Below are positions 1 through 57,132 of a DNA stretch of 57,132 bases, piece after piece. The DNA is from Nitrospirota bacterium (GTDB lineage Bacteria > Nitrospirota > Nitrospiria > Nitrospirales > UBA8639), in assembly GCA_029864405.1 (NCBI GenBank), contig JAOTTP010000009.1, positions 1 to 57,132 on the forward strand, written 5' to 3'. Below the pieces are notes generated by a model. That model was not told the DNA's origin. It ran no database searches and worked only from the letters and a program-made list of their open reading frames with translations. Each line of letters opens with the position of its first letter. The stretch's first letter is position 1. The translations under genes and the position numbers were made by a program.

Positions 1-75
1 CAGGATTGAGACGGTGGGACCGAAACTCGCTTTTGGTAAATATTGGACCTGTTTTGCTGGTGCTTTTAACGTGTC

Positions 76-1317
76 ATGGTACGTAATTTCGAATTCGACA
101 TCGTGATCTGGGGTGCTTCGGGTTTTGTGGGGCGACGCGTGGCGCACCATATGGCAGCCCGCTATGGCAGTGGAGGAGACCTGCGCTGGGCCATTGGTGG
201 GCGCAAGCAAGCCAAGTTGGAATCGGTGCGGTCTGAACTCGGTTCCGCCGGGACGGACATCCCTATCGTCACGGGCGACAGCCATGACGTTGCGTCTCTG
301 GAAGCGTTAGCAGCTCGGACGAAAGTGGTTTGCTCGACGGTCGGTCCATATGCCAAATACGGTTCCGAACTAGTGAAGGCGTGTGTGAGTACTGGCACTC
401 ACTATTGCGATCTGACGGGGGAAGCACACTGGATGCGGAAGATGATCGACGCTCATCAGGCCGAGGCAGAGAAAACCGGTGCCCGCATCGTACATGCCTG
501 TGGATTCGACTCGATTCCATCTGACATGGGCGTTTTTTTTCTGCAGCACAAGGCGAAGGAGCGGTACGGAATACCCTGCTCCCGCATTAAGTTGAGGGTT
601 AAAGCGATGAGGGGCGGCTTCAGCGGCGGCACCTTGGCCAGCCTTATTTACTGGATGCAGGAAGGTCCGCGGGATCCCTCCATAAGGCGTGTTATGACGG
701 AACCCTACAGCTTGAATCCCAAAGGCCAGCGCCAGGGCCCCGACCGTCCACAAAGCATGAGGGCTGTTGCTGTAAAGTACGATGATGACCTAAAAGGATG
801 GACGATGCCATTTTTCATGGGGCCGATAAACACCAAGATCGTGCGTCGGAGCAACGCGCTGCTTGGCTATCTTTATGGTGAAGACTTTGGTTACGAAGAG
901 GCCATACTTATCGGCAGCGGCCCGGTCGGTTGGGTGATTGCGACGATAGGAGCTCTTGGAGTCGGTGGGTTTATGCTGGCCCTTGCCTTGCCACCCACCC
1001 GCTGGCTGCTGAAGAAGTTCGTCTTGCCCAAGCCAGGTCAGGGCCCGAGTCAGAGAGTACGCGAAAACGGCTTTTTCGACCTCATCCTAGTCGGGAAACT
1101 GGGTGAGGGCAACGTCATGCGGGCTCGGATCAAAGGCGTAGGGGATCCGGGCACGGAGTCCACAAGCAAGTTGCTGGTCGAATCTGCCGTCTGTTTGGCC
1201 CAAGATTCAGAAAAAATTGCCGTCGGTGGCGGCTTCTGGACACCTGCCTCGGCAATGGGTGAGTTGTTACTGTTGCGGCTCACGACCAATCAGGCTTTGA
1301 GTTTTGAACTTGTTTAG
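76..1317 (+). CDS. Saccharopine-dehydrogenase-like NAD(P)-binding oxidoreductase
   Basis: 413 aa. The N-terminus is a Rossmann fold with the dinucleotide motif GASGFVG at about residues 13-19, followed by the family's conserved stretches STVGPYAKYG, CDLTGEAHW and CGFDSIPSD. These are typical of the saccharopine dehydrogenase/trans-acting enoyl reductase family, which reduces lipid or polyketide intermediates in mycobacteria and is of unknown substrate elsewhere. A hydrophobic stretch near residues 285-305 suggests membrane association. The length matches the family. It stands alone, with 180 bp to the next gene on the same strand. The family assignment is firm; the substrate is unknown. Confidence 0.85.
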   Translation: MVRNFEFDIVIWGASGFVGRRVAHHMAARYGSGGDLRWAIGGRKQAKLESVRSELGSAGTDIPIVTGDSHDVASLEALAARTKVVCSTVGPYAKYGSELVKACVSTGTHYCDLTGEAHWMRKMIDAHQAEAEKTGARIVHACGFDSIPSDMGVFFLQHKAKERYGIPCSRIKLRVKAMRGGFSGGTLASLIYWMQEGPRDPSIRRVMTEPYSLNPKGQRQGPDRPQSMRAVAVKYDDDLKGWTMPFFMGPINTKIVRRSNALLGYLYGEDFGYEEAILIGSGPVGWVIATIGALGVGGFMLALALPPTRWLLKKFVLPKPGQGPSQRVRENGFFDLILVGKLGEGNVMRARIKGVGDPGTESTSKLLVESAVCLAQDSEKIAVGGGFWTPASAMGELLLLRLTTNQALSFELV

Positions 1318-1497
1318 GTGGCTAATGCAGAGTGCCTCCGACGTCGCTTTCTTCATCAAAATTCTCCTTCTTAATAAACCGTTTTCTAAACCTGAAAACG
1401 GTCCAGATTTAAGGGAGGAGGTCACACGATTCATAACTTTGTAACCCCCTAAGATGGGCTCCTTACGACTTGGATTGCGGCTACGAGCACGAAGAAA

Positions 1498-2286
1498 GTG
1501 AAGATCACCCACTATCTCTACAACACCTTTCTTGTGGAAAAGGGATCTGCAAAAATCGCGATCGATCCAGGGCAGAATTTGTGGATCTTCAAGCTCCAGA
1601 GTCTCATTCCTGAGACCGAGTGGTCTTCAGTCACTCATATTGCAATTACGCATGGTGACCCTGACCACCATTGGCAATCAGATCGCCTCGCCGCTGCGTC
1701 CGGAGCACATGTCGTATGCGGCACGGGGCTAACAAGAATGAGCGACGGCCAGATACTCGTGATTGACCCTCGAGGGCGAGAATTGACGTCGTGGGTACCG
1801 TTTGAAAATCTCAATCCGCTTGGAGTCGGCGATTCCGTCACGCTGGATGGCGTCAGCTTTGAAGGTGTGAGGTCGCAACATGGGCCAATTGCCGTTCCCA
1901 TACTCGGATTTAGGATTAGACGTCAGCCAGGGCCGAATGAGCGTGTCGGGATCGGCTCGATGGGGTTCAAAATCACGATTGGCGATAAGACAGTCCTGAA
2001 TCTTGGCGACTCGGTTTTTCTTCCGGAATGGGAAGGGCTCGCTCCTGATGTCCTGATGCTGCCGATAGGCGGGCTAGGACAAAATACTTGGACCATGGAT
2101 GTAGCCGAAGCCCTGAAAGCCGTTGAAATCATCTCGCCGCGAATTGTCATACCGTGTCATTACAACGTTCCGTTCTTATGGAAGCGGAGGTTCGCAGTAG
2201 CCGACGATACGCGATTCAAGCGAGAAGCAGAGTCGCTGGGTGTGGAATGTCACATCCTAAAATATGGCAAGGAGTTGGTCGTTTGA
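1498..2286 (+). CDS. Metallo-beta-lactamase-fold hydrolase (UlaG/UPF0173-like)
   Basis: 262 aa with a GTG start. It shows the metal-binding motif of the MBL fold as THGDPDHHW around residues 50-58, the LNLGDS strand near residue 165, and a late CHYN histidine near residue 220. The opening residues resemble UlaG/UPF0173-type proteins, which are cytoplasmic Zn- or Mn-dependent hydrolases. No signal peptide is visible. The ribosome-binding site is weak (GAAGAA just upstream of GTG), so the start is moderately certain. The substrate cannot be inferred. Confidence 0.8.
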   Translation: MKITHYLYNTFLVEKGSAKIAIDPGQNLWIFKLQSLIPETEWSSVTHIAITHGDPDHHWQSDRLAAASGAHVVCGTGLTRMSDGQILVIDPRGRELTSWVPFENLNPLGVGDSVTLDGVSFEGVRSQHGPIAVPILGFRIRRQPGPNERVGIGSMGFKITIGDKTVLNLGDSVFLPEWEGLAPDVLMLPIGGLGQNTWTMDVAEALKAVEIISPRIVIPCHYNVPFLWKRRFAVADDTRFKREAESLGVECHILKYGKELVV

Positions 2287-2330
2287 GGATATCCATTCAA
2301 AATGCTCGATCATGAACTTAGAATAGCTTT

Positions 2331-2360
2331 CGACGTCCGCTGATGGCCGAAAGCGGAAGG
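2331..2360. repeat. Imperfect palindrome, left copy flanking the PaaK-like gene
   Basis: The sequence ACGTCCGCT-gatggccg-AAAGCGGA forms an imperfect hairpin. It closely matches the perfect hairpin at 4061-4088, which shares the ACGTCCGCT arm and the TGGCCG loop. The two copies bracket the A+T-rich gene at 2495-3913. The rest of the 2287-2494 gap shows nothing else I can name. Confidence 0.5.
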
Positions 2361-2494
2361 TGTTTTCATACTGACCGTTGTCACATCGTGCTAACTACTA
2401 ACGTCTCTGTAGTTCCGTTTATATCAAGCTCGAGTTGTGTTGCTCTAAAATCAGGGTAGAGTAATAAAACTAAGGAACGTTAGAGGTTATTTAC

Positions 2495-3913
2495 ATGAAG
2501 TTTAGCTTAATTCGAACATTTGGATACTTTATAGGAGGCATTTGGACAGCTTGGGGAGGTCGTAAAAGGATTGAAGCCAAACAGCTTAAAAACCTTCGGC
2601 GTCTTGTACAAAAGGCCCGTAAAAAGTCTCCATATTTTCATAAACTTTATGCTCATTTGCCTGATACAAATCTTATTACACTAAACGACCTTCCCGAAAC
2701 GTCTAAGGTTGATCTTATGGGTGAATTTGATAATTGGCTCACCGATCGTTCTTTAACTCTTGCTCAAGCAAGAGAACATATGGCCAATATGGATAACCTT
2801 GGCGTTCCGATTGGCCAGTATGCAGTTTTTAGAACCTCTGGAAGTTCAGGGGAACCTGCGGTAGTGGTGCTTCCATCATCCGTACTTGAGTTTGTCTATG
2901 GCCTTGCCTTGGCCCGGCTTTTTCGTCAATCAATGATGGTCGATAAAATTCAAAAGGCAGGTGCTAATCTGATGATTTCGGGGGGAAATGGCCATTTTGC
3001 TGGCGCCGGACTTGGTAAGCTTATGCAACATTTAGCTCCTCGATTAGCAATACAATCAATTCCTGTTCCGGTAGGCCAACCGATCGAAAAAACGGTAAAA
3101 CAGCTCAATGGGATTGGACAAATAGCTTCTATAGTGACTTATCCAAGTATGCTGGAGATTTTGACAAGAGAACAAGAAGTTGGTCGTTTAGAAATAGAAC
3201 CTAAACTTTTTAAGGTTGCCGGCGAAACATTTACGTCTGAGCTTCGTAAACGCGTTGAAAAAGCATTTCCTTCACTTGAGCTTGGCATTCTTGATACTTA
3301 TGCTTGTACAGAGTGTCTTTTCATGGCTTATGAGTGCGATTGTGGCCGTAAACATGTACTTGAAGATTGGGTCATATTAGAAGCAGTAGATGAAAATAAA
3401 CAACCTGTTCCGGATGGAGAATTATCCACCACGGCGTTGTTAACTGTACTTTCAAATCATATTCAGCCTTTTATTCGCTATGATATTGGCGATTGCTTGC
3501 GATTTTATCGTGACCCTTGTGCATGTGGTTCGCCATTTAGAAGTTTTCAAATTGAGGGACGGCAAGCAACAGTAGTTCGAGTGGGAAATGTCACTCTGTC
3601 ACCTTTAGCTTTTGATTTAGAACATGAAAGTGCTCAGCGAGTGCAATTGGTCCAAACTTCAGAATTTGTTTTTGAAGTTCGGGCCGAGCTTTTAAATCAT
3701 GAAAATCCAGACCAAGTTTTTGAGCAAATAATTCAGTCAGTAAGTGAGGTGTTTGCAAAAAATGGACTGGTAGATGTAAAAGTTGAAAAAAGTGATACTC
3801 CGCCTCACCTAACTGCAAGTGGTAAGTTTCATGAAGTGATCCCCTTTAAAAACCGTTCAGGGGCATTAGCCGATAGGCTAAATTCTGATAGCAACAAAAG
3901 CCCCCCTCAGTAG
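2495..3913 (+). CDS. PaaK-like adenylate-forming enzyme (phenylacetate-CoA-ligase family)
   Basis: 472 aa. It carries the AMP-binding loop TSGSSGEPA at residues 114-122, a YDIGD motif near residue 330, and Cys pairs (CDCG, CACG) typical of phenylacetate-CoA-ligase relatives. Such enzymes activate a carboxylic acid as an acyl-AMP, often before transfer to CoA or to a carrier. No partner gene is adjacent, so the acid is unknown. Codons are strikingly A/T-ending (GTT, CTT, AAA, GAA) compared with both neighbours. Together with the related palindromes on either side, this suggests horizontal acquisition. The ATG start is supported by an AGAGG about 10 nt upstream. A terminator-like hairpin overlaps the stop codon. 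Confidence 0.8.
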   Translation: MKFSLIRTFGYFIGGIWTAWGGRKRIEAKQLKNLRRLVQKARKKSPYFHKLYAHLPDTNLITLNDLPETSKVDLMGEFDNWLTDRSLTLAQAREHMANMDNLGVPIGQYAVFRTSGSSGEPAVVVLPSSVLEFVYGLALARLFRQSMMVDKIQKAGANLMISGGNGHFAGAGLGKLMQHLAPRLAIQSIPVPVGQPIEKTVKQLNGIGQIASIVTYPSMLEILTREQEVGRLEIEPKLFKVAGETFTSELRKRVEKAFPSLELGILDTYACTECLFMAYECDCGRKHVLEDWVILEAVDENKQPVPDGELSTTALLTVLSNHIQPFIRYDIGDCLRFYRDPCACGSPFRSFQIEGRQATVVRVGNVTLSPLAFDLEHESAQRVQLVQTSEFVFEVRAELLNHENPDQVFEQIIQSVSEVFAKNGLVDVKVEKSDTPPHLTASGKFHEVIPFKNRSGALADRLNSDSNKSPPQ

Positions 3914-3936
3914 ATATAGGGGAGCGTTTTTAAAAT
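3897..3936 (+). terminator. Likely Rho-independent terminator of the PaaK-like gene
   Basis: The arms GCCCCCCT and AGGGGAGC pair with one mismatch, and a T5 run follows. The stem overlaps the stop codon of the upstream gene. Confidence 0.55.
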
Positions 3937-4060
3937 GAAGAAAACAAAGATCAAAAAAGGGAATATTGACTAACCACTTCCTTCTGCCTTTGCCATTCAG
4001 GTTTGCTAGCCGCTTCATCGAGCCATGCGGTGGTGTAACGTTTATAAAATGTACCTATAA

Positions 4061-4088
4061 ACGTCCGCTTCTGGCCGTAAGCGGACGT
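4061..4088. repeat. Perfect 10-bp hairpin, right copy of the flanking palindrome
   Basis: The arms ACGTCCGCTT and AAGCGGACGT enclose the loop CTGGCCGT. It is related to the copy at 2331-2360. The surrounding gap (3937-4272) contains no convincing reading frame. Confidence 0.65.
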
Positions 4089-4272
4089 TGAGTATTTCAC
4101 GAACGGAACAGATAGTTATTTAAATCCTGTTGAGTTATGAGAATTGGGGGGTTTTCTCATCACGTTACAAGCTTGCAGATCAATCGGATACAAGAATTAC
4201 TTTTTCTCAACCCCTATCTCAGGACAACAAATATCTGTTCGTTACGAGTGGCCCTAAGTGCTGAAGGCTCTT

Positions 4273-4640
4273 CTAAGTAGAAATTGGGAGAATGCGTATA
4301 CGGGAGGAGACTTCATCAACGCTGACGAGTGCTCCTTGTTCGAGGGATAGGGCATGCTCGTTGAGGGTTGTGACAATCATGCGTTCAAGCCTGCTTGGCA
4401 CGGGTCTTGGGTCCGAATCTGCAGCACACTTGGCCCAGTGGATCTGGTTAAGGCCAAGATCACTCCAAAGTCCAGATCATGCGTGAACAGAATAAATTTG
4501 TGGTTTCGTGCCCACTCCATAATCGTGGTGTCTTTGGCGCGAATATCACCAACCTCTGACCAGTGAACGGCATGGAATCCATGTTGTGTCAATGCACTCA
4601 CCCATTGAGGAGAGAGGTTCATGTCGATCAGGATCTTCAC
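4273..4640 (-). pseudogene. DUF5615 PIN-like toxin, frameshifted
   Basis: The intact frame begins MKILIDMNLSPQW and continues through SEVGDIRAKD and FTHDLDF, the acidic PIN-like motifs of DUF5615 toxin proteins (putative RNases). It runs off into a premature stop after 87 aa at 4377. Restoring one C in the CCC run around 4416 continues the reading as PVPSRLERMIVTT...GALVSVDE...RIRILP, the normal C-terminus of the family, with a stop at 4273-4275. The gene is therefore either inactivated by a one-base deletion or carries an assembly indel. It overlaps the DUF433 antitoxin gene by ATGA. Confidence 0.75.
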
Positions 4641-4867
4641 GTGGCCTGAAGAGGAATTTCTTGTTCTTCGGCCCGCCAGGCTGCATACGACAGTGCCGCC
4701 TGAATATCTTCTTTCTCAAGGTACGGGTAAGCTGCGAGCACGTCATCGACTGCATGACCAGAGGCCAACAGACCTACAATGGTGCCCACTGTGACACGCA
4801 ATCCACGAATACAAGGACGTCCGCCCATGATTTCAGGACTATGTGTAATGCGGGCAAGTTGATCCAT
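4637..4867 (-). CDS. DUF433 antitoxin-like protein
   Basis: 76 aa with the hallmark DUF433 sequence: ITHSPEIMGGRPCIRGLRV followed by a short winged-helix-like segment (VDDVLAAYPYLEKEDIQAAL). DUF433 proteins are usually the first gene of a toxin-antitoxin pair with a DUF5615 PIN-like protein, as here. They are predicted to bind DNA and neutralise the toxin. An AAGGAGAA-type ribosome-binding site lies just upstream of the ATG. Four bases overlap the toxin gene. Confidence 0.85.
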   Translation of the reverse strand: MDQLARITHSPEIMGGRPCIRGLRVTVGTIVGLLASGHAVDDVLAAYPYLEKEDIQAALSYAAWRAEEQEIPLQAT

Positions 4868-5505
4868 CTGAAATTCTCCTTGACAAGGTATTGTTACATA
4901 TCAATAAGTGTAACATGATTGGTGCAATTGTCCCACCTCGAAAACTCAGTACCACACGCGCTTGAACATGGAACCCCCGGATGGGCCTGACATAATTGTC
5001 AATCGCCAGGGCTACGGGGACGCGGAACGGAAGTTTAAGATACGGCAACCAATATTCAATTGATGCGGTTTTCTAAGCTTCTACGAAACTTCGAGAGGGA
5101 TTGCATTCCGCAATCTCACATCAACGCCACCTTGTTTAATGGTGTCATGAGAAAAGGGGAGTTTTCTCATAAGTCGCCTTTGCGTTAAATCAACCACTTT
5201 CTTTTTGCGAGATTGTTCCCCTCCATATAGCGTTGAGTCGTTGCGTGGTGGGTATGTCCTGCCAATTATTGAACGTCCCGTAAGCCTCCACCCGCCTCTG
5301 AAATCTTTCTCGCCGCGTTGGTAATAAATGTTCGTCGTCCCGAGTGACTACTACATCTATTGAATCCCATCCTGCGATAGAGATACCAAAACCAATTCAC
5401 GCCGCTAGCCGCGGTCATCGATCGATGCCGAGCTGATCGTATAATAGGATCTCAAGATTGAGGTGGAAGTGTATGAATTGTTGGTAACAACTTTAATGGA
5501 AAGGA
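4868..5505. other. Intergenic region with no recognisable gene
   Basis: About 640 bp lie between the toxin-antitoxin promoter side and the HU relic. I find no reading frame with family features, no RNA gene and no clear repeat. It may be decayed accessory sequence. Confidence 0.4.
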
Positions 5506-5521
5506 CACGAGGAGGAATAAG

Positions 5522-5722
5522 GCATCGACGAAATCGCAGTTGATTGGAGCATTAGCCAACAGACATGATTTATCGAAAAAAACTTTGAATGGGATTTTCG
5601 AGGACTTGACAGAGGTGGCAGGCACCAAAAATGGATTCACGTTCCCAGGCATTGGGAAGTTAGTTGTTCAGAATGGGAAGGCTCGAACTAAAAAGGCTAT
5701 AAAGTGGTCGGACTCGAATTAA
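5522..5722 (+). pseudogene. Truncated HU/IHF-family DNA-binding protein relic
   Basis: The frame reads ASTKSQLIGALANRHDLSKK, a typical HU N-terminus, then GIFEDLTEVA and the beta-arm opening FTFPGIGKLVV. It then jumps to KARTKKAIKWSDSN and stops, so most of the DNA-clasping arm and C-terminal helix is missing. A strong AGGAGG lies at 5510-5515, but the expected ATG before GCATCG is disrupted (AATAAGGCA), leaving only an internal TTG at 5540. Both the start codon and the C-terminus look damaged. I read this as a decayed gene; expression from TTG is possible but would give a protein of only 60 aa. Confidence 0.55.
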
Positions 5723-5749
5723 TTGTCAACACTTATATATCAGTTGATG

Positions 5750-6035
5750 GACAGTGTCAGATAACATTGAGCATGTGGGCTAAGCCGAAAGCAAACCAGT
5801 CGTCATCCCCGCAGGTTGGTAGCGGGGATCCATCCGAAACGACACCAAGATAGATTCCCGATTACAAATGTCGGGAATGACATAGATGCGAGTTGATTCG
5901 TGATGAAAGATGTCGGGAATTACAAGGAAGAGAGGGCCCGGTTTGCCGGAAGGCCTTTCGCTTTCAACAGACAATCTGTTCACCATTGATCTGACACTGT
6001 CTGACAAGTGAAGTTCAGATTTTTACAAATTCATT
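5750..6035. mobile_element. MITE-like dispersed repeat, copy 1
   Basis: The ends carry a perfect 12-bp inverted repeat: GACAGTGTCAGA at 5750-5761 and TCTGACACTGTC at 5990-6001. Inside are two hairpins: ATCCCCGC/GCGGGGAT near 5805-5830 and ATTCCCGA/TCGGGAAT near 5853-5877. A second, shorter copy lies at 48600-48845, and similarity continues about 30 bp past the right inverted repeat (CAGATTTTTACAAAT in both). There is no coding capacity. Confidence 0.7.
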
Positions 6036-6123
6036 GCTCTGCCTTCCTTGAGAAAAAAAAGTCTTAAATTGTTAATCGAGGATGCCCTTTTTACTTCTTT
6101 AAGAAAGCTTCATTCAAACAAGC

Positions 6124-7740
6124 TTACCCCATATCACGGAAGCTGTGATCGGGATTGCGTTCGCCGGCGAAGTTTTTCGACCATGAGCTGCGGAACAGGA
6201 CGACGGCTCGATCCCGGCTGTCTTTGACGACCAGGGCATCAGAGGGCGGTTTAAAGGTCTCCACATCGCCCACCAGCCACGCACTGGATTCGTAGGGCAA
6301 GGTATCGACGATGGCCTTGACCCGATATTCGCTTTGCAGCCTGAATTCCAGCACATCAAACTGGAGTTTTCCGACGGCGGCCACAAAAAATTCCAGGCCG
6401 TCCAAACTCCGAAGAATTTGAATCGTCCCTTCCTTGGCGAGTTGCTCGATCCCTTTGTCGAACGATTTCCGCATCGTCGTATCGGTCGGCCGCACGCGGG
6501 CAAAGACTTCCGGTTGAAATTGGGGAAGAGGTTTGTAATTGAACCCATCCCCCACCGAAATCGTGTCGCCGATCTGAAAAATCCCGGTATTGATAATCCC
6601 AATGACATCCCCGGGATACGCCACATCGACCGTATTGCGTTCTTTGGCTACCATACTGTGGGGCCGTGAGAGCCGCACCTCCGTGTTGGTGCGATGATGT
6701 TTGACCACCACATCCCGCTCAAACCGCCCTGAACATACTCGTAAAAACGCGGTGCTGTCGCGATGGCGTGGATTCATATTAGCCTGGAGTTTAAACACAT
6801 AGGCGCTGAAGGGGGTGTCCACCGGATCGATCAAGAGTTCCCGGCCATCCGGCGTATCCGCTAATCGGCCGTGAGCGGAAGGCGCGAATTCCACAAACGC
6901 ATCAAAAAAGGTCTCCACGCCGAAATTTGTCATGGCTGATCCGAAGAAGACCGGCGTGACTTTTCCATTTTGAAAGTCATCTTTCGAGAACGGGTTCCCG
7001 GCGATATCCAGCAATTCCAAATCATGCATCAATTCATCCCAGATATAATCCGCCATACGGCTTTTCAATGAGGGGTCGTCCAACGAGAGTTCCATAAGAT
7101 CCGGTTTCGACGCCCCTCCTGCGGCCGTTTTGGTATAGAGCAACACCTGTCGGGTTTGCCGATTCACCACCCCGAGAAAGTCTTGCCCTGACCCGATGGG
7201 CCAGTTGATGGGACTGGCGTGAATGCCCAACACGTCTTCCACTTCTGACATGAGATCCAGCGGAGCCCGTCCTGGCAAGTCCATCTTATTGATGAAGGTC
7301 AACACAGGAATTTGGCGAAGACGACAGACTTCAAACAACTTTCGGGTCTGGGTTTCAACGCCCTTCGCGGCGTCAATCACCATAATCGCGCTATCGGCCG
7401 CCGTGAGCGTCCGGTAGGTATCTTCGCAAAAATCCTGATGGCCTGGCGTATCCAACACGTTGATCACGGCCTGCTTATAGGGAAATTGCATCGCCGAGGC
7501 AGTAATGGAAATCCCGCGCTCCTGCTCCATTTCCATCCAATCCGACGTGGCCATTTTCCGGTTTTTTCGCCCCCCCACCATGCCGGCGGTGCGGACCAAT
7601 CCTGAGTAGAGCAGGAGTTTCTCGGTCAGCGTGGTTTTTCCCGCGTCCGGATGGCTAATGATGGCAAACGTCCGACGCTTGCTCGCCTCGGTCCGGATTT
7701 CCTGCCTGATCTGTGTCATTAAGTGGTCTTTCATATTCAA
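6124..7740 (-). CDS. prfC: Peptide chain release factor 3
   Basis: 538 aa, the usual length. It is a translational GTPase with P-loop HPDAGKTTL near residue 30, RGISI (switch I), DTPGHQDF (G3) and FINKMD (G4), followed by the RF3-specific beta-barrel and C-terminal domains. RF3 recycles RF1 and RF2 from the ribosome after peptide release in the cytoplasm. The start MNMKDHLMTQ could equally be the third residue. It lies downstream of the RND efflux operon on the same strand, with 106 bp containing an inverted repeat between them, so it is probably a separate unit. Confidence 0.96.
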   Translation of the reverse strand: MNMKDHLMTQIRQEIRTEASKRRTFAIISHPDAGKTTLTEKLLLYSGLVRTAGMVGGRKNRKMATSDWMEMEQERGISITASAMQFPYKQAVINVLDTPGHQDFCEDTYRTLTAADSAIMVIDAAKGVETQTRKLFEVCRLRQIPVLTFINKMDLPGRAPLDLMSEVEDVLGIHASPINWPIGSGQDFLGVVNRQTRQVLLYTKTAAGGASKPDLMELSLDDPSLKSRMADYIWDELMHDLELLDIAGNPFSKDDFQNGKVTPVFFGSAMTNFGVETFFDAFVEFAPSAHGRLADTPDGRELLIDPVDTPFSAYVFKLQANMNPRHRDSTAFLRVCSGRFERDVVVKHHRTNTEVRLSRPHSMVAKERNTVDVAYPGDVIGIINTGIFQIGDTISVGDGFNYKPLPQFQPEVFARVRPTDTTMRKSFDKGIEQLAKEGTIQILRSLDGLEFFVAAVGKLQFDVLEFRLQSEYRVKAIVDTLPYESSAWLVGDVETFKPPSDALVVKDSRDRAVVLFRSSWSKNFAGERNPDHSFRDMG

Positions 7741-7780
7741 CCGTCTTTCATGTTCTATTCATTCCGCTCAGGACCTGAAG

Positions 7781-7847
7781 CGTGAGGCGTAAGGGGTGAG
7801 GAGACGAAGAAATCTTCCTTAACGCTTTACGCCTGACCCCTCACGGT
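7781..7847. repeat. Imperfect inverted repeat between tolC-like gene and prfC
   Basis: The arms near 7781-7800 (CGTGAGGCGTAA) and 7825-7846 (TTTACGCCTGACCCCTCACG) pair imperfectly. They enclose a small GAAGA/TCTTC hairpin at 7806-7817. Its position suggests a terminator or an intergenic palindromic repeat at the end of the efflux operon. Confidence 0.4.
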
Positions 7848-9190
7848 CACAGGTCTTCCAAACGACCCTGCGCCCGGGCCAGACTCAGACGGGAGGCACT
7901 AAATGTGAAGAGACCTTCAATCAAATTATCCCGGGCTTGGGCCACACGGGTTTGCGCATCCGTGACCTCAATATTGGTGGCGACACCGACCGCGAACCGT
8001 TCACGCGATAATTCCAATTCAGTGAGTGAGAGCTTTAAGCCTTCTTCGGCCACCGCCACTTGCTGTTTGGCCGAATCCATCGTGATGAGCGCATCGCGAA
8101 CCTCCAATCCCACTTGGTATTGCACATCCTGCGTGTTGATGGCTTCCTGCCTGACTCGACTGCGACTCTCCGAGATTCTTCCTTCCCGCTGTCCGCCATC
8201 GAAAATCGGCACCGTCATCAGGACCTGGACATTGTCTGTGGTCAACGCATCGGGGATTTGATTGCCAATCAGGCCGACATCGCCTAAGGCCTGGATGGAA
8301 GGGATCCGTTCATTCGTCACAGAACTTAACGTCAGAGAGGCCAGCCGCTCACGGTTTTTCTGTACCTTCAGCTCGGTCCGATTTTCCTGCGCAACCTGCA
8401 AGGCTTCTCCAATGGATTGCTCAGAGACATTCACCAATTTCATTTCATCTGTGAGCACCAGCCGCACATCGAACGACAGCCCCATGGCGCGAATCAGATT
8501 GAGTTTGGCACGATCCCGATCATTGGCAGCGACTAACAATCGCTGTCTGGCGTTTTCCAATTGGACCTTTGCCCGCGTCACATCCAAGCTGGTCGCCATC
8601 CCCGCGGATTTTCGTTCCGTCGCCAAACGAAGCAATTCCTTATTCAGGGCAACATCCGCCGTGCGAGCATCCACCGCCGCTTTGGCGCGAAGGGTTTCTA
8701 AATAGACCAAACCAGTAGTGGCCATGGTATCTCGTTTGGTGACTTCGGCATCCAACCCTGCCACATCCACTCCCGCTTTGGCAGCCCGCCATTGTTGGAT
8801 GAGACTTAAACTGAACACATTTTGGGTGAGAAACGCCCGCGCTTCATAGAAATCCCGCGGGCCGGTCACCGTAGGACTCCCACCAAATTGACTCGTGAAG
8901 AATCGGCGCCGCGCTCCACTCACTCGCCCGGAAAGATTCGGAAGCAACGCGCCCAATTGTGTATCCGCCACATCCTGGGCCTGGACAATACGTTCGTTAA
9001 ACAGGCGGACCGTGGGATTTTGATCGACCGAAGCCTCCATCGCCTCTCGCAAACTCAACCGCAACTCGGGAAAATCTCGAGCCGTTGAAGATTCCAGAGG
9101 AGCGGCCCAGCTCAGGGCGCTGACTCCGCCGGACACCCCCATGAACAGCACGAATAGCCGTAACACCTTTGAAAACTTTCCTACCATCAT
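7847..9190 (-). CDS. TolC-family outer-membrane efflux channel
   Basis: About 448 aa. I place the start at the ATG-ATG at 9190/9187 because it follows a GGGAAAGGAT ribosome-binding site and opens a clear signal peptide (MMVGKFSKVLRLFVLFMG...SWAAP). The open frame extends to 9271 but would overlap the RND gene. The body has the two repeated alpha-helical/beta outer-membrane-efflux modules typical of TolC: long coiled helices rich in Arg, Glu and Gln, and RERFAVGVATNIEVTDAQ near the C-terminus. It is the outer-membrane exit duct of the upstream RND pump, 35 bp after the pump gene. Confidence 0.9.
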   Translation of the reverse strand: MMVGKFSKVLRLFVLFMGVSGGVSALSWAAPLESSTARDFPELRLSLREAMEASVDQNPTVRLFNERIVQAQDVADTQLGALLPNLSGRVSGARRRFFTSQFGGSPTVTGPRDFYEARAFLTQNVFSLSLIQQWRAAKAGVDVAGLDAEVTKRDTMATTGLVYLETLRAKAAVDARTADVALNKELLRLATERKSAGMATSLDVTRAKVQLENARQRLLVAANDRDRAKLNLIRAMGLSFDVRLVLTDEMKLVNVSEQSIGEALQVAQENRTELKVQKNRERLASLTLSSVTNERIPSIQALGDVGLIGNQIPDALTTDNVQVLMTVPIFDGGQREGRISESRSRVRQEAINTQDVQYQVGLEVRDALITMDSAKQQVAVAEEGLKLSLTELELSRERFAVGVATNIEVTDAQTRVAQARDNLIEGLFTFSASRLSLARAQGRLEDL

Positions 9191-9225
9191 ATCCTTTCCC
9201 TCGCCTCTTGATATTACAGAGAACC

Positions 9226-12200
9226 TCAAGACGGTTGCACAGTCAATTGAGGCTGTCTGGCCTCTTTCCACTTGCGTTGCGTATCGATGACCAGAGTAAA
9301 CAATGCCGGAATGACAATAAGGGTGAACACCGTGGAGACCAAGAGGCCCCCCAGCACCACACTCCCGATTCCCCGATAGAGCTCAGAGCCTGCACCAGAC
9401 GAGACCACCAGCGGAAAGAGTCCAAAGAGCGTGGTGAGTGTCGTCATCATAATCGGCCGCACACGGATTTTGACGGATTCACGAATCGCCTCTCGAAGTG
9501 GTAACCCCTGCTCTGATTCTCCTTCGAACGAATCCGCCTGTTCCGATCCCCTCATGAAATTTAAGGCCTGATGGACCACCAAAATCGCATTATTCACCAC
9601 CACCCCAATCAGGATGACGAAGCCTAACATGGTGAGCACATCTAATGGTTGGTACGCGATAAAATTATTGACCAGAGATAGCCCAAGAAAACCACCGGCT
9701 GCGGCAAACGGCACCGTAAAAATAATCACCAGGGGATAGAGAAAGCTTTCGAACAACGCGGCCATCAAAAGATAGGTAATGGTAAAGGCCAACAGAAAAT
9801 TCCATTTTAAGGCCTCATAGGTTTCGGTTAAATCATCAGCCGTCCCCGACAGCCGGACATTATACAAACGTCCCAACGTCCCCCCTTCTTTCAATGGCCC
9901 CAGGATTTGCGTTCGAATCACCTCCATCGCCTCCTCCAGCGCCATCTCCACCGGAGGGATGACCTGAATGACAATGGATCGTTCCCGTTCAATATGATTA
10001 ATTTGTTCTGGGCCGGCCACCAAGGTGACATCAGCAATATTGCCGACCGTCGTCAATTGCCCGCCCTTGGTATAAATCGGAATAGACGTCAGCGACTGCG
10101 TCTGATTGGCATACCTATCGATACCACGAATCGTGAGGTCAACCTCATCTCCCTCAAATTGGTAATCACTGGCCTTCGCCCCATCGACCAGGGCATCAAT
10201 GGTAAACCCGAGTTCCTGATTCGTCATTTGCACATCCGCCGCCCGATCCCGTTTGACGGTGACCCGGACTTCCGGACTTCCCAAATCCAAACTGGGTATG
10301 GGCCTGACCTGTGCCTCCGGGAGGACCCCTTTGACCTGACCGAACACCTGACCACCCAGTTCAACAAGCGTGTCCAACTCCGGCCCGGTGATCTCAATGT
10401 CGATATTTCGCCCTTCGCCCAGGCCGCGTTCGAATAGGCCTCGCTGGGTAATAATGCCAATCACACCTGGAAGGTCGGCCGTGGCTCGACGAAACAGAGG
10501 GATCAATTCTTTCACACGGTCAGGCTCATTCGCCCGACCACCCATAAAGACCGATCGTCCACGCGCCACATAGAAAAAATTGGCAATACTGGGGCCATCC
10601 AAAGCGGCTTCCTCCGGGGAACCAGGCTTTGCATCCCAATAGGGGCTTAAGGTCGCTTCAATCGGCTGTCCCATTTTGACAAATTCGTGAGTGTTATACC
10701 CCGGAGGAGGCAGCAGAATGCCAATGACAAGATTCCGGTTTCCCTGAGGGAGATATTCCGCCTTCGGTAACAAGGCCCAGCTTCCCAGAATCGCAAGGGA
10801 GGTGAACCCCAGAATCGTCACACTTCGCCAGAAGACACTGCCACTCAAACCATAGACCAAAGAACCCAAGGCCTCTTTGATATGCTCCAACCCGGAAAGC
10901 CGTCTAGCCGTCAAACCACTCTCCACGAATTCCGAGGTATTCCAGGTACTGGATGATTCCACTCCCTTGGGCTTTTTCACCGTGGTTAACATTCGTGCAG
11001 ACAACGAAGGGATCACCGTCATCGAGACCACAAGGCTCAAGCCCACGCCCGCACTGATCGCAATAGCGATATCCCGAAACAATTGACCGGATTGTTCTTC
11101 CATAAACACGATGGGAACAAAGACGGCAATGGTCGTGAGGGTACTGGCCAGGACCGCGCCCCACACCTCCACGGTGCCATCGTACGCCGCTTGAAATAAC
11201 GATTTACCCGATTCCCGATGACGATAAATATTTTCCAACACCACAATGGAGTTATCTACCAACATCCCTGCCGCAAACGTCATTCCGGCTAAACTGATGA
11301 CATTGAAATTTCTTCCCAGCGCCCAGAGCATGATAAACGTCCCCATCATGCTGATTGGAATGGCCAGCCCGACCACCAGCGTGCTACTTCCCGTGCGGAG
11401 AAATAAATACAAGATGATAATCGCCAACAGACTCCCGACGATCAAATTTTGCTGGACGAGGGACAATGAACGGTTAATGTAATTGGTTTCATCATAGACT
11501 TGAAATAACCGGAACCCTCGTGCATTCAAAATTTCGTCATTGAGCTCAATGACGGCCTCGCGTAGGCCGTCCATCGCTTCCAACACATTGGCGCCGGTCT
11601 GCCGAATCGCGTTGACCGCGATGGCAGGATGGCCCTTTTGTCGCACAACAGTAGTCGGATCCTTGTAATCAATATGAGCGGTCGCCACATCCCGCACATA
11701 CACCGACGCGCCATCACGCCGGGCGATAATGACATTTTCCACATCCTGGGGATTTCGATATTCCCCCACGGTACGTACGACATACGACCGTTTCCCCTCA
11801 TCGAAATCTCCGGCACTATAATCCCGATTCTCCTGATCCAACGCTCGAGCCAAATCCATAATGGTTAACGCCCTGGCGGCTAATTTGGCCGGATCGACCG
11901 TCACCCGAAGCTCCCGCTCCCGCCCACCATAGACATTCGAGGCCGCCACACCTTTCACCCGTTCGAAACGGGCCTTGATGATATCCTCGGCAAAATCCCG
12001 CATGGTTTCAATATTGACGGGATTCCCTTCTAAGGTGTCTAAAATAAACCAGGCCATGGCGGCCCCACGGGTATCCGCACTGCTGATCACGGGCTCATCC
12101 GCCTCAAGCGGGTACTCTTTGACCTGATTCAACCGGTTGGAGACTTGGAGTAAGGCGGTATCGGTATTGGTTCCTGTGGGAAACCGAAGAATGACTTTTC

Positions 12201-12465
12201 CCTGGCCATAGGAACTTTCGCTGAACATTTTCTCCAGGCCTTCGACGCCTTTGAGTTGCTCTTCCTGCTCATCGATGATTTCGCGCTCGACTTCATGCGG
12301 GCTTCCCCCGGGCCACCGGGTATCCACCGTCACTTCATGTTTTTCCACATCAGGTGCCAGTTGCACCGGCAACTTCACCAGCGCCACAATGCCGAACAAC
12401 ACCACTAACAGCACACCCACTGCCGTACTGACCGGATAACGAATCGCTGAATGAACCAGATTCAT
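9226..12465 (-). CDS. RND efflux transporter permease (AcrB/MexB-type)
   Basis: 1079 aa. It starts with MNLVHSAIRYPVSTAVGVLLVV, the first transmembrane helix of the hydrophobe/amphiphile-exporting RND family. Visible family motifs include the porter-domain EREIIDEQEEQLKG region, GMLVDNSIVVLENIYRHR in TM4 (with the adjacent Asp of the proton relay), and LIGVVVNNAILVVHQ in TM10. It works as a trimeric proton-driven pump in the inner membrane, taking substrates from the periplasm. It overlaps the adaptor gene by four bases (ATGA), implying translational coupling. Confidence 0.95.
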   Translation of the reverse strand: MNLVHSAIRYPVSTAVGVLLVVLFGIVALVKLPVQLAPDVEKHEVTVDTRWPGGSPHEVEREIIDEQEEQLKGVEGLEKMFSESSYGQGKVILRFPTGTNTDTALLQVSNRLNQVKEYPLEADEPVISSADTRGAAMAWFILDTLEGNPVNIETMRDFAEDIIKARFERVKGVAASNVYGGRERELRVTVDPAKLAARALTIMDLARALDQENRDYSAGDFDEGKRSYVVRTVGEYRNPQDVENVIIARRDGASVYVRDVATAHIDYKDPTTVVRQKGHPAIAVNAIRQTGANVLEAMDGLREAVIELNDEILNARGFRLFQVYDETNYINRSLSLVQQNLIVGSLLAIIILYLFLRTGSSTLVVGLAIPISMMGTFIMLWALGRNFNVISLAGMTFAAGMLVDNSIVVLENIYRHRESGKSLFQAAYDGTVEVWGAVLASTLTTIAVFVPIVFMEEQSGQLFRDIAIAISAGVGLSLVVSMTVIPSLSARMLTTVKKPKGVESSSTWNTSEFVESGLTARRLSGLEHIKEALGSLVYGLSGSVFWRSVTILGFTSLAILGSWALLPKAEYLPQGNRNLVIGILLPPPGYNTHEFVKMGQPIEATLSPYWDAKPGSPEEAALDGPSIANFFYVARGRSVFMGGRANEPDRVKELIPLFRRATADLPGVIGIITQRGLFERGLGEGRNIDIEITGPELDTLVELGGQVFGQVKGVLPEAQVRPIPSLDLGSPEVRVTVKRDRAADVQMTNQELGFTIDALVDGAKASDYQFEGDEVDLTIRGIDRYANQTQSLTSIPIYTKGGQLTTVGNIADVTLVAGPEQINHIERERSIVIQVIPPVEMALEEAMEVIRTQILGPLKEGGTLGRLYNVRLSGTADDLTETYEALKWNFLLAFTITYLLMAALFESFLYPLVIIFTVPFAAAGGFLGLSLVNNFIAYQPLDVLTMLGFVILIGVVVNNAILVVHQALNFMRGSEQADSFEGESEQGLPLREAIRESVKIRVRPIMMTTLTTLFGLFPLVVSSGAGSELYRGIGSVVLGGLLVSTVFTLIVIPALFTLVIDTQRKWKEARQPQLTVQPS

Positions 12466-13568
12466 GCTTCCGCCGGCTCCTCTAAAATTCTGACGGACTG
12501 CCCGGGCAGGAGGCGCTCATTCCCTTCCACCACCACCTGCATGCCTTCTTCAATGGCTCCCTGCACTTCAACAAATTCCTCAAAATGGGCTACCGGGGTC
12601 ACCGTGACCTGCGTGACGGTGTTATTGGCCACAATAAAGGCGAATTCCTTCCCCCCTTTGAGCACCAGCGCATCCTTGGGAATCACGACTGCCTGGTACG
12701 GCGCACCCACGGCTAAATGAACCCGGGCGACCATCCCGCTTTTGATGTGTAAATCCGGATTGGCCAAAACGACTTTGACCGGAAACGTCCGTGCCGACCG
12801 ATCGGCTTGCGCGATGACCGAAAAGACCGTTCCTTTGACCTCAACCCCAGGCAAGGCATCGAACACGGCCACCACTGGATCCCCCACCCTGACATCCCGC
12901 ACATATTCTTCCGGGAGCGGCACTTGCACCTCGACCTGTGCCAGGTCCACCAATTCCACCACTGGTCCACCCTCCTCGACCCATTGGCCTATTTCCGTAT
13001 ATTCTTTCGTGATCCAACCGGGAAAAGGCGCCATGATCGTTGATTTGGTCAGTTGATCTTGCACCAGTCGAATTTCCGCTTCTAATTGAGACAGCCGCTT
13101 TTCCAGAGCGCTTTCTTGAGCGACCGCATCATCCTGCTCTTTTTGCGTCACCAGTTCTTTGGCGAACAACACCTTGACCCGGTCCAAATCCTTCTGCGCC
13201 TGTTCATAGCGTGTTTTGGCTTCCCGATGTGAAGCCACCGCCGAGTCAAGGCGGATTCCCAACGTGTCTGTTCGAAGACTGGCGAGCAGTTGTCCTTTGT
13301 TCACAAACTGGCCTTCTTTACCCGCAAAGGCTTTGACCAGACCCGCCACTTCACTGGCCACAAGACTTCGCTTGCGTGGTTCCGCTGTTCCCACCAAGGA
13401 GACAGATCGCTGGACTTGCTTGCTCGAAACGGTCACGACCTTGACTGGTGAGGGCGGGCGCCCTTTTGGGGGCTGGGCCGCCTCTTGTTCACTGCACCCC
13501 TGCCATCCCGATACGCCAATCGCAAGGGCAAACACCCACCAGAGCTGGCTCTTTGGTAGACCTGTCAT
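12462..13568 (-). CDS. RND periplasmic adaptor (membrane-fusion) lipoprotein
   Basis: 368 aa. A lipoprotein signal ends in VSGWQGC, so the mature protein is probably lipid-anchored at Cys25. After it come the split lipoyl/barrel-sandwich halves (GLVKAFAGKEGQFVNKGQLL and MAPFPGWITKEYTEIGQWV) separated by a long helical hairpin, then the beta-barrel and membrane-proximal domains. It bridges the RND pump and the TolC channel. It begins 4 bp after the TetR gene and overlaps the pump gene. Confidence 0.93.
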   Translation of the reverse strand: MTGLPKSQLWWVFALAIGVSGWQGCSEQEAAQPPKGRPPSPVKVVTVSSKQVQRSVSLVGTAEPRKRSLVASEVAGLVKAFAGKEGQFVNKGQLLASLRTDTLGIRLDSAVASHREAKTRYEQAQKDLDRVKVLFAKELVTQKEQDDAVAQESALEKRLSQLEAEIRLVQDQLTKSTIMAPFPGWITKEYTEIGQWVEEGGPVVELVDLAQVEVQVPLPEEYVRDVRVGDPVVAVFDALPGVEVKGTVFSVIAQADRSARTFPVKVVLANPDLHIKSGMVARVHLAVGAPYQAVVIPKDALVLKGGKEFAFIVANNTVTQVTVTPVAHFEEFVEVQGAIEEGMQVVVEGNERLLPGQSVRILEEPAEA

Positions 13569-13572
13569 AGGT

Positions 13573-14223
13573 TCACATTGACCTTTTCAACGTTGAAGTC
13601 CCGAGACCGTCAAGCAACAACGTCCCTAACCACTTACCTTTGTCCACGAGCGATTCTTTTGGGCCGGCCTGTAAAATCCAAAGATAGATGGTGGAGTTTA
13701 ACATGCCGTGAAACGCCAACGAGGTATCTTTGGGATTCATCTTGCGGAATTCTCCGGTCTTGATGCCCTCCTTGATGAGATTCGCGACGAGATCGATTTG
13801 CGCCAAATACCGCTTCCACACCCGCTCGCCAAACGCGCTTTTCACCGTCCATTCAAACCCGCTCCACTCGGAGACATAAATACGGAAGAAGGCACGGTTT
13901 TGATCAGCGAAGGCTAACTTCACTTGAATTACCGCACGTAACTTCTCCTGGGCCGGGAGACGGCTTTGCGTCGCTTCTTCCAAAAGACGGAGTAATTCCT
14001 CGACTTTCGCTTCTACCAGAGAGATATAGATGTCTTCTTTGCTTTTAAAAAACCGGTACACCGTCCCCATGGCAAATTGAGCGGCCTCCGCAATTTCCGC
14101 CATGCTGGTTTTAAAAAATCCGTTCTGGGAGAACTTTCGCTCAGCAGCTAAGAGTATTTCCTCTCGCCGGGCTTCATATTCCCGCTGCTTGCGCTGGGAT
14201 CGTTGATCTGTGGCAACCTTCAT
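13573..14223 (-). CDS. TetR-family transcriptional regulator of the RND operon
   Basis: 216 aa. The N-terminal helix-turn-helix reads REEILLAAERKFSQNGFFKT followed by SMAEIAEAAQFAMGTVYRFF, the classic TetR signature. The C-terminal helical domain would bind the inducer. It is the first gene of the TetR-adaptor-RND-TolC run, with 4 bp before the adaptor gene. It is therefore likely an autorepressor of the pump operon through the palindrome upstream at 14292-14303. Confidence 0.92.
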   Translation of the reverse strand: MKVATDQRSQRKQREYEARREEILLAAERKFSQNGFFKTSMAEIAEAAQFAMGTVYRFFKSKEDIYISLVEAKVEELLRLLEEATQSRLPAQEKLRAVIQVKLAFADQNRAFFRIYVSEWSGFEWTVKSAFGERVWKRYLAQIDLVANLIKEGIKTGEFRKMNPKDTSLAFHGMLNSTIYLWILQAGPKESLVDKGKWLGTLLLDGLGTSTLKRSM

Positions 14224-14291
14224 GTCAATGGTTCAATCCTTCGGGTCACTGATAACTCATCCTAAAATGTGAATACCTATTCTATAGTATG

Positions 14292-14303
14292 GAATGCTCA
14301 TTC
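14292..14303. promoter_or_regulatory. Candidate TetR operator upstream of the RND operon
   Basis: GAATG-CT-CATTC is a perfect inverted repeat with a 2-nt centre, located 69 bp upstream of the TetR start. A/T-rich promoter-like sequence (TATTCTATAGTAT) lies beside it at 14278-14290. The remaining part of the 14224-14521 gap shows no gene. Confidence 0.5.
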
Positions 14304-14521
14304 ATCTATCGGAAACGCAGCCATCGAAGTTTACGTGAGCAATCAGACGATCACGCACGCATGAATGAAGGAAGATCAGAAGGTGAAAGCCACCAAAATG
14401 GCCTCCCGAAGGCCATGGAATAGGGTCGAAGAGGGCTCTATTGAACGGTCTTCAGAAGAGTTCGCGGAAAAGAGTTCCTGTAGCTTAGGCGGTTCATTCC
14501 GCGGGTCCCGACACCTTGATA

Positions 14522-15130
14522 TTAGCCCACCATCCCTTTCTCGTGATTCTGCCTTCCTGCAACCCCTCCCGATACAATAAACGCCATCACATCCGCGCTT
14601 TCCACTTCCAGCGGGCGGATTTGCTCTTTGGGAAATATCAGCAAATGACCTGCAAAGTTATACGCTTGTGGGAAATAGACCGCCACATGGTCCATTAAGC
14701 CAAGAAATTGCAAATCGCTTCGCGTCAAAAATCCCACGGCTTTTCCATATCCATTGGGGTTCAGAGTCACTAACACCGGCTGATCGAACCGCCGTTTTTC
14801 CCCCATAAACGCCGCGATCAGATCCTTGAGCGAGGTATACAGAATTTTGACAAACGGTGCTTTAACCAATACTCCTTCCAAAATATCCAACATTTTTTGG
14901 ACGAACACCGTGGACGCATACCGGCCGGTCAAGGTGATTAACCCAACCGTGACGAAAAATCCCACACCCGGGATGGGGATATTCAGCCAGCCATCAATGG
15001 TTTGAAGCACCAGCCAGGCCACATACAACGTCGTCACCACCGGGACCAGGATTAAGAGACCTTCAAAAAAATTCCTGGCCAGGTCATTCATATTGATATT
15101 GGCCCAAAACTTTGGTCGTTGTAATTCCAT
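14522..15130 (-). CDS. DUF502 integral membrane protein
   Basis: 202 aa. Two transmembrane helices near residues 20-45 and 55-80 bracket the DUF502 signature (LNIPIPGVGFFVTVGLITLTGRYAS when read in two parts). A cytoplasmic domain with VLVTLNPNGYGKAVGFLT and a hydrophobic AVYFP segment follows. The family is conserved in many Gram-negatives and plants with unknown biochemical role. It stands alone on the minus strand. Confidence 0.85.
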   Translation of the reverse strand: MELQRPKFWANINMNDLARNFFEGLLILVPVVTTLYVAWLVLQTIDGWLNIPIPGVGFFVTVGLITLTGRYASTVFVQKMLDILEGVLVKAPFVKILYTSLKDLIAAFMGEKRRFDQPVLVTLNPNGYGKAVGFLTRSDLQFLGLMDHVAVYFPQAYNFAGHLLIFPKEQIRPLEVESADVMAFIVSGGVAGRQNHEKGMVG

Positions 15131-15371
15131 ATCAGACTACCCCCGTAAAAAAGTGAAGATCCGCATGTTCATCTCGCCAGATTGAGACTTCTCAACAATC
15201 TCCGGAAAAACCCGTGGATCAACAGACCGTCTGTCAGGTAAGGAATGTACCCCACCGCCAAAAGTCACACAAGCACCAAACAAAGTTCACCATGAGGGAT
15301 TGAGGGTGGTTACAGGGGACGCGGCAATGCAGTACAATCGCCTCAATACATTCTTAACAGGGAGAGCAGGC

Positions 15372-15626
15372 ATGGCACAAAGCAGTTCGGGGACGACACC
15401 AGCAGCAACTGATTCCCAGGAAACAGAAATTCTCTATGTCGTGATTCAACGGGATGGCAAGCAAGTCAGTGCTAAATGGGGACTCCATCCGAATCTCAAA
15501 GAAGAGCTGAAACCCGAAGAATGGAAAGAACTGACCGAAGTGATGGGAAAGGTCACCACACTCGTGGGCAGTCGTTTTTCACACGTCTTAAACCAGGCCG
15601 AAGAGGATTCCGCAGGCACCGCTTGA
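15372..15626 (+). CDS. Small acidic protein of unknown function
   Basis: About 84 aa. I chose the ATG at 15372 because GGGAGAG lies about 7 nt upstream; the frame is open from 15300. The sequence has one strand-rich region (EILYVVIQRDGKQVSAKWGL) followed by acidic helices (LKEELKPEEWKELTEVMG). I see no motif, signal peptide or known family. It has no operon partner. Confidence 0.55.
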   Translation: MAQSSSGTTPAATDSQETEILYVVIQRDGKQVSAKWGLHPNLKEELKPEEWKELTEVMGKVTTLVGSRFSHVLNQAEEDSAGTA

Positions 15627-15930
15627 GTCGGACCTCTTTTCGTATTGGCCCTTCATTTTGAATATGACATTTCATACTGCTCACTCCTCCCCGAGTGTCT
15701 GACGGCTCTTCCTTCCTGGCTTTCTCAATGTCCCTCAGACGGTATCCTTATCTCGAGTCATGTCACGTTGCGCTCCTGCACGCGGGCTCTCCCTATTTTC
15801 AAAGGGGAAATGGCTGAGAGGAGAGGTGGCGCATCGTACCATTCCACATACTCACTACAGGTGAAAGAATTTGAACTGCATTTGTCAGACAATGACCAAT
15901 GAATGCTTAGCAAGCAACGCAATGAAGCAA

Positions 15931-16035
15931 GGCCTGACAGATGTTGTCATCCTGAGGGAAACGAAGGATCTGGCTGAGTGGTGGGTGCGTGGGCTGGGCA
16001 CAGATCCTTCGCCGTTGGCTCAGGATGACAGGCCG
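15931..16035. repeat. Palindromic intergenic element
   Basis: Nested inverted repeats: TGTCATCCTGAG at 15945-15956 with CTCAGGATGACA at 16019-16030, and CGAAGGATCTG at 15962-15972 with CAGATCCTTCG at 16001-16011. The element could fold into one long hairpin, as miniature palindromic elements do. The remainder of the 15627-16108 gap holds nothing I recognise. Confidence 0.65.
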
Positions 16036-16108
16036 GCTTTAAGGATACGGCAGTCAGACATTGTTCAATCAATGTTCAATGTCTGAATGGTGAAGTCCAC
16101 GTTTTTCA

Positions 16109-17095
16109 CTAAAGGTAACCATTTTTCCGAAACCACGCGACGGCATCTTCAATCGCCCCCTCGGGAGCACTCCGCGGATAATCCAACTCTCGCTGAGCTT
16201 TTGAGCAATCGTAATGCTGCATGTGGGCCATCATTTCCACCACAAACGCGGGCAAGTACGGAGGCCTGTGTAAGAGTGAACGGGAAACCCATTCCCCGAC
16301 TTTTGATCCCCACCGAGCAAGGGCAAATGGAACCGGAAAGAGAGGAGGCGCCACTCCCAACACATGGGCAATGAGTTCGTTCAAGTCTTGTTGGGTCGTA
16401 TTCCAATTTCCCACCAGATAGCGCTCTCCGACCCGACCACGCTCTGCTGCCCTGATCATGGCCACAGCCACATCCCGCACATCAATCACATTCACCCGGC
16501 CTGGGATATACACCGGCATCCGCCCTTTCGCGACCATGAGAATATGGGTTCCACTCGTCGGTTGCTGATCGTAGGGACCAAAAAACTCCGTCGGGATCAC
16601 CACCACCGCGGGAATTCCCTGATGGGCAGCTTGTAAAATCTTCTCTTCCATGGCGGCCTTCGCCATGAGATACGGGTTGTTCGTATATCGGGTTGAAAAT
16701 TGACAGGTTTCATTGGCTGGATGGCCGACCGTTTTGGGAAAGCCCACGGTGGTGAGCGTGCTGGCAAAGACCAGCCGTTCCACTCTGGCCGCACGGACCG
16801 CCTCTAACAACAGGGCCGTTTCTTTCAGAGCCTGCCCCTTGGCCACCTCAACCGGAATCGTGGCTGACGGATAATACCCGGCGGCGTGATAGACCACGTC
16901 CCTGCCCTCACAAGCCAGTCGCAAGGACTCTCCATCATTGAGATTGCCCACTACGCGCTCGATATCCAGACCATCAATGGTGAAGGTGTTGCTGGTGGAG
17001 CGATGCAACACACGAACCTGGTGCCCCTGCTCAAGTAGCGCCCTGACCAAATTGGCTCCAAGTTGCCCCGTTCCACCGATGACCAACGATTTCAT
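16109..17095 (-). CDS. NAD-dependent epimerase/dehydratase (extended SDR, HpnA-like)
   Basis: 328 aa. The N-terminal NAD-binding motif GGTGQLG is at residues 7-13. The catalytic YxxxK appears as YLMAK near residue 140, with the STLTTVG serine strand before it. Extended SDRs of this form act on sugar nucleotides or dihydroflavonol-like substrates. The sequence resembles hopanoid-associated epimerases, but no squalene/hopene gene is nearby, so that is only a suggestion. It probably forms its own unit. Confidence 0.82.
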   Translation of the reverse strand: MKSLVIGGTGQLGANLVRALLEQGHQVRVLHRSTSNTFTIDGLDIERVVGNLNDGESLRLACEGRDVVYHAAGYYPSATIPVEVAKGQALKETALLLEAVRAARVERLVFASTLTTVGFPKTVGHPANETCQFSTRYTNNPYLMAKAAMEEKILQAAHQGIPAVVVIPTEFFGPYDQQPTSGTHILMVAKGRMPVYIPGRVNVIDVRDVAVAMIRAAERGRVGERYLVGNWNTTQQDLNELIAHVLGVAPPLFPVPFALARWGSKVGEWVSRSLLHRPPYLPAFVVEMMAHMQHYDCSKAQRELDYPRSAPEGAIEDAVAWFRKNGYL

Positions 17096-17238
17096 AAGGA
17101 ACCTGTGTGGCGTAATCGTGGAGAAATCATTCTTTCAGGAAGGGTTGGACGCCCTCTGTTCGGCTGAGCCGATGGAGCCTGGACGAGTACACATGCTTGC
17201 ACGATTGCGGGAAAGACATGTCAAGAACCGAGTGGGAC

Positions 17239-18552
17239 CTACTGCCCAAAACCCTGAATGGCCTTCCACGCATCATTGCCTGGTAGGCCAAAGGCGGCGG
17301 GAGAATCTGCGGTTCGAACCAACGAGAGAGCCATAGGAATCATATTGGAAAAATCCTGGAAGGTTCCGGTTAACGTTCTCCCATCATCGGACATCGTGGT
17401 TGAAGATTGGCCCATCGTTCCCAACACGGTCCGATAGAATATGGCCAATTGGTTGCCTTGCAGTTGTCCTTCTCCCTCCGCGGTCACCATGGTTCCCAAC
17501 ACACTGGCGGTGACCTCTCTCATCACCACCCGGTCTCCGATTTGTTGCAGGACATAGGACACGGTCGGCTCATTGGGGTTTTTCCAGACGCCCGTCACAT
17601 CAAACACGGCTCCCTCCTGGAGGGTCGCTTTCACCTCCCGGCGTTCGCCGGGAAGAAGTTCAACATTCTTAAACCAAGGTCGATAGCCTTTCTTTTTGAC
17701 CGCCACCTCGTATGCATCGGGAATTAATTGACTCACGACGACTGAGCCCTGTGTGGTATTGCCGACAAGTTCATCGTCAACAAACACTTCCGCATCCTTG
17801 GGAACTGTGGTGACGACCAAGGCGGCCAATCTCTTTCCGGCAGAATCAACCGCATCGGGTTCGCTCCCCGGTGAAATATTTTTGGGTTCAATCCTGACTT
17901 GACGGCTAAATCCCGGCCAATTTTCAACCGTAAATTGAGCAATTTGGGAAGGTTTGGCATTACCAAACTGCCGGATGATTTCTACAATGACCCCGATGAC
18001 TTTCCCCTGGTAGAGCAATGGTCCTCCAGAGTTCCCTTCTTCAACCGCACCCGAAAACTTGAGAATGGGACCGTCAAATCCAGAGAGAGTCCCCCTGGTC
18101 ACCGCCCATGGATTTCCTCCAACCTGGGGAAACCCGATCACGCGCACTTCTTCGCCCCCATGCAATTGACTCTGGGTATCCCACTCCAGAATCTGCACAT
18201 CATCGGGGAGGTCTCCGCCCACTTTCAACAGGGCCAACCCTCTGGGATCCCCACCTTCTTTATTGATCACCTCAGCTACCAACGGTTCTTCTTGATGAGA
18301 AAAAAAAGTGACGTTGATGGACTGAGGGACTTCAGCCTCTCCCTCAATCACATGTGAGGCGGTCACAATAAACACATGCTTTTTGCCCTGTCCGGCCACA
18401 AAGCCGGTTCCGATTTTTTGCCTGTTGGCGAATTGAGCCGTAATCTTGACCACACCTTTTTTCAACGTGCCAATATCAACCTCGGACCACACGGGTGCAG
18501 TCGGAAACACTAGGAAAAAAAGAAAGCAGATTAGAAAACGGATGAGAGCCAT
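17239..18552 (-). CDS. Secreted trypsin-like serine protease with PEGA domain
   Basis: 437 aa. A signal peptide (residues 1-23, ending near PVWSE) precedes a chymotrypsin-fold domain with His in FIVTASHVIEG and Ser in EEGNSGGPLLY. In place of the usual DLALL, the Asp strand reads DPRGLALLKV, so the standard Asp position is Gly and the nearest Asp is three residues earlier. A PEGA repeat (VPKDAEVFVDDELVG ... GYRPWFKNVELLPGE) follows at about residues 235-305. The C-terminal 120 residues (DVTGVWKNPNEP...) look like a small beta-barrel. It lies at the edge of the conflict island in the same direction, which may or may not be functional linkage. Confidence 0.85.
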   Translation of the reverse strand: MALIRFLICFLFFLVFPTAPVWSEVDIGTLKKGVVKITAQFANRQKIGTGFVAGQGKKHVFIVTASHVIEGEAEVPQSINVTFFSHQEEPLVAEVINKEGGDPRGLALLKVGGDLPDDVQILEWDTQSQLHGGEEVRVIGFPQVGGNPWAVTRGTLSGFDGPILKFSGAVEEGNSGGPLLYQGKVIGVIVEIIRQFGNAKPSQIAQFTVENWPGFSRQVRIEPKNISPGSEPDAVDSAGKRLAALVVTTVPKDAEVFVDDELVGNTTQGSVVVSQLIPDAYEVAVKKKGYRPWFKNVELLPGERREVKATLQEGAVFDVTGVWKNPNEPTVSYVLQQIGDRVVMREVTASVLGTMVTAEGEGQLQGNQLAIFYRTVLGTMGQSSTTMSDDGRTLTGTFQDFSNMIPMALSLVRTADSPAAFGLPGNDAWKAIQGFGQ

Positions 18553-18827
18553 CGGTGAATCCTACATCGTAATGTTGAAATTTACCGCAATCTTGGCACA
18601 TCTCTCATAAGAATCCAAGGCCATCCACTCAGCACTCGTTCAGTGGAATGGAGAAAGCTCGGCAGCAGTATTTGTTTGCACGGCTCTAACAAACCCTATG
18701 GGAACTTGCCCTTCGACATCATTGGCGGACACGATAACAGAGGTCCCAACGAGAATAGCGAGTGCCTCTGCAATGAAAAAGACGATTTGTTGAAGCCTAT
18801 TTCTTACCATCAAAAACCTGAGGAGGA
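18553..18827. other. Intergenic spacer between protease and RAYT
   Basis: A 63-codon minus frame (18640-18831) with a hydrophobic centre exists here, but it has no convincing ribosome-binding site or family features. No other feature is seen. Confidence 0.35.
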
Positions 18828-19394
18828 TCATGGACTCTTTGTAGAGACGTTCCTATGGAACGTCTTCTTCGCTTGATCAAAGTTTTTCGGGTTGTCATCA
18901 TCCAATTCCCACTTCGCGGGATTATCCACAATATATTGGCAAATATTCCCTAACGATGACTCATCCCGAATGATATGTTCATAAAAGCGCGCCTGCCAGG
19001 CAAATTGGGGAAACCCAGCCCCACGAATCCGTTTGGTACACACGGATTTGAATTGTCCGATAATGGCTCCCAGAGAATGTGCGGTCAACCGGCTCTTTGT
19101 AGAGACGTCCCGGCGGGACGTCTTCCCTGCGCCCACGTTGATCACAAGAATCCCATGCAGGTGGTTGGGCATCACAACAAACTCATCCAACTCAACCTGT
19201 TTCCTAACCGTAGCCGTTCGCCGCCATTCTTCTTCCACAATCAATCCTGTTGGTGATAAGCTCACCGCCCCGTCCACAATTTCTCCCAACACACATTGTC
19301 GATCATCCGTACAGATGGTGACAAAATACCATCCCGCCTGCGAATAATCCCACCAGGGGAGACGAATGGACTGGCTTCGATAGCGAGGGTGCAC
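18828..19394 (-). CDS. REP-associated tyrosine transposase (RAYT, IS200-like Y1 HUH)
   Basis: 188 aa with a GTG start. The HUH metal motif appears as MPNHLHGILVI near residue 80, and the catalytic Tyr is likely in WQARFYEHIIRDE. The opening (SIRLPWWDYSQAGWYFVTICT) is standard for the REP-associated transposase family, single-strand nucleases that mobilise REP palindromes. Unusually, two REP palindromes lie inside its own reading frame. One at 19099-19126 encodes TSRRDVSTKSR between the HUH motif and the Tyr helix, and one at 18841-18866 encodes the C-terminal RNVSTKSP. It is located within the cluster of REP copies. Confidence 0.9.
   Translation of the reverse strand: MHPRYRSQSIRLPWWDYSQAGWYFVTICTDDRQCVLGEIVDGAVSLSPTGLIVEEEWRRTATVRKQVELDEFVVMPNHLHGILVINVGAGKTSRRDVSTKSRLTAHSLGAIIGQFKSVCTKRIRGAGFPQFAWQARFYEHIIRDESSLGNICQYIVDNPAKWELDDDNPKNFDQAKKTFHRNVSTKSP
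18841..18866. repeat. REP family A palindrome (variant, inside RAYT 3' end)
   Basis: The arms AGACGTTCC and GGAACGTCT pair around TAT, and GTAG precedes as in the other family A copies. Confidence 0.7.
19099..19126. repeat. REP family A palindrome (in frame inside RAYT)
   Basis: GTAGAGACGTCCC-GGC-GGGACGTCT. It lies within the transposase coding region without breaking the frame. Confidence 0.85.
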
Positions 19395-19430
19395 TGATGT
19401 CCTCTAGATTTCCACGCACATCACCATTCA

Positions 19431-19515
19431 GAGACGTCCCACCGGGACGTCTCTACATTAGGCAGCAACCCGATTGATTCCGTTCTTGTAGCGAGGTGTC
19501 GGTGACACGTCGTCT
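19431..19515. repeat. REPIN: family A plus family B palindromes
   Basis: Family A (GACGTCCCACCGGGACGTC, 19431-19456) is followed 31 bp later by family B (TGTCGGTGACACGTCGTCT, 19488-19515). The unit lies between the TIR gene stop and the RAYT start. Confidence 0.85.
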
Positions 19516-19552
19516 GCGTTTGGTAGAGCCATATCAGTGCCACCCTTCATCC

Positions 19553-21085
19553 CTATAACCCGATTAATTTCCTGACGGGTTCAAACAAAGGGCTGTACCG
19601 GATTCGATCGAAGAATGTGGGACGAAGGTCCTGTGGGTTGTCAGCGGTTCCCGTTTTGACATAGCCGGCCTGGCCTTTCAGATCCACGACAAGTTGATGG
19701 TTTTCCTGGTCTACGCTGATTGAGGTGATTTCAAAATGATCCAGGTGGTCCAAGGTCAGAAACGCATTCTTTTCAATTGAAACCGAAGGCATTCCTTGGG
19801 GACTCAGATATTCCACCGTTCCCGAAAAACCCTCAGGTGATTGACGTTCACCGGTGCCGGGATCCTGCCAGGAAAAGTCCACGGCTTGTATGGGCAACAC
19901 CGACCGAGAGATAAATTTCTGTTGTGCGGTTTTCATTCCTGTGGGTATGGTCTGTTTTTCTTTGAGCACCAGGACAAAGGCTTGGTCCTGCCCAAACAGT
20001 TCGATTGTCCCCGGCTTGTGTTCAAAAATGATTTGATAGGTCAGCTCTTGATCTTGGGGAAAGGGTATTGAGAGCCCTGAAGACGCCTTCATCCCTGTTT
20101 CAAGGAGTTGCACGGCATGGATTCCTGACATCACCACTCGCTGTCGCCCTTGCTTCGTTCGGATCAACCAGGTGAGGGCATTATCATTGGAAACTTCCAT
20201 ACTCACCACCGCCTCGTCGGTGAGCACGATCCCATCGAGTTGTCCGGCAACAGCCGCCTTATCCTCCGTGGTTTCGATCGTGATTTCCGAGGAGATGCTG
20301 GGCCTGTCCGCTGCAAATTGCACCGTCCGCCCATTGATCGGCAAATCGAGCCAGGCTTTCGGCGGATAGCTATCCGACGCCATATCATAATCAGCGGGGT
20401 CCGCGACCAGCAGCCTGTCCGGACTGACCGAGAGTTTCCCGACGTTTTCAACGGTCAGGGTGCCAAAGGGCAGTGCATCGGTCAGCCGCTTATCATCCAA
20501 GTCTGGAGCTACGCTAAATTCAATCCGAGCCGTCTCCACATGGACGGAAATCACCGGGGCTACTCGCACAAAGGAACTGCCGATAAGCAGGAGGGCAAGA
20601 ATACCGCCCACCATCGCCTTGATCCCCAAAAGGGCCACCAGTTTCCCCATCACGGACGCTTTCGTGGAAGAGGCCTTCGGCAATTCTACGGACCTCCCCT
20701 CTAATTTGGCCTGGATGACGCTGAAAAGAATCTCAAATTCTTTGGATCCGGACGAGCCATTCCATCCGAGAAAACACAGCGCTTGAATGCCGGTAAAGGC
20801 CAGAGGAATGGCATTGGCTTCCAACAGGACCGGGACCACTTTCTCCTGGTTGAGCGCTTCCCGGGCCTCCGCCCGCACCCACCGGGAATTTTTGGCGTGG
20901 CCTGTCCATAAGACCACCACACATTTCGCGGCGGCCAACGCGTCTTCAATGGTTTTATCCCACTCGCTTCCCACTTGAATCTGGCGATCCCACCACACAG
21001 ACAGTCCCGATTGCTCCAACGCCGCCGCCAGCCGTTGGGCTACGGGCCGATCCTCACTGGCGTAACTGATGAACACTTCCTTCAT
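19553..21085 (-). CDS. Membrane TIR-domain protein
   Basis: About 510 aa from the ATG at 21085, which opens the TIR domain directly (MKEVFISYASEDRPVAQRL). The frame is open to 21229 but would run into the upstream gene. TIR at residues 1-125 includes the WWDRQIQVGSEWDKTIEDAL helix and SRWVRAEAREAL, where the Glu of RAEA (about residue 73) is the candidate NADase glutamate. A transmembrane helix sits around residues 150-173. The remaining 330 residues are beta-rich and probably extracytoplasmic (FSVAPDLDDKRL, LDLPINGRTVQF, VVDLKGQAGYV). This suggests an outside sensor with an inside TIR effector or signalling domain. The exported protein gene ends 20 bp upstream, so the two are probably cotranscribed. 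Confidence 0.88.
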   Translation of the reverse strand: MKEVFISYASEDRPVAQRLAAALEQSGLSVWWDRQIQVGSEWDKTIEDALAAAKCVVVLWTGHAKNSRWVRAEAREALNQEKVVPVLLEANAIPLAFTGIQALCFLGWNGSSGSKEFEILFSVIQAKLEGRSVELPKASSTKASVMGKLVALLGIKAMVGGILALLLIGSSFVRVAPVISVHVETARIEFSVAPDLDDKRLTDALPFGTLTVENVGKLSVSPDRLLVADPADYDMASDSYPPKAWLDLPINGRTVQFAADRPSISSEITIETTEDKAAVAGQLDGIVLTDEAVVSMEVSNDNALTWLIRTKQGRQRVVMSGIHAVQLLETGMKASSGLSIPFPQDQELTYQIIFEHKPGTIELFGQDQAFVLVLKEKQTIPTGMKTAQQKFISRSVLPIQAVDFSWQDPGTGERQSPEGFSGTVEYLSPQGMPSVSIEKNAFLTLDHLDHFEITSISVDQENHQLVVDLKGQAGYVKTGTADNPQDLRPTFFDRIRYSPLFEPVRKLIGL

Positions 21086-21105
21086 GAATGAAGGGGAGCC
21101 TCCCT

Positions 21106-21879
21106 TTACGGGTTCAAAATTGGCTGATGGTAGAAATGAATCTCTTTGGAAAGGGGTTGATTGGTGGAAAGAGAAAACCCGCTGATGTCCAGTTTGTAGG
21201 AGCCTGGCTCTGCATCTTTGGCGTCCCAATGGATCGTAAAGGGAAGACCGGCACGTTTTCTCCGGAAGATTTGCCTCTCAACTTCCTTGCCGGTGGCCTT
21301 TTGTGTAATGGAAGCCAACAGTCTCGCATCTTCTCCGGTTTTTAACGTAAAGAAATAGCCTTCAATTTTAGAGGGCGCGTCCTTGTGATACAGCACCCCA
21401 GGGGCTACTCGCTCTATGCTGGAAGTCGACTCCGCATCCAGGCGAACCAGTGCCCCCAATTCATAGAGACCGAGTTTGGGAGTCAGTTGTTGCAAAACAG
21501 GATCGGTCGGCCAGGCAAAGATATTCTGAAAGCCTGTTTCCCATGACCGGGCAGGCTGGACTTTGTCCAACCAATAATAGGTGCGATAATCCAGTTCGCG
21601 AACGGTCAGATACACCGCATGCTCGTCATCCAAATAGAACTGAAGCTTCACCGCATTCGGAAAGTTTCCAGAGGAGACCGGTTCCTGGTAGTCGGCCAAA
21701 ACCGAAATCAATTCTACATTCAATCCCGAGACCGGCTTCGGTTTGACGCCTTCCTTCCACCTGCCCAATTGATCCTGACTCCGAGATTGGTATTGTAAAT
21801 CCAGTTGCGCCAGGAGCAGGGAAGGAACGGCTCCCCAAACAACCAGAATCAGGAGAAGCCCCCAAGAGCACCGCTTCAT
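21106..21879 (-). CDS. Exported protein of unknown function, partner of the TIR gene
   Basis: About 257 aa from ATG 21879, chosen because AGAGGGA lies 8 nt upstream and the protein then begins with a signal peptide (MKRCSWGLLLILVVWG...LLLAQ). The mature part is beta-rich with many aromatic residues (RELDYRTYYWLDKVQPARSW, YHKDAPSKIEGYFFTLKTG, GSYKLDISGFSLS). The C-terminus resembles an immunoglobulin-like/FlgD-like sandwich (PFTIHWDAKDAEPGSYKLD). I do not recognise the family. The 20-bp gap to the TIR gene suggests a common operon, and possibly an interaction with its extracytoplasmic region. Confidence 0.75.
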   Translation of the reverse strand: MKRCSWGLLLILVVWGAVPSLLLAQLDLQYQSRSQDQLGRWKEGVKPKPVSGLNVELISVLADYQEPVSSGNFPNAVKLQFYLDDEHAVYLTVRELDYRTYYWLDKVQPARSWETGFQNIFAWPTDPVLQQLTPKLGLYELGALVRLDAESTSSIERVAPGVLYHKDAPSKIEGYFFTLKTGEDARLLASITQKATGKEVERQIFRRKRAGLPFTIHWDAKDAEPGSYKLDISGFSLSTNQPLSKEIHFYHQPILNP

Positions 21880-22222
21880 GACTAGGTCCCTCTCATCCTT
21901 ACTGTTCATGAAATTTTCATCATCCGGAAGACGTGCGATTGAAAAAAGCCATGGAGATGACGGCAGTCTAACGCGGACGGAACAATGATTCTAGAGGGAA
22001 CGCCGGAATTGGAGGGAGGAAAGAAGTGAAAAGAAGGAGACCGGAGACATCACGTTGGGAAGCGTGGTTTCCCGGATAGACGGCTACCTGGCCGCAAAAG
22101 CGCTATACGTCATTCTCGATAACTCATCTTTATGGCCTTTAACGCATAAATTAAAAATATGCGCTCATTCCGATGTTATGATTTTATCGGATTTGGCACA
22201 TACCGAAGGGGAAGTGAAGACG

Positions 22223-22473
22223 ATGACAGACCTTGCACGCAATCCGAAACAGATCGGCAACTTGGTCCCCCGGGCCCGCAAGAAACACGGCCTAAGCCAG
22301 AGGCGCTTGGCGAGAAGACCGGCCTGCGGCAGGAGACCATTTCCTGGATCGAGACGGGCATTCCGGCAACGAAGCTGGAGACGATTCTCACAGTTCTGGC
22401 CGCCCTTGATCCTGAATTCCAGAGCGTACCGCGATCGAAAGGAGACGCTGCCGCTATCGAGGATATCTTCTGA
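22223..22473 (+). pseudogene. hipB-like antitoxin relic with frameshift
   Basis: A GAAGGGGAAG site precedes the ATG. The frame reads MTDLARNPKQIGNLVPRARKKHGLSQ, then must shift near 22301 to continue as LGEKTGLRQETISWIETG and KLETILTVLAALDPEF. Joined, these form a standard XRE helix-turn-helix antitoxin of HipB type. One base appears to be missing after the GLSQ codons. The gene ends by TGATG overlap with a hipA remnant. Confidence 0.75.
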
Positions 22474-22523
22474 TGCGCCGCCGCCGCCAAATGCCGCTGA
22501 GCGTGATCGGGACGGAGAGATAG
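22473..22523 (+). pseudogene. hipA 5' remnant
   Basis: After the TGATG junction the frame reads MRRRRQMPLSVIGTER and stops. MPLSV opens many HipA kinases, but nothing else of hipA is present before the converging CHAT gene, so the toxin has been lost. Confidence 0.5.
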
Positions 22524-22614
22524 AGGGTTGCCATGGTTTTAGAAGAAATGGGTTATGCTTTTGCAATTTCCCCAGAAGTCCCCATAAGAAATCGCCTTTC
22601 ATCAGAAAAACCCA

Positions 22615-25600
22615 TTACGATTCAGGCTCCCCATTTGTTCCGTCATCGGACACAAGACTCTCGCGTAATGTTTTCAGTCCTTCGCCAAGCTGCTGACGAA
22701 TTTTGGGAGGTGCTTGGATGGCGACCATTGATTCAAAGAAGCTGATATTTTTGATGACGGAATCCATTTCTCTGGCCGAACCTCCCCGTCGTTTGGCTTC
22801 AAGATATCCCTTGCTAATTTCCTTCTGATCGTTGGCTGTTATACACTGGGCATATAATGAATCGAGCAGTTTGTGATCCGGGGTCAGACTCATATCCCAG
22901 AAGGAGTAACTCTTTTCTTTCAAGTCCTTTGCATACGTGGCTAATTCAGCAAGTCCCTCTGTGATCGGATCAGCTCCTTTCTTTTTCCCTCGTTGTGGTT
23001 GCCGCACTGTAGGCTGTACCCACGACAGCACAACCTCAGCCGCTATCCGATTCCCCAAGGGATAATACAGATCGTTTCGCTGAGCATCTTTGCCAATTGT
23101 ATAGCCCTCCGCATAACAATGCTGCATTTCATCTAGGGCTTTCCGTTGCTCTGCCTTATTCTTGAGAAGCATGGCTTTCCCTTTATAAAGCTTCCCTTTG
23201 AGAGCATACCGCTCTTGTGTTTTTTGAATCGTGAGAAGGCCCGCCAGAATATGTTCCGCATCGTCAAACAGCTCCTTGATCGGGAATTCCTTTTCTAGGG
23301 GGTCTGCCTTTTTTTCTTTTGGATCTCCCTGCCTTTCAACACGGTCGAGCGCCCACCGGACTTTGAGGTTGGCTAACTGTTCCAACGACTCCACCGCCGC
23401 ATCGGCTGGTTGGAACGCTCGACTCCGATCATAGTACCGAACGGCTTCAGGAAACAGTTTCAATTCCCCATACGCTTGCCCTAACGCCGCGCACATGGCC
23501 GCGGAATCCGTCCACCCTTGCCCGGCACAGGCAACCAATTCCTCTAATTGACGTCGCAACCGAGCCTCATCTTTCGGCTCGGCCGTTTTGGCCTGTTGAA
23601 CCAGATTGTATAATTCCACTTGCAGCTCGGCAGGGGCCACCATCCGGCGTTGAATACTTATGCTTTTCGCTCCGATGTGTAATGAAAAATCCGGATCCCC
23701 ATAACATTGATAGGCTCCCCACGTATTGGATCCGCCCACGCGAAGATAGATCTCCTCACGTGCCAGCCGTACAGCATCACCGAACGGACGATTTTGGAAC
23801 ATCTCTTCATAGAATTTCTTGGCGAAGGTTTTGGCGGCGAGGTCGTCCACGGCCCAGCCTGCGGCCACCACCGCCCGCACACCCATCCGAATCAGTTGGG
23901 TCCCCAGGTTTGAGGCGAGTTGATGAAACGGCACTTGCGCCTGTTCAGCACTACCTTTTTTGGTTTGTCCGAGATAGCAACAGTTCAAAAACACCAATTC
24001 AGGCACATACCGCATTTGATCAATTTCGGCCGGGGTCAAAAACAAACCCTCCCCTAGGACCATCCCCGTGACCGTTTTGGGTTGCGCACAAGGGTCCTTC
24101 TCGAGGTCTGAAGTCGTGCGTTTGGCAAGCGTCTCTTCTAATGGAAATTCAAAGACGCCATGCGCCGCACAATGCACAATACGATAGGGTTGTTGATACA
24201 GAGCCGTCAGAATCGCATCCGGTGTCGCGTCTCCCTCCACGAGTTCCACCACATCCCGGTACCCCTGGCGGCGAATGAGTTGCGCCACTTCCCGCGCTTC
24301 CATGGCAGCACCCGGCAAGGGAGCAAATTTTCCTGCGGGTTCGTGACTGGTGGGGTCGCCAATGACCAGGGCATTGAGGGCTGTCCCATGGAGGACATTT
24401 TCACGGAACTGAGTAACCGCCATTTGTCGGACCATCCCGGCCTCCACCGCTAGAGGACGCGAGTTGGGATCAAACCGATTGTGCAACAATTCCCAAGGAT
24501 AGGCGGCAGACTTCTCGTCCAGCACCAACACCATACTCCGGCGGTCCGGAGCATATTCCTTCATCCGGTTCGGAATGATGAGTTCAAACAAGGTGCTGGA
24601 TAATTCCAGATCATTTTGTGTGGTGGCCATGGCCCGTTCCAAAAACCGTTCAATGAGTTTTCGTTGTGCCGGCTGCAAATAGGTTTCCGCCCGCGCACGA
24701 TTGGTAAGGGCTTCAAATTTCAAGGAGCCGTCATTCTGGGTGGCAATGCGCAGTCGTTGCCACCAGCCCTCATCTTCATCAAAGGAGGCACGGCGGCGCC
24801 CCTCAACTCCTTCGACCATGACTTCATGGATATTTAAATGTTCACGAAAATCACGTGATCGTCCCAGGTCCAGTAGCGATTTCGTGGCTTGAATGGCCCG
24901 ATCTTGATACAGCTCGAGTATCTCGACCGTCTCGATGGAGGCCGTGAGGCTTTCCTTATTTGGGGTCTGCTTTTCAGATTCAGGTGTCTCGGTCGGTTCT
25001 AGCCGGTCCAAACGCCGATTCGCCTGAAGAACTCCGCGAAGAAGGGATTGCAAGGAATCAACCAGGGACATTCCTCCTGCACCCGTCCCAATCAGCAACA
25101 TGGTCAAAGGAATTTTCAGTCTTGGACCACACGAACCACCCACAGCCGTGGCACTGCGGCGTTCCCGCTCAACCTCGATACACTTGAGAGCATAGTTGAC
25201 GATCGCATCTGCCATCGTGCTCGTTAACCCTCCAGGGGTTAATTCCCCAACCATGCCCAGCCCCACGACTATGGCCCCTGGATGCGTTCTTCCTTGATGA
25301 CTTTCCCCATCGTTGAGCACCACGGCAGAGGTATTGAGTTTATCCGGATACAGGCCCAAACTCTGTCGTTCACGCAATCGCCCATTGAGTTGCCGGTCAA
25401 GATAGGCCTCGGCACTGACAATCGTGTCTCCTTCATAATGCCCCACCGCCACAGGAGAAGATGCGCGGGACAAATTGCCATGGACCATGGTCACCGTAAT
25501 TTTCCGGGTAGACTGGCGTTTCTTTTTGACGCGAACCGAGCCCAGGGCGGACGCAATGAGATCCTCTTCACTGGGATACATCTCGAGCGGAACCTCGGGG

Positions 25601-28185
25601 AGCTCAAAGGGGGCATCGGACACCCCACGACGAACGGGAGGCGCCTGGGACAACTTCGTAGTGGCCCCGGCATTCAATAAATCAAGCAGCCCATCAAATG
25701 TGTCCGGAGCATTGGCCAGATCACCATGCTCAGTGTCTACATAATACGTCTTGTGTTTGAGTTCTTCGGGAATGCCGGTATCCCATGTAACCCGACCATC
25801 CCCAAAGGAGGTCGCATCTATCCGTATTCGTTTCTTGGCTGGGGCCGAGAGGTCAATGGAGACATCACACGGTGTCGCATCCGCACGCCCCGCGACATAG
25901 ATCATCCGTTGAGAGTCAATTGGGCTGGCCTGAAGAAGTCGCTGAACCTTTAGGGCTTCAGCCAGTTGCGCGGCATCAGGCACGGGCCACTCAATTCCCG
26001 CTGTGTTTGAGGTCGCCACTTTCGCCCCAAATAGCCCTCGTGCCCGATCTCGATCATGCTCCAGGAGGGACCGCCAGGTTTCCGCTTGATAGACATCAAG
26101 AGTCCCTTTATGCGGGAGAAGCTGCAAAACCCCGTCAAATCGGGAAATAATTCCCAGTAAAGTCGATTGGGAATTGGTGATATCCAGAAGGTCTAACATT
26201 CGCACCAGTGGATCACGCCCCATAAGCATTCCGGTGATGGCATGCGACCCCATATTGGGCGTACCCAACATGATGAACCGGGCACCCGGATGCCGGCACA
26301 TGCGATCCCACACCTTTTTCCCCTCTTCCGTCGCAATCATGACTCGCACCACCAATCCGCCCATGGAGTGCGCGACAATCCGTACCGGTTGTCCAACCGC
26401 CTCCTGTGCCTTGACTGTTTCCTCTAAGTCCTCGCGAAACCGGTCAGCGAGTTCGATCAACGATTTTCGCCAATCATAAGCAAAGGGTTTGACCGTATGA
26501 GAATTGGCTAAATATTGGATGAGAGCCTTATAGCCACTCCCGATAGGTTGATCAGCCACCACATGTTTCGCAGTATGCTTAAGCTTTTTCAGGCCGCCAA
26601 AGGCTAAATCCAACTTATCTAACCAGACACGATCCTTTCCCACCTTGAGTTGACTGCCCATGGTGCCGGGCAGGACATAGACAACAGGCTGTGGGGATCC
26701 GACGGCGCGTTTGCGGTAATCATCTTCGGTCACTTCGGAAGGCTCGCGCTCCAGTCGGTGATAGAGGGAATGGGGCGCGTCCTTGGTGAGGGCCTGCATC
26801 AGCCGATTCGCTGTATCCGGATTGCGAAAATAATGGAAATGATCCACGTCCTTTCCGGTATCGATCCAATACCGCACCTCCCCTATACGTTCAGTCCCCC
26901 CGAACATCGCAGGGGTATTCACCACCAAATCATGATCTTCCCGGTAGAATAAATCCGTCACGAACGTTTTGAGTCGGCCGGCAATCCCCTCTCCCGCCAG
27001 ATCCCCTCCCAATATGTGCAGATCCGCCCTTGTCCGCACTCCCGGTCGATTGAGGACTCGAACCAACGGCGAACCGGGCATCTGCGCTTCAAGCCCGGGC
27101 AACTCTTCCGGTTTCGTACGATTTTTCACCACGGCAAGGAGGAACGCGGAGAGTCCCTCAACCACCGGATTGCCCTTTAGTCCCGGGATCGCCTCAACCA
27201 CATTCAGAATAATCGATAGATACCGATCCAACCGGCCGCTCGCCAACGTTGTGCCACGAGCCGGACAGCCCACCCGCACAAACCGCTCAATGACCAATTG
27301 CTTCTGTTGGAGCAGGTGACCGAGTTGCTCCAACTGCTTCAGATCGTCCTTCCGATCCGGTTGGGCCAATACCTTAAAATCATCCTGATCAAAGGGAAAT
27401 CGACCCTCCATGATGCTGCGACAGAGCAATTCCCCCACGAGTCCACCACGGGAATGCGAGACCAGGTGAAGACGAGCCCCTTCGGGAAAATACCCGGCAA
27501 GGTCCAACGCGTTTTGAATGGGATTGTGAGAAAGCGTTCGATGTTGAAAGGCCAGCACACGTTTGGGGTAATGCGTCAGGAGTTGCGCCATAAGCGGATT
27601 GGCACCACCATCCCATAGGCCACCGAAACTGCCCTCGGTGGAAGACGCGGTTCCGTGAATAAAAACCAGCCACGGAGTATTCGTTTTTTCCTTTTCCAGG
27701 GATTTGATCCGTGTGTAGTCAGAAGAGGCTTTCCCCTCCCACCGATAAAGTCCAGGCCCAGGCTTCAACACACCCTCGACCTTATCCTTAATCAAGTCCG
27801 TGGTCGCGCCAACGGGATCCAAACCAAAAACTTTGAGCCCTTTAATCGTCCAATTTCCCATTAGCCCACGGCTCGCGGAGCCGATGGGCAATGCTTGGGG
27901 AAGCTCGACCTCGTCACCGGCCGATCCACGAGTAGGAGTCAATCCAAAATCCTTCTCCAGATCATCCGCACGGACCCACAATTTCACTCCCTGATCCAAT
28001 TCCAGCTGAATGAGATCATCGGGGCTCAGATCCTCAATTTCCAGAGGCGGATGGCCCGCGCGAGCCCGTTGGACCCTGGCACTGTGTTTAAGGGTGACCA
28101 GATCCTTCAGATTGGCAGGAAAATCGGGAGTTGCGGATTTCAGGTCGAGCTGCTCACGTTGTCCATGCACGATAAGACGTTTCAT
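22615..28185 (-). CDS. Giant two-hydrolase plus CHAT protease conflict protein
   Basis: 1856 aa, cytoplasmic by appearance (no signal peptide or TM). Domains in order: an N-terminal adaptor region (1-150); a first alpha/beta-hydrolase with LVSHSRGGLVGEL (nucleophile Ser245) and FIHGTASSTEGSF; a second lipase/acyltransferase-like hydrolase starting VVYVLPGTMGSQLK, with IVAHSMGGLVVRV (Ser607); a middle region (about 880-1250) containing VTMVHGNLSRASSPVAVGHY; a CHAT caspase-fold protease with His in CAAHGVFEF (about residue 1342) and Cys in FLNCCYLG (about 1403); and a helical, TPR-like C-terminus (about 1540-1780). CHAT proteases are effectors in several bacterial immune systems and often respond to STAND or TIR partners. 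It lies just downstream of the DGR in the same direction. The combination of two esterase-type domains and one CHAT in a single chain is unusual. Confidence 0.88.
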   Translation of the reverse strand: MKRLIVHGQREQLDLKSATPDFPANLKDLVTLKHSARVQRARAGHPPLEIEDLSPDDLIQLELDQGVKLWVRADDLEKDFGLTPTRGSAGDEVELPQALPIGSASRGLMGNWTIKGLKVFGLDPVGATTDLIKDKVEGVLKPGPGLYRWEGKASSDYTRIKSLEKEKTNTPWLVFIHGTASSTEGSFGGLWDGGANPLMAQLLTHYPKRVLAFQHRTLSHNPIQNALDLAGYFPEGARLHLVSHSRGGLVGELLCRSIMEGRFPFDQDDFKVLAQPDRKDDLKQLEQLGHLLQQKQLVIERFVRVGCPARGTTLASGRLDRYLSIILNVVEAIPGLKGNPVVEGLSAFLLAVVKNRTKPEELPGLEAQMPGSPLVRVLNRPGVRTRADLHILGGDLAGEGIAGRLKTFVTDLFYREDHDLVVNTPAMFGGTERIGEVRYWIDTGKDVDHFHYFRNPDTANRLMQALTKDAPHSLYHRLEREPSEVTEDDYRKRAVGSPQPVVYVLPGTMGSQLKVGKDRVWLDKLDLAFGGLKKLKHTAKHVVADQPIGSGYKALIQYLANSHTVKPFAYDWRKSLIELADRFREDLEETVKAQEAVGQPVRIVAHSMGGLVVRVMIATEEGKKVWDRMCRHPGARFIMLGTPNMGSHAITGMLMGRDPLVRMLDLLDITNSQSTLLGIISRFDGVLQLLPHKGTLDVYQAETWRSLLEHDRDRARGLFGAKVATSNTAGIEWPVPDAAQLAEALKVQRLLQASPIDSQRMIYVAGRADATPCDVSIDLSAPAKKRIRIDATSFGDGRVTWDTGIPEELKHKTYYVDTEHGDLANAPDTFDGLLDLLNAGATTKLSQAPPVRRGVSDAPFELPEVPLEMYPSEEDLIASALGSVRVKKKRQSTRKITVTMVHGNLSRASSPVAVGHYEGDTIVSAEAYLDRQLNGRLRERQSLGLYPDKLNTSAVVLNDGESHQGRTHPGAIVVGLGMVGELTPGGLTSTMADAIVNYALKCIEVERERRSATAVGGSCGPRLKIPLTMLLIGTGAGGMSLVDSLQSLLRGVLQANRRLDRLEPTETPESEKQTPNKESLTASIETVEILELYQDRAIQATKSLLDLGRSRDFREHLNIHEVMVEGVEGRRRASFDEDEGWWQRLRIATQNDGSLKFEALTNRARAETYLQPAQRKLIERFLERAMATTQNDLELSSTLFELIIPNRMKEYAPDRRSMVLVLDEKSAAYPWELLHNRFDPNSRPLAVEAGMVRQMAVTQFRENVLHGTALNALVIGDPTSHEPAGKFAPLPGAAMEAREVAQLIRRQGYRDVVELVEGDATPDAILTALYQQPYRIVHCAAHGVFEFPLEETLAKRTTSDLEKDPCAQPKTVTGMVLGEGLFLTPAEIDQMRYVPELVFLNCCYLGQTKKGSAEQAQVPFHQLASNLGTQLIRMGVRAVVAAGWAVDDLAAKTFAKKFYEEMFQNRPFGDAVRLAREEIYLRVGGSNTWGAYQCYGDPDFSLHIGAKSISIQRRMVAPAELQVELYNLVQQAKTAEPKDEARLRRQLEELVACAGQGWTDSAAMCAALGQAYGELKLFPEAVRYYDRSRAFQPADAAVESLEQLANLKVRWALDRVERQGDPKEKKADPLEKEFPIKELFDDAEHILAGLLTIQKTQERYALKGKLYKGKAMLLKNKAEQRKALDEMQHCYAEGYTIGKDAQRNDLYYPLGNRIAAEVVLSWVQPTVRQPQRGKKKGADPITEGLAELATYAKDLKEKSYSFWDMSLTPDHKLLDSLYAQCITANDQKEISKGYLEAKRRGGSAREMDSVIKNISFFESMVAIQAPPKIRQQLGEGLKTLRESLVSDDGTNGEPES

Positions 28186-28276
28186 TGTTTATTCCTCACA
28201 TGATGTTGTTGGCATGACCACTAATTCTCCCCGGCAGAAGCTAGCGGTTATATGTGCGATTGCTGACAACCGTTCC

Positions 28277-28300
28277 ATTTTTTCTCTCTGGAGAAAAAAT
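28277..28300. other. A/T hairpin upstream of the CHAT gene
   Basis: The perfect 10-bp stem ATTTTTTCTC/GAGAAAAAAT encloses a TCTG loop. Reading on the minus strand it separates the DGR/REPIN segment from the CHAT start, so it may be a terminator or regulatory structure. The role is unproven. Confidence 0.45.
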
Positions 28301-28384
28301 CGCGGGACTATTACAGCAAATCCGTTGAATAATTCCTACCCTTCGCCCTGTAAGGGCTCTAAAAACGGTTGGCCTTAACTCCGA

Positions 28385-28470
28385 TAGACGTCCCGCCGGG
28401 ACGTCTCTACACAAAAGGACCAACAGAATGAATTTCGCTTTTGTAGCGACGGGTCGGTGACCCGTCGTCT
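28385..28470. repeat. REPIN between TR region and the CHAT gene
   Basis: Family A (GACGTCCCGCCGGGACGTC, 28385-28410) and family B (GACGGGTCGGTGACCCGTC, 28441-28470) are separated by about 30 bp. Confidence 0.88.
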
Positions 28471-28541
28471 TGGGTTGCGAACCGACCAACAACTTGCCGG
28501 AAGGATAAGAAAAAAAACGACATCACACAACCACGCAGCGG

Positions 28542-28573
28542 CCGGGGCCGACAGAATAACCCACCGGCCCCGG
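28542..28573 (-). ncRNA. GC-rich hairpin downstream of the TR (possible DGR RNA 3' structure)
   Basis: The arms CCGGGGCCG (28542-28550) and CGGCCCCGG (28565-28573) form a perfect 9-bp stem with a 14-nt loop. It lies about 140 nt downstream of the TR in the transcribed direction and about 25-30 nt before a T8 run (28511-28518 on the minus strand). In characterised DGRs, RNA next to the TR is structured and needed for cDNA priming, so this could be the TR-RNA 3' element or its terminator. Its function is inferred. Confidence 0.45.
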
Positions 28574-28712
28574 TTTGCCTCACCCCAGGCTCTCTATTCG
28601 GCGTTCCCGCTTGTGCAGGAGGCCGGGAAGCAGGCTCATGGACACCCGCTGCCACTCCCACTCTGTCCATAAACAGAATGGCCCTGGGCCGGCTATGGGC
28701 CGTGCGGGCGGA

Positions 28713-28829
28713 CTGGGCAAGACGAAAGCCGATGTTGTTGTTCCGGTTGTCGGTGTTGTTCCTGTTCCGGTTTGATGATCGCAAGTTCTCCGGTTTGTTG
28801 TTCCAGGAACCGCCCCGAATCACACGCTG
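28713..28829 (-). repeat. DGR template repeat (TR)
   Basis: 117 bp, read on the minus strand from CAGCGTGTG to CGTCTTGCCCAG. It is rich in AAC codons (conceptual RVIRGGSWNN, NRNRNN, DNRNNNIGFRLAQ), the hallmark of templates whose adenines are randomised. It aligns without gaps to the VR at 30493-30609. Identical anchors are CCAGCGTGTG at the 5' end and CGTCTTGCCCAG at the 3' end. My hand count gives 36 adenines, of which 23 differ in the VR, against 17 differences at 81 other positions. It lies in the same open frame as the reverse transcriptase C-terminus. Confidence 0.9.
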
Positions 28830-29904
28830 GCCGTCTCTTGGCCCACTCCCCTTGTGAACACAGCCTGGGGAGAAGATACCCCTGCGAAGTCCCTCCGTAT
28901 CGGCATGCTGCGCATGCCCGATCCAGCTTTGGGTGGAAGCCACCACCCTGGCCCATTTCAAGCGCCCCGCTCCAAATGCCCGGGCCATTCCGCGGAGCTT
29001 TCGCGCAAAACGATGCCCATTGTCATTGCGCAACCGCCGCCGGGTCGGAAAGACGAGATAGCCCAGCAGGTTGAGCCCGTCAGCCACCCGCGTGATATGC
29101 GCCTTATGGGGATGCAAACGCAGCCGGTCAACCGCTAGCCGATCTCGAACCGCTGTTCGAATCTCAGCAAGTCGTCCTTTGTCATGCCCCAACACCACCA
29201 TATCGTCCACATACCGCAGGTAGGGGCGGATCTGTAACTCCTGCTTGATGAAGTGATCGAGATCGTCGAGATATAGATTGGCAAAGAACTGACTGGTCAG
29301 ATTGCCAATGGGAATGCCCACACGACGAGCCAACGGCGTGAACAGGTCATCCCCGGGAAAATAGCAGGTCTCGGAAGCCAGGGTGGGTGACCCATCAATA
29401 ATCCGATCCAGGAGGTCTAAGACCCCGTGATCTTTGAGGCGTCGCCGAAGCTTTTCTTTGAGCAAATCATGATCGATTGATGGGAAATAGTGCCGGACAT
29501 CCATTTTTCAAGGCATACCGGTAGGTCTGCGCCCAGGTCTGATACCGATCCACCGCCGCATGCACACCCTTCCCCCGCCGACAGGCATACGAGTCGGCAA
29601 TAAAGGTGCGGTCCAGACTGGGCTCAATCACCTTCATCACAGCATGATGCACCACCCGGTCACGAAAGGGTGCCGCCGCAATGACGCGGGGCTTGCGATC
29701 ATAGATGGTAAACAGGCGATATTCGCCAGGCCGGTAGGTTCCGTCCAGTAGCTCACGCTGCAACCGCAACAATTCTGACTCCAGATGCAGGCTAAATTCA
29801 GCGACTCCAGGCCGTCGACCTTTCCCCAGCCTGGCCTTCCGGTAGGCGGCCAGAAGATTCTCAAAACTCACAAGTTGAGGCCACAGATCACCAAGCCGCT
29901 TCAT
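28830..29904 (-). pseudogene. DGR reverse transcriptase, split by a one-base frameshift
   Basis: The first part (29904 to 29467) opens MKRLGDLWPQLVSFENLL and carries GRRPGVAEF, RVIAAAPFRDRVVHHAV and SYACRRGKGVHAAV. The second part (from 29504) continues MDVRHYFPSIDHDLL, IPIGNLTSQFFANLYL and LRYVDDMVVLGH. The IGxxxSQ and YVDD motifs identify a DGR reverse transcriptase, not a retron or group II enzyme. The two parts join exactly as ALK-MDVRHYF if one A is removed from the A5 run (T5 at 29504-29508 on the plus strand). A normal domain would end near LRRGIFS (about residue 345 of the joined protein). No stop follows, so the frame runs on through the TR to 28407. The first four bases overlap avd (ATGA). 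The gene is frameshifted or the assembly has a homopolymer error; all core motifs are intact. Confidence 0.88.
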
Positions 29905-30260
29905 GACGAGGCCTGCAACGATTCACGACTGCGGCGCCAGCCGCCGATCTGCCGCCCTAAGTCATCCAGCAATTTGGCGCCATGTTCGTATTTGCGGGTC
30001 GTCACCACTTTCAACTCATGCGCCACACGCCAAAGATGCCGCACCACTTCCAGGCGAAGATTCGCATGGGCCAACGCCTGGTCTTTCTGTCGGCTGTAGG
30101 CGGCTTCTATGAGTCCTTCCAGCACTTCCAAGACCCCGGCTTCCATCCGCTCCCCCAAGGTGAACCGGCGCGAGCGTGGAAAGGTATCCAGTTGAGGGAT
30201 GAGCCAGAGGAGCAGCTCGTGACAGGTCTGCACAGCTTGCGGGACATGAGAGGGAGACAT
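29901..30260 (-). CDS. avd: Accessory variability determinant (Avd) of the DGR
   Basis: 119 aa, nearly all helical, matching the four-helix-bundle Avd/S23-like family: HELLLWLIPQLDTFPRSRRF, TLGERMEAGVLEVLE, LRLEVVRHLWRVAHEL, RKYEHGAKLLDDLGRQIGGW. It is basic, as expected for a nucleic-acid-binding pentamer. Avd binds the reverse transcriptase and the TR-RNA and is required for mutagenic cDNA synthesis in studied DGRs. It overlaps the reverse transcriptase start by ATGA and lies 220 bp after the target gene, with a REPIN in between. Confidence 0.92.
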   Translation of the reverse strand: MSPSHVPQAVQTCHELLLWLIPQLDTFPRSRRFTLGERMEAGVLEVLEGLIEAAYSRQKDQALAHANLRLEVVRHLWRVAHELKVVTTRKYEHGAKLLDDLGRQIGGWRRSRESLQASS

Positions 30261-30323
30261 GAAATTCTCGCCGATCTTTCAACCTAAATGGATGGGAACG
30301 GCCGACCTTCCGTTTCCTTCTTG

Positions 30324-30435
30324 CGTAGCGACGGGTCGGTGACCCGTCGTCTTTGACCGCGTCGCCCATGACATCGTCGTCCCACCTTATGTCATCCAGC
30401 CAGCCAAGAGAGACGCCCCACCGGGGCGTCTCTAC
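30324..30435. repeat. REPIN between target gene and avd
   Basis: Family B (GACGGGTCGGTGACCCGTC, 30324-30352) and a family A variant with compensating changes (GACGCCCCACCGGGGCGTC, 30409-30435). Both arms of the variant changed together, so the hairpin is preserved. Confidence 0.87.
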
Positions 30436-30480
30436 GAGAAACTCGAAGAGGAAAAGGGTAAAAGGATAAAGTCCAAAGGG

Positions 30481-33192
30481 TTAGGGGATGTCCTGGGCAA
30501 GACGCAAACCAAGGGTGCTGCCCCGGGTGCCCATGGGGCCCATGTACCGGTGAGATGCCTCGAGGGCGCCTGAGGCGTTGTCCCAGGAGCCACCCCGCAC
30601 CACACGCTGGGTACAATCACCCCCCTCGCCTTCCAGCCAGGCCGAACCATCCGTTGGCGCCCTTTGGTAATCGTAATGCTCACAGTCCTCCACCCATTCC
30701 CAGACATTCCCGCTCATATCATACAGGCCGAAGCTATTGGGTTCTCGCCCCTCATGTTCACCAACCTCAGCCGTGCGATTTCCCGAGTTAGCCGTATACA
30801 CAGCATACTCCTTAAGTTGGGTTTCATCCGATGTTCCAGCCCAAACTTCTTCCTTCTCGCCACTACGCGCGGCATATTCCCATTCGGATTCCGTCGGCAA
30901 ACGATAGCGCTTGCCAGTCTCCTCGGACAGCCAGGCCGCATACGCCTTCGCACCTTTCCAGGAGACATTTATCACGGGCCGCTGATCACGCCCCCACCTT
31001 TGATCATTGGGCAGGTGGTCTCGATTGGTCGCAATAACAAATTGATCGTATTCCTCAAACGTCACCTCATACTTGCTCATAGCAAAGGATTGAATGGTGA
31101 CGTCCCGGACAGGGTTGCTCGACGCCTCACCTAATCCCTCGACATCACCCTGCCGATACGTGCCCCCGGTAATGGGCACCATCTCCTGCGGTACATGAAT
31201 GCTCATCACCAGGGATTGCACTTTCAAGCTGGCCTGCTCCACGTTATAGCCCTTTTGCCACAGCCAGCTGACACCCGCTATTAACAGCAGGACAACAAGC
31301 CCGCCCCCCATCCACAGGTGTCTGGCTCGGCGGCTAGCTTCGAGAAACTCTTTGGTGAGACCGCCAGCGGTGACCCCGGCTTGTTGGAAATCGTGATATT
31401 CCCGACCGGTAGCCAATCCGCTGAACCACGGTTTGCCAATGGTGCCCCATTTTTTGGTTCGACTTTCCAACAGCGTGCGATCCATCAGCACCTTTTTGTG
31501 GGTCACCACATACTCTCTCAACGCCGGCCAGGCCTGAAAGAGTTTTTCATGGCTGATCGAAACTGTGGCCTCCTCCCCCTCGCCTTCGGTACGCAATAGA
31601 CGTTCGGTGACCAACCGGTCGATGACCGGATGAAGATCAGTCGGGAAATCTTTTTTCTTTTGGCGGTTGCGGGTGGGGATGCCCTCTTCCTTTTGCACTT
31701 TGGCAAGGGTGTGAAAAATTCCGGGAAACACCTCCGCTGTCTTGACGCCTAATGTGCGCTCGATGCTGGCTTCCACGTTTTTCACGTGGGCGCCGATCGC
31801 GCCGGCCACCCCGCCTAGCTTGTCGTAGGCCGTTTCACTTAAGACCTGATCCGTGCGTTGTAGAAAGAGCCGATCAAGCACAAAGGCCAGCAACGGGAGG
31901 TTGACCGATTCCGCTCCTGTATCATGAATGAGCCGCTTAGCGAAAGCTTCGGTAATTGTCAGGCCGGCCGCTTGGGCAGGTTTCAGAATCATGTCTTGCA
32001 TCATGTAGGGCTTGACAGGGCCAAGCGCATAGTGGCCTTTGCCATTTAACACTTTCACCATGTCTGGATGGCGGTGGCAATAGTGGAGGTGGTCGCTCCG
32101 TATGGTGCCAATGACCCACAGAGCCTGCTCGTTCGCGGCCTGATAAAGCCCCGCCAGAAAACTGTTGGCCTGCGTCACGTCATGGGCGGTAAAGAGTTCT
32201 TCCATTTGATCGATGAACAGCAGGAGCATGCGGGAGGAGCCGCTGCCTTTCATGATGGCCTTGATCTGCGCGCCGAGCTTTTCCGGGGCCCTGGTGAGGT
32301 CTTCCAACAACGTATCCGGTCTGAGGCCGGCCTGGGTCACCAGGGAGCCCAGGGCCCCCAGCAAGGCTTCCAACGGCTGCTGGCGTTGGCTGGGCACCAT
32401 GCGCACACTCTGACAGGGCTGCGCGTCGGGAAGCCCACCGTTCTCCAGTTTGGGCAGGAGGCCCGCATCCACTACGGACGATTTGCCGACGCCGGAGTCG
32501 CCGCTGATGATCAGGAACCGGTCTTCCGGTTCCCGCAGACGGTCCAGGATTTCACGCAACTCGGCATCGCGGCCAAAGAACACGGGCGCATACTTGCGGG
32601 TGAAGTGTAAGAGGCCGGGATAGGGAGAGCCGTCTTGTTCGATATTCCAAGTGACCAGGGCAAGCTTGGCTGGCTCGCTGGGCGGGGAGGGCTCTGATTG
32701 TTTTCTGTCCTCCAGATGTTTCGTCACGGCCGCCAGGACCTCGTTAGCTAGCGCATGCGGTACAGAAAATTGGCCAGCCATTTTTTGCGTGAGCAAATAT
32801 TGGCGGAGGCATTCAATGCGTTTGCCCTTCTCTCCTTCTCCTGTATACGCATCCACAAACTTGAGCGGAATCCCTGCATCCTCTTTTGCGATAAACGTGA
32901 GGCTGGGCTTTTTACAGGTTATAGCATGCTGGAATTCTAACTCCGTGATAGACAAATTCTTCGGGTTGCCGTGATCCACTGGAGGAACGTACCCGTACCG
33001 AAAGGCGAACAGACCAACGTAAAGATCGGCTTTTTCTACGTCCTTGAGACATTGATCCACCGGTCGCCGATCGGCCGCCACATAGTCCTCCATGGCGATG
33101 ACTTGATACCCACTCTTTCGCAGAGCCTCGAAGACAACCTGACGATAGTCTTTCAGATCTTCGTATGTGGAGGAGAGATAGATGGCTGGCAT
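30481..33192 (-). CDS. DGR target: DUF4062-STAND NTPase-TM-FGE/lectin-like protein
   Basis: 903 aa. Domains: DUF4062 (residues 1-105; MPAIYLSSTYEDLKDYR, ADLYVGLFAFRYGYVP); STAND-type P-loop NTPase with Walker A GDSGVGKSS (231-239) and Walker B LLLFIDQMEEL (323-333), preceded by PVFFGRDAELREIL; a winged-helix/helical region to about 620; a transmembrane helix (about 627-645, MGGGLVVLLLIAGVSWLW); and an FGE-sulfatase/C-type-lectin fold (668-900; VPITGGTYRQGD, SKYEVTFEEYDQFV, RLPTESEWEYAAR, LYDMSGNVWEWVED). The VR covers residues 862-900. DUF4062 and STAND modules are typical of bacterial conflict and signalling proteins, and FGE-type lectin domains are the commonest DGR targets. The topology suggests a cytoplasmic NTPase with the diversified domain outside the inner membrane. 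It has its own upstream spacer with a REPIN. Confidence 0.92.
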   Translation of the reverse strand: MPAIYLSSTYEDLKDYRQVVFEALRKSGYQVIAMEDYVAADRRPVDQCLKDVEKADLYVGLFAFRYGYVPPVDHGNPKNLSITELEFQHAITCKKPSLTFIAKEDAGIPLKFVDAYTGEGEKGKRIECLRQYLLTQKMAGQFSVPHALANEVLAAVTKHLEDRKQSEPSPPSEPAKLALVTWNIEQDGSPYPGLLHFTRKYAPVFFGRDAELREILDRLREPEDRFLIISGDSGVGKSSVVDAGLLPKLENGGLPDAQPCQSVRMVPSQRQQPLEALLGALGSLVTQAGLRPDTLLEDLTRAPEKLGAQIKAIMKGSGSSRMLLLFIDQMEELFTAHDVTQANSFLAGLYQAANEQALWVIGTIRSDHLHYCHRHPDMVKVLNGKGHYALGPVKPYMMQDMILKPAQAAGLTITEAFAKRLIHDTGAESVNLPLLAFVLDRLFLQRTDQVLSETAYDKLGGVAGAIGAHVKNVEASIERTLGVKTAEVFPGIFHTLAKVQKEEGIPTRNRQKKKDFPTDLHPVIDRLVTERLLRTEGEGEEATVSISHEKLFQAWPALREYVVTHKKVLMDRTLLESRTKKWGTIGKPWFSGLATGREYHDFQQAGVTAGGLTKEFLEASRRARHLWMGGGLVVLLLIAGVSWLWQKGYNVEQASLKVQSLVMSIHVPQEMVPITGGTYRQGDVEGLGEASSNPVRDVTIQSFAMSKYEVTFEEYDQFVIATNRDHLPNDQRWGRDQRPVINVSWKGAKAYAAWLSEETGKRYRLPTESEWEYAARSGEKEEVWAGTSDETQLKEYAVYTANSGNRTAEVGEHEGREPNSFGLYDMSGNVWEWVEDCEHYDYQRAPTDGSAWLEGEGGDCTQRVVRGGSWDNASGALEASHRYMGPMGTRGSTLGLRLAQDIP
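30493..30609 (-). repeat. DGR variable repeat (VR)
   Basis: 117 bp forming the last 39 codons before Asp-Ile-Pro-stop of the target (RVVRGGSWDNASGALEASHR...LGLRLAQ). It is ungapped against the TR, with identical terminal anchors of 10 and 12 nt. Of 40 mismatches counted by hand, 23 are at TR adenines. The 17 others, several silent (GGC/GGT, GGT/GGC), indicate divergence since the last full retrohoming. Confidence 0.9.
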
Positions 33193-33283
33193 AGTTTAAG
33201 AAAATCTGAACAGCGTGACCCCGTTCCCTTGAATGAGCCTATTTGGCCAGAATCAAGAAATAATTGCAAGCCTCTTCTCGGAA

Positions 33284-33364
33284 AGACGTCCCACCGGGAC
33301 GTCTCTACATGAAATAGATTGGTCCGTTCTCTGTTGTAGCGACGGGTCGGTGACACGTCGGCTT
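33284..33364. repeat. REPIN upstream of the target gene
   Basis: Family A (GACGTCCCACCGGGACGTC, 33284-33308) and family B (GACGGGTCGGTGACACGTCG, 33334-33364) are 25 bp apart. The following 90 bp (GTTTGCTAGAG...GATTCCGGC) is partly repeated at 34290-34345, so a longer unit may have been duplicated. Confidence 0.85.
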
Positions 33365-33493
33365 CGTTTGCTAGAGCAGCGTCGGTGATAGGTGTCTTAG
33401 GGATAGATTCCGGCTCATGACGCACCCGGATTGATCGAAGGAATTTTGGGTGGGAATGGCTGCTTTCCCAACATCAACTATTCCCACTACACA

Positions 33494-33880
33494 TTACCAA
33501 GCGGTTTTGACTGGGTATTGACGAATGGTCTCGTCTTTGGTGAGCAGGATGATTTTTTCTGAAATCGCCTGGCAGATTAATAAACGATCAAATGGATCTC
33601 GATGGATCCAGGGGAGTGTGACGTGGGGCTCACAATGCCGTTCATAGATCGGCAGATCTACAATTCGATTTATCTTTTTTTCTTGTTCTAACAAGCCTTG
33701 CCACCCTTTTTGGAGCTTGAGTTTTCCTAACGAAAGCTTCACGGTTAGCTCCCAATAACTCGCCGCACTCCAAAATAATTCGTGTTCTCCATTCTTTAAA
33801 ATTTGTTTCGCTCGTTTGCTTAATTCATCAGAGTCTTCCAAAAACCAGAGCATGACATGCGTATCGAACAGGTACTTCAT
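33494..33880 (-). CDS. PIN-domain toxin (VapC-like)
   Basis: 128 aa. The PIN-fold acidic residues are visible in FDTHVMLWFLED, in SAASYWELTVKLSLGKL, and in IHRDPFDRLLICQA near the C-terminus. These proteins are Mg-dependent ribonucleases, usually held inactive by the antitoxin encoded immediately upstream. The start overlaps the antitoxin stop by ATGA. The full usual length is present, so it is probably functional. Confidence 0.92.
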   Translation of the reverse strand: MKYLFDTHVMLWFLEDSDELSKRAKQILKNGEHELFWSAASYWELTVKLSLGKLKLQKGWQGLLEQEKKINRIVDLPIYERHCEPHVTLPWIHRDPFDRLLICQAISEKIILLTKDETIRQYPVKTAW

Positions 33881-34107
33881 CCCAGGGCATCCGGGAATTC
33901 TTCGAGCGAATCATCAAAATCGCTTGAGATATATTTCACAATGCCTTTGGCTCCACCCAACGTCCGTGTTTTTTGGGCCTCTGGAATAGGAACTATTCTT
34001 GCGACTGGTTCCTTCCCCTTGGCCACAATAATTTCCTCCCCGGCTAAGGCTCGTTGAATCAGCTTCGAAAAATGCGTCTTGGCTTGATGAATGGTGACAA
34101 TGGCCAT
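33877..34107 (-). CDS. Phd/YefM-type antitoxin
   Basis: 76 aa. Phd/YefM N-terminus MAIVTIHQAKTHFSKLIQRA with GEEIIVAKGKEPVARIVP, then a short acidic tail that would wrap the toxin. It probably also represses the pair's promoter. First gene of the toxin-antitoxin operon, coupled to the PIN toxin. Confidence 0.92.
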   Translation of the reverse strand: MAIVTIHQAKTHFSKLIQRALAGEEIIVAKGKEPVARIVPIPEAQKTRTLGGAKGIVKYISSDFDDSLEEFPDALG

Positions 34108-34183
34108 AATCGTTGATTATAAATGGACTAACCTATTTAGTCAACTTCACTAATATCATTTGTTTTCGTGACACATACACCAT

Positions 34184-34291
34184 CGTAGACCTCCCACCGG
34201 GACGTCCCTACTTAGGGCAGTTTGATCCGTGATCGATGGCAACAGGAAGATTTTCTTCTTGTCGCGACGTGTCGGTGACACGTCGTCTTCG
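34184..34291. repeat. REPIN upstream of the toxin-antitoxin operon
   Basis: A family A variant (GACCTCCCACCGGGACGTCC, 34184-34211) and family B (GACGTGTCGGTGACACGTC, 34261-34291). The family B arms have compensating changes relative to other copies. Confidence 0.8.
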
Positions 34292-34485
34292 TTTGCTAAA
34301 TTAGCGTCGGTGCCACGGGTCATTGGAAGAGATTCCGGCCCCCTGCTCAACTCCTTGCAGGGGCAGGCTCCACCTGCCGGATTGACGGAGGGATTTTTTT
34401 CTCGTCATGCCTGCTGGGAGTTGCCAAGCATATTTGATGGAACGGCAGGAAAATACAGACCGGTGCTGTCCACCCTACGTTTTCT

Positions 34486-34513
34486 CGTAGACGTCCCGCC
34501 GAGACGTCTCTAC
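34486..34513. repeat. REP family A palindrome, island edge
   Basis: GACGTCCCGCCGAGACGTC with one mismatch in the stem, just past the stop codon of the outer-membrane lipoprotein gene. It is the last REP I see in the window. The rest of the 34292-34485 gap includes a short GCAGGGG/CCTGC hairpin region and no gene. Confidence 0.8.
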
Positions 34514-34516
34514 AGG

Positions 34517-35998
34517 TCAGGGCTGCTCGTGGATGGCTTGTGCCAGTTGTTCATTTGACCAACCGCCACCGACGGCTTTGAAAAGCGACACCATGTCGGT
34601 GAGACGGGCACGTTCGGTTTGGACCACTCCCAATTCAGCAACCAGCACGATGCGCTGAGCATCCAGGACATCGATGTAGCTGACTAATCCCTTGCGATAC
34701 CGGATATCTGCTAGTTCCAGCGATTCCCGGGCGGCTGCCACTTGTTGGCGTTGACTCGCCAGTTGTTCTTTTCGCGTTTGCAGGGCGACCAGCACATCAG
34801 CCACTTCCCTGAACGCATTCAGAATGGTTTGTTGATAATCCTCCAACATCTGCTGATACCGGTTTTCGGCCACTTCTAATCTGGCCAAATTGGTATAGCC
34901 TTCGAAGATGGGAAGGGTGACCGAGGGACCAATCGTCATGTTGCGGCTGCCCCATTTGAACCATTGATCGAATTCGCTGGTGAGAAAACCTCCCGTTCCC
35001 GTGATAGACACACTCGGGAAAAAGTACGCTCGCGCTTCCCCGATGCGCGCATTGGCCGCTTTCAGCGTTTCCTCGACTTCCAGAATATCGGGACGCCGTT
35101 GCAACAGATCAGAAGGCAGACCGACGGGGATCGTCGGCTGAACCACCACGGACCGCAAGGGCTTGGCAGACAACATCAGTGTACCCGGATTCGCTCCGGT
35201 TAACACTTCGAGTTGGTGCAGTTGCACGGCCCGTTGACGGCGAAACTCGGGAACTTGAGAGGCCGTTTGAGCCACAAGGGTTTCCTCTCGTTTGACATCC
35301 AGGTCGGACACCAAGCCTGCCTGAGCGCGGTTCCGGATGATCGACAGTGAGTCTTGTTGCAGCGCTAAATTCCGTTCCGCAATTTCCACTTGTTCATCGA
35401 GTTCACGAAGCCGAAAATAGGATTGTCCCACTTCACCGACCAGGCTCAACAACAGACCACGGCGATTCATCTCGCTCCCCAAGGCTTCCGCGGAAAAGGC
35501 CTCTTGTCCCCGTCGAATGCGACCCCATAAATCCAGTTCCCAACGTAGATCGATGCCCGCATCCCAAATATCAAAATTGGCTCCGGGCGGAGCGAACCCT
35601 TGAGGCGCTCCCCCTGTCGGAGCCACCAGAATCGTTTCCGACCGACGCACTCGAGAATAGGCCCCATTCAATGACAGATTGGGATAGAGTCCGGCGCCGG
35701 ACCCATAGGCGATCGCCCGCGCCTCCAGTACCCGAAACCCCGCTTGACGAAGGTCGTGATTGCGCTCTAGCGCCTCCTCGATGAGCGTATTTAATTCGTC
35801 ATTCCCAAAAGCCCGCCACCAATTCGCTTCAGGAACATTCCCCACCGTGATGGCCAGCCTCGACGCATTTCCTTCCAGGGTCATGTTATTCCAGTTTTCG
35901 GGCATGTTCAGATCGGGCTGTTGGTATTCCGGTCCGAGGAGACATCCTTGAACACCCAGGATCACCACCATGACAGCCCCTAGCCTGATCCTATTCAT
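34517..35998 (-). CDS. NodT/OprM-family outer-membrane efflux lipoprotein
   Basis: 493 aa. The lipoprotein signal ends ILGVQGC (acylated Cys19), followed by LLGPEYQQPDLNMPENW, the standard opening of OprM/NodT-type channels. Two TolC-like modules carry LPSDLLQRRPDILEVEETLKA and the C-terminal RKGLVSYIDVLDAQR. It is the outer-membrane component of the ABC-type exporter operon and overlaps the adaptor gene by 8 bp. Confidence 0.93.
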   Translation of the reverse strand: MNRIRLGAVMVVILGVQGCLLGPEYQQPDLNMPENWNNMTLEGNASRLAITVGNVPEANWWRAFGNDELNTLIEEALERNHDLRQAGFRVLEARAIAYGSGAGLYPNLSLNGAYSRVRRSETILVAPTGGAPQGFAPPGANFDIWDAGIDLRWELDLWGRIRRGQEAFSAEALGSEMNRRGLLLSLVGEVGQSYFRLRELDEQVEIAERNLALQQDSLSIIRNRAQAGLVSDLDVKREETLVAQTASQVPEFRRQRAVQLHQLEVLTGANPGTLMLSAKPLRSVVVQPTIPVGLPSDLLQRRPDILEVEETLKAANARIGEARAYFFPSVSITGTGGFLTSEFDQWFKWGSRNMTIGPSVTLPIFEGYTNLARLEVAENRYQQMLEDYQQTILNAFREVADVLVALQTRKEQLASQRQQVAAARESLELADIRYRKGLVSYIDVLDAQRIVLVAELGVVQTERARLTDMVSLFKAVGGGWSNEQLAQAIHEQP

Positions 35999-37025
35999 GA
36001 CTCTCCCTCTTTTCCCCCTCTGGCGAGTTGGTGGGAGAATGTGTTGACTGTTGGATGGCTAAATCCGGAGGCCCATTTTCCGGATTCGGTAGAGGATGAT
36101 CCGCCCGTTCGATATAGACATCGACTTGCTGGCCGACATAGATCGGGAAGGTGGGCCTTTCAAATCGATAAATCACCTGAAGCACCCGGGTATCCACCCG
36201 CTCCCGATTGTCCCCGGTCAGGGAACGTTTGGGCACAATGTAGGGTTCGATCCGATCAAACTGGAGAGCAATAGCTTTGTTGGTAAAGCCTTTCAAATAG
36301 GCCACGGCAGGACTACCCGGTACCACCAACGGCGCGTTGACCTCATCGATATCCGCCCGCACCTGCAAGGTCTCCGTATCCCCCAATAAGATGAGCGGCT
36401 CTATGGCATTCACCATGGCATATTCACCCGCCCGAACGTTGACCTGAAGAATCGTCGCCGACCGCGGTGCCCGAACGGTGAGACGGTTTAACAGAGCTTG
36501 CACTTCATCGCGTTCCGATCGGGCCAAATGGAGATCAGCCCTTGCCCGAATCAAGGCCCGCTTGGCCCCTTCAGCCTCATGCCACTTTCGTTGCACATCA
36601 TCTTCACTGACCGCCCGACGGTCCGTGACCGACTGAAGCCGTTTCAATTGGTCTTGGACATCCCGAAGGCGGATCTCCTGCTCGGCGATCCGCGCCGCCG
36701 CGGACGGGAGCGAATCAGTCTTCGTTCGCAATTGTGCCCGTAACTCCCGGTCATCCAACTGAAACAGGGGATCGCCTTGTTCGACATGATCCGCCACCGT
36801 GACATACACCTTCGTCACGAGACCCGAGACCGGAGGCGCGATCCGGACATTTTCATTCACCGCTTCAATAATGCCTGCCGCGGCCACCGTGACTTGATAC
36901 GGATTCTGAGGAGGCGTTTCCATCGGTGGAGGCGGAGCCACTTTCTTATTGGCGCCCCATAACGTCGCAATCGTCAAAATGATGCCCGCCAATGCCAGCC
37001 AAAAACTCAAACGCCGCAGTACCAT
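35991..37025 (-). CDS. HlyD/DevB-like membrane-fusion adaptor of an ABC exporter
   Basis: 344 aa. One N-terminal membrane anchor (residues 5-24), then the biotinyl-lipoyl segment GLVTKVYVTVADHVEQGDPLFQL, a helical hairpin, the return half VRAPRSATILQVNVRAGEY, and a beta-barrel. It links the inner-membrane ABC transporter to the outer-membrane lipoprotein. It ends 8 bp inside the next gene and begins directly after the ATPase gene, consistent with one operon. Confidence 0.88.
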   Translation of the reverse strand: MVLRRLSFWLALAGIILTIATLWGANKKVAPPPPMETPPQNPYQVTVAAAGIIEAVNENVRIAPPVSGLVTKVYVTVADHVEQGDPLFQLDDRELRAQLRTKTDSLPSAAARIAEQEIRLRDVQDQLKRLQSVTDRRAVSEDDVQRKWHEAEGAKRALIRARADLHLARSERDEVQALLNRLTVRAPRSATILQVNVRAGEYAMVNAIEPLILLGDTETLQVRADIDEVNAPLVVPGSPAVAYLKGFTNKAIALQFDRIEPYIVPKRSLTGDNRERVDTRVLQVIYRFERPTFPIYVGQQVDVYIERADHPLPNPENGPPDLAIQQSTHSPTNSPEGEKRESHE

Positions 37026-37766
37026 TTAAACTGGTGCCTCCTGCCCATGTTGAATCTGATCCACGCGGCCATCTTCCATATGGATAATGCGATCGCCAAA
37101 TTCAAAAATCCGGGTATCATGCGTCACAATAATCACCCCCCGATCAGGCTGCTTCCCGATATCATGCAATTGCTGCACAATGCGGTGTCCCGTTTCACCA
37201 TCCAGGTTCGCCGTGGGTTCGTCACACAGGAGCAACTGAGGATCACCTACCAAGGCCCGGGCAATCGCCACCCGCTGCTGCTCGCCTCCCGAGAGTCTGT
37301 TTGGCAACGCGCTCAACCGTTCTCCCATACCCATACTCGCGAGGACCGCCTCCGCTTGAGCAAAGGCGTCGTGTTTGGGTACCCCGCGAATCAATAAGGG
37401 CACGGCCGCATTTTCAACCGCCGTGAGGGTCGGCAATAAATGATATTGCTGGAAAATAAATCCCAGATGATCCCGACGGAATTTCGTTTTTTCAGACTGG
37501 GACAATTCCAGAATAGATTCGCCTAAAATTCTCACCTCTCCCTCATCACTTTCTAAAATGCCTGCAATCACGGACAAGAGGGTCGTTTTCCCGCTGCCCG
37601 ACGGCCCCACCAGCAACAAGACTTCCCCACGGGCCACATCGAGATCAACTCCCTTCAAGACGGGAATTCTCGTGTCTCCTTCCCCAAACGATTTCATCAA
37701 CCCTCTGGCTTGTACGAGCCAGGGGGTCGATTCGTTGTCGAGAGTCGCTGCAGGGTTCTGACTCAC
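37026..37766 (-). CDS. ABC exporter ATP-binding protein (DevA/MacB/LolD-like)
   Basis: About 246 aa from the GTG at 37766, four bases after the permease stop. A TTG extension to 37799 exists but overlaps the permease. Walker [17 protein letters not shown]-loop [12 protein letters not shown], signature [15 protein letters not shown], Walker [13 protein letters not shown] and the H-loop VTHD are all intact. It powers export through the adjacent FtsX-type permease. Confidence 0.93.
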
Positions 37767-37770
37767 GGCG

Positions 37771-38904
37771 CTACCCACGAAACACAATGGCCGGTTCAAG
37801 TTTGGCTAATTTTCGAATGCTAATCGCGCTCGATACCGTACAGATCAACAAGAGCGCCACGGCCACTCCCACGAGAAGCGGCCATGTTTCTTTAAACGGC
37901 AATCGTCCCCCGCTGCCTGCCGTCAATCCAAACAGCGTGGCTAAGCCCACACCCACTCCATACCCGATGGTTCCGACCGTAAAACTTTGCAGGAGGATCA
38001 TGCGTGCCAGCATACCCGTGCTGGCTCCAATCGCTTTGAGCGCGCCAAACTGCGGCAGATTTTCCACCGTAAACAGGTAAAAGGTCTGTCCGGAAATCGC
38101 CATCCCCACAATAAACCCCAATAAGACGGTGGTCCCAAAATTCACCCCAATACCCGTGTTTTTTAAAATCCATTGAACCGTTTTCCATCCGAACTGTTCC
38201 TCGGTAAAGGCCCCCAATCCCGTTTCTTCATGGATTCGCCTAGCTAACTCTTCGGGACTGACTCCACTCACCGGACTGGCGAGCACATACGACAATTTTC
38301 GCCGTTCTTGGGGTGTCACACTCAAGGCGCGTTCATAGGTGGTGTAGACAAACGGGAAATTCTGAAAACTTTTTTGGGTCTTGACGATTGCTACGACTCT
38401 GACACGATGATCATTGATTTCAAACGTGGTCCCGAGATGAATGTTCTCGGGCCCGCCTAACCGTTCCACCCCTAATTGATCAATCGCAACGGCTTCAGGA
38501 GACCGCAGGTCTTCAATCTTTCCCTCCAACACCCTACCCGGCCGGCCGATCAACGTACTGGCTTCAATCCCGACTAACGCAATTTGTTCATAATTCCCAT
38601 CCCGCAGCCGGGCACGTTGGACACCCTTGTAGAGAGGAACCGCCCACTCCACCCCGGAGACACTTCGAACGACGTTCACCGTCGTATCGGCCAGCGGTTT
38701 AATCTCTTCGACTTGATTGATATTGGAATCGGTGACCCACACAGGCGCATTCACGTTGGTAATCCCTGACTGCGACCAGGTCATCAGCCCCCAGAAGATA
38801 GATCCCTGCTGAACAATGAGCATCGTGGAAAACGTGAGCCCGGCCAGCAGCATGAGGTATTTGGCTCGATCCCCAAACAACATTTTCAGCGCGACGTAGT
38901 TCAT
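37771..38904 (-). CDS. ABC exporter permease (DevC/FtsX-type)
   Basis: 377 aa. One N-terminal transmembrane helix, a large extracytoplasmic domain (about residues 45-245), and three C-terminal helices, as in DevC/MacB-like permeases. MNYVALKMLFGDRAKYLMLLAG and FTVENLPQFGALKAIGAS are typical. It overlaps the TetR gene by ATGA. Confidence 0.9.
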   Translation of the reverse strand: MNYVALKMLFGDRAKYLMLLAGLTFSTMLIVQQGSIFWGLMTWSQSGITNVNAPVWVTDSNINQVEEIKPLADTTVNVVRSVSGVEWAVPLYKGVQRARLRDGNYEQIALVGIEASTLIGRPGRVLEGKIEDLRSPEAVAIDQLGVERLGGPENIHLGTTFEINDHRVRVVAIVKTQKSFQNFPFVYTTYERALSVTPQERRKLSYVLASPVSGVSPEELARRIHEETGLGAFTEEQFGWKTVQWILKNTGIGVNFGTTVLLGFIVGMAISGQTFYLFTVENLPQFGALKAIGASTGMLARMILLQSFTVGTIGYGVGVGLATLFGLTAGSGGRLPFKETWPLLVGVAVALLLICTVSSAISIRKLAKLEPAIVFRG

Positions 38905-39575
38905 GATTTGCGTGCCGTCCGCTTCCGAGGTTTTCTTGTTTGACCTGACATGCGAGCCTGCCTTTTGAGTGAAGGGATTTTGAGTCCGTTCATCATGATG
39001 TTTACAAATGTCCGGGAAATGTCTTCAGCTGTCTGAGGGAGCTGGGCATGAAATAAGACCGTCAACAGCCGATGATAAATGAGCATGCCCATAAAGGCGC
39101 GTGCGGCGATGAGAGGCTGAACGGGTTGAAAAGCGCCTTCATCTATGCGCTGCTGAATATACCCGGCCAAAAAATCGTAAAACACTCGGATATGATTCTG
39201 CAAAAACATATCCGATAATTCATGGCCTTCTAAGGCGCTGAAAAAGATCAAGCGGATCAATTCCTGGTCAGGAGCTCCCCCCACGATGGTGTTTGCAATG
39301 ACCTGAAAGACCTCCGCATCTTGTCTTTTGTCGGCCAGGTTTTTCACGCTATAGAGTAACGCGGGAACAGGAGATTCCTCCGCAAGAATCGCGGCATATA
39401 AATCCTCTTTACTGGGGAAATGTTTAAAAATGAGGGCTTCACTCACACCCGCCCTTGCCGCAATTTCTCGCGTCTTCGTCCCGCTAAACCCTTTTTCAGC
39501 AAACAACGAAGCTGCGGACCGTATGATCGTGGCCTTTCGGACTTGACCGGGTATCCGTTTCTGTGAAGGTGGCAT
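38901..39575 (-). CDS. TetR-family regulator of the ABC exporter operon
   Basis: About 224 aa from ATG 39575 (MPPSQKRIPGQVRK). The frame is open to another ATG at 39611, but that start would bury the operator-like palindrome at 39591-39606 in the coding region. The helix-turn-helix reads ATIIRSAASLFAEKGFSGTKTREIAARAGVSEALIFKHF (shown in overlapping pieces: AASLFAEKGFSGTKT and ARAGVSEALIFKHFPSKE). First gene of the operon and probably its own repressor. Confidence 0.88.
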   Translation of the reverse strand: MPPSQKRIPGQVRKATIIRSAASLFAEKGFSGTKTREIAARAGVSEALIFKHFPSKEDLYAAILAEESPVPALLYSVKNLADKRQDAEVFQVIANTIVGGAPDQELIRLIFFSALEGHELSDMFLQNHIRVFYDFLAGYIQQRIDEGAFQPVQPLIAARAFMGMLIYHRLLTVLFHAQLPQTAEDISRTFVNIMMNGLKIPSLKRQARMSGQTRKPRKRTARKS

Positions 39576-39590
39576 GGCAGATGACCAGTA

Positions 39591-39606
39591 AAGTGAGTAT
39601 TCACTT
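39591..39606. promoter_or_regulatory. Candidate TetR operator of the ABC exporter operon
   Basis: AAGTGA-GTAT-TCACTT is a perfect inverted repeat with a 4-nt centre, 16 bp before the preferred TetR start. It differs from the RND operon's GAATG-type operator, so the two regulators should act separately. Confidence 0.55.
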
Positions 39607-39611
39607 ACCAT

Positions 39612-39916
39612 GATAAAATCTCGTCAGGAACCTGTCAATCAACCGGTGAAACCTGGGCCACGGCGTCTCTCGCACGAGACCTGTGAACATTCCAAAATTG
39701 TCCCCCCCGCAAACCGCTTTCATCATGATCATGAATAAAGAACAGAACGTGACCACAAATTACTCCAGAGGATTATATAAGGCTTTTTCACCCCGCCCGC
39801 ATTTCACTACCGGTAGTCTGTGCCCAAGCAAGTTGACTCAACGGAAAAGATGCGTATCTTTGTTGAGAAGAAAAAGTATAATGTTGCTATATTCCTGAAG
39901 GACGCTTACGACCACG
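39612..39916 (+). promoter_or_regulatory. Divergent control region between TetR operon and lon
   Basis: About 300 bp without a gene. A TATAAT at 39877-39882 lies 34 bp before the Lon start and may be its -10 box, but no good -35 box is spaced with it. I found no CIRCE or obvious heat-shock element. Confidence 0.35.
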
Positions 39917-42352
39917 ATGGATATTCCCCCAGTACCCGAAAACGAGCTCATTGTTTCCTTGCCGCTTGTCCCTGTCAAACGAACGGTATTGTTTCCCGAT
40001 ACCCTTGTCCCCTTCACAATTGGCCGCCCCCGATCGATCGCGGCGGTGGAAGCGGCGATGAACTCGGAAGACAAAGCGTTAGTGTTCGCCACTCAGCGTG
40101 ACTCTGAAAAGGAGGAACCCGGGTTCGATGACGTGTATCTCATTGGCACGAAAGCCGTCATCAAACAAATGGGCAAAACCCCTGACGGCCATCTCCAGGT
40201 CCTCGCACAGGGCATCGAACGCGTCGTCCTGCTCAAGATGGAACAAGCCGAACCCCATATAATCGTTCGGTCTCGGCCACTGGCTCTCTCTCTGGAATCC
40301 GACATGGAGCTGGAAGCCTTGCATCGTGAGTTATTGGAACTCATTGGCCAATTACCGGAATTATTGACGACCCAGGGCGTCGTGGAATTGGTGGCGGTGC
40401 TTCGAGCAGAAAAAAATCCCCTTTCGGTCGCCTATCGGCTCGTGTCGCTCCTCAACCTCAATGTGGAACGATTGCAAGGGCTCCTGGAACAATCCGATGC
40501 CAAGGAAGTACTTCGTCAGGTGTACGGCGCGTTGGCGCATGAACTCCATATCCTCAAAATTCGCCATGAAATCGCGAGCCAGGCCCAAGCGGAAATTGGA
40601 AAATCCCAACGGGAATATTTCCTGCGCCAACAGTTGAAAGAAATTCAACAAGAAATCGGCGAGTTGGAGACCCTACCCGAAGAAGGCGAGGTGGGCGAGT
40701 TGAAGACTCGCATCGAGAAGGCCGATCTTCCTGAAGTCGTGAAAACCGAAGCCACGAGAGAACTGAAGCGTCTGGTCAAGTTGCCTCCCGCCTCTCCGGA
40801 TCACCAAGTTATTCGCAGCTATTTGGAGTTGGTTCTGGAATTGCCCTGGAACACACTCACAGAAGACCACCTGGATTTGACCCATGTTCGGACGGTATTA
40901 GATGAAGATCATTACGGCATCCAGGATGTCAAAGAACGCATCCTTGAGCACTTGGCCGTATTGAAGTTAAATCCGTCTGCGAAGGCTCCCATCCTGTGCT
41001 TGGTGGGCCCTCCGGGAGTGGGAAAAACCAGCTTAGGGCAATCCATTGCCCGCGCCCTGGAGAGAAAGTTTGAACGTCTGAGTTTAGGCGGTCTCCATGA
41101 TGAAGCCGAGTTGCGTGGACATCGCCGAACGTATGTTGGCGCGATGCCAGGCCGTCTGATTCAAGCTCTGCGACGTGCTGGAGCAAAAAATCCGGTACTG
41201 ATGCTAGATGAGGTCGATAAGGTCGGACAGGATTTTCGAGGAGATCCCGCGTCGGCCCTGTTAGAAATTCTTGACCCGGAGCAGAACCATACGTTCCGGG
41301 ACAATTATTTAGATTTGCCGTTTGATCTATCCAAAGTGATGTTCATCACCACGGCCAATTCCCTGGACACCATCTCCCGTCCACTCTTGGACCGCATGGA
41401 GATCATTCGTCTGGGAGGGTACAGTCATCAGGAAAAATTGGAAATTGCCATTCGCTATTTGTGGCCACGTCGCTTGAAAGAAGCCGGGCTGGAGTCCAAA
41501 CCTCTGACGTTAGAGGACCAGGTGATTCCCCATATCATTAAACGGTATACCCGTGAAGCCGGTGTTCGCCAATTAGAACAGATGCTGGGACGGCTCACTC
41601 GCAAAGTGGCGCTTCGGCTGGCGGAACATCCACCGGACCAGCCCGAGGAATCTCTCACGATTACTCAACAGGATCTTCCGGAATGGTTGGGCATCGAACG
41701 GTTTATGCCTGAGGAAGCCAGGAAAACGTTGCCCCTGGGTGTGGCCACCGGATTGGCCTGGACAGAAACCGGCGGGGATGTCCTGTACGTCGAAAGCGCC
41801 CTTCTCCCGGGAGGCAGCGACCTCACGATTACGGGTCACATTGGCGATGTCATGCAGGAGTCAGCCCAAGCGGCTCGAAGCTATCTCTGGTCGCGGGCTG
41901 AATCACTGGGATTAGATGTTTCCGTGTTTAAGCAGAGTGGGATGCACATTCATGTGCCCGAAGGCGCCATTCCAAAAGATGGACCCTCCGCCGGAGTGAC
42001 GATGGCCAGTGCGCTGGCTTCACTCTTACTGAAAATCCCGGTGATGAACGATACCGCGATGACCGGAGAGATTAGTTTAACCGGATTGGTCTTGCCTGTT
42101 GGAGGTATTAAAGAAAAGATCCTGGCGGCTCACAGAGTCGGGTTGCGCCGCATTGTCCTTCCGAAAGCCAACGAGAAAGATCTGAAAGATGTGCCTGAAG
42201 CGGTACGATCCGAATTGTCTGTCGTATTCGTGGAAACGATTGAAGAAGCCTTAGACGCTGTCCTGCTCAAGCCAAAAGAGATCAGGGAGAGAGGAAATGG
42301 CCCTCGCTACAACCGACCTACAGAGAGTGAGAAGAAACCCGTGTTGGGCTAA
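39917..42352 (+). CDS. lon: ATP-dependent Lon protease
   Basis: 811 aa, the usual LonA length. An N-terminal substrate-recognition domain ([19 protein letters not shown]), a coiled-coil segment ([19 protein letters not shown]), an AAA+ module with Walker [10 protein letters not shown] (about residues 362-370) and [22 protein letters not shown] in pieces, and a C-terminal protease with catalytic Ser691 in [13 protein letters not shown] and Lys in [12 protein letters not shown]. It degrades misfolded and regulatory proteins, including antitoxins, in the cytoplasm, which is relevant given the toxin-antitoxin modules in the window. Confidence 0.97.
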
Positions 42353-42557
42353 CCAGGCTTATTCTGGAGTTTATCTGGAAGATCAAAAGCGAGTGGTGCA
42401 AATTGATGGGTATTAAAAAAAGAAATGCTTAAATTTGCTCGGGTTATTTAAGTTTAATTTTTACCGTATCCTACTCTCTACAACATATTCACAAATCCTC
42501 TACCTTGCGCTAGTTGTATTTTTGATCCGAAGAGCGGGAGACAGAACTCGTGCAATA

Positions 42558-44081
42558 TCAAGGGATATGCTCCAGATAGCCAGTTAAGCTCACTATTCCT
42601 TCCTGTTGTTTCCCTTCATAATTACGCTCGACGACCACACGAACTCGGGTGTTGGTATCGGCATATAAGCCAACTGGCTTGCTCAGGATATGACGAACTT
42701 GGTGAACATCTCCCTTATCCATTCGAAAAACGTCCGAAAGCCCCAGTTGATAGATAACTGGAGAATCTTGCAACATCGTGTGCACGGAGACAATAACCTG
42801 TGGATCTTTTATGTCCGGTAAAAGATCCAAAGAAGTACTTTGCAATGATACATGATGGATGAAGAGCCGACTCCCCGGTGGAACGGTCAACACTAAATCC
42901 TCTGCGGAATAACCATCATGCTGAAATTGAAAGGATTGAGTATAAGCCCACGGCTTCTTGGTCGTTAGGGAAATATCTTGTACCGGCACAGGATGCTCAA
43001 AGTCGTTGCCAACATTGACATGCCATGTGCCAAATTGTCCCACAGTCCAAACCCCACTTTGCACCGCGTTCATCGTAGCGGGAATACCTCCTGCAGGATG
43101 TGAGGTAGTTTCCTCTGTGCGTTTCCTATCCCCTCGATCATGCTTGTTCGGCTTCGGGTCCGGATGTTGGGTGAGCGTTGGAAGCATCTGACCAAATACC
43201 TTTGTCTGTCCATTGTCATAATAGCCGAGAATGTCCCTACTCTCAGTTATCGTTATTCCTGAAAGGATGCCCGGAAAAAATCCATCCTGAGACAGCGTGA
43301 GCAAATTGGATTGGGATCCTTGCTGCAACATCCCGTCGCCTCCGGTACCACCATCAGTGGTGAGACTCGTTCCGAAGTCCATTTTCAACATTTGCCCATT
43401 TTCGGAACCGTTATTAAAATCGACTCCGTTACCACTGGAATTAAAATATTGGGGAACACTCTCCGTATCTAAAAATCCACTCGTGTTAAACCCAAGCTTG
43501 CCTTGTAATACCAATGCATATCCTGTGCTGGGATCACTGTTTCCTGCGGTGACCATCACTTCAGAAGCCCTGGCAAGACCGTAATATTGCCAGGTATTTC
43601 CCGAAATTTTGGTCCATGTAATCATAAAGTCATGACGAACCCCGAGAGAATCAAACACCTGAAAACTAGTTGAAAACTGAGTAGTGCCCGCACCATAAGG
43701 ATCCGCCAAAAGGGAGGAAATTGAAAATGGGCTCACCACCGGTTGAGTTGCATCCAAGTTTCCACCCATTGTGACAATGGAGCTCGCCTTTCCCGACATT
43801 CTTGAAATTGCTTGTCCGACTATCTGCTTTTGCCCATGTGGTAATTCTTGAATAATATTTCCATCGCTATCGATAAAAATATTTTCCGGCAACCCTCCGT
43901 GGGTTAGAGAGGCACCGTTCGGTAAGTTCGTTGAAAGAGGGCTAGGACCTTCCTGGGAAAATCGATTTATCTCAAGCTCGGCTGGGAAGACGGGGAAAGG
44001 AAAAATCTGGAATCCAACAATGAGTAATATACAAACACCTTGAAAACATCTAACCGGCTTACGCTTTAAGCATTGGGACAT
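42558..44081 (-). CDS. Secreted protein with a flagellar-hook FlgE D2-like domain
   Basis: 507 aa. A signal peptide (hydrophobic core ILLIVGFQIFPFPVF, cleavage near residue 34) precedes a region of about residues 95-305. That region reads like the middle of FlgE: GGNLDATQPV, FSTSFQVFDSLGVRHDFMIT, NTWQYYGLA, LTLSQDGFFPGILSGITI, GYYDNGQTKVFGQM. The FlgE terminal domains that polymerise the hook are absent. The C-terminal 180 residues (VWTVGQFGTWHVNVGNDFEH...VSLTGYLEHIP) are beta-rich and unrecognised. Flagellar hook subunits are never Sec-secreted, so this is a reused fold and not a hook protein. A GAGGAG site supports the start. Confidence 0.75.
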   Translation of the reverse strand: MSQCLKRKPVRCFQGVCILLIVGFQIFPFPVFPAELEINRFSQEGPSPLSTNLPNGASLTHGGLPENIFIDSDGNIIQELPHGQKQIVGQAISRMSGKASSIVTMGGNLDATQPVVSPFSISSLLADPYGAGTTQFSTSFQVFDSLGVRHDFMITWTKISGNTWQYYGLARASEVMVTAGNSDPSTGYALVLQGKLGFNTSGFLDTESVPQYFNSSGNGVDFNNGSENGQMLKMDFGTSLTTDGGTGGDGMLQQGSQSNLLTLSQDGFFPGILSGITITESRDILGYYDNGQTKVFGQMLPTLTQHPDPKPNKHDRGDRKRTEETTSHPAGGIPATMNAVQSGVWTVGQFGTWHVNVGNDFEHPVPVQDISLTTKKPWAYTQSFQFQHDGYSAEDLVLTVPPGSRLFIHHVSLQSTSLDLLPDIKDPQVIVSVHTMLQDSPVIYQLGLSDVFRMDKGDVHQVRHILSKPVGLYADTNTRVRVVVERNYEGKQQEGIVSLTGYLEHIP

Positions 44082-44245
44082 ATGAGGATGCTCCTCAAAA
44101 AGAAAATAGAGGGGTAAAGATTTTCAGACCGGCCCAATGCATAAGCGCAGCAATCTCTATGCCATACCATGACACATCATTCAAAACCCGAATATTTTTT
44201 ATAAGGAGGTGAGGCCTTCACCAGAAAGGTGTAAAAGACATGAGA

Positions 44246-44701
44246 TTATTTCACGGAAATACGGAGAGAGGAAGTTGGTTGCATGGTAAAAGTACCTCCA
44301 GGTTCAAGAGGGTTGTGATCCTTGCCAATGCGGGTGTACCACCAACGTCCCCGAGCCACGGGGGAATCATCTGACCACTTCAACTCAAACCCTCCTTCCC
44401 GATCATTGCCGGCCTGAAGCCATATGCCCTTCCACACCCCTTCCTTCAGTTCCTGGGTTTCAAACCAGCCACCCTCCCACTCATAGGGTCCTTTCCCCTC
44501 ATCATTTAACATGATGATATTGGCCCCGGTTTTGTCTTCATACTCCCAGGTCCCGGCAAGATCCTGAAGTTGTCGAGGCCTATAAGACGATTCCTGGACA
44601 CTCTCCTCACCTTGAGGAATCTGATGGGAGAGGTCTGCACAACCCACCGCAGCCACGACACTTATGACGATCAGGATCATTTTGACTATACTCTTCTGCA
44701 T
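44246..44701 (-). CDS. Putative lipoprotein of unknown function
   Basis: 151 aa. The signal peptide ends VVAAVGC, a lipobox with Cys21. The mature part is beta-rich with many Trp residues (LAGTWEYEDKTGAN, GPYEWEGGWFETQEL, EGVWKGIWLQAG, GRWWYTRIG), suggesting a small lipocalin-like barrel. AGGGAG precedes the ATG. No family recognised and no operon partner. Confidence 0.65.
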   Translation of the reverse strand: MQKSIVKMILIVISVVAAVGCADLSHQIPQGEESVQESSYRPRQLQDLAGTWEYEDKTGANIIMLNDEGKGPYEWEGGWFETQELKEGVWKGIWLQAGNDREGGFELKWSDDSPVARGRWWYTRIGKDHNPLEPGGTFTMQPTSSLRISVK

Positions 44702-44847
44702 GAATGCTCCCTTGCCTCCCTACGTTAATTGGCTCGGAAATGATTCTTAGGATTGTATCAGACAAGACCGATAGAGCCAGATACGTGAAACCCTTTACCC
44801 GAGAGACCGCCACTGATGAGCAGGACCGACAAGGGGACGCCTGATCG

Positions 44848-46221
44848 ATGGAATTGACGCCCGCTCTGATTTGTACGCAATGCGGGTCGGTCGGAAATGG
44901 TGCGGAGACCTGTTCGCAATGTGGAGCCGCGCTTCATTCACCACAACAGGAAACCGTGAGCAACTCCCATGAAGCACCACTCGCCACAGACCTTTCCTCG
45001 ACTCCGTCAGAATCTCAGGATCCGTTGACCACAAACGGGACAGGCTCATCCGCTGAACGTGGCTCCGATTTAGCGACTTTGGGCTCTGATCAGAGAGAAC
45101 CGACCGAGTCCCTTGACTCAATTCCCCCTTCCAACATAGTCAACGAGCCGTACGATTCCGACCTGTCTTCCATCCACCATCCTATTTTTTGGGGGCGTGG
45201 GCGAACGCTCTTTGGCATTTTCATCGTCAATACCTTTTTCACATTACTGACTCTTGGCCTGTATTCATTCTGGGGGCGAGTACGTATTCGCCAGTTTCTG
45301 AGCAGTCAAACCAGTTTTGCTAAAGCTCGCTTTTCCTATCACGGAACCCCTCAAGAATTACTGAAGGGATGGTCGAAAGCTTTTTTGGTTTTTGGACTTC
45401 CCTATGCCTTTCTGAGTCTCGTTCCCCTCATATGGGATCAGATTCCGACTTGGATTCCCAATGTCCTGGCAGGGACCATGGCTTTGTGCTTCATTCCTAT
45501 CGCCGTGGTCGGATCGCAGCGTTACCGGTTGAGCCGAACCTCCCTGGGTACGATTCGTTTTTCTTTCCGGGGGCACGTGAAAGCGTATATGAAAATATGG
45601 GTCCTCGGAACCGTCCTGACATTATTGACCGCCGGCGTCTATTACCCGTTTTTCGAAAATGCCAGACGAAAATTCCTCGTCGCCCATAGCTACTTCGGTA
45701 ATCGTCCTTTCACCTATACAGGAACGGGAAGCGGGCTCTTGGGAATCTACGCGAAGGCCCTGGCCTTCACTGTGCTGATTGTGGTCACACTCATCGGGAT
45801 CAGCACCGGACCTGAAGCCCTCTCGAGCATCACCCGATGGCCACCTGATGAGTGGCAAGGCATATTCTTCAATTCCGTGTTCCTCACAGGATTACTCACG
45901 TTGCTCCTCCCCTGGTTTTACCTTCAGGTAGCCAAGCAACGCTACCAATGGAATCATTCAGATTTTGGAGACGCGCATTTTCAGTTTTCTGCCTCCACCT
46001 GGAATTTAATGGAGTTGCGGATCACGAACTTTCTCATGCTCATTCTCACGTTTGGACTCGCCTGGCCGTGGGTTCAGGTTCGGAACCTCCAATTTCTGTA
46101 TTATCATCTGAGCCTTCAAGGCCCTTTGGATTTTCAACGCATCGAACAGGAAGCCTTGGATGCGTCGCCCACCGGAGAAGAGCTTGCGGGATACTTTGAC
46201 GCGGGTTTTGATTTAGGCTAA
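44848..46221 (+). CDS. DUF898 (YjgN-like) membrane protein with zinc ribbon
   Basis: 457 aa. Residues 9-28 form a zinc ribbon (ICTQCGS and CSQCGAAL). A low-complexity linker follows, then the DUF898 region with several transmembrane helices and the repeated signatures LGLYSFWGRVRIRQFL, TAGVYYPFFENARRKFL and FGLAWPWVQVRNLQF. The role of the family is unknown. It is followed 97 bp later by an M48 protease, a common pairing for YjgN-like proteins. Confidence 0.9.
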   Translation: MELTPALICTQCGSVGNGAETCSQCGAALHSPQQETVSNSHEAPLATDLSSTPSESQDPLTTNGTGSSAERGSDLATLGSDQREPTESLDSIPPSNIVNEPYDSDLSSIHHPIFWGRGRTLFGIFIVNTFFTLLTLGLYSFWGRVRIRQFLSSQTSFAKARFSYHGTPQELLKGWSKAFLVFGLPYAFLSLVPLIWDQIPTWIPNVLAGTMALCFIPIAVVGSQRYRLSRTSLGTIRFSFRGHVKAYMKIWVLGTVLTLLTAGVYYPFFENARRKFLVAHSYFGNRPFTYTGTGSGLLGIYAKALAFTVLIVVTLIGISTGPEALSSITRWPPDEWQGIFFNSVFLTGLLTLLLPWFYLQVAKQRYQWNHSDFGDAHFQFSASTWNLMELRITNFLMLILTFGLAWPWVQVRNLQFLYYHLSLQGPLDFQRIEQEALDASPTGEELAGYFDAGFDLG

Positions 46222-46318
46222 TTTGGCCGACTTGCGTGTGCATATTCGATCTTCCCCCGGCATTCACCTCTCCATCCATCGACGAATCATGTCTTCCTCA
46301 AGCTGAAACACCTCGAGC

Positions 46319-47440
46319 ATGGCACACCCCACGGAATGGAAAGGGTCGTATTACGACGGACAATCGTTGATTCCACAACATGTGACCCTTACCGTTGAAG
46401 CTGTCAGCCTGAACCTCCACTTTGCTGACGGCACAACCAGGATTTGGCCCTACCAAGAACTTCGACAGACCCAGGGACGCTATTCTGGAGAAGAAGTCCG
46501 ATTCGAGCGGGGAACAGGGATTGGAGAAACACTGGTCATCCCCAGCGCCAATATTCTGCTCGCGATTCATGAACAAGAGGGATCGCACGCCGGCCATTTT
46601 CATCATCCCGGCACGCGACGCACACGTGTGTATTGGACGGTGCTCGCCGCACTCGCCAGCATCCCAATCATTTATGGCATCTTCACCTGGGGGATTCCCT
46701 GGTTGGCTCGGCCAATCACCTCCGCCATTCCTCTTTCCTGGGAAATCCAGCTGGGGCAATTCATCCAACAAGAAGTCACGACCGGAACACCTGTCTGCAA
46801 CAACCCGAAACTGATCCACGCGGTCGAATCCATTATGACGGCCCTGACCGATCCCATCGACACACTCCCCTATCGATTTCAGGTGACCGTGGTGGATAGC
46901 TCCGTCGTCAACGCCATGGCCGCCCCAGGCGGGTATGTGCTGGTCTTTCGTGGTCTCCTGCAAGACACCGCTTCGCCCGAAGAATTCGCAGGAGTCCTGG
47001 CTCATGAAATTCAACACGTACTGCTTCAACACACCATGCACCTTATCGTGCGGCATGTGTCGATGGCCTTCGTTATCGCCGCCCTCACCGGAGACGCCAG
47101 CGGCATGGTATCGTATGCCCTCCAAGCCGCCCAAACCCTTCAGACCCTGTCCTATAGCCGTGATGCCGAGGACCAAGCCGATGAACAGGGATTCCAGTTA
47201 TTACAACGGGCGGGGATCAACCCCGAGGGGATGCTCACCTTTTTCGCCAAGCTTGGCAAAGAACAACCCGCGGACGGCGTCCTTCGCTACCTTTCCACCC
47301 ATCCGGCGACCCAAGACCGCCTTGCACACCTGAAGGCGTTGCTGCCACCAGCCTCCACGACCTATCAAGCCTTCCCGTTTCAAGCTGAGTGGTCCGACAT
47401 CAACACACTCTGCGAGTCACCCCTCAAGGCATCTTCTTAA
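46319..47440 (+). CDS. M48-family membrane metallopeptidase
   Basis: 373 aa. The N-terminal domain (about 1-100) is soluble. A transmembrane helix near residues 105-125 follows (VYWTVLAALASIPIIYGIF). The gluzincin domain has HEIQH in GVLAHEIQHVLLQH (about residue 228) and the third ligand in SRDAEDQADEQGFQLL. Such proteases clean up membrane or envelope proteins. The pairing with the DUF898 gene suggests a common membrane task. No good ribosome-binding site is visible, so the start is tentative. Confidence 0.9.
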   Translation: MAHPTEWKGSYYDGQSLIPQHVTLTVEAVSLNLHFADGTTRIWPYQELRQTQGRYSGEEVRFERGTGIGETLVIPSANILLAIHEQEGSHAGHFHHPGTRRTRVYWTVLAALASIPIIYGIFTWGIPWLARPITSAIPLSWEIQLGQFIQQEVTTGTPVCNNPKLIHAVESIMTALTDPIDTLPYRFQVTVVDSSVVNAMAAPGGYVLVFRGLLQDTASPEEFAGVLAHEIQHVLLQHTMHLIVRHVSMAFVIAALTGDASGMVSYALQAAQTLQTLSYSRDAEDQADEQGFQLLQRAGINPEGMLTFFAKLGKEQPADGVLRYLSTHPATQDRLAHLKALLPPASTTYQAFPFQAEWSDINTLCESPLKASS

Positions 47441-47662
47441 CTCTGTTTGCCTCCTGGCGCGAACGCCCTTGACGGGATGCTCAAGGCACCTTTTTGATCT
47501 CTGGCCCATTGCTCTCCAGCCCTAGAGCCTTCATAATAAAACCATTCGAGACATACCGGGATGTATGGTGTATTTGTCTGGACCGCGACTCCAAATATAC
47601 GCACGTCCCGTCTGTCTAGTCCGAGGTTATCATCTATCAACACACAACAAGGGGTGGGTCAC

Positions 47663-48082
47663 ATGGGAACCGAAATCACACGCTATGCCATTGGAGATTT
47701 TGGACAGTTGCATAAATTTACGGGGAAGGATGTACCGGCCGGCACCGTGGCTTTGGTCGAAGAAGATGGAAAAACCTTAACGGCGAAGGGAAAGAGTTAT
47801 ACCGCACGATTTTCAGAAATTCTCCCGAATGTGGAGATCATTCGTGTGCAATTCGATCAATACAGCTCGAAGAACATAGGCTTTGCCATGGAAGCCCATG
47901 ACAAGACTCTATCCAAGATCCCGGAAATGCTAGAAAACACCAAAGTCATTTCAGAAAAACTCAGACATGATTGGATGGCGCAAGACAAAGCCTATCAGGA
48001 TACCGAAAAAGCCAAAAAAGTACCGGCTCCCGCTCCCGCAAAAGCAGCAGCTCCCGCAAAAGAAGCGATTGCCGCACCATAA
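47663..48082 (+). CDS. Conserved-looking small protein with Ala/Pro/Lys tail
   Basis: About 139 aa from ATG 47663, preceded by AAGGGGTGG. The frame is open from 47561. The body (YAIGDFGQLHKFTGKDVPAG ... FSEILPNVEIIRVQFDQY) is compact and beta-rich, then a helix (HDKTLSKIPEMLENTKVISEKL). It ends in a low-complexity PAPAPAKAAAPAKEA tail. No family recognised. A strong hairpin follows the stop. Confidence 0.6.
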   Translation: MGTEITRYAIGDFGQLHKFTGKDVPAGTVALVEEDGKTLTAKGKSYTARFSEILPNVEIIRVQFDQYSSKNIGFAMEAHDKTLSKIPEMLENTKVISEKLRHDWMAQDKAYQDTEKAKKVPAPAPAKAAAPAKEAIAAP

Positions 48083-48154
48083 CCGACGCTTCCCCCATCA
48101 ATGGACCTTCCAGGGCTTAAACGCGCCCTTCGTTTTAGCTTCATGCCCATTGCT

Positions 48155-48187
48155 TTTCCCCCTTTGCCCAACACGCAAAGGGGGAAA
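48155..48187. terminator. 13-bp perfect hairpin, probable terminator
   Basis: The arms TTTCCCCCTTTGC and GCAAAGGGGGAAA enclose a 7-nt loop, 70 bp after the stop of the preceding gene. The T-run lies on the opposite side, so it may act in both directions. Confidence 0.6.
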
Positions 48188-48225
48188 CAACTCAAATATT
48201 TTCCAAACTTCAAATTTAAGTAAAG

Positions 48226-48475
48226 TTCCCCGCCCAAAGGGCGGGGCTTTCCAAATCCCTTAAAACAACTTCATCTAGCGAAACACCTGCACAAGACGTC
48301 GCCGGATATTCCCTCGAACAATCCGCCTCCGATATTTCGGAGCCTAGACCAAGTGGTATGCGTGTCATAAACCGCAAGGTTGGTTCGTTTAGCCGATATG
48401 CGCCCATGCGATCACAACCTGGATCGGCCTCCGGCCGACTGAACGTTTCCTCCCCGCTCAAAGAGCGGGGCTTCC
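48226..48475. mobile_element. Possible IS200/IS605-type end remnant with two matching hairpins
   Basis: CCCCGCCC-AAA-GGGCGGGG (48228-48246) and CCCCGCTC-AAA-GAGCGGGG (48452-48470) share loop, length and the following CTT. The paired change C/G to T/A in the second stem keeps it paired. Hairpins of this kind mark the ends of IS200/IS605 elements. No transposase or TnpB fragment is visible between them, so this is at most a remnant or a miniature derivative. Confidence 0.4.
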
Positions 48476-48599
48476 ACGTTCGTTTTAGTGATCTGAAAGA
48501 AGGCGGGGTTAAACGGTCGCGCCCTGCAGGATACCGCCATCACGGCAGGAAGAGAGATGGAATTTTAAATTTCGGAGAGAAATCAGAATGAGTTCATAT

Positions 48600-48845
48600 T
48601 GGTCAATAGAATTGAGCATGGGGGCTACCCCGGAGAATACCAGTCGTCATCCCCGCAAGTTGGTAGCGGGGATCCATCCGAACGAAACCAAGATGGATTC
48701 CCGATAAAAAATGTCGGGAATGACGAGAAAGAGAGATCCCGGTTTTATCTGAAGGGACAGCGGAAAGTCTTCCATTATCAAAAAGAAACAAGTTCACTAT
48801 TGAGCTGACACTGTCGGACACATGAAGGTCAGATTTTTACAAATG
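48600..48845. mobile_element. MITE-like dispersed repeat, copy 2
   Basis: It shares with 5750-6035 the core CAGTCGTCATCCCCGCA, TTGGTAGCGGGGATCCATCC, the ATTCCCGA/TCGGGAAT hairpin, the right inverted repeat CTGACACTGTC (48805-48815) and the flank CAGATTTTTACAAAT. The left inverted repeat has decayed and an internal section of about 35 bp present in copy 1 is missing. Confidence 0.7.
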
Positions 48846-48850
48846 AACCG

Positions 48851-49135
48851 TTATTTCTTTCGAAACGAAATATGATCCTTATACTCCTGAATCGCCGCGC
48901 CCAGCGCCTTCGATCCTAATGGAATATTGGCCTCCAGCGCATCTTCCACCTCTTGATCGTCAATCATCACTTCATAGCATTCGTGTTGATTGGTGAGCAC
49001 CATGCCCTTCTCCGTTTGCCGGGGCATATAGATTTCCGTCCACACTTCCTTTTCCACCAAACACACATCCCGAAACCGCTCATACAAGAGCAGCAACCGT
49101 TCTTGATCAGAAATCACGAGCGGATTATTTTCCAT
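48851..49135 (-). CDS. Small acidic protein of unknown function
   Basis: 94 aa from ATG 49135, with AGAGG 7 nt upstream. A GTG two codons earlier is also open. The sequence is mixed alpha/beta and acidic (ERLLLLYERFRDVCLVEKEV, YEVMIDDQEVEDALEANIPL). No motif recognised. Confidence 0.55.
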   Translation of the reverse strand: MENNPLVISDQERLLLLYERFRDVCLVEKEVWTEIYMPRQTEKGMVLTNQHECYEVMIDDQEVEDALEANIPLGSKALGAAIQEYKDHISFRKK

Positions 49136-49217
49136 AGTCACACCTCTCCCTTCACATCGACAATGATGGTCCTTTTTCTACTCCGCACCCATCAAACTCG
49201 TCAAGTAGGTCGCTTGG

Positions 49218-49802
49218 TTATTTCCCGAAGACGGAAACCCAGGGGTCACGACCAAGCACCCAGAGATAAAAGAACGTGCCCAGCCATCCATGATAAAGAC
49301 CCAGCGGCCAGAGATTCCGATCGCGGATATACAACGGAATAAAAAAGCACGCCAGAAGACCCGTGGCTAGCATCAGCCACCAATCGGGGAAATGGACTAC
49401 GGCAAATAGCATCACCCCAACGGGAATGGCCAACAACAGGCCAAGTTGGGGAAAGAGTTTCATGAGGTTATCGACACCCAGGGACTGCACAAGAAACTGT
49501 TGGAGGATTCCCCACAAAGGATACAGGAACAACAGAAACAGCATGTGGCCTTGCCAGAGCACTCGTCCAGTCATCATGCCATACCAGGCCATGGCTAACC
49601 CCGACCCAGCAAATAACACCGATGGCCCAATAAAGGCTTGTCGAAGGTTGTCGGTGCGAAATCCCCACCTCTTCCACCTCGTCGGATTTCGCCGAACCTG
49701 CCAGACAACATAGCTCATCCAACTGATGCTGGCTAAGGCTATGAAGAGTCCCTTTGCATCAAGACTCTTGAACACAAGATGCAGCAGCCCTGTCAACACC
49801 AC
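49218..49802 (-). CDS. CPBP-family intramembrane protease-like protein with altered active site
   Basis: About 195 aa if the GTG at 49802 is used. The frame is open to 50021 but that part overlaps the PAS-like gene. A CTG near 49853 with GGAGG 6 nt upstream is another candidate. Several transmembrane helices are present, and the CPBP/Abi motifs appear in order: GILQQFLVQ in place of EExxxR, MLFAVVHFPDW (FxxxH-like) and LYHGWLGT. The usual catalytic Glu-Glu pair is Gln-Gln here, so proteolytic activity is doubtful. It follows the PAS-like gene in the same direction. Confidence 0.65.
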   Translation of the reverse strand: MVLTGLLHLVFKSLDAKGLFIALASISWMSYVVWQVRRNPTRWKRWGFRTDNLRQAFIGPSVLFAGSGLAMAWYGMMTGRVLWQGHMLFLLFLYPLWGILQQFLVQSLGVDNLMKLFPQLGLLLAIPVGVMLFAVVHFPDWWLMLATGLLACFFIPLYIRDRNLWPLGLYHGWLGTFFYLWVLGRDPWVSVFGK

Positions 49803-49872
49803 CGCAGAAAATTCCCACCACTTGGCAACCCGATCATCGGGAGAAATTTTCAGAAGAACCCTCCCACACGAA

Positions 49873-50325
49873 TTACATGGTAAAGGTCGAGGATTTTTTG
49901 AGGAAGGCCAAAGAGGGATCCTGAGGGGAAGGCAAAACCACGGGACAACCATCCAGGTAATGATCAGTAATGAAGCCCAATGCATCAGAGTCATAAGGAA
50001 ACAGGCGGACAACCGCAACAACCGTCTTTCCCAATGTAGGAAAAACCAATTGGAGGTCTTGTGGCCGTTGAGTTTTCAGGGTTTTGGTCAGAGCTTTTTT
50101 CAAACTTTGGGCTGAATCTTTAGGTAAGACCTCATTGATGGTCCGCCCAATCAGATGCTCTCCACCTAAAAGGTGGGGACAGGGAACAGGGAAAAAACTA
50201 TCCCGATAGACTCCATTTTCATCCCAGCGAAAGATTTTATGGGGAACAAACGAGACATGATCCCCGCAAAAAATCCTGCTCAAAAACTCCTCCCACATGG
50301 CCTTCGACCAACGTTCCTCTGTCAT
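49873..50325 (-). CDS. PAS-fold sensory protein
   Basis: 150 aa consisting mainly of one PAS-like domain: FRWDENGVYRDSFFP, GRTINEVLPKDSAQSLKKAL, DLQLVFPTLGKTVVAVVRLFPY, ALGFITDHY. No output domain follows. A strong GGGAGGG lies 5-6 nt before the ATG. It probably senses a small ligand or redox signal and acts through a partner. It is upstream of the CPBP-like gene. Confidence 0.6.
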   Translation of the reverse strand: MTEERWSKAMWEEFLSRIFCGDHVSFVPHKIFRWDENGVYRDSFFPVPCPHLLGGEHLIGRTINEVLPKDSAQSLKKALTKTLKTQRPQDLQLVFPTLGKTVVAVVRLFPYDSDALGFITDHYLDGCPVVLPSPQDPSLAFLKKSSTFTM

Positions 50326-50430
50326 AGAACCCTCCCTGGTTTCTATCCATTTTCCCTATCATATAGATGATTCTCCCACCAATATTTCAGGGCTCTTTCA
50401 AACAGTAAATAAGAGTTCCCATCTGATGCA

Positions 50431-50452
50431 CAACTAGGGAAATTCCTAGTTG
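50431..50452. promoter_or_regulatory. Palindromic operator-like site upstream of the PAS gene
   Basis: The arms CAACTAGG and CCTAGTTG flank GAAATT, forming a nearly complete 22-bp palindrome about 105 bp before the PAS gene start. It looks like a transcription-factor site for a dimeric regulator (LuxR/NarL type is a guess). The rest of the 50326-50727 gap has no gene I accept. Confidence 0.45.
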
Positions 50453-50727
50453 TTCCGAGAAAAAACCCTAGTACCCTTCCTCGACGGGATTGAAAAAGGA
50501 ACGCTTAATACAATTTCTTCTCTCCTCTTTGCCTAAAACCGATGTAGTCTATCTGGTTCACCGAGAAGGCTGGGGTCCAGGCCTGTCAGTCCTTGGATAT
50601 CGACGAACCCGCCCTGCGGCGATATCTGTGTCAGGAAAAGACTGTAAAAACCCCAGGGAAATAAATCAACGGCCTGCACACCCCGATGACGAGCGCAGTG
50701 AGGGCCCTGCGATGACTCGACAATCCG

Positions 50728-51957
50728 TTAGAGACAGTAGGTCCGCAAGGGAGGAAACCCGTTAAATCCCACAGACGCATAACTGCTGGTATAGGCGCCG
50801 GCACTTAAAATCTCGATTCGATCACCGATAGCCAAATCCAGGGGCAACTCATAGGACGTTTTTTCATATAACACGTCCGCGCTGTCGCAGGTGGGGCCCG
50901 CCAATATCACAGATCCCGTTGGACCATCACGGTGGGTGCGTAGGCGATACTTAATACATTCATCCATGGTTTCAGCCAAACCGCCAAACTTGCCGATATC
51001 CAGATACACCCACCGCCGGACATCTTCCCGGGATTTGTGAGCCACGAGGATCACCTCGCTCTGGATCACTCCCGCATCCGCCACCAGAAACCGACCGGGT
51101 TCAATCATCATGTGAGGGGGTGTGGCACCAAAGGATTGCTGTAGGGCCCGTTGAATGGTTTGGGCGTAATGCGAAAAGGGCGGAAGGGTCGCCTGGTAGG
51201 TTGCCGGGAGTCCTCCGCCAATATTAATCCATTCCAATTCAATGCCCTGTCTCCTCAATTGGCGGTACAATTCCGCCGCCTGCTGCATGGGCTCAACCCA
51301 TTGCTGCGGATCAGTTTGTTGAGACCCCACGTGGAACGAAACTCCCAAGGGGTTCAATCCCAAATCACAACTTTTCAGAAGCAGTTCATAGGCCATGACC
51401 AGGTCACAGCCGAATTTCCTAGAAAGAGGCCAATCCGCGCTTTTCCCCTGGCTCAGCAATCGACAGTGCACGCCGGCACCCGGTGCATGCCTTCCCAATT
51501 TTTCGAGTTCGGCCTCACTGTCAAAGGCAAAGAACCGGACCCCACAGCCAAAGGCATACGCAATATCTAGGTCCTTTTTGACCGTGTTGCCATACGACAC
51601 CCAGGCGGCCGGTACACCTTGGGATAAACACAAATCAAGTTCATAGCGGCTCGCAATATCAAAGCGTGAGCCCAACGTTGCTAACAGTTGAATAATTTCC
51701 GGGGAGGGATTGGCTTTCACCGCATAATGAATGGCTGCCTGGGGAAATTCCCTCTGCAGCTCTAGAAACTTGTTTCGGACTTGCTCAAGATCAAGGGCTA
51801 AAAATGGTGTTTCTGGACGACTGGCCAGGAACTGCTCGAGCTTTGGGCTCAGACTACGGCAATCAGCCCGTGACAAATCATGGCGAAGCGATGGAGAACA
51901 TTCGAGAACAGACACTCCCTCACTTTCGAACCCGGAATTGACGTAACTGGTCTGCAC
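50728..51957 (-). CDS. Fold-III PLP decarboxylase, ornithine/lysine-type
   Basis: About 409 aa from GTG 51957, six bases after AGGAG. A TTG extension to 51975 is less likely. PLP Lys in HYAVKANPSPEII, SFHVGSQ, the phosphate-binding INIGGGLPA, MIEPGRFLVADAG and the active-site Cys in GPTCDSADVLYE are all present. The CDSxD signature points to ornithine (or lysine) decarboxylase over diaminopimelate decarboxylase. The product would be putrescine or cadaverine. The N-terminal 40 residues are an extra, poorly conserved extension. Confidence 0.88.
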   Translation of the reverse strand: MQTSYVNSGFESEGVSVLECSPSLRHDLSRADCRSLSPKLEQFLASRPETPFLALDLEQVRNKFLELQREFPQAAIHYAVKANPSPEIIQLLATLGSRFDIASRYELDLCLSQGVPAAWVSYGNTVKKDLDIAYAFGCGVRFFAFDSEAELEKLGRHAPGAGVHCRLLSQGKSADWPLSRKFGCDLVMAYELLLKSCDLGLNPLGVSFHVGSQQTDPQQWVEPMQQAAELYRQLRRQGIELEWINIGGGLPATYQATLPPFSHYAQTIQRALQQSFGATPPHMMIEPGRFLVADAGVIQSEVILVAHKSREDVRRWVYLDIGKFGGLAETMDECIKYRLRTHRDGPTGSVILAGPTCDSADVLYEKTSYELPLDLAIGDRIEILSAGAYTSSYASVGFNGFPPLRTYCL

Positions 51958-51975
51958 ATTCCACTCCTGTGACAA

Positions 51976-52708
51976 TGGTGATTAAAGGTGTTTACACACA
52001 CGAAGCCTCAAGCCCGACAGCCATCTGATACATCGGCTCAATATCCCTAACATCTTGAGGTCATTTTCAAACCATGTATGTGCCTGAAGCCCGCCTCCCG
52101 GATGACTGGCGCTCAGCGTGTCCGCTCCGATGGCCGTGAGACCATTCCCTTGGGAAAAAACGGAAAAATACAATGGATAATCCCCAGCCTGGAATGCCCC
52201 ATGATGCCAAAGATGTCTTCTAACGGGCTGCGGGTGATACGTTGAAAAACGCACAATTAATGAAAGAAGGAGGCGAGCATCAGCTCGCTGCCTGATTCGG
52301 TGGGTGAAACCGGATGCCCGGGTGTCCTCTCGGCCAAGTAAGAGAAAAAAAGTTCGCGGGATGGAAGTTCCTTAATTCCCTAGACAGGGGTTACAAGACA
52401 GACTTTCTGCCAAGAACTTATTCTATAAAAAGCCCTAACGAGACCACAATTCAATCTGAAATTTCCTCTTCAATTCGATCGAGGAAAGAATACCACGGAC
52501 TTCTCCATCTGTGAATGCCTCCTCCGTCCTTCCAGGAAAAATATTTTCGAACCTGGCCATATACCACACCTGAGGTCTTATCGGATTGACGAGAGAGACT
52601 ACCCTGCCCTCTAAAGTCCGTAGACGCGATGGTACAGGAAAATAGTTCTACCAGGTTCCATGCCCCAAAATTTTCCCGAGGCAAAACCCTACCTACCCAA
52701 TGGCAAAA
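51976..52708. other. Intergenic region upstream of the decarboxylase
   Basis: About 730 bp. It contains a GCGAGC/GCTCGC hairpin with an ATCA loop at 52273-52288. A 90-codon minus frame (52254-51982) lacks a ribosome-binding site and recognisable features. Otherwise I see nothing. Confidence 0.35.
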
Positions 52709-53509
52709 TTACGGCACAATGCATGGCACAACCCCTCCTATATTCGTCCCATTCAAGTGAACATTTCGCAATCGCGCCTTGGCAAGGCATTTCCACTTAT
52801 CATTTGAATCCTTTCGACCTTCGAGCCGAATACGATAGTGATGATCTTCCTTTAAATCAGGAATGACATAATAATTGTTTTCAAATTTCCGGATTTTTTG
52901 GTTCACGTCACACGCGTTGGTAAAGGTATCACCCCAGTCCTTCCAACAGATTTTCCACTTATCATACTTATCGGGCTGCACACTCCATGTCACTTTGATG
53001 TTGCAAGTGCCTTTGTCAAAATCACAGGAATGCCCACCCTCAAATCCGTTAAGACCTGTAGTCAGCCAAACTGACCCCCCAATGCCTTTTTCATTATGCG
53101 GAGGTTCGTAGGGCTCGCTATCACTCTCCTGCTGGGGAAGGCCGGCGGGACAATCCGGATCTGCAGAGCAAGCGTTCATGTTACAAGAGCCATCCGCCCC
53201 ACAAGGCGGTGGCCCATCAACAGAATCAAGCGCCACAAGCCGTATCGGAACCTCACTCCGACGATCAACTCGTGAATATTTGAGTGGAGTGGAAGACAGA
53301 CGCCACTGAAACTTTTCATAATTCATGAACGAAAAAAACTTGGCGTCCTGATTCTTGTCTTCTCCAATCAATACCCCTGATTGACCGACCTCCTGAATCG
53401 GCATTCCCTGATTACTATCAGGCCGGCCATGCACACCAAGTGGTACGCAGAGCACTGCAACCAATACAACGATGGTATGAGTTCGACATCTTGCATGTTT
53501 CATCATCAT
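52709..53509 (-). CDS. Exported Cys-rich protein with a C-terminal fibronectin-III-like domain
   Basis: About 266 aa from the first of three ATGs at 53509, directly after GGGAGGTCC. Signal peptide: RTHTIVVLVAVLCVPLGVHG. A cysteine-rich middle (PPPCGADGSCNMNACSADPD) resembles short disulfide or Ca-binding inserts. The C-terminal 110 residues look like an Ig/Fn3 sandwich (GTCNIKVTWSVQPDKYDKW ... YYVIPDLKEDHHYRIRLEG). Function unknown; likely secreted or surface bound. It lies 177 bp downstream of the metalloprotease gene, in the same direction. Confidence 0.65.
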   Translation of the reverse strand: MMMKHARCRTHTIVVLVAVLCVPLGVHGRPDSNQGMPIQEVGQSGVLIGEDKNQDAKFFSFMNYEKFQWRLSSTPLKYSRVDRRSEVPIRLVALDSVDGPPPCGADGSCNMNACSADPDCPAGLPQQESDSEPYEPPHNEKGIGGSVWLTTGLNGFEGGHSCDFDKGTCNIKVTWSVQPDKYDKWKICWKDWGDTFTNACDVNQKIRKFENNYYVIPDLKEDHHYRIRLEGRKDSNDKWKCLAKARLRNVHLNGTNIGGVVPCIVP

Positions 53510-53685
53510 GGACCTCCCGGTTTCCAATGTTTTATGAATCGTAGACTTTCCCAATCAACTTAACGGAAATGATCGCTCTACACTACGCACCGCAGCACAT
53601 CCATAGATTGGAGCACCTGGGACGACGGACGAGTTCCAAAAGCCATATGAAGCATAGGAATATTCAGGCCCGTCTCCCTGTACTA

Positions 53686-56202
53686 TCAGCGAACAGAAGG
53701 CCTGCCAGCGCTTTTTGCTCTCGTGCCGGGAAATTCTCCCTTGGGCAGATGCTTTTTTATGAGGTCCCAATCAACATGTTGACTCCCTGGAGCCAACTTC
53801 ATGGGCTGAACCCTTGGTGCTTCTTTTCCTCTCCCCGCTTTTTCCATGAGGGAAACCTTTTGAACGGCTTGACTCACCGACAGGCCATCAAAGGTTTTCA
53901 GAAGCTTATGGACCTCGACCAGTTTCTGCTTGAGTTCCTCGCTTCCTTTGGTTTTTATGACTTGGGAGATTTTTTTAATCGATTCGATCACACGAGGTGG
54001 GAGGACCGCTTCCTGGGATGTTGATAGCCGCTCCAACCCTTGAGGCTCTTTGAGCGTATGACCAATGCGTGAAAAATGCTCCACCACGACCTGGCCGGCT
54101 TGGCGAACCTCTGAATCACCTATCAATAGCATGGCCATCTCGGGACTATGACTATAATAGGACTGCATCCAGTGGCGGCCCACAATACGTGGTTTCATGG
54201 CTTTGTCGCGAAAGGCTCGAAGCCCATCTAAGACTTTCGCATACTCCGGACTCATCGCCATGGCCACCTTCGAAGCGACGCAAACCGTCTCCGGAACTGG
54301 AACCGTGATCGGCCAACTCATCCAGTTATACGTCATGATGTCGTCGGCAAGAACCTGCATAGTGCTGCTTAGGCCAGACCTCAATTGGATAAAGTAATTA
54401 ATGAAATCGCTGAAACTGAAACCCCACATGCTGTCGCGGTAGATCGTCGCGAGCGAGATTCGATCGCTCTCATTGACGTCTTCGTGACCATTCTGGCCTT
54501 GATCCTCGTTCCCCCCATTATCGTCATTCGGAATATCCAAGAAATCAGTAATGGCGGCTGCAACACGGCCCTCGTGCCACTCACCTTTCCGGTTTTGGCC
54601 ATTATTGAAGGAGAAGCCCTCTATCCATTCTCCAAGGGCATAGTTCACCGCGCACAACGGCCACCCGCCGGCTGGATCCTGGTATGGCCACTCAGACCAA
54701 TGAAACAATCCATCCGGGCAGACAGAGAGAGAAAACGACGTCGCCCACCCTTCATTAAAGGCCACACCTGAATCCTGCTCAAGGTCTGAAAAACTATGAG
54801 GGCCTCCCCCAGGTGAGAATCCAAAGGCATAGTGCAGGAGGGCATGTCCGTACTCGTGTAGGATCACATCAGGAGCATCGTTCTTCTCTATTTGAAGTCG
54901 GACCACCTCCGTGTTTGGATCCCAACAACTCGAGAGAGTGCCATCGCTTAAAAGGCAAGAGTCCGGATATTGGACCGCGATGAACCCCGGATCTTGTCCC
55001 CCTTCGGTCACAATATGGTTCCAGCCCCGATTGATTGTGGAAAATACCTGGGCCGCTTCGATGTTCGTTGTGAAAGTTTCTTGCCCAAAATTGATGATGG
55101 TACCGCTCCGGCTTGCTGACACCCAGCTATATTCACCTCCAGCAGCATCTCGGACATTAAAATTTACATTTTCAAGGCTGACGGTGTAATAAAAATCAGA
55201 ACCAGCGAGAGCGGGATCAAGATAGACCGACCAGAAACCATTTTCATCCGTTTCGGTGATATCTACCCCCAAGTCAAAACCACCTACATTCTCCTTGAAG
55301 ATAACAATCGTGGCGTTGGCGAGAGGAGTCAACACTTTCGGAGGGCCTGGGTTACAAGGATAGTACGGATCACCCGGATCAGCGGGATTACAAGGGATAT
55401 TTGTGTACCAATCTTCAAAGACGACCTCTCCCCGTAGCTCGATAAGTGGGACGAATTGGGCCAGAACCACGCCCGGCTTCTGCCATAGATGACTATCTTT
55501 GGGTTTGTCACTTTTGGTTTTTTCAATGATGTAGGGTTTGATCGCGGATGGAGGACCTGATCCTCCGGCTCGTTTCTGTTTTGGACCGGTATACGGTTTG
55601 ATGTGTTTTGTCAGTTCAACAGGTACCGGGACTGTGCTGTCCATCAAGAGCCGGATATCCGGTTTCTTCGGTTTCCTGGCCAATGCCTCCTGGAACGCCT
55701 GTTTTTTTTGTGACACTTGGGTTCTGCGCAGTTCAGCCGGCGTGGTGAGTCGCTGCCGACCTTTCTCGACAACTTGGATGAGGATTCCTTTGCTCACCAC
55801 TCCCGTTTTCCCCTTCTGCTCGATTTGGACGGCCGTTTCTATCCGATAGAGACCATCCTTTTCTTGTAGGGGAATCTTGATCTCAACTGTCTGGGTTTCC
55901 CCCTTCCCTAACCCCTTGAGCGCATAGTCCTTGACCTGGTCCTCACGCCGTCCCGATATGCCCATTTTATTCGTCCGGACGATTAGCGTGAGCTTCGCGA
56001 CATCCTGATGCGCCAGAACTCGAACGGGGACCGCAAACACACCCTTCTCTGGTATCAGAACAGCCAACTCCTCGGCCTTAGGCAATTCAAGCTGTACTGG
56101 TGGAGTGGGCGGGGTGGCATTGGCAGAAGTCACCAGTGCCAGACTACACATCAAAAAAGACAAAAGCACAGGTTTCATGGACCACCTTCTGAAAATTTTC
56201 AT
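53686..56202 (-). CDS. Secreted zinc metalloprotease-like protein (HExxH)
   Basis: 838 aa. The signal peptide ends near TSANA (residue 29). Beta-sandwich-type regions (about 40-150 and 255-370) precede the zinc motif HEYGHALLH in DVILHEYGHALLHYAFG, with a likely third ligand in GVAFNEGWATSFS about 40 residues later, a gluzincin arrangement. The helical C-terminus (about 640-838) is unrelated to anything I know. It probably degrades extracellular or surface protein. Basic segments (KPKKPDIRLLMDS, GPKQKRAGGSG) before the catalytic region could be a propeptide. Confidence 0.8.
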   Translation of the reverse strand: MKIFRRWSMKPVLLSFLMCSLALVTSANATPPTPPVQLELPKAEELAVLIPEKGVFAVPVRVLAHQDVAKLTLIVRTNKMGISGRREDQVKDYALKGLGKGETQTVEIKIPLQEKDGLYRIETAVQIEQKGKTGVVSKGILIQVVEKGRQRLTTPAELRRTQVSQKKQAFQEALARKPKKPDIRLLMDSTVPVPVELTKHIKPYTGPKQKRAGGSGPPSAIKPYIIEKTKSDKPKDSHLWQKPGVVLAQFVPLIELRGEVVFEDWYTNIPCNPADPGDPYYPCNPGPPKVLTPLANATIVIFKENVGGFDLGVDITETDENGFWSVYLDPALAGSDFYYTVSLENVNFNVRDAAGGEYSWVSASRSGTIINFGQETFTTNIEAAQVFSTINRGWNHIVTEGGQDPGFIAVQYPDSCLLSDGTLSSCWDPNTEVVRLQIEKNDAPDVILHEYGHALLHYAFGFSPGGGPHSFSDLEQDSGVAFNEGWATSFSLSVCPDGLFHWSEWPYQDPAGGWPLCAVNYALGEWIEGFSFNNGQNRKGEWHEGRVAAAITDFLDIPNDDNGGNEDQGQNGHEDVNESDRISLATIYRDSMWGFSFSDFINYFIQLRSGLSSTMQVLADDIMTYNWMSWPITVPVPETVCVASKVAMAMSPEYAKVLDGLRAFRDKAMKPRIVGRHWMQSYYSHSPEMAMLLIGDSEVRQAGQVVVEHFSRIGHTLKEPQGLERLSTSQEAVLPPRVIESIKKISQVIKTKGSEELKQKLVEVHKLLKTFDGLSVSQAVQKVSLMEKAGRGKEAPRVQPMKLAPGSQHVDWDLIKKHLPKGEFPGTRAKSAGRPSVR

Positions 56203-56277
56203 GATTGACCCCTTTCTTCATTGCAGAACATCGGTAAGGGGGAGAATGAGGATGTTGCTCTGAGTTGCCTCACTGCC

Positions 56278-57081
56278 TTACTCGTAGAAATATCCAAAAT
56301 AAATAGTCTGGTCCAATTCATTAGCTAGATAGATATTATGCCGCATCATCCACGGTGCAGGATTCCAAAGGGTGTCTGGATGATAAGGGGTTCCAGGATC
56401 ACCCCACGCGCCGTTTTCTGTGGGCAACTGTGAGATTTGGTCATAGTCCAAGATATTGTCATATGCCACTGCGGTAATGCCGCCGGCTGCTCCAGGAGGA
56501 TTCGGACATTTCGCGATGATATTTCCAAACACGTTCAAGACGAGGAGCCTATTCCGACTGGTATCACTGGCGACATACGACCAGGGCGCGGCCGTTAACC
56601 CTTGCACGCTGGATCCAAGCGGGACATTCACACTTCCTATGACAACTCCGGAATTGCTAATCGCCTCGAGCACGTTGCCATCAGAACGCACAAAATACAA
56701 ACCGTTGTATGCCAAAGCCGCCCCGCTTCTGGGTGGAACAAGAATCGTATCCGTGACGACCCCAGTCTCCGGATCGATGCCAATGATCGTGTCCTGATTC
56801 TGTGTCGATTGCACGGCCCAAATGATATTTCGAAAAATGGCATAGTCCATCCCGCTAATGACATCATGACCGGGAGGTGTCTGAAGGCGCCCGGCCTCTT
56901 TTGCCACACTCAAATGCAAATACAGGAATACAATTTCATCCTCATAGGAGGTCTGAGTGAGAAACGCCAAATACGGATCATTGTATCGCCGACAAACCGT
57001 CAACGCACTGCCGGTCCCGGTTGTCGCATAAGGATAGGGGTATGAGCCCACTTGATAGAATTGAAGCTGTGTGGCTGGCAT
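56278..57081 (-). CDS. Beta-propeller-like protein of unknown function
   Basis: 267 aa with no signal peptide. Repeated strands such as DTIIGIDPETGVVTDTILVP, GLYFVRSDGNVLEAISNSG and NRLLVLNVFGNIIAKCPNPP look like blades of a small beta-propeller. The start MPATQLQFYQVGSYPYPYAT follows AAGGAGAAG, a good ribosome-binding site. It is upstream of the metalloprotease gene on the same strand with 75 bp between, so they may be cotranscribed. Confidence 0.65.
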   Translation of the reverse strand: MPATQLQFYQVGSYPYPYATTGTGSALTVCRRYNDPYLAFLTQTSYEDEIVFLYLHLSVAKEAGRLQTPPGHDVISGMDYAIFRNIIWAVQSTQNQDTIIGIDPETGVVTDTILVPPRSGAALAYNGLYFVRSDGNVLEAISNSGVVIGSVNVPLGSSVQGLTAAPWSYVASDTSRNRLLVLNVFGNIIAKCPNPPGAAGGITAVAYDNILDYDQISQLPTENGAWGDPGTPYHPDTLWNPAPWMMRHNIYLANELDQTIYFGYFYE

Positions 57082-57132
57082 GGTCTTCTCCTTTTTTGAC
57101 TCTTTGGAAAAATGTGTACCTCTCCCGAACTT

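Follow-up and report, generated by a model that had tools for sequence, protein, structure and literature searches.

The window analysed here, a stretch of 57,132 nucleotides from a Nitrospiraceae MAG, was originally predicted to carry a diversity-generating retroelement (DGR) that could create very large sequence variety in one protein. This raises the question of whether the locus is a DGR and whether it still works. The four expected parts are present on the minus strand in the predicted order, namely a target gene with the domains DUF4062-nSTAND1-FGE, the Avd gene, the reverse transcriptase (RT) and the TR, as borne out by Pfam, Avd profiles, RT motifs and the TR/VR alignment. Together with PIN/Phd they form a block at 28346..34488, which is flanked by a CHAT gene and a TolC gene.

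The target gene (30481..33192, minus strand, 903 aa) is a single open frame under purifying selection, with a dN/dS of 0.169 against its orthologue in the same-genus genome G015. Pfam placed DUF4062 at aa 4-90, an nSTAND1 NTPase at 190-584 and an FGE-sulfatase/C-type-lectin-like domain at 669-899 (172.9 bits for FGE-sulfatase). Solved structures matching this variable domain include PvdO and Treponema denticola variable protein 1. The arrangement of an N-terminal domain, a STAND NTPase and a C-terminal FGE fits an nSTAND-FGE conflict-system sensor, and the domains suggest that the protein may act as an NLR-like sensor. The Avd accessory protein (29901..30260, minus strand, 119 aa) was recognized by the bAvd profile (E 5.7e-18) and by NF033474 DivGenRetAVD (97.5 bits, cut-off 80); it is 94% identical to its counterpart in genome G017, with a dN/dS of 0.084.

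The RT contains IGNLTSQ, which matches the (I/V/L)GxxxSQ motif of DGR RTs, and YVDD. Among solved structures, its C half matched best to the 8ub7 chain "Reverse transcriptase" (E 1.1e-22), which we take to be the BPP-1 DGR enzyme; a maturase matched with E 3.1e-8. A tree was built from the C half only and comprised 38 rows (the window, 30 genome-contig loci, G015, one plasmid RT, BPP-1 and four group II intron RTs), row L115 being left out as it gave no RT match. The phylogenetic check proposed with the original prediction came out in its favour: the C half groups with the DGR RTs and apart from the four group II RTs with support of 100/99, which rules out a position outside the DGR clade. PADLOC matches of the RT were taken as general RT resemblance. 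Judged from its sequence, the element is a DGR by descent, in agreement with the original assignment, and in relatives of this layout TR and VR differ almost only at adenines.

The RT motifs had been predicted correctly, but no single open gene encodes the RT. Its sequence is divided between two ORFs that overlap in different frames (29467-29904, 145 aa; 28407-29504, 365 aa) because of two single-base insertions at approximately 29508 and 28870. According to the ORF table and profile matches, the N-terminal piece (29467..29904, minus strand) occupies a frame of its own, the last approximately 13 of its 145 residues being off-frame. The C-terminal piece with IGNLTSQ and YVDD (28870..29504, minus strand) lies in the second frame, as supported by the ORF table, profiles, structure match and tree. 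The insertion at 29508..29508 (minus strand), one nucleotide in an A run, throws the catalytic half out of frame. The second one at 28870..28870 (minus strand) turns CCC into CCCC; the native RT end is replaced and the frame continues through the TR to 28407. In a 12-row alignment each extra base was absent from 11 of 12 relatives, that is from all relatives alignable at the respective site; row L064 could not be aligned at the first site and row L067 at the second. An intact single RT gene is ruled out by the ORF table and this alignment.

As a control, 14 ORFs with approximately 18.9 kb of contig coding sequence were compared with up to three same-genus genomes. Some exceptions aside, no comparable private frame-breaking indel was found in this sequence, and assembly noise behind the RT breaks is therefore not supported by it. 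Both RT halves were present in 65 related loci and formed a single open frame in 60 of them, so that decay is not typical of the wider set. Against G017 the dN/dS of the RT was 0.10-0.13, and the breaks are therefore probably recent. In the C half, 14 synonymous and 11 nonsynonymous changes fell on the window branch and 25 and 13 on the G017 branch, while 31 were unassigned; those on the window branch are too few to show relaxation.

The TR (28713..28829, minus strand) is adenine-rich and rich in Asn codons. A VR-like stretch was found where it had been predicted, at the 3′ end of the target gene (30493..30609, minus strand), and no better VR was detected in the 66%-complete genome. This VR is aged: it differs from the TR at 23 of 36 adenines and also at 17 of 81 non-adenines (Fisher p 1.4e-5 for the adenine bias), and the latter mismatches, unmentioned in the original prediction, are unlike those of related pairs. 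Among 73 related loci a TR/VR pair was found in 48, with no non-adenine mismatch in 33, one in 11 and two in four. As the pair finder was limited to three non-adenine mismatches and missed the window pair itself, it is blind to strongly drifted pairs, and 48 of 73 therefore does not measure how many loci are healthy. Only 23 of the 40 mismatches (57.5%) face adenine and 21% of the non-adenine sites are changed, whereas in nearly all DGRs at least 75% of mismatches face A (PMC8144416). Nine further FGE loci of this genome served as a control (L015 and L016 giving one and the same place); measured against this TR, 0.36-0.52 of their non-adenine sites are changed, so the VR is still clearly nearer to the TR than they are. 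Two of these nine showed a nominal adenine bias against this TR (p 0.009 and 0.018), and part of the bias is therefore a property of FGE tails. Another TR was also considered as the source of the window VR. None of those listed is cognate, though the G017 TR fits somewhat better (16/91 non-adenine mismatches, the lowest value) than the own TR in the same test (25/104).

Comparison within the genus showed that the block is absent from three genomes (G013, G018 and G009), in which 504-561 nt separate the aligned ends. Of the two other DGRs found in the genus, the one in G015 is wrecked too, having lost 334 nt in one deletion and carrying additional indels; with the window locus this makes two broken DGRs out of three, the lesions being unrelated. 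RT and Avd are nearest to G017 (87-94% aa identity) and the target is nearest to G015 (73% over 903 aa), which makes the locus a mosaic. G017 carries a cognate VR (18/37 adenines and 2/93 non-adenines changed) and a second, aged FGE copy (18/35 and 18/92). The CHAT gene is present in 11 of 20 genomes of the genus, its own included; as three of these 11 have no block at the site, it was ruled out as a DGR partner.

On the 3′ side of the TR, and overlapping its last four bases, covariation revealed a conserved structured RNA (28542..28716, minus strand; R1 model, 28593-28716). Its long-range helix P1 pairs 28710-28704 with 28649-28643, next to two invariant capping pairs (28715-28714 with 28638-28637) that lack covariation. 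The RNA model further contains the P2 hairpin (28681-28672 with 28667-28658), P3 (28624-28619 with 28606-28600) and P4 (about 28573-28566 with 28549-28542), all on the minus strand. Both sides had changed in 24 of 32 pairs, and 97% of cells were paired. The RNA occurs beside DGRs, mainly of Nitrospirota and Pseudomonadota; with 124 bits the window copy scored third best of 37, and from its sequence the TR RNA with its structured trailer looks still intact here. No Rfam match was obtained at E 1 within 28000-34500, and among the paper titles listed none was recognized as a published trailer-RNA model of DGRs.

P1 begins just past the end of the TR/VR similarity, and the trailer RNA may therefore set where the cDNA begins. 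In the BPP-1 priming model the cDNA is primed from the TR RNA's own 2′-OH. We tentatively propose, at somewhat less than an even chance, that the TR 3′ trailers of this DGR clade represent a single conserved RNA fixing the cDNA start. The capping pairs would hold the final bases of the TR and place an A, which is invariant in the 22 training rows, opposite the TR end. If true, a whole branch of cellular DGRs would have in common a self-priming RNA recognizable from its structure alone, and the window locus would have kept its priming RNA after loss of the enzyme. The covarying trailer RNA is what is new here and is the useful part of a locus that, as a DGR, is ordinary. It can serve as a marker by which this branch of DGRs is recognized from RNA structure, and it maps the start of the cDNA, in a form open to testing, for elements other than the phage model.

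Most probably, the locus is a chromosomal Avd/FGE-target DGR that has lost its function, a relic as sequenced. In the working form, as in the relatives, an RT-Avd complex would copy the TR RNA, misreading adenines, and the cDNA would replace the VR of the NLR-like sensor. With the RT split by two insertions, a full-length enzyme should not be produced. The drift at non-adenines implies that the VR was probably no longer renewed even before the RT broke. Since the target has kept its open frame and remains under purifying selection, the locus most likely consists at present of a frozen sensor next to machinery that is dead. The predicted very large sequence variety is thus unsupported for this copy, whose RT frame is broken twice and whose VR has diverged outside the adenines; the headline has to be corrected to one more DGR, and probably a dead one. 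The low dN/dS of the RT and the intact RNA suggest that the machinery was kept until lately. This sits oddly with the longer-drifted VR; a swapped target would explain it. The locus would offer a snapshot of an NLR-like sensor that stays fixed while the machinery next to it dies, so that diversified and frozen receptors can be compared.

It is improbable that the DGR is active and its RT only seems broken through two homopolymer assembly errors. Both changes lengthen short runs, one of A and one of C, the RT dN/dS is low and the RNA is intact; as the source is a single MAG, 66% complete and without reads, two such errors in one gene could have occurred. However, the other contig coding sequence carries no comparable private break, and assembly errors in the RT would leave the 17 non-adenine VR mismatches unexplained. 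Far less likely still, the split RT would work, as two polypeptides, by re-initiation at an ATG or by programmed frameshifting. The second ORF does start with an ATG just before an aspartate that we take to be that of motif A (MDVRHYFPSI), but the break is found in none of the alignable relatives, the native RT C-terminus is also gone and the VR has drifted.

Somewhat unlikely, though the most serious of these alternatives, is a history in which the element worked until recently in trans on another VR, located in the third of the genome that is missing, with the now adjacent target swapped in. The mosaic of G017-like RT and Avd with a G015-like target is in line with it, as is the presence in G017 of one cognate VR plus an aged FGE copy, and a cognate VR could sit in the missing third. 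On the other hand, the 2.885 Mb searched yielded, apart from short chance matches, no other stretch resembling the TR, the window VR is cognate to no other TR listed, and the RT is broken now regardless. Such a history overlaps with the decayed DGR that we favour, which does not depend on it. Hardly any weight can be given to an unrelated RT beside an FGE gene, with the TR similarity being ordinary family resemblance. The pattern RGGSW...GFR is common to FGE C-termini, two of the nine control loci are nominally adenine-biased, and ORF 28407-29504 itself matches FGE-sulfatase in Pfam. Against this stand the position of the RT in the tree, the Avd profile matches, the nearly adenine-only pairs of the same-layout relatives and the far higher non-adenine divergence of the other nine FGE loci.

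Compared with known systems, the decayed DGR of the window shares VR, Avd, TR and RT with the Bordetella phage BPP-1 DGR (NC_005357), but its TR lies downstream of the RT and that of BPP-1 upstream. As in BPP-1 (Sp-like), whose RNA trailing 3′ of the TR is predicted to be structured (PMC8867640), a structured RNA directly follows the TR; the R1 model gave no match at E 0.1 on the BPP-1 stretch (L143). Thiohalocapsa PB-PSB1 DGR 6, clade 5D and kin have STAND NTPase-FGE targets, proposed as conflict-system antigen sensors, and in some loci of this set the RT or TR is replaced by repeat arrays (PMC10907252). The window element resembles them in being chromosomal and in having a STAND NTPase target whose terminal FGE-type C-type-lectin domain carries the VR; it differs in its one target with an N-terminal DUF4062, and its neighbouring CHAT gene is not tied to the DGR. 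Inactivated DGRs with RT frameshifts, or with VRs carrying non-adenine mutations, are described in the DiGReF survey (PMC3521204). In that survey, VRs mutated at adenines alone persisted in elements with a broken RT, and the RTs were of full length in those elements shown whose VR had drifted, whereas the window locus combines RT breaks and VR drift (PMC3521204).

All four parts of the diversity-generating retroelement (DGR) were located on the minus strand, in the order originally predicted. The target gene (30481-33192, -) carries Pfam DUF4062, nSTAND1 and FGE-sulfatase domains and is followed by Avd (29901-30260, -; Pfam bAvd and NCBIfam Avd of DGRs), two reverse transcriptase (RT) pieces (29467-29904 and 28407-29504, -; both in one PHROGs reverse transcriptase family) and, last, the template repeat TR (28713-28829, -). 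The block is known from a single MAG assembly (2.885 Mb, 66% complete, roughly a third of the genome being absent), with one genome per species. An RT tree was built on the C half of the protein with four group II outgroups. Among named relatives the nearest is L046 (DOFS01000577), a MAG of the Nitrospiraceae; its match coordinates coincide with those on contig C479 of the related genome G017, and we therefore take L046 and G017 to be the same genome.

The RT is spread over two ORFs in different frames in the ORF table of the window. Alignment with 12 relatives revealed two additional bases in the window, an A at about 29508 and a C at about 28870. Each was absent from 11 of the 12 relatives, which are all those alignable there; the twelfth row (L064 for the A, L067 for the C) was not alignable. 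The insertion near 28870 abolishes the native RT end and extends the frame across TR, which explains why the 365-aa RT ORF also matches FGE-sulfatase. The RT is thus present as claimed, but two 1-nt insertions absent from alignable relatives deprive it of a single intact frame. Among 65 related loci having both RT halves, 60 possess one open frame, and it is broken or uncertain in five (L063, L073, L109, L110 and L141).

Assembly errors were controlled for with the CHAT gene and 13 further ORFs, together about 18.9 kb of coding sequence elsewhere on the contig (summed over the G013 comparison). These control ORFs were set against as many as three genomes of the genus (G013, G018 and G009). Differences that are not multiples of three and are common to all three genomes occurred at 47635 and about 39575, both 5′ of conserved starts. 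Two genomes deviate, each in its own way, at the final two bases of ORF 49218-50021, and 47419 as well as two internal places in this ORF differ from G013 only. The remaining length differences in control ORFs are balanced pairs close together. The CHAT gene has 41 indels relative to the more distant G009, 35 of which are not multiples of three (net -39), with a full-length open frame in both genomes.

Of the 36 TR adenines among 117 ungapped positions, 23 are changed in the variable repeat VR (30493-30609, -), as are 17 of the 81 remaining bases; a gapped alignment gives 22 of 35 adenines and 13 of 81 non-A bases. This adenine bias is significant (p 1.4e-5), and past adenine mutagenesis of the VR is therefore likely. 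A nominal bias was also seen at two of nine other FGE loci (p 0.009 and 0.018). TR/VR pairs were found in 48 of 73 related loci, with no non-A mismatch in 33, one in 11 and two in four, by a finder that tolerated at most three such mismatches and is by design blind to strongly drifted pairs, the window's included; the 25 loci without a pair include short or masked contigs. The non-A drift of the window VR sets it apart from working pairs. The cognate VR of G017 is changed at 18 of 37 A and 2 of 93 non-A positions, and an aged FGE copy in the same genome at 18 of 35 and 18 of 92. This copy (L140, G017:C290:3380-3504) is the VR-like tail of a gene outside the DGR and is possibly a former trans target. 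A search of the window's own genome (2.885 Mb, 66% complete) yielded no similarity to TR beyond short matches other than TR itself and the VR.

In G013, G018 and G009 the CHAT gene adjoins the TolC gene; window 28346-34488 is missing and the aligned ends lie 504-561 nt apart. G017 carries a DGR between the same two genes, on two contigs that break inside RT, with a more diverged, partly masked STAND target. An orthologous target occurs in G015 (73% aa identity over 903). Values of dN/dS against G017 were 0.10-0.13 for RT, 0.08 for Avd and 0.175 for CHAT, and 0.169 for the target against G015. The low values of RT and Avd indicate that the machinery was constrained until recently; branch-wise substitution counts in RT are too few to decide on relaxation. 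Renewal of the VR would thus have ended before the machinery lost constraint, or the VR would have arrived with a swapped target. A same-genus DGR, L141 (G015:C222), which goes with the orthologous target of G015, carries additional indels besides a 334-nt deletion spanning Avd and RT; its VR shows merely three non-A mismatches despite the wrecked Avd and RT. Near a contig edge upstream of CHAT in G016, L142 (G016:C103:28-217) is 83% identical to window 30313-30510, which consists of palindromes and the extreme end of the target; it may be a remnant of the same DGR block.

GTAG-footed palindrome pairs, mutually inverted and about 60 nt apart, stand at nearly all module boundaries of the block (19099-19127, 19428-19512, 28382-28467, 30325-30441, 33280-33360 and 34173-34285); we take them to resemble REPIN doublets. 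With up to three mismatches, their two patterns occur only on this contig within the 2.885 Mb. A shorter pattern was found in 8 of 59 genomes including its own, all of one genus, several copies lying beside the CHAT gene. This gene (22615-28185) encodes a protein of 1856 aa that combines alpha/beta-hydrolase, CHAT and TPR-S parts and is present in 11 of 20 same-genus genomes including its own, three of which have the empty site instead of the DGR. A PIN toxin/Phd antitoxin pair (33494-34107) lies upstream of the target; in G017 (contig C479) it is 98% and 97% identical at the aa level and is found on the opposite side, between TR and the CHAT gene. A nearby TIR-domain protein (19553-21229; TIR_2, 8.1e-27) is possibly another defence gene.

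The stretch 3′ of TR was aligned from 22 loci of Nitrospirota and Pseudomonadota, including the window. RNAalifold gave four main helices, with 97.0% of cells paired and 24 of 32 pairs changed on both sides; shuffles gave 8.9 such pairs, and none of the 500 reached 24. Slid controls paired 36-45% of cells, a control that favours the structure because it was derived from the same alignment. A model of this trailer RNA, R1 (28593-28716, -; 122 positions, 24 pairs), matched 37 times in 82 sources (959 kb), one match per source: 22 training and 15 new, one of the latter on a contig titled Clostridiales (L104). In the model-fitted alignment of all 37, 95.6% of cells are paired and 20 of 24 pairs changed on both sides; the two capping pairs, which involve the final bases of TR, show no covariation and do not form in 5 and 4 of the 37 sequences, respectively.

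A TR was called in 23 of the 35 R1 matches from public-scan loci. The R1 start precedes the end of TR/VR similarity by 2-4 nt in 21 of these (9 and -27 in the other two), an anchoring that is partly by construction in training loci, as training sequences started at CCAG; among the nine non-training matches for which a TR was called, the distance is 3 in eight. The 12 matches lacking a called pair fall within the region that the RT-TR query matched, or no more than 93 nt past it. No R1 match was obtained in 25 of the 48 loci with a TR/VR pair, and the trailer RNA therefore marks one branch. L050 (8724-8894) is a counter-example from Nitrospira: its TR and VR form a clean pair, differing at 18 of 31 A and at 0 non-A positions, yet R1 does not match, and the trailer is interrupted past the beginning of helix P2, close to the end of the contig. 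When 48 genomes of the family were scanned under stricter filters, R1 matched four: the window's own genome, G017, G015 and, weakly, G032. The trailer RNA had no Rfam match (window 28000-34500, E 1), and R1 none on the Bordetella phage BPP-1 stretch (E 0.1). A trailing RNA with predicted structure has been described for the Bordetella phage DGR (PMC8867640), so this kind of RNA is known; the R1 family was not recognised in the literature searched.

From its place 3′ of TR, the trailer RNA, chiefly helix P1, would set the cDNA start. DGRs act through an RT-Avd complex that copies TR RNA with adenine errors, the cDNA replacing the VR, and the working relatives would likewise renew their VRs by such error-prone copying. 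The window copy should not produce a full RT, so its sensor is probably fixed. The capacity for very large variety in the original prediction is hence not upheld for this copy, given the expected lack of full RT and the non-A drift of the VR. An immune role of the STAND-FGE target is a possible reading that follows PMC10907252. Section 8 of PMC3521204 reports elements whose RT is broken but whose VR is clean, and others in which the VR has drifted beside a whole RT; unlike the cases in that section, the window element combines a broken RT and a drifted VR in the same locus.
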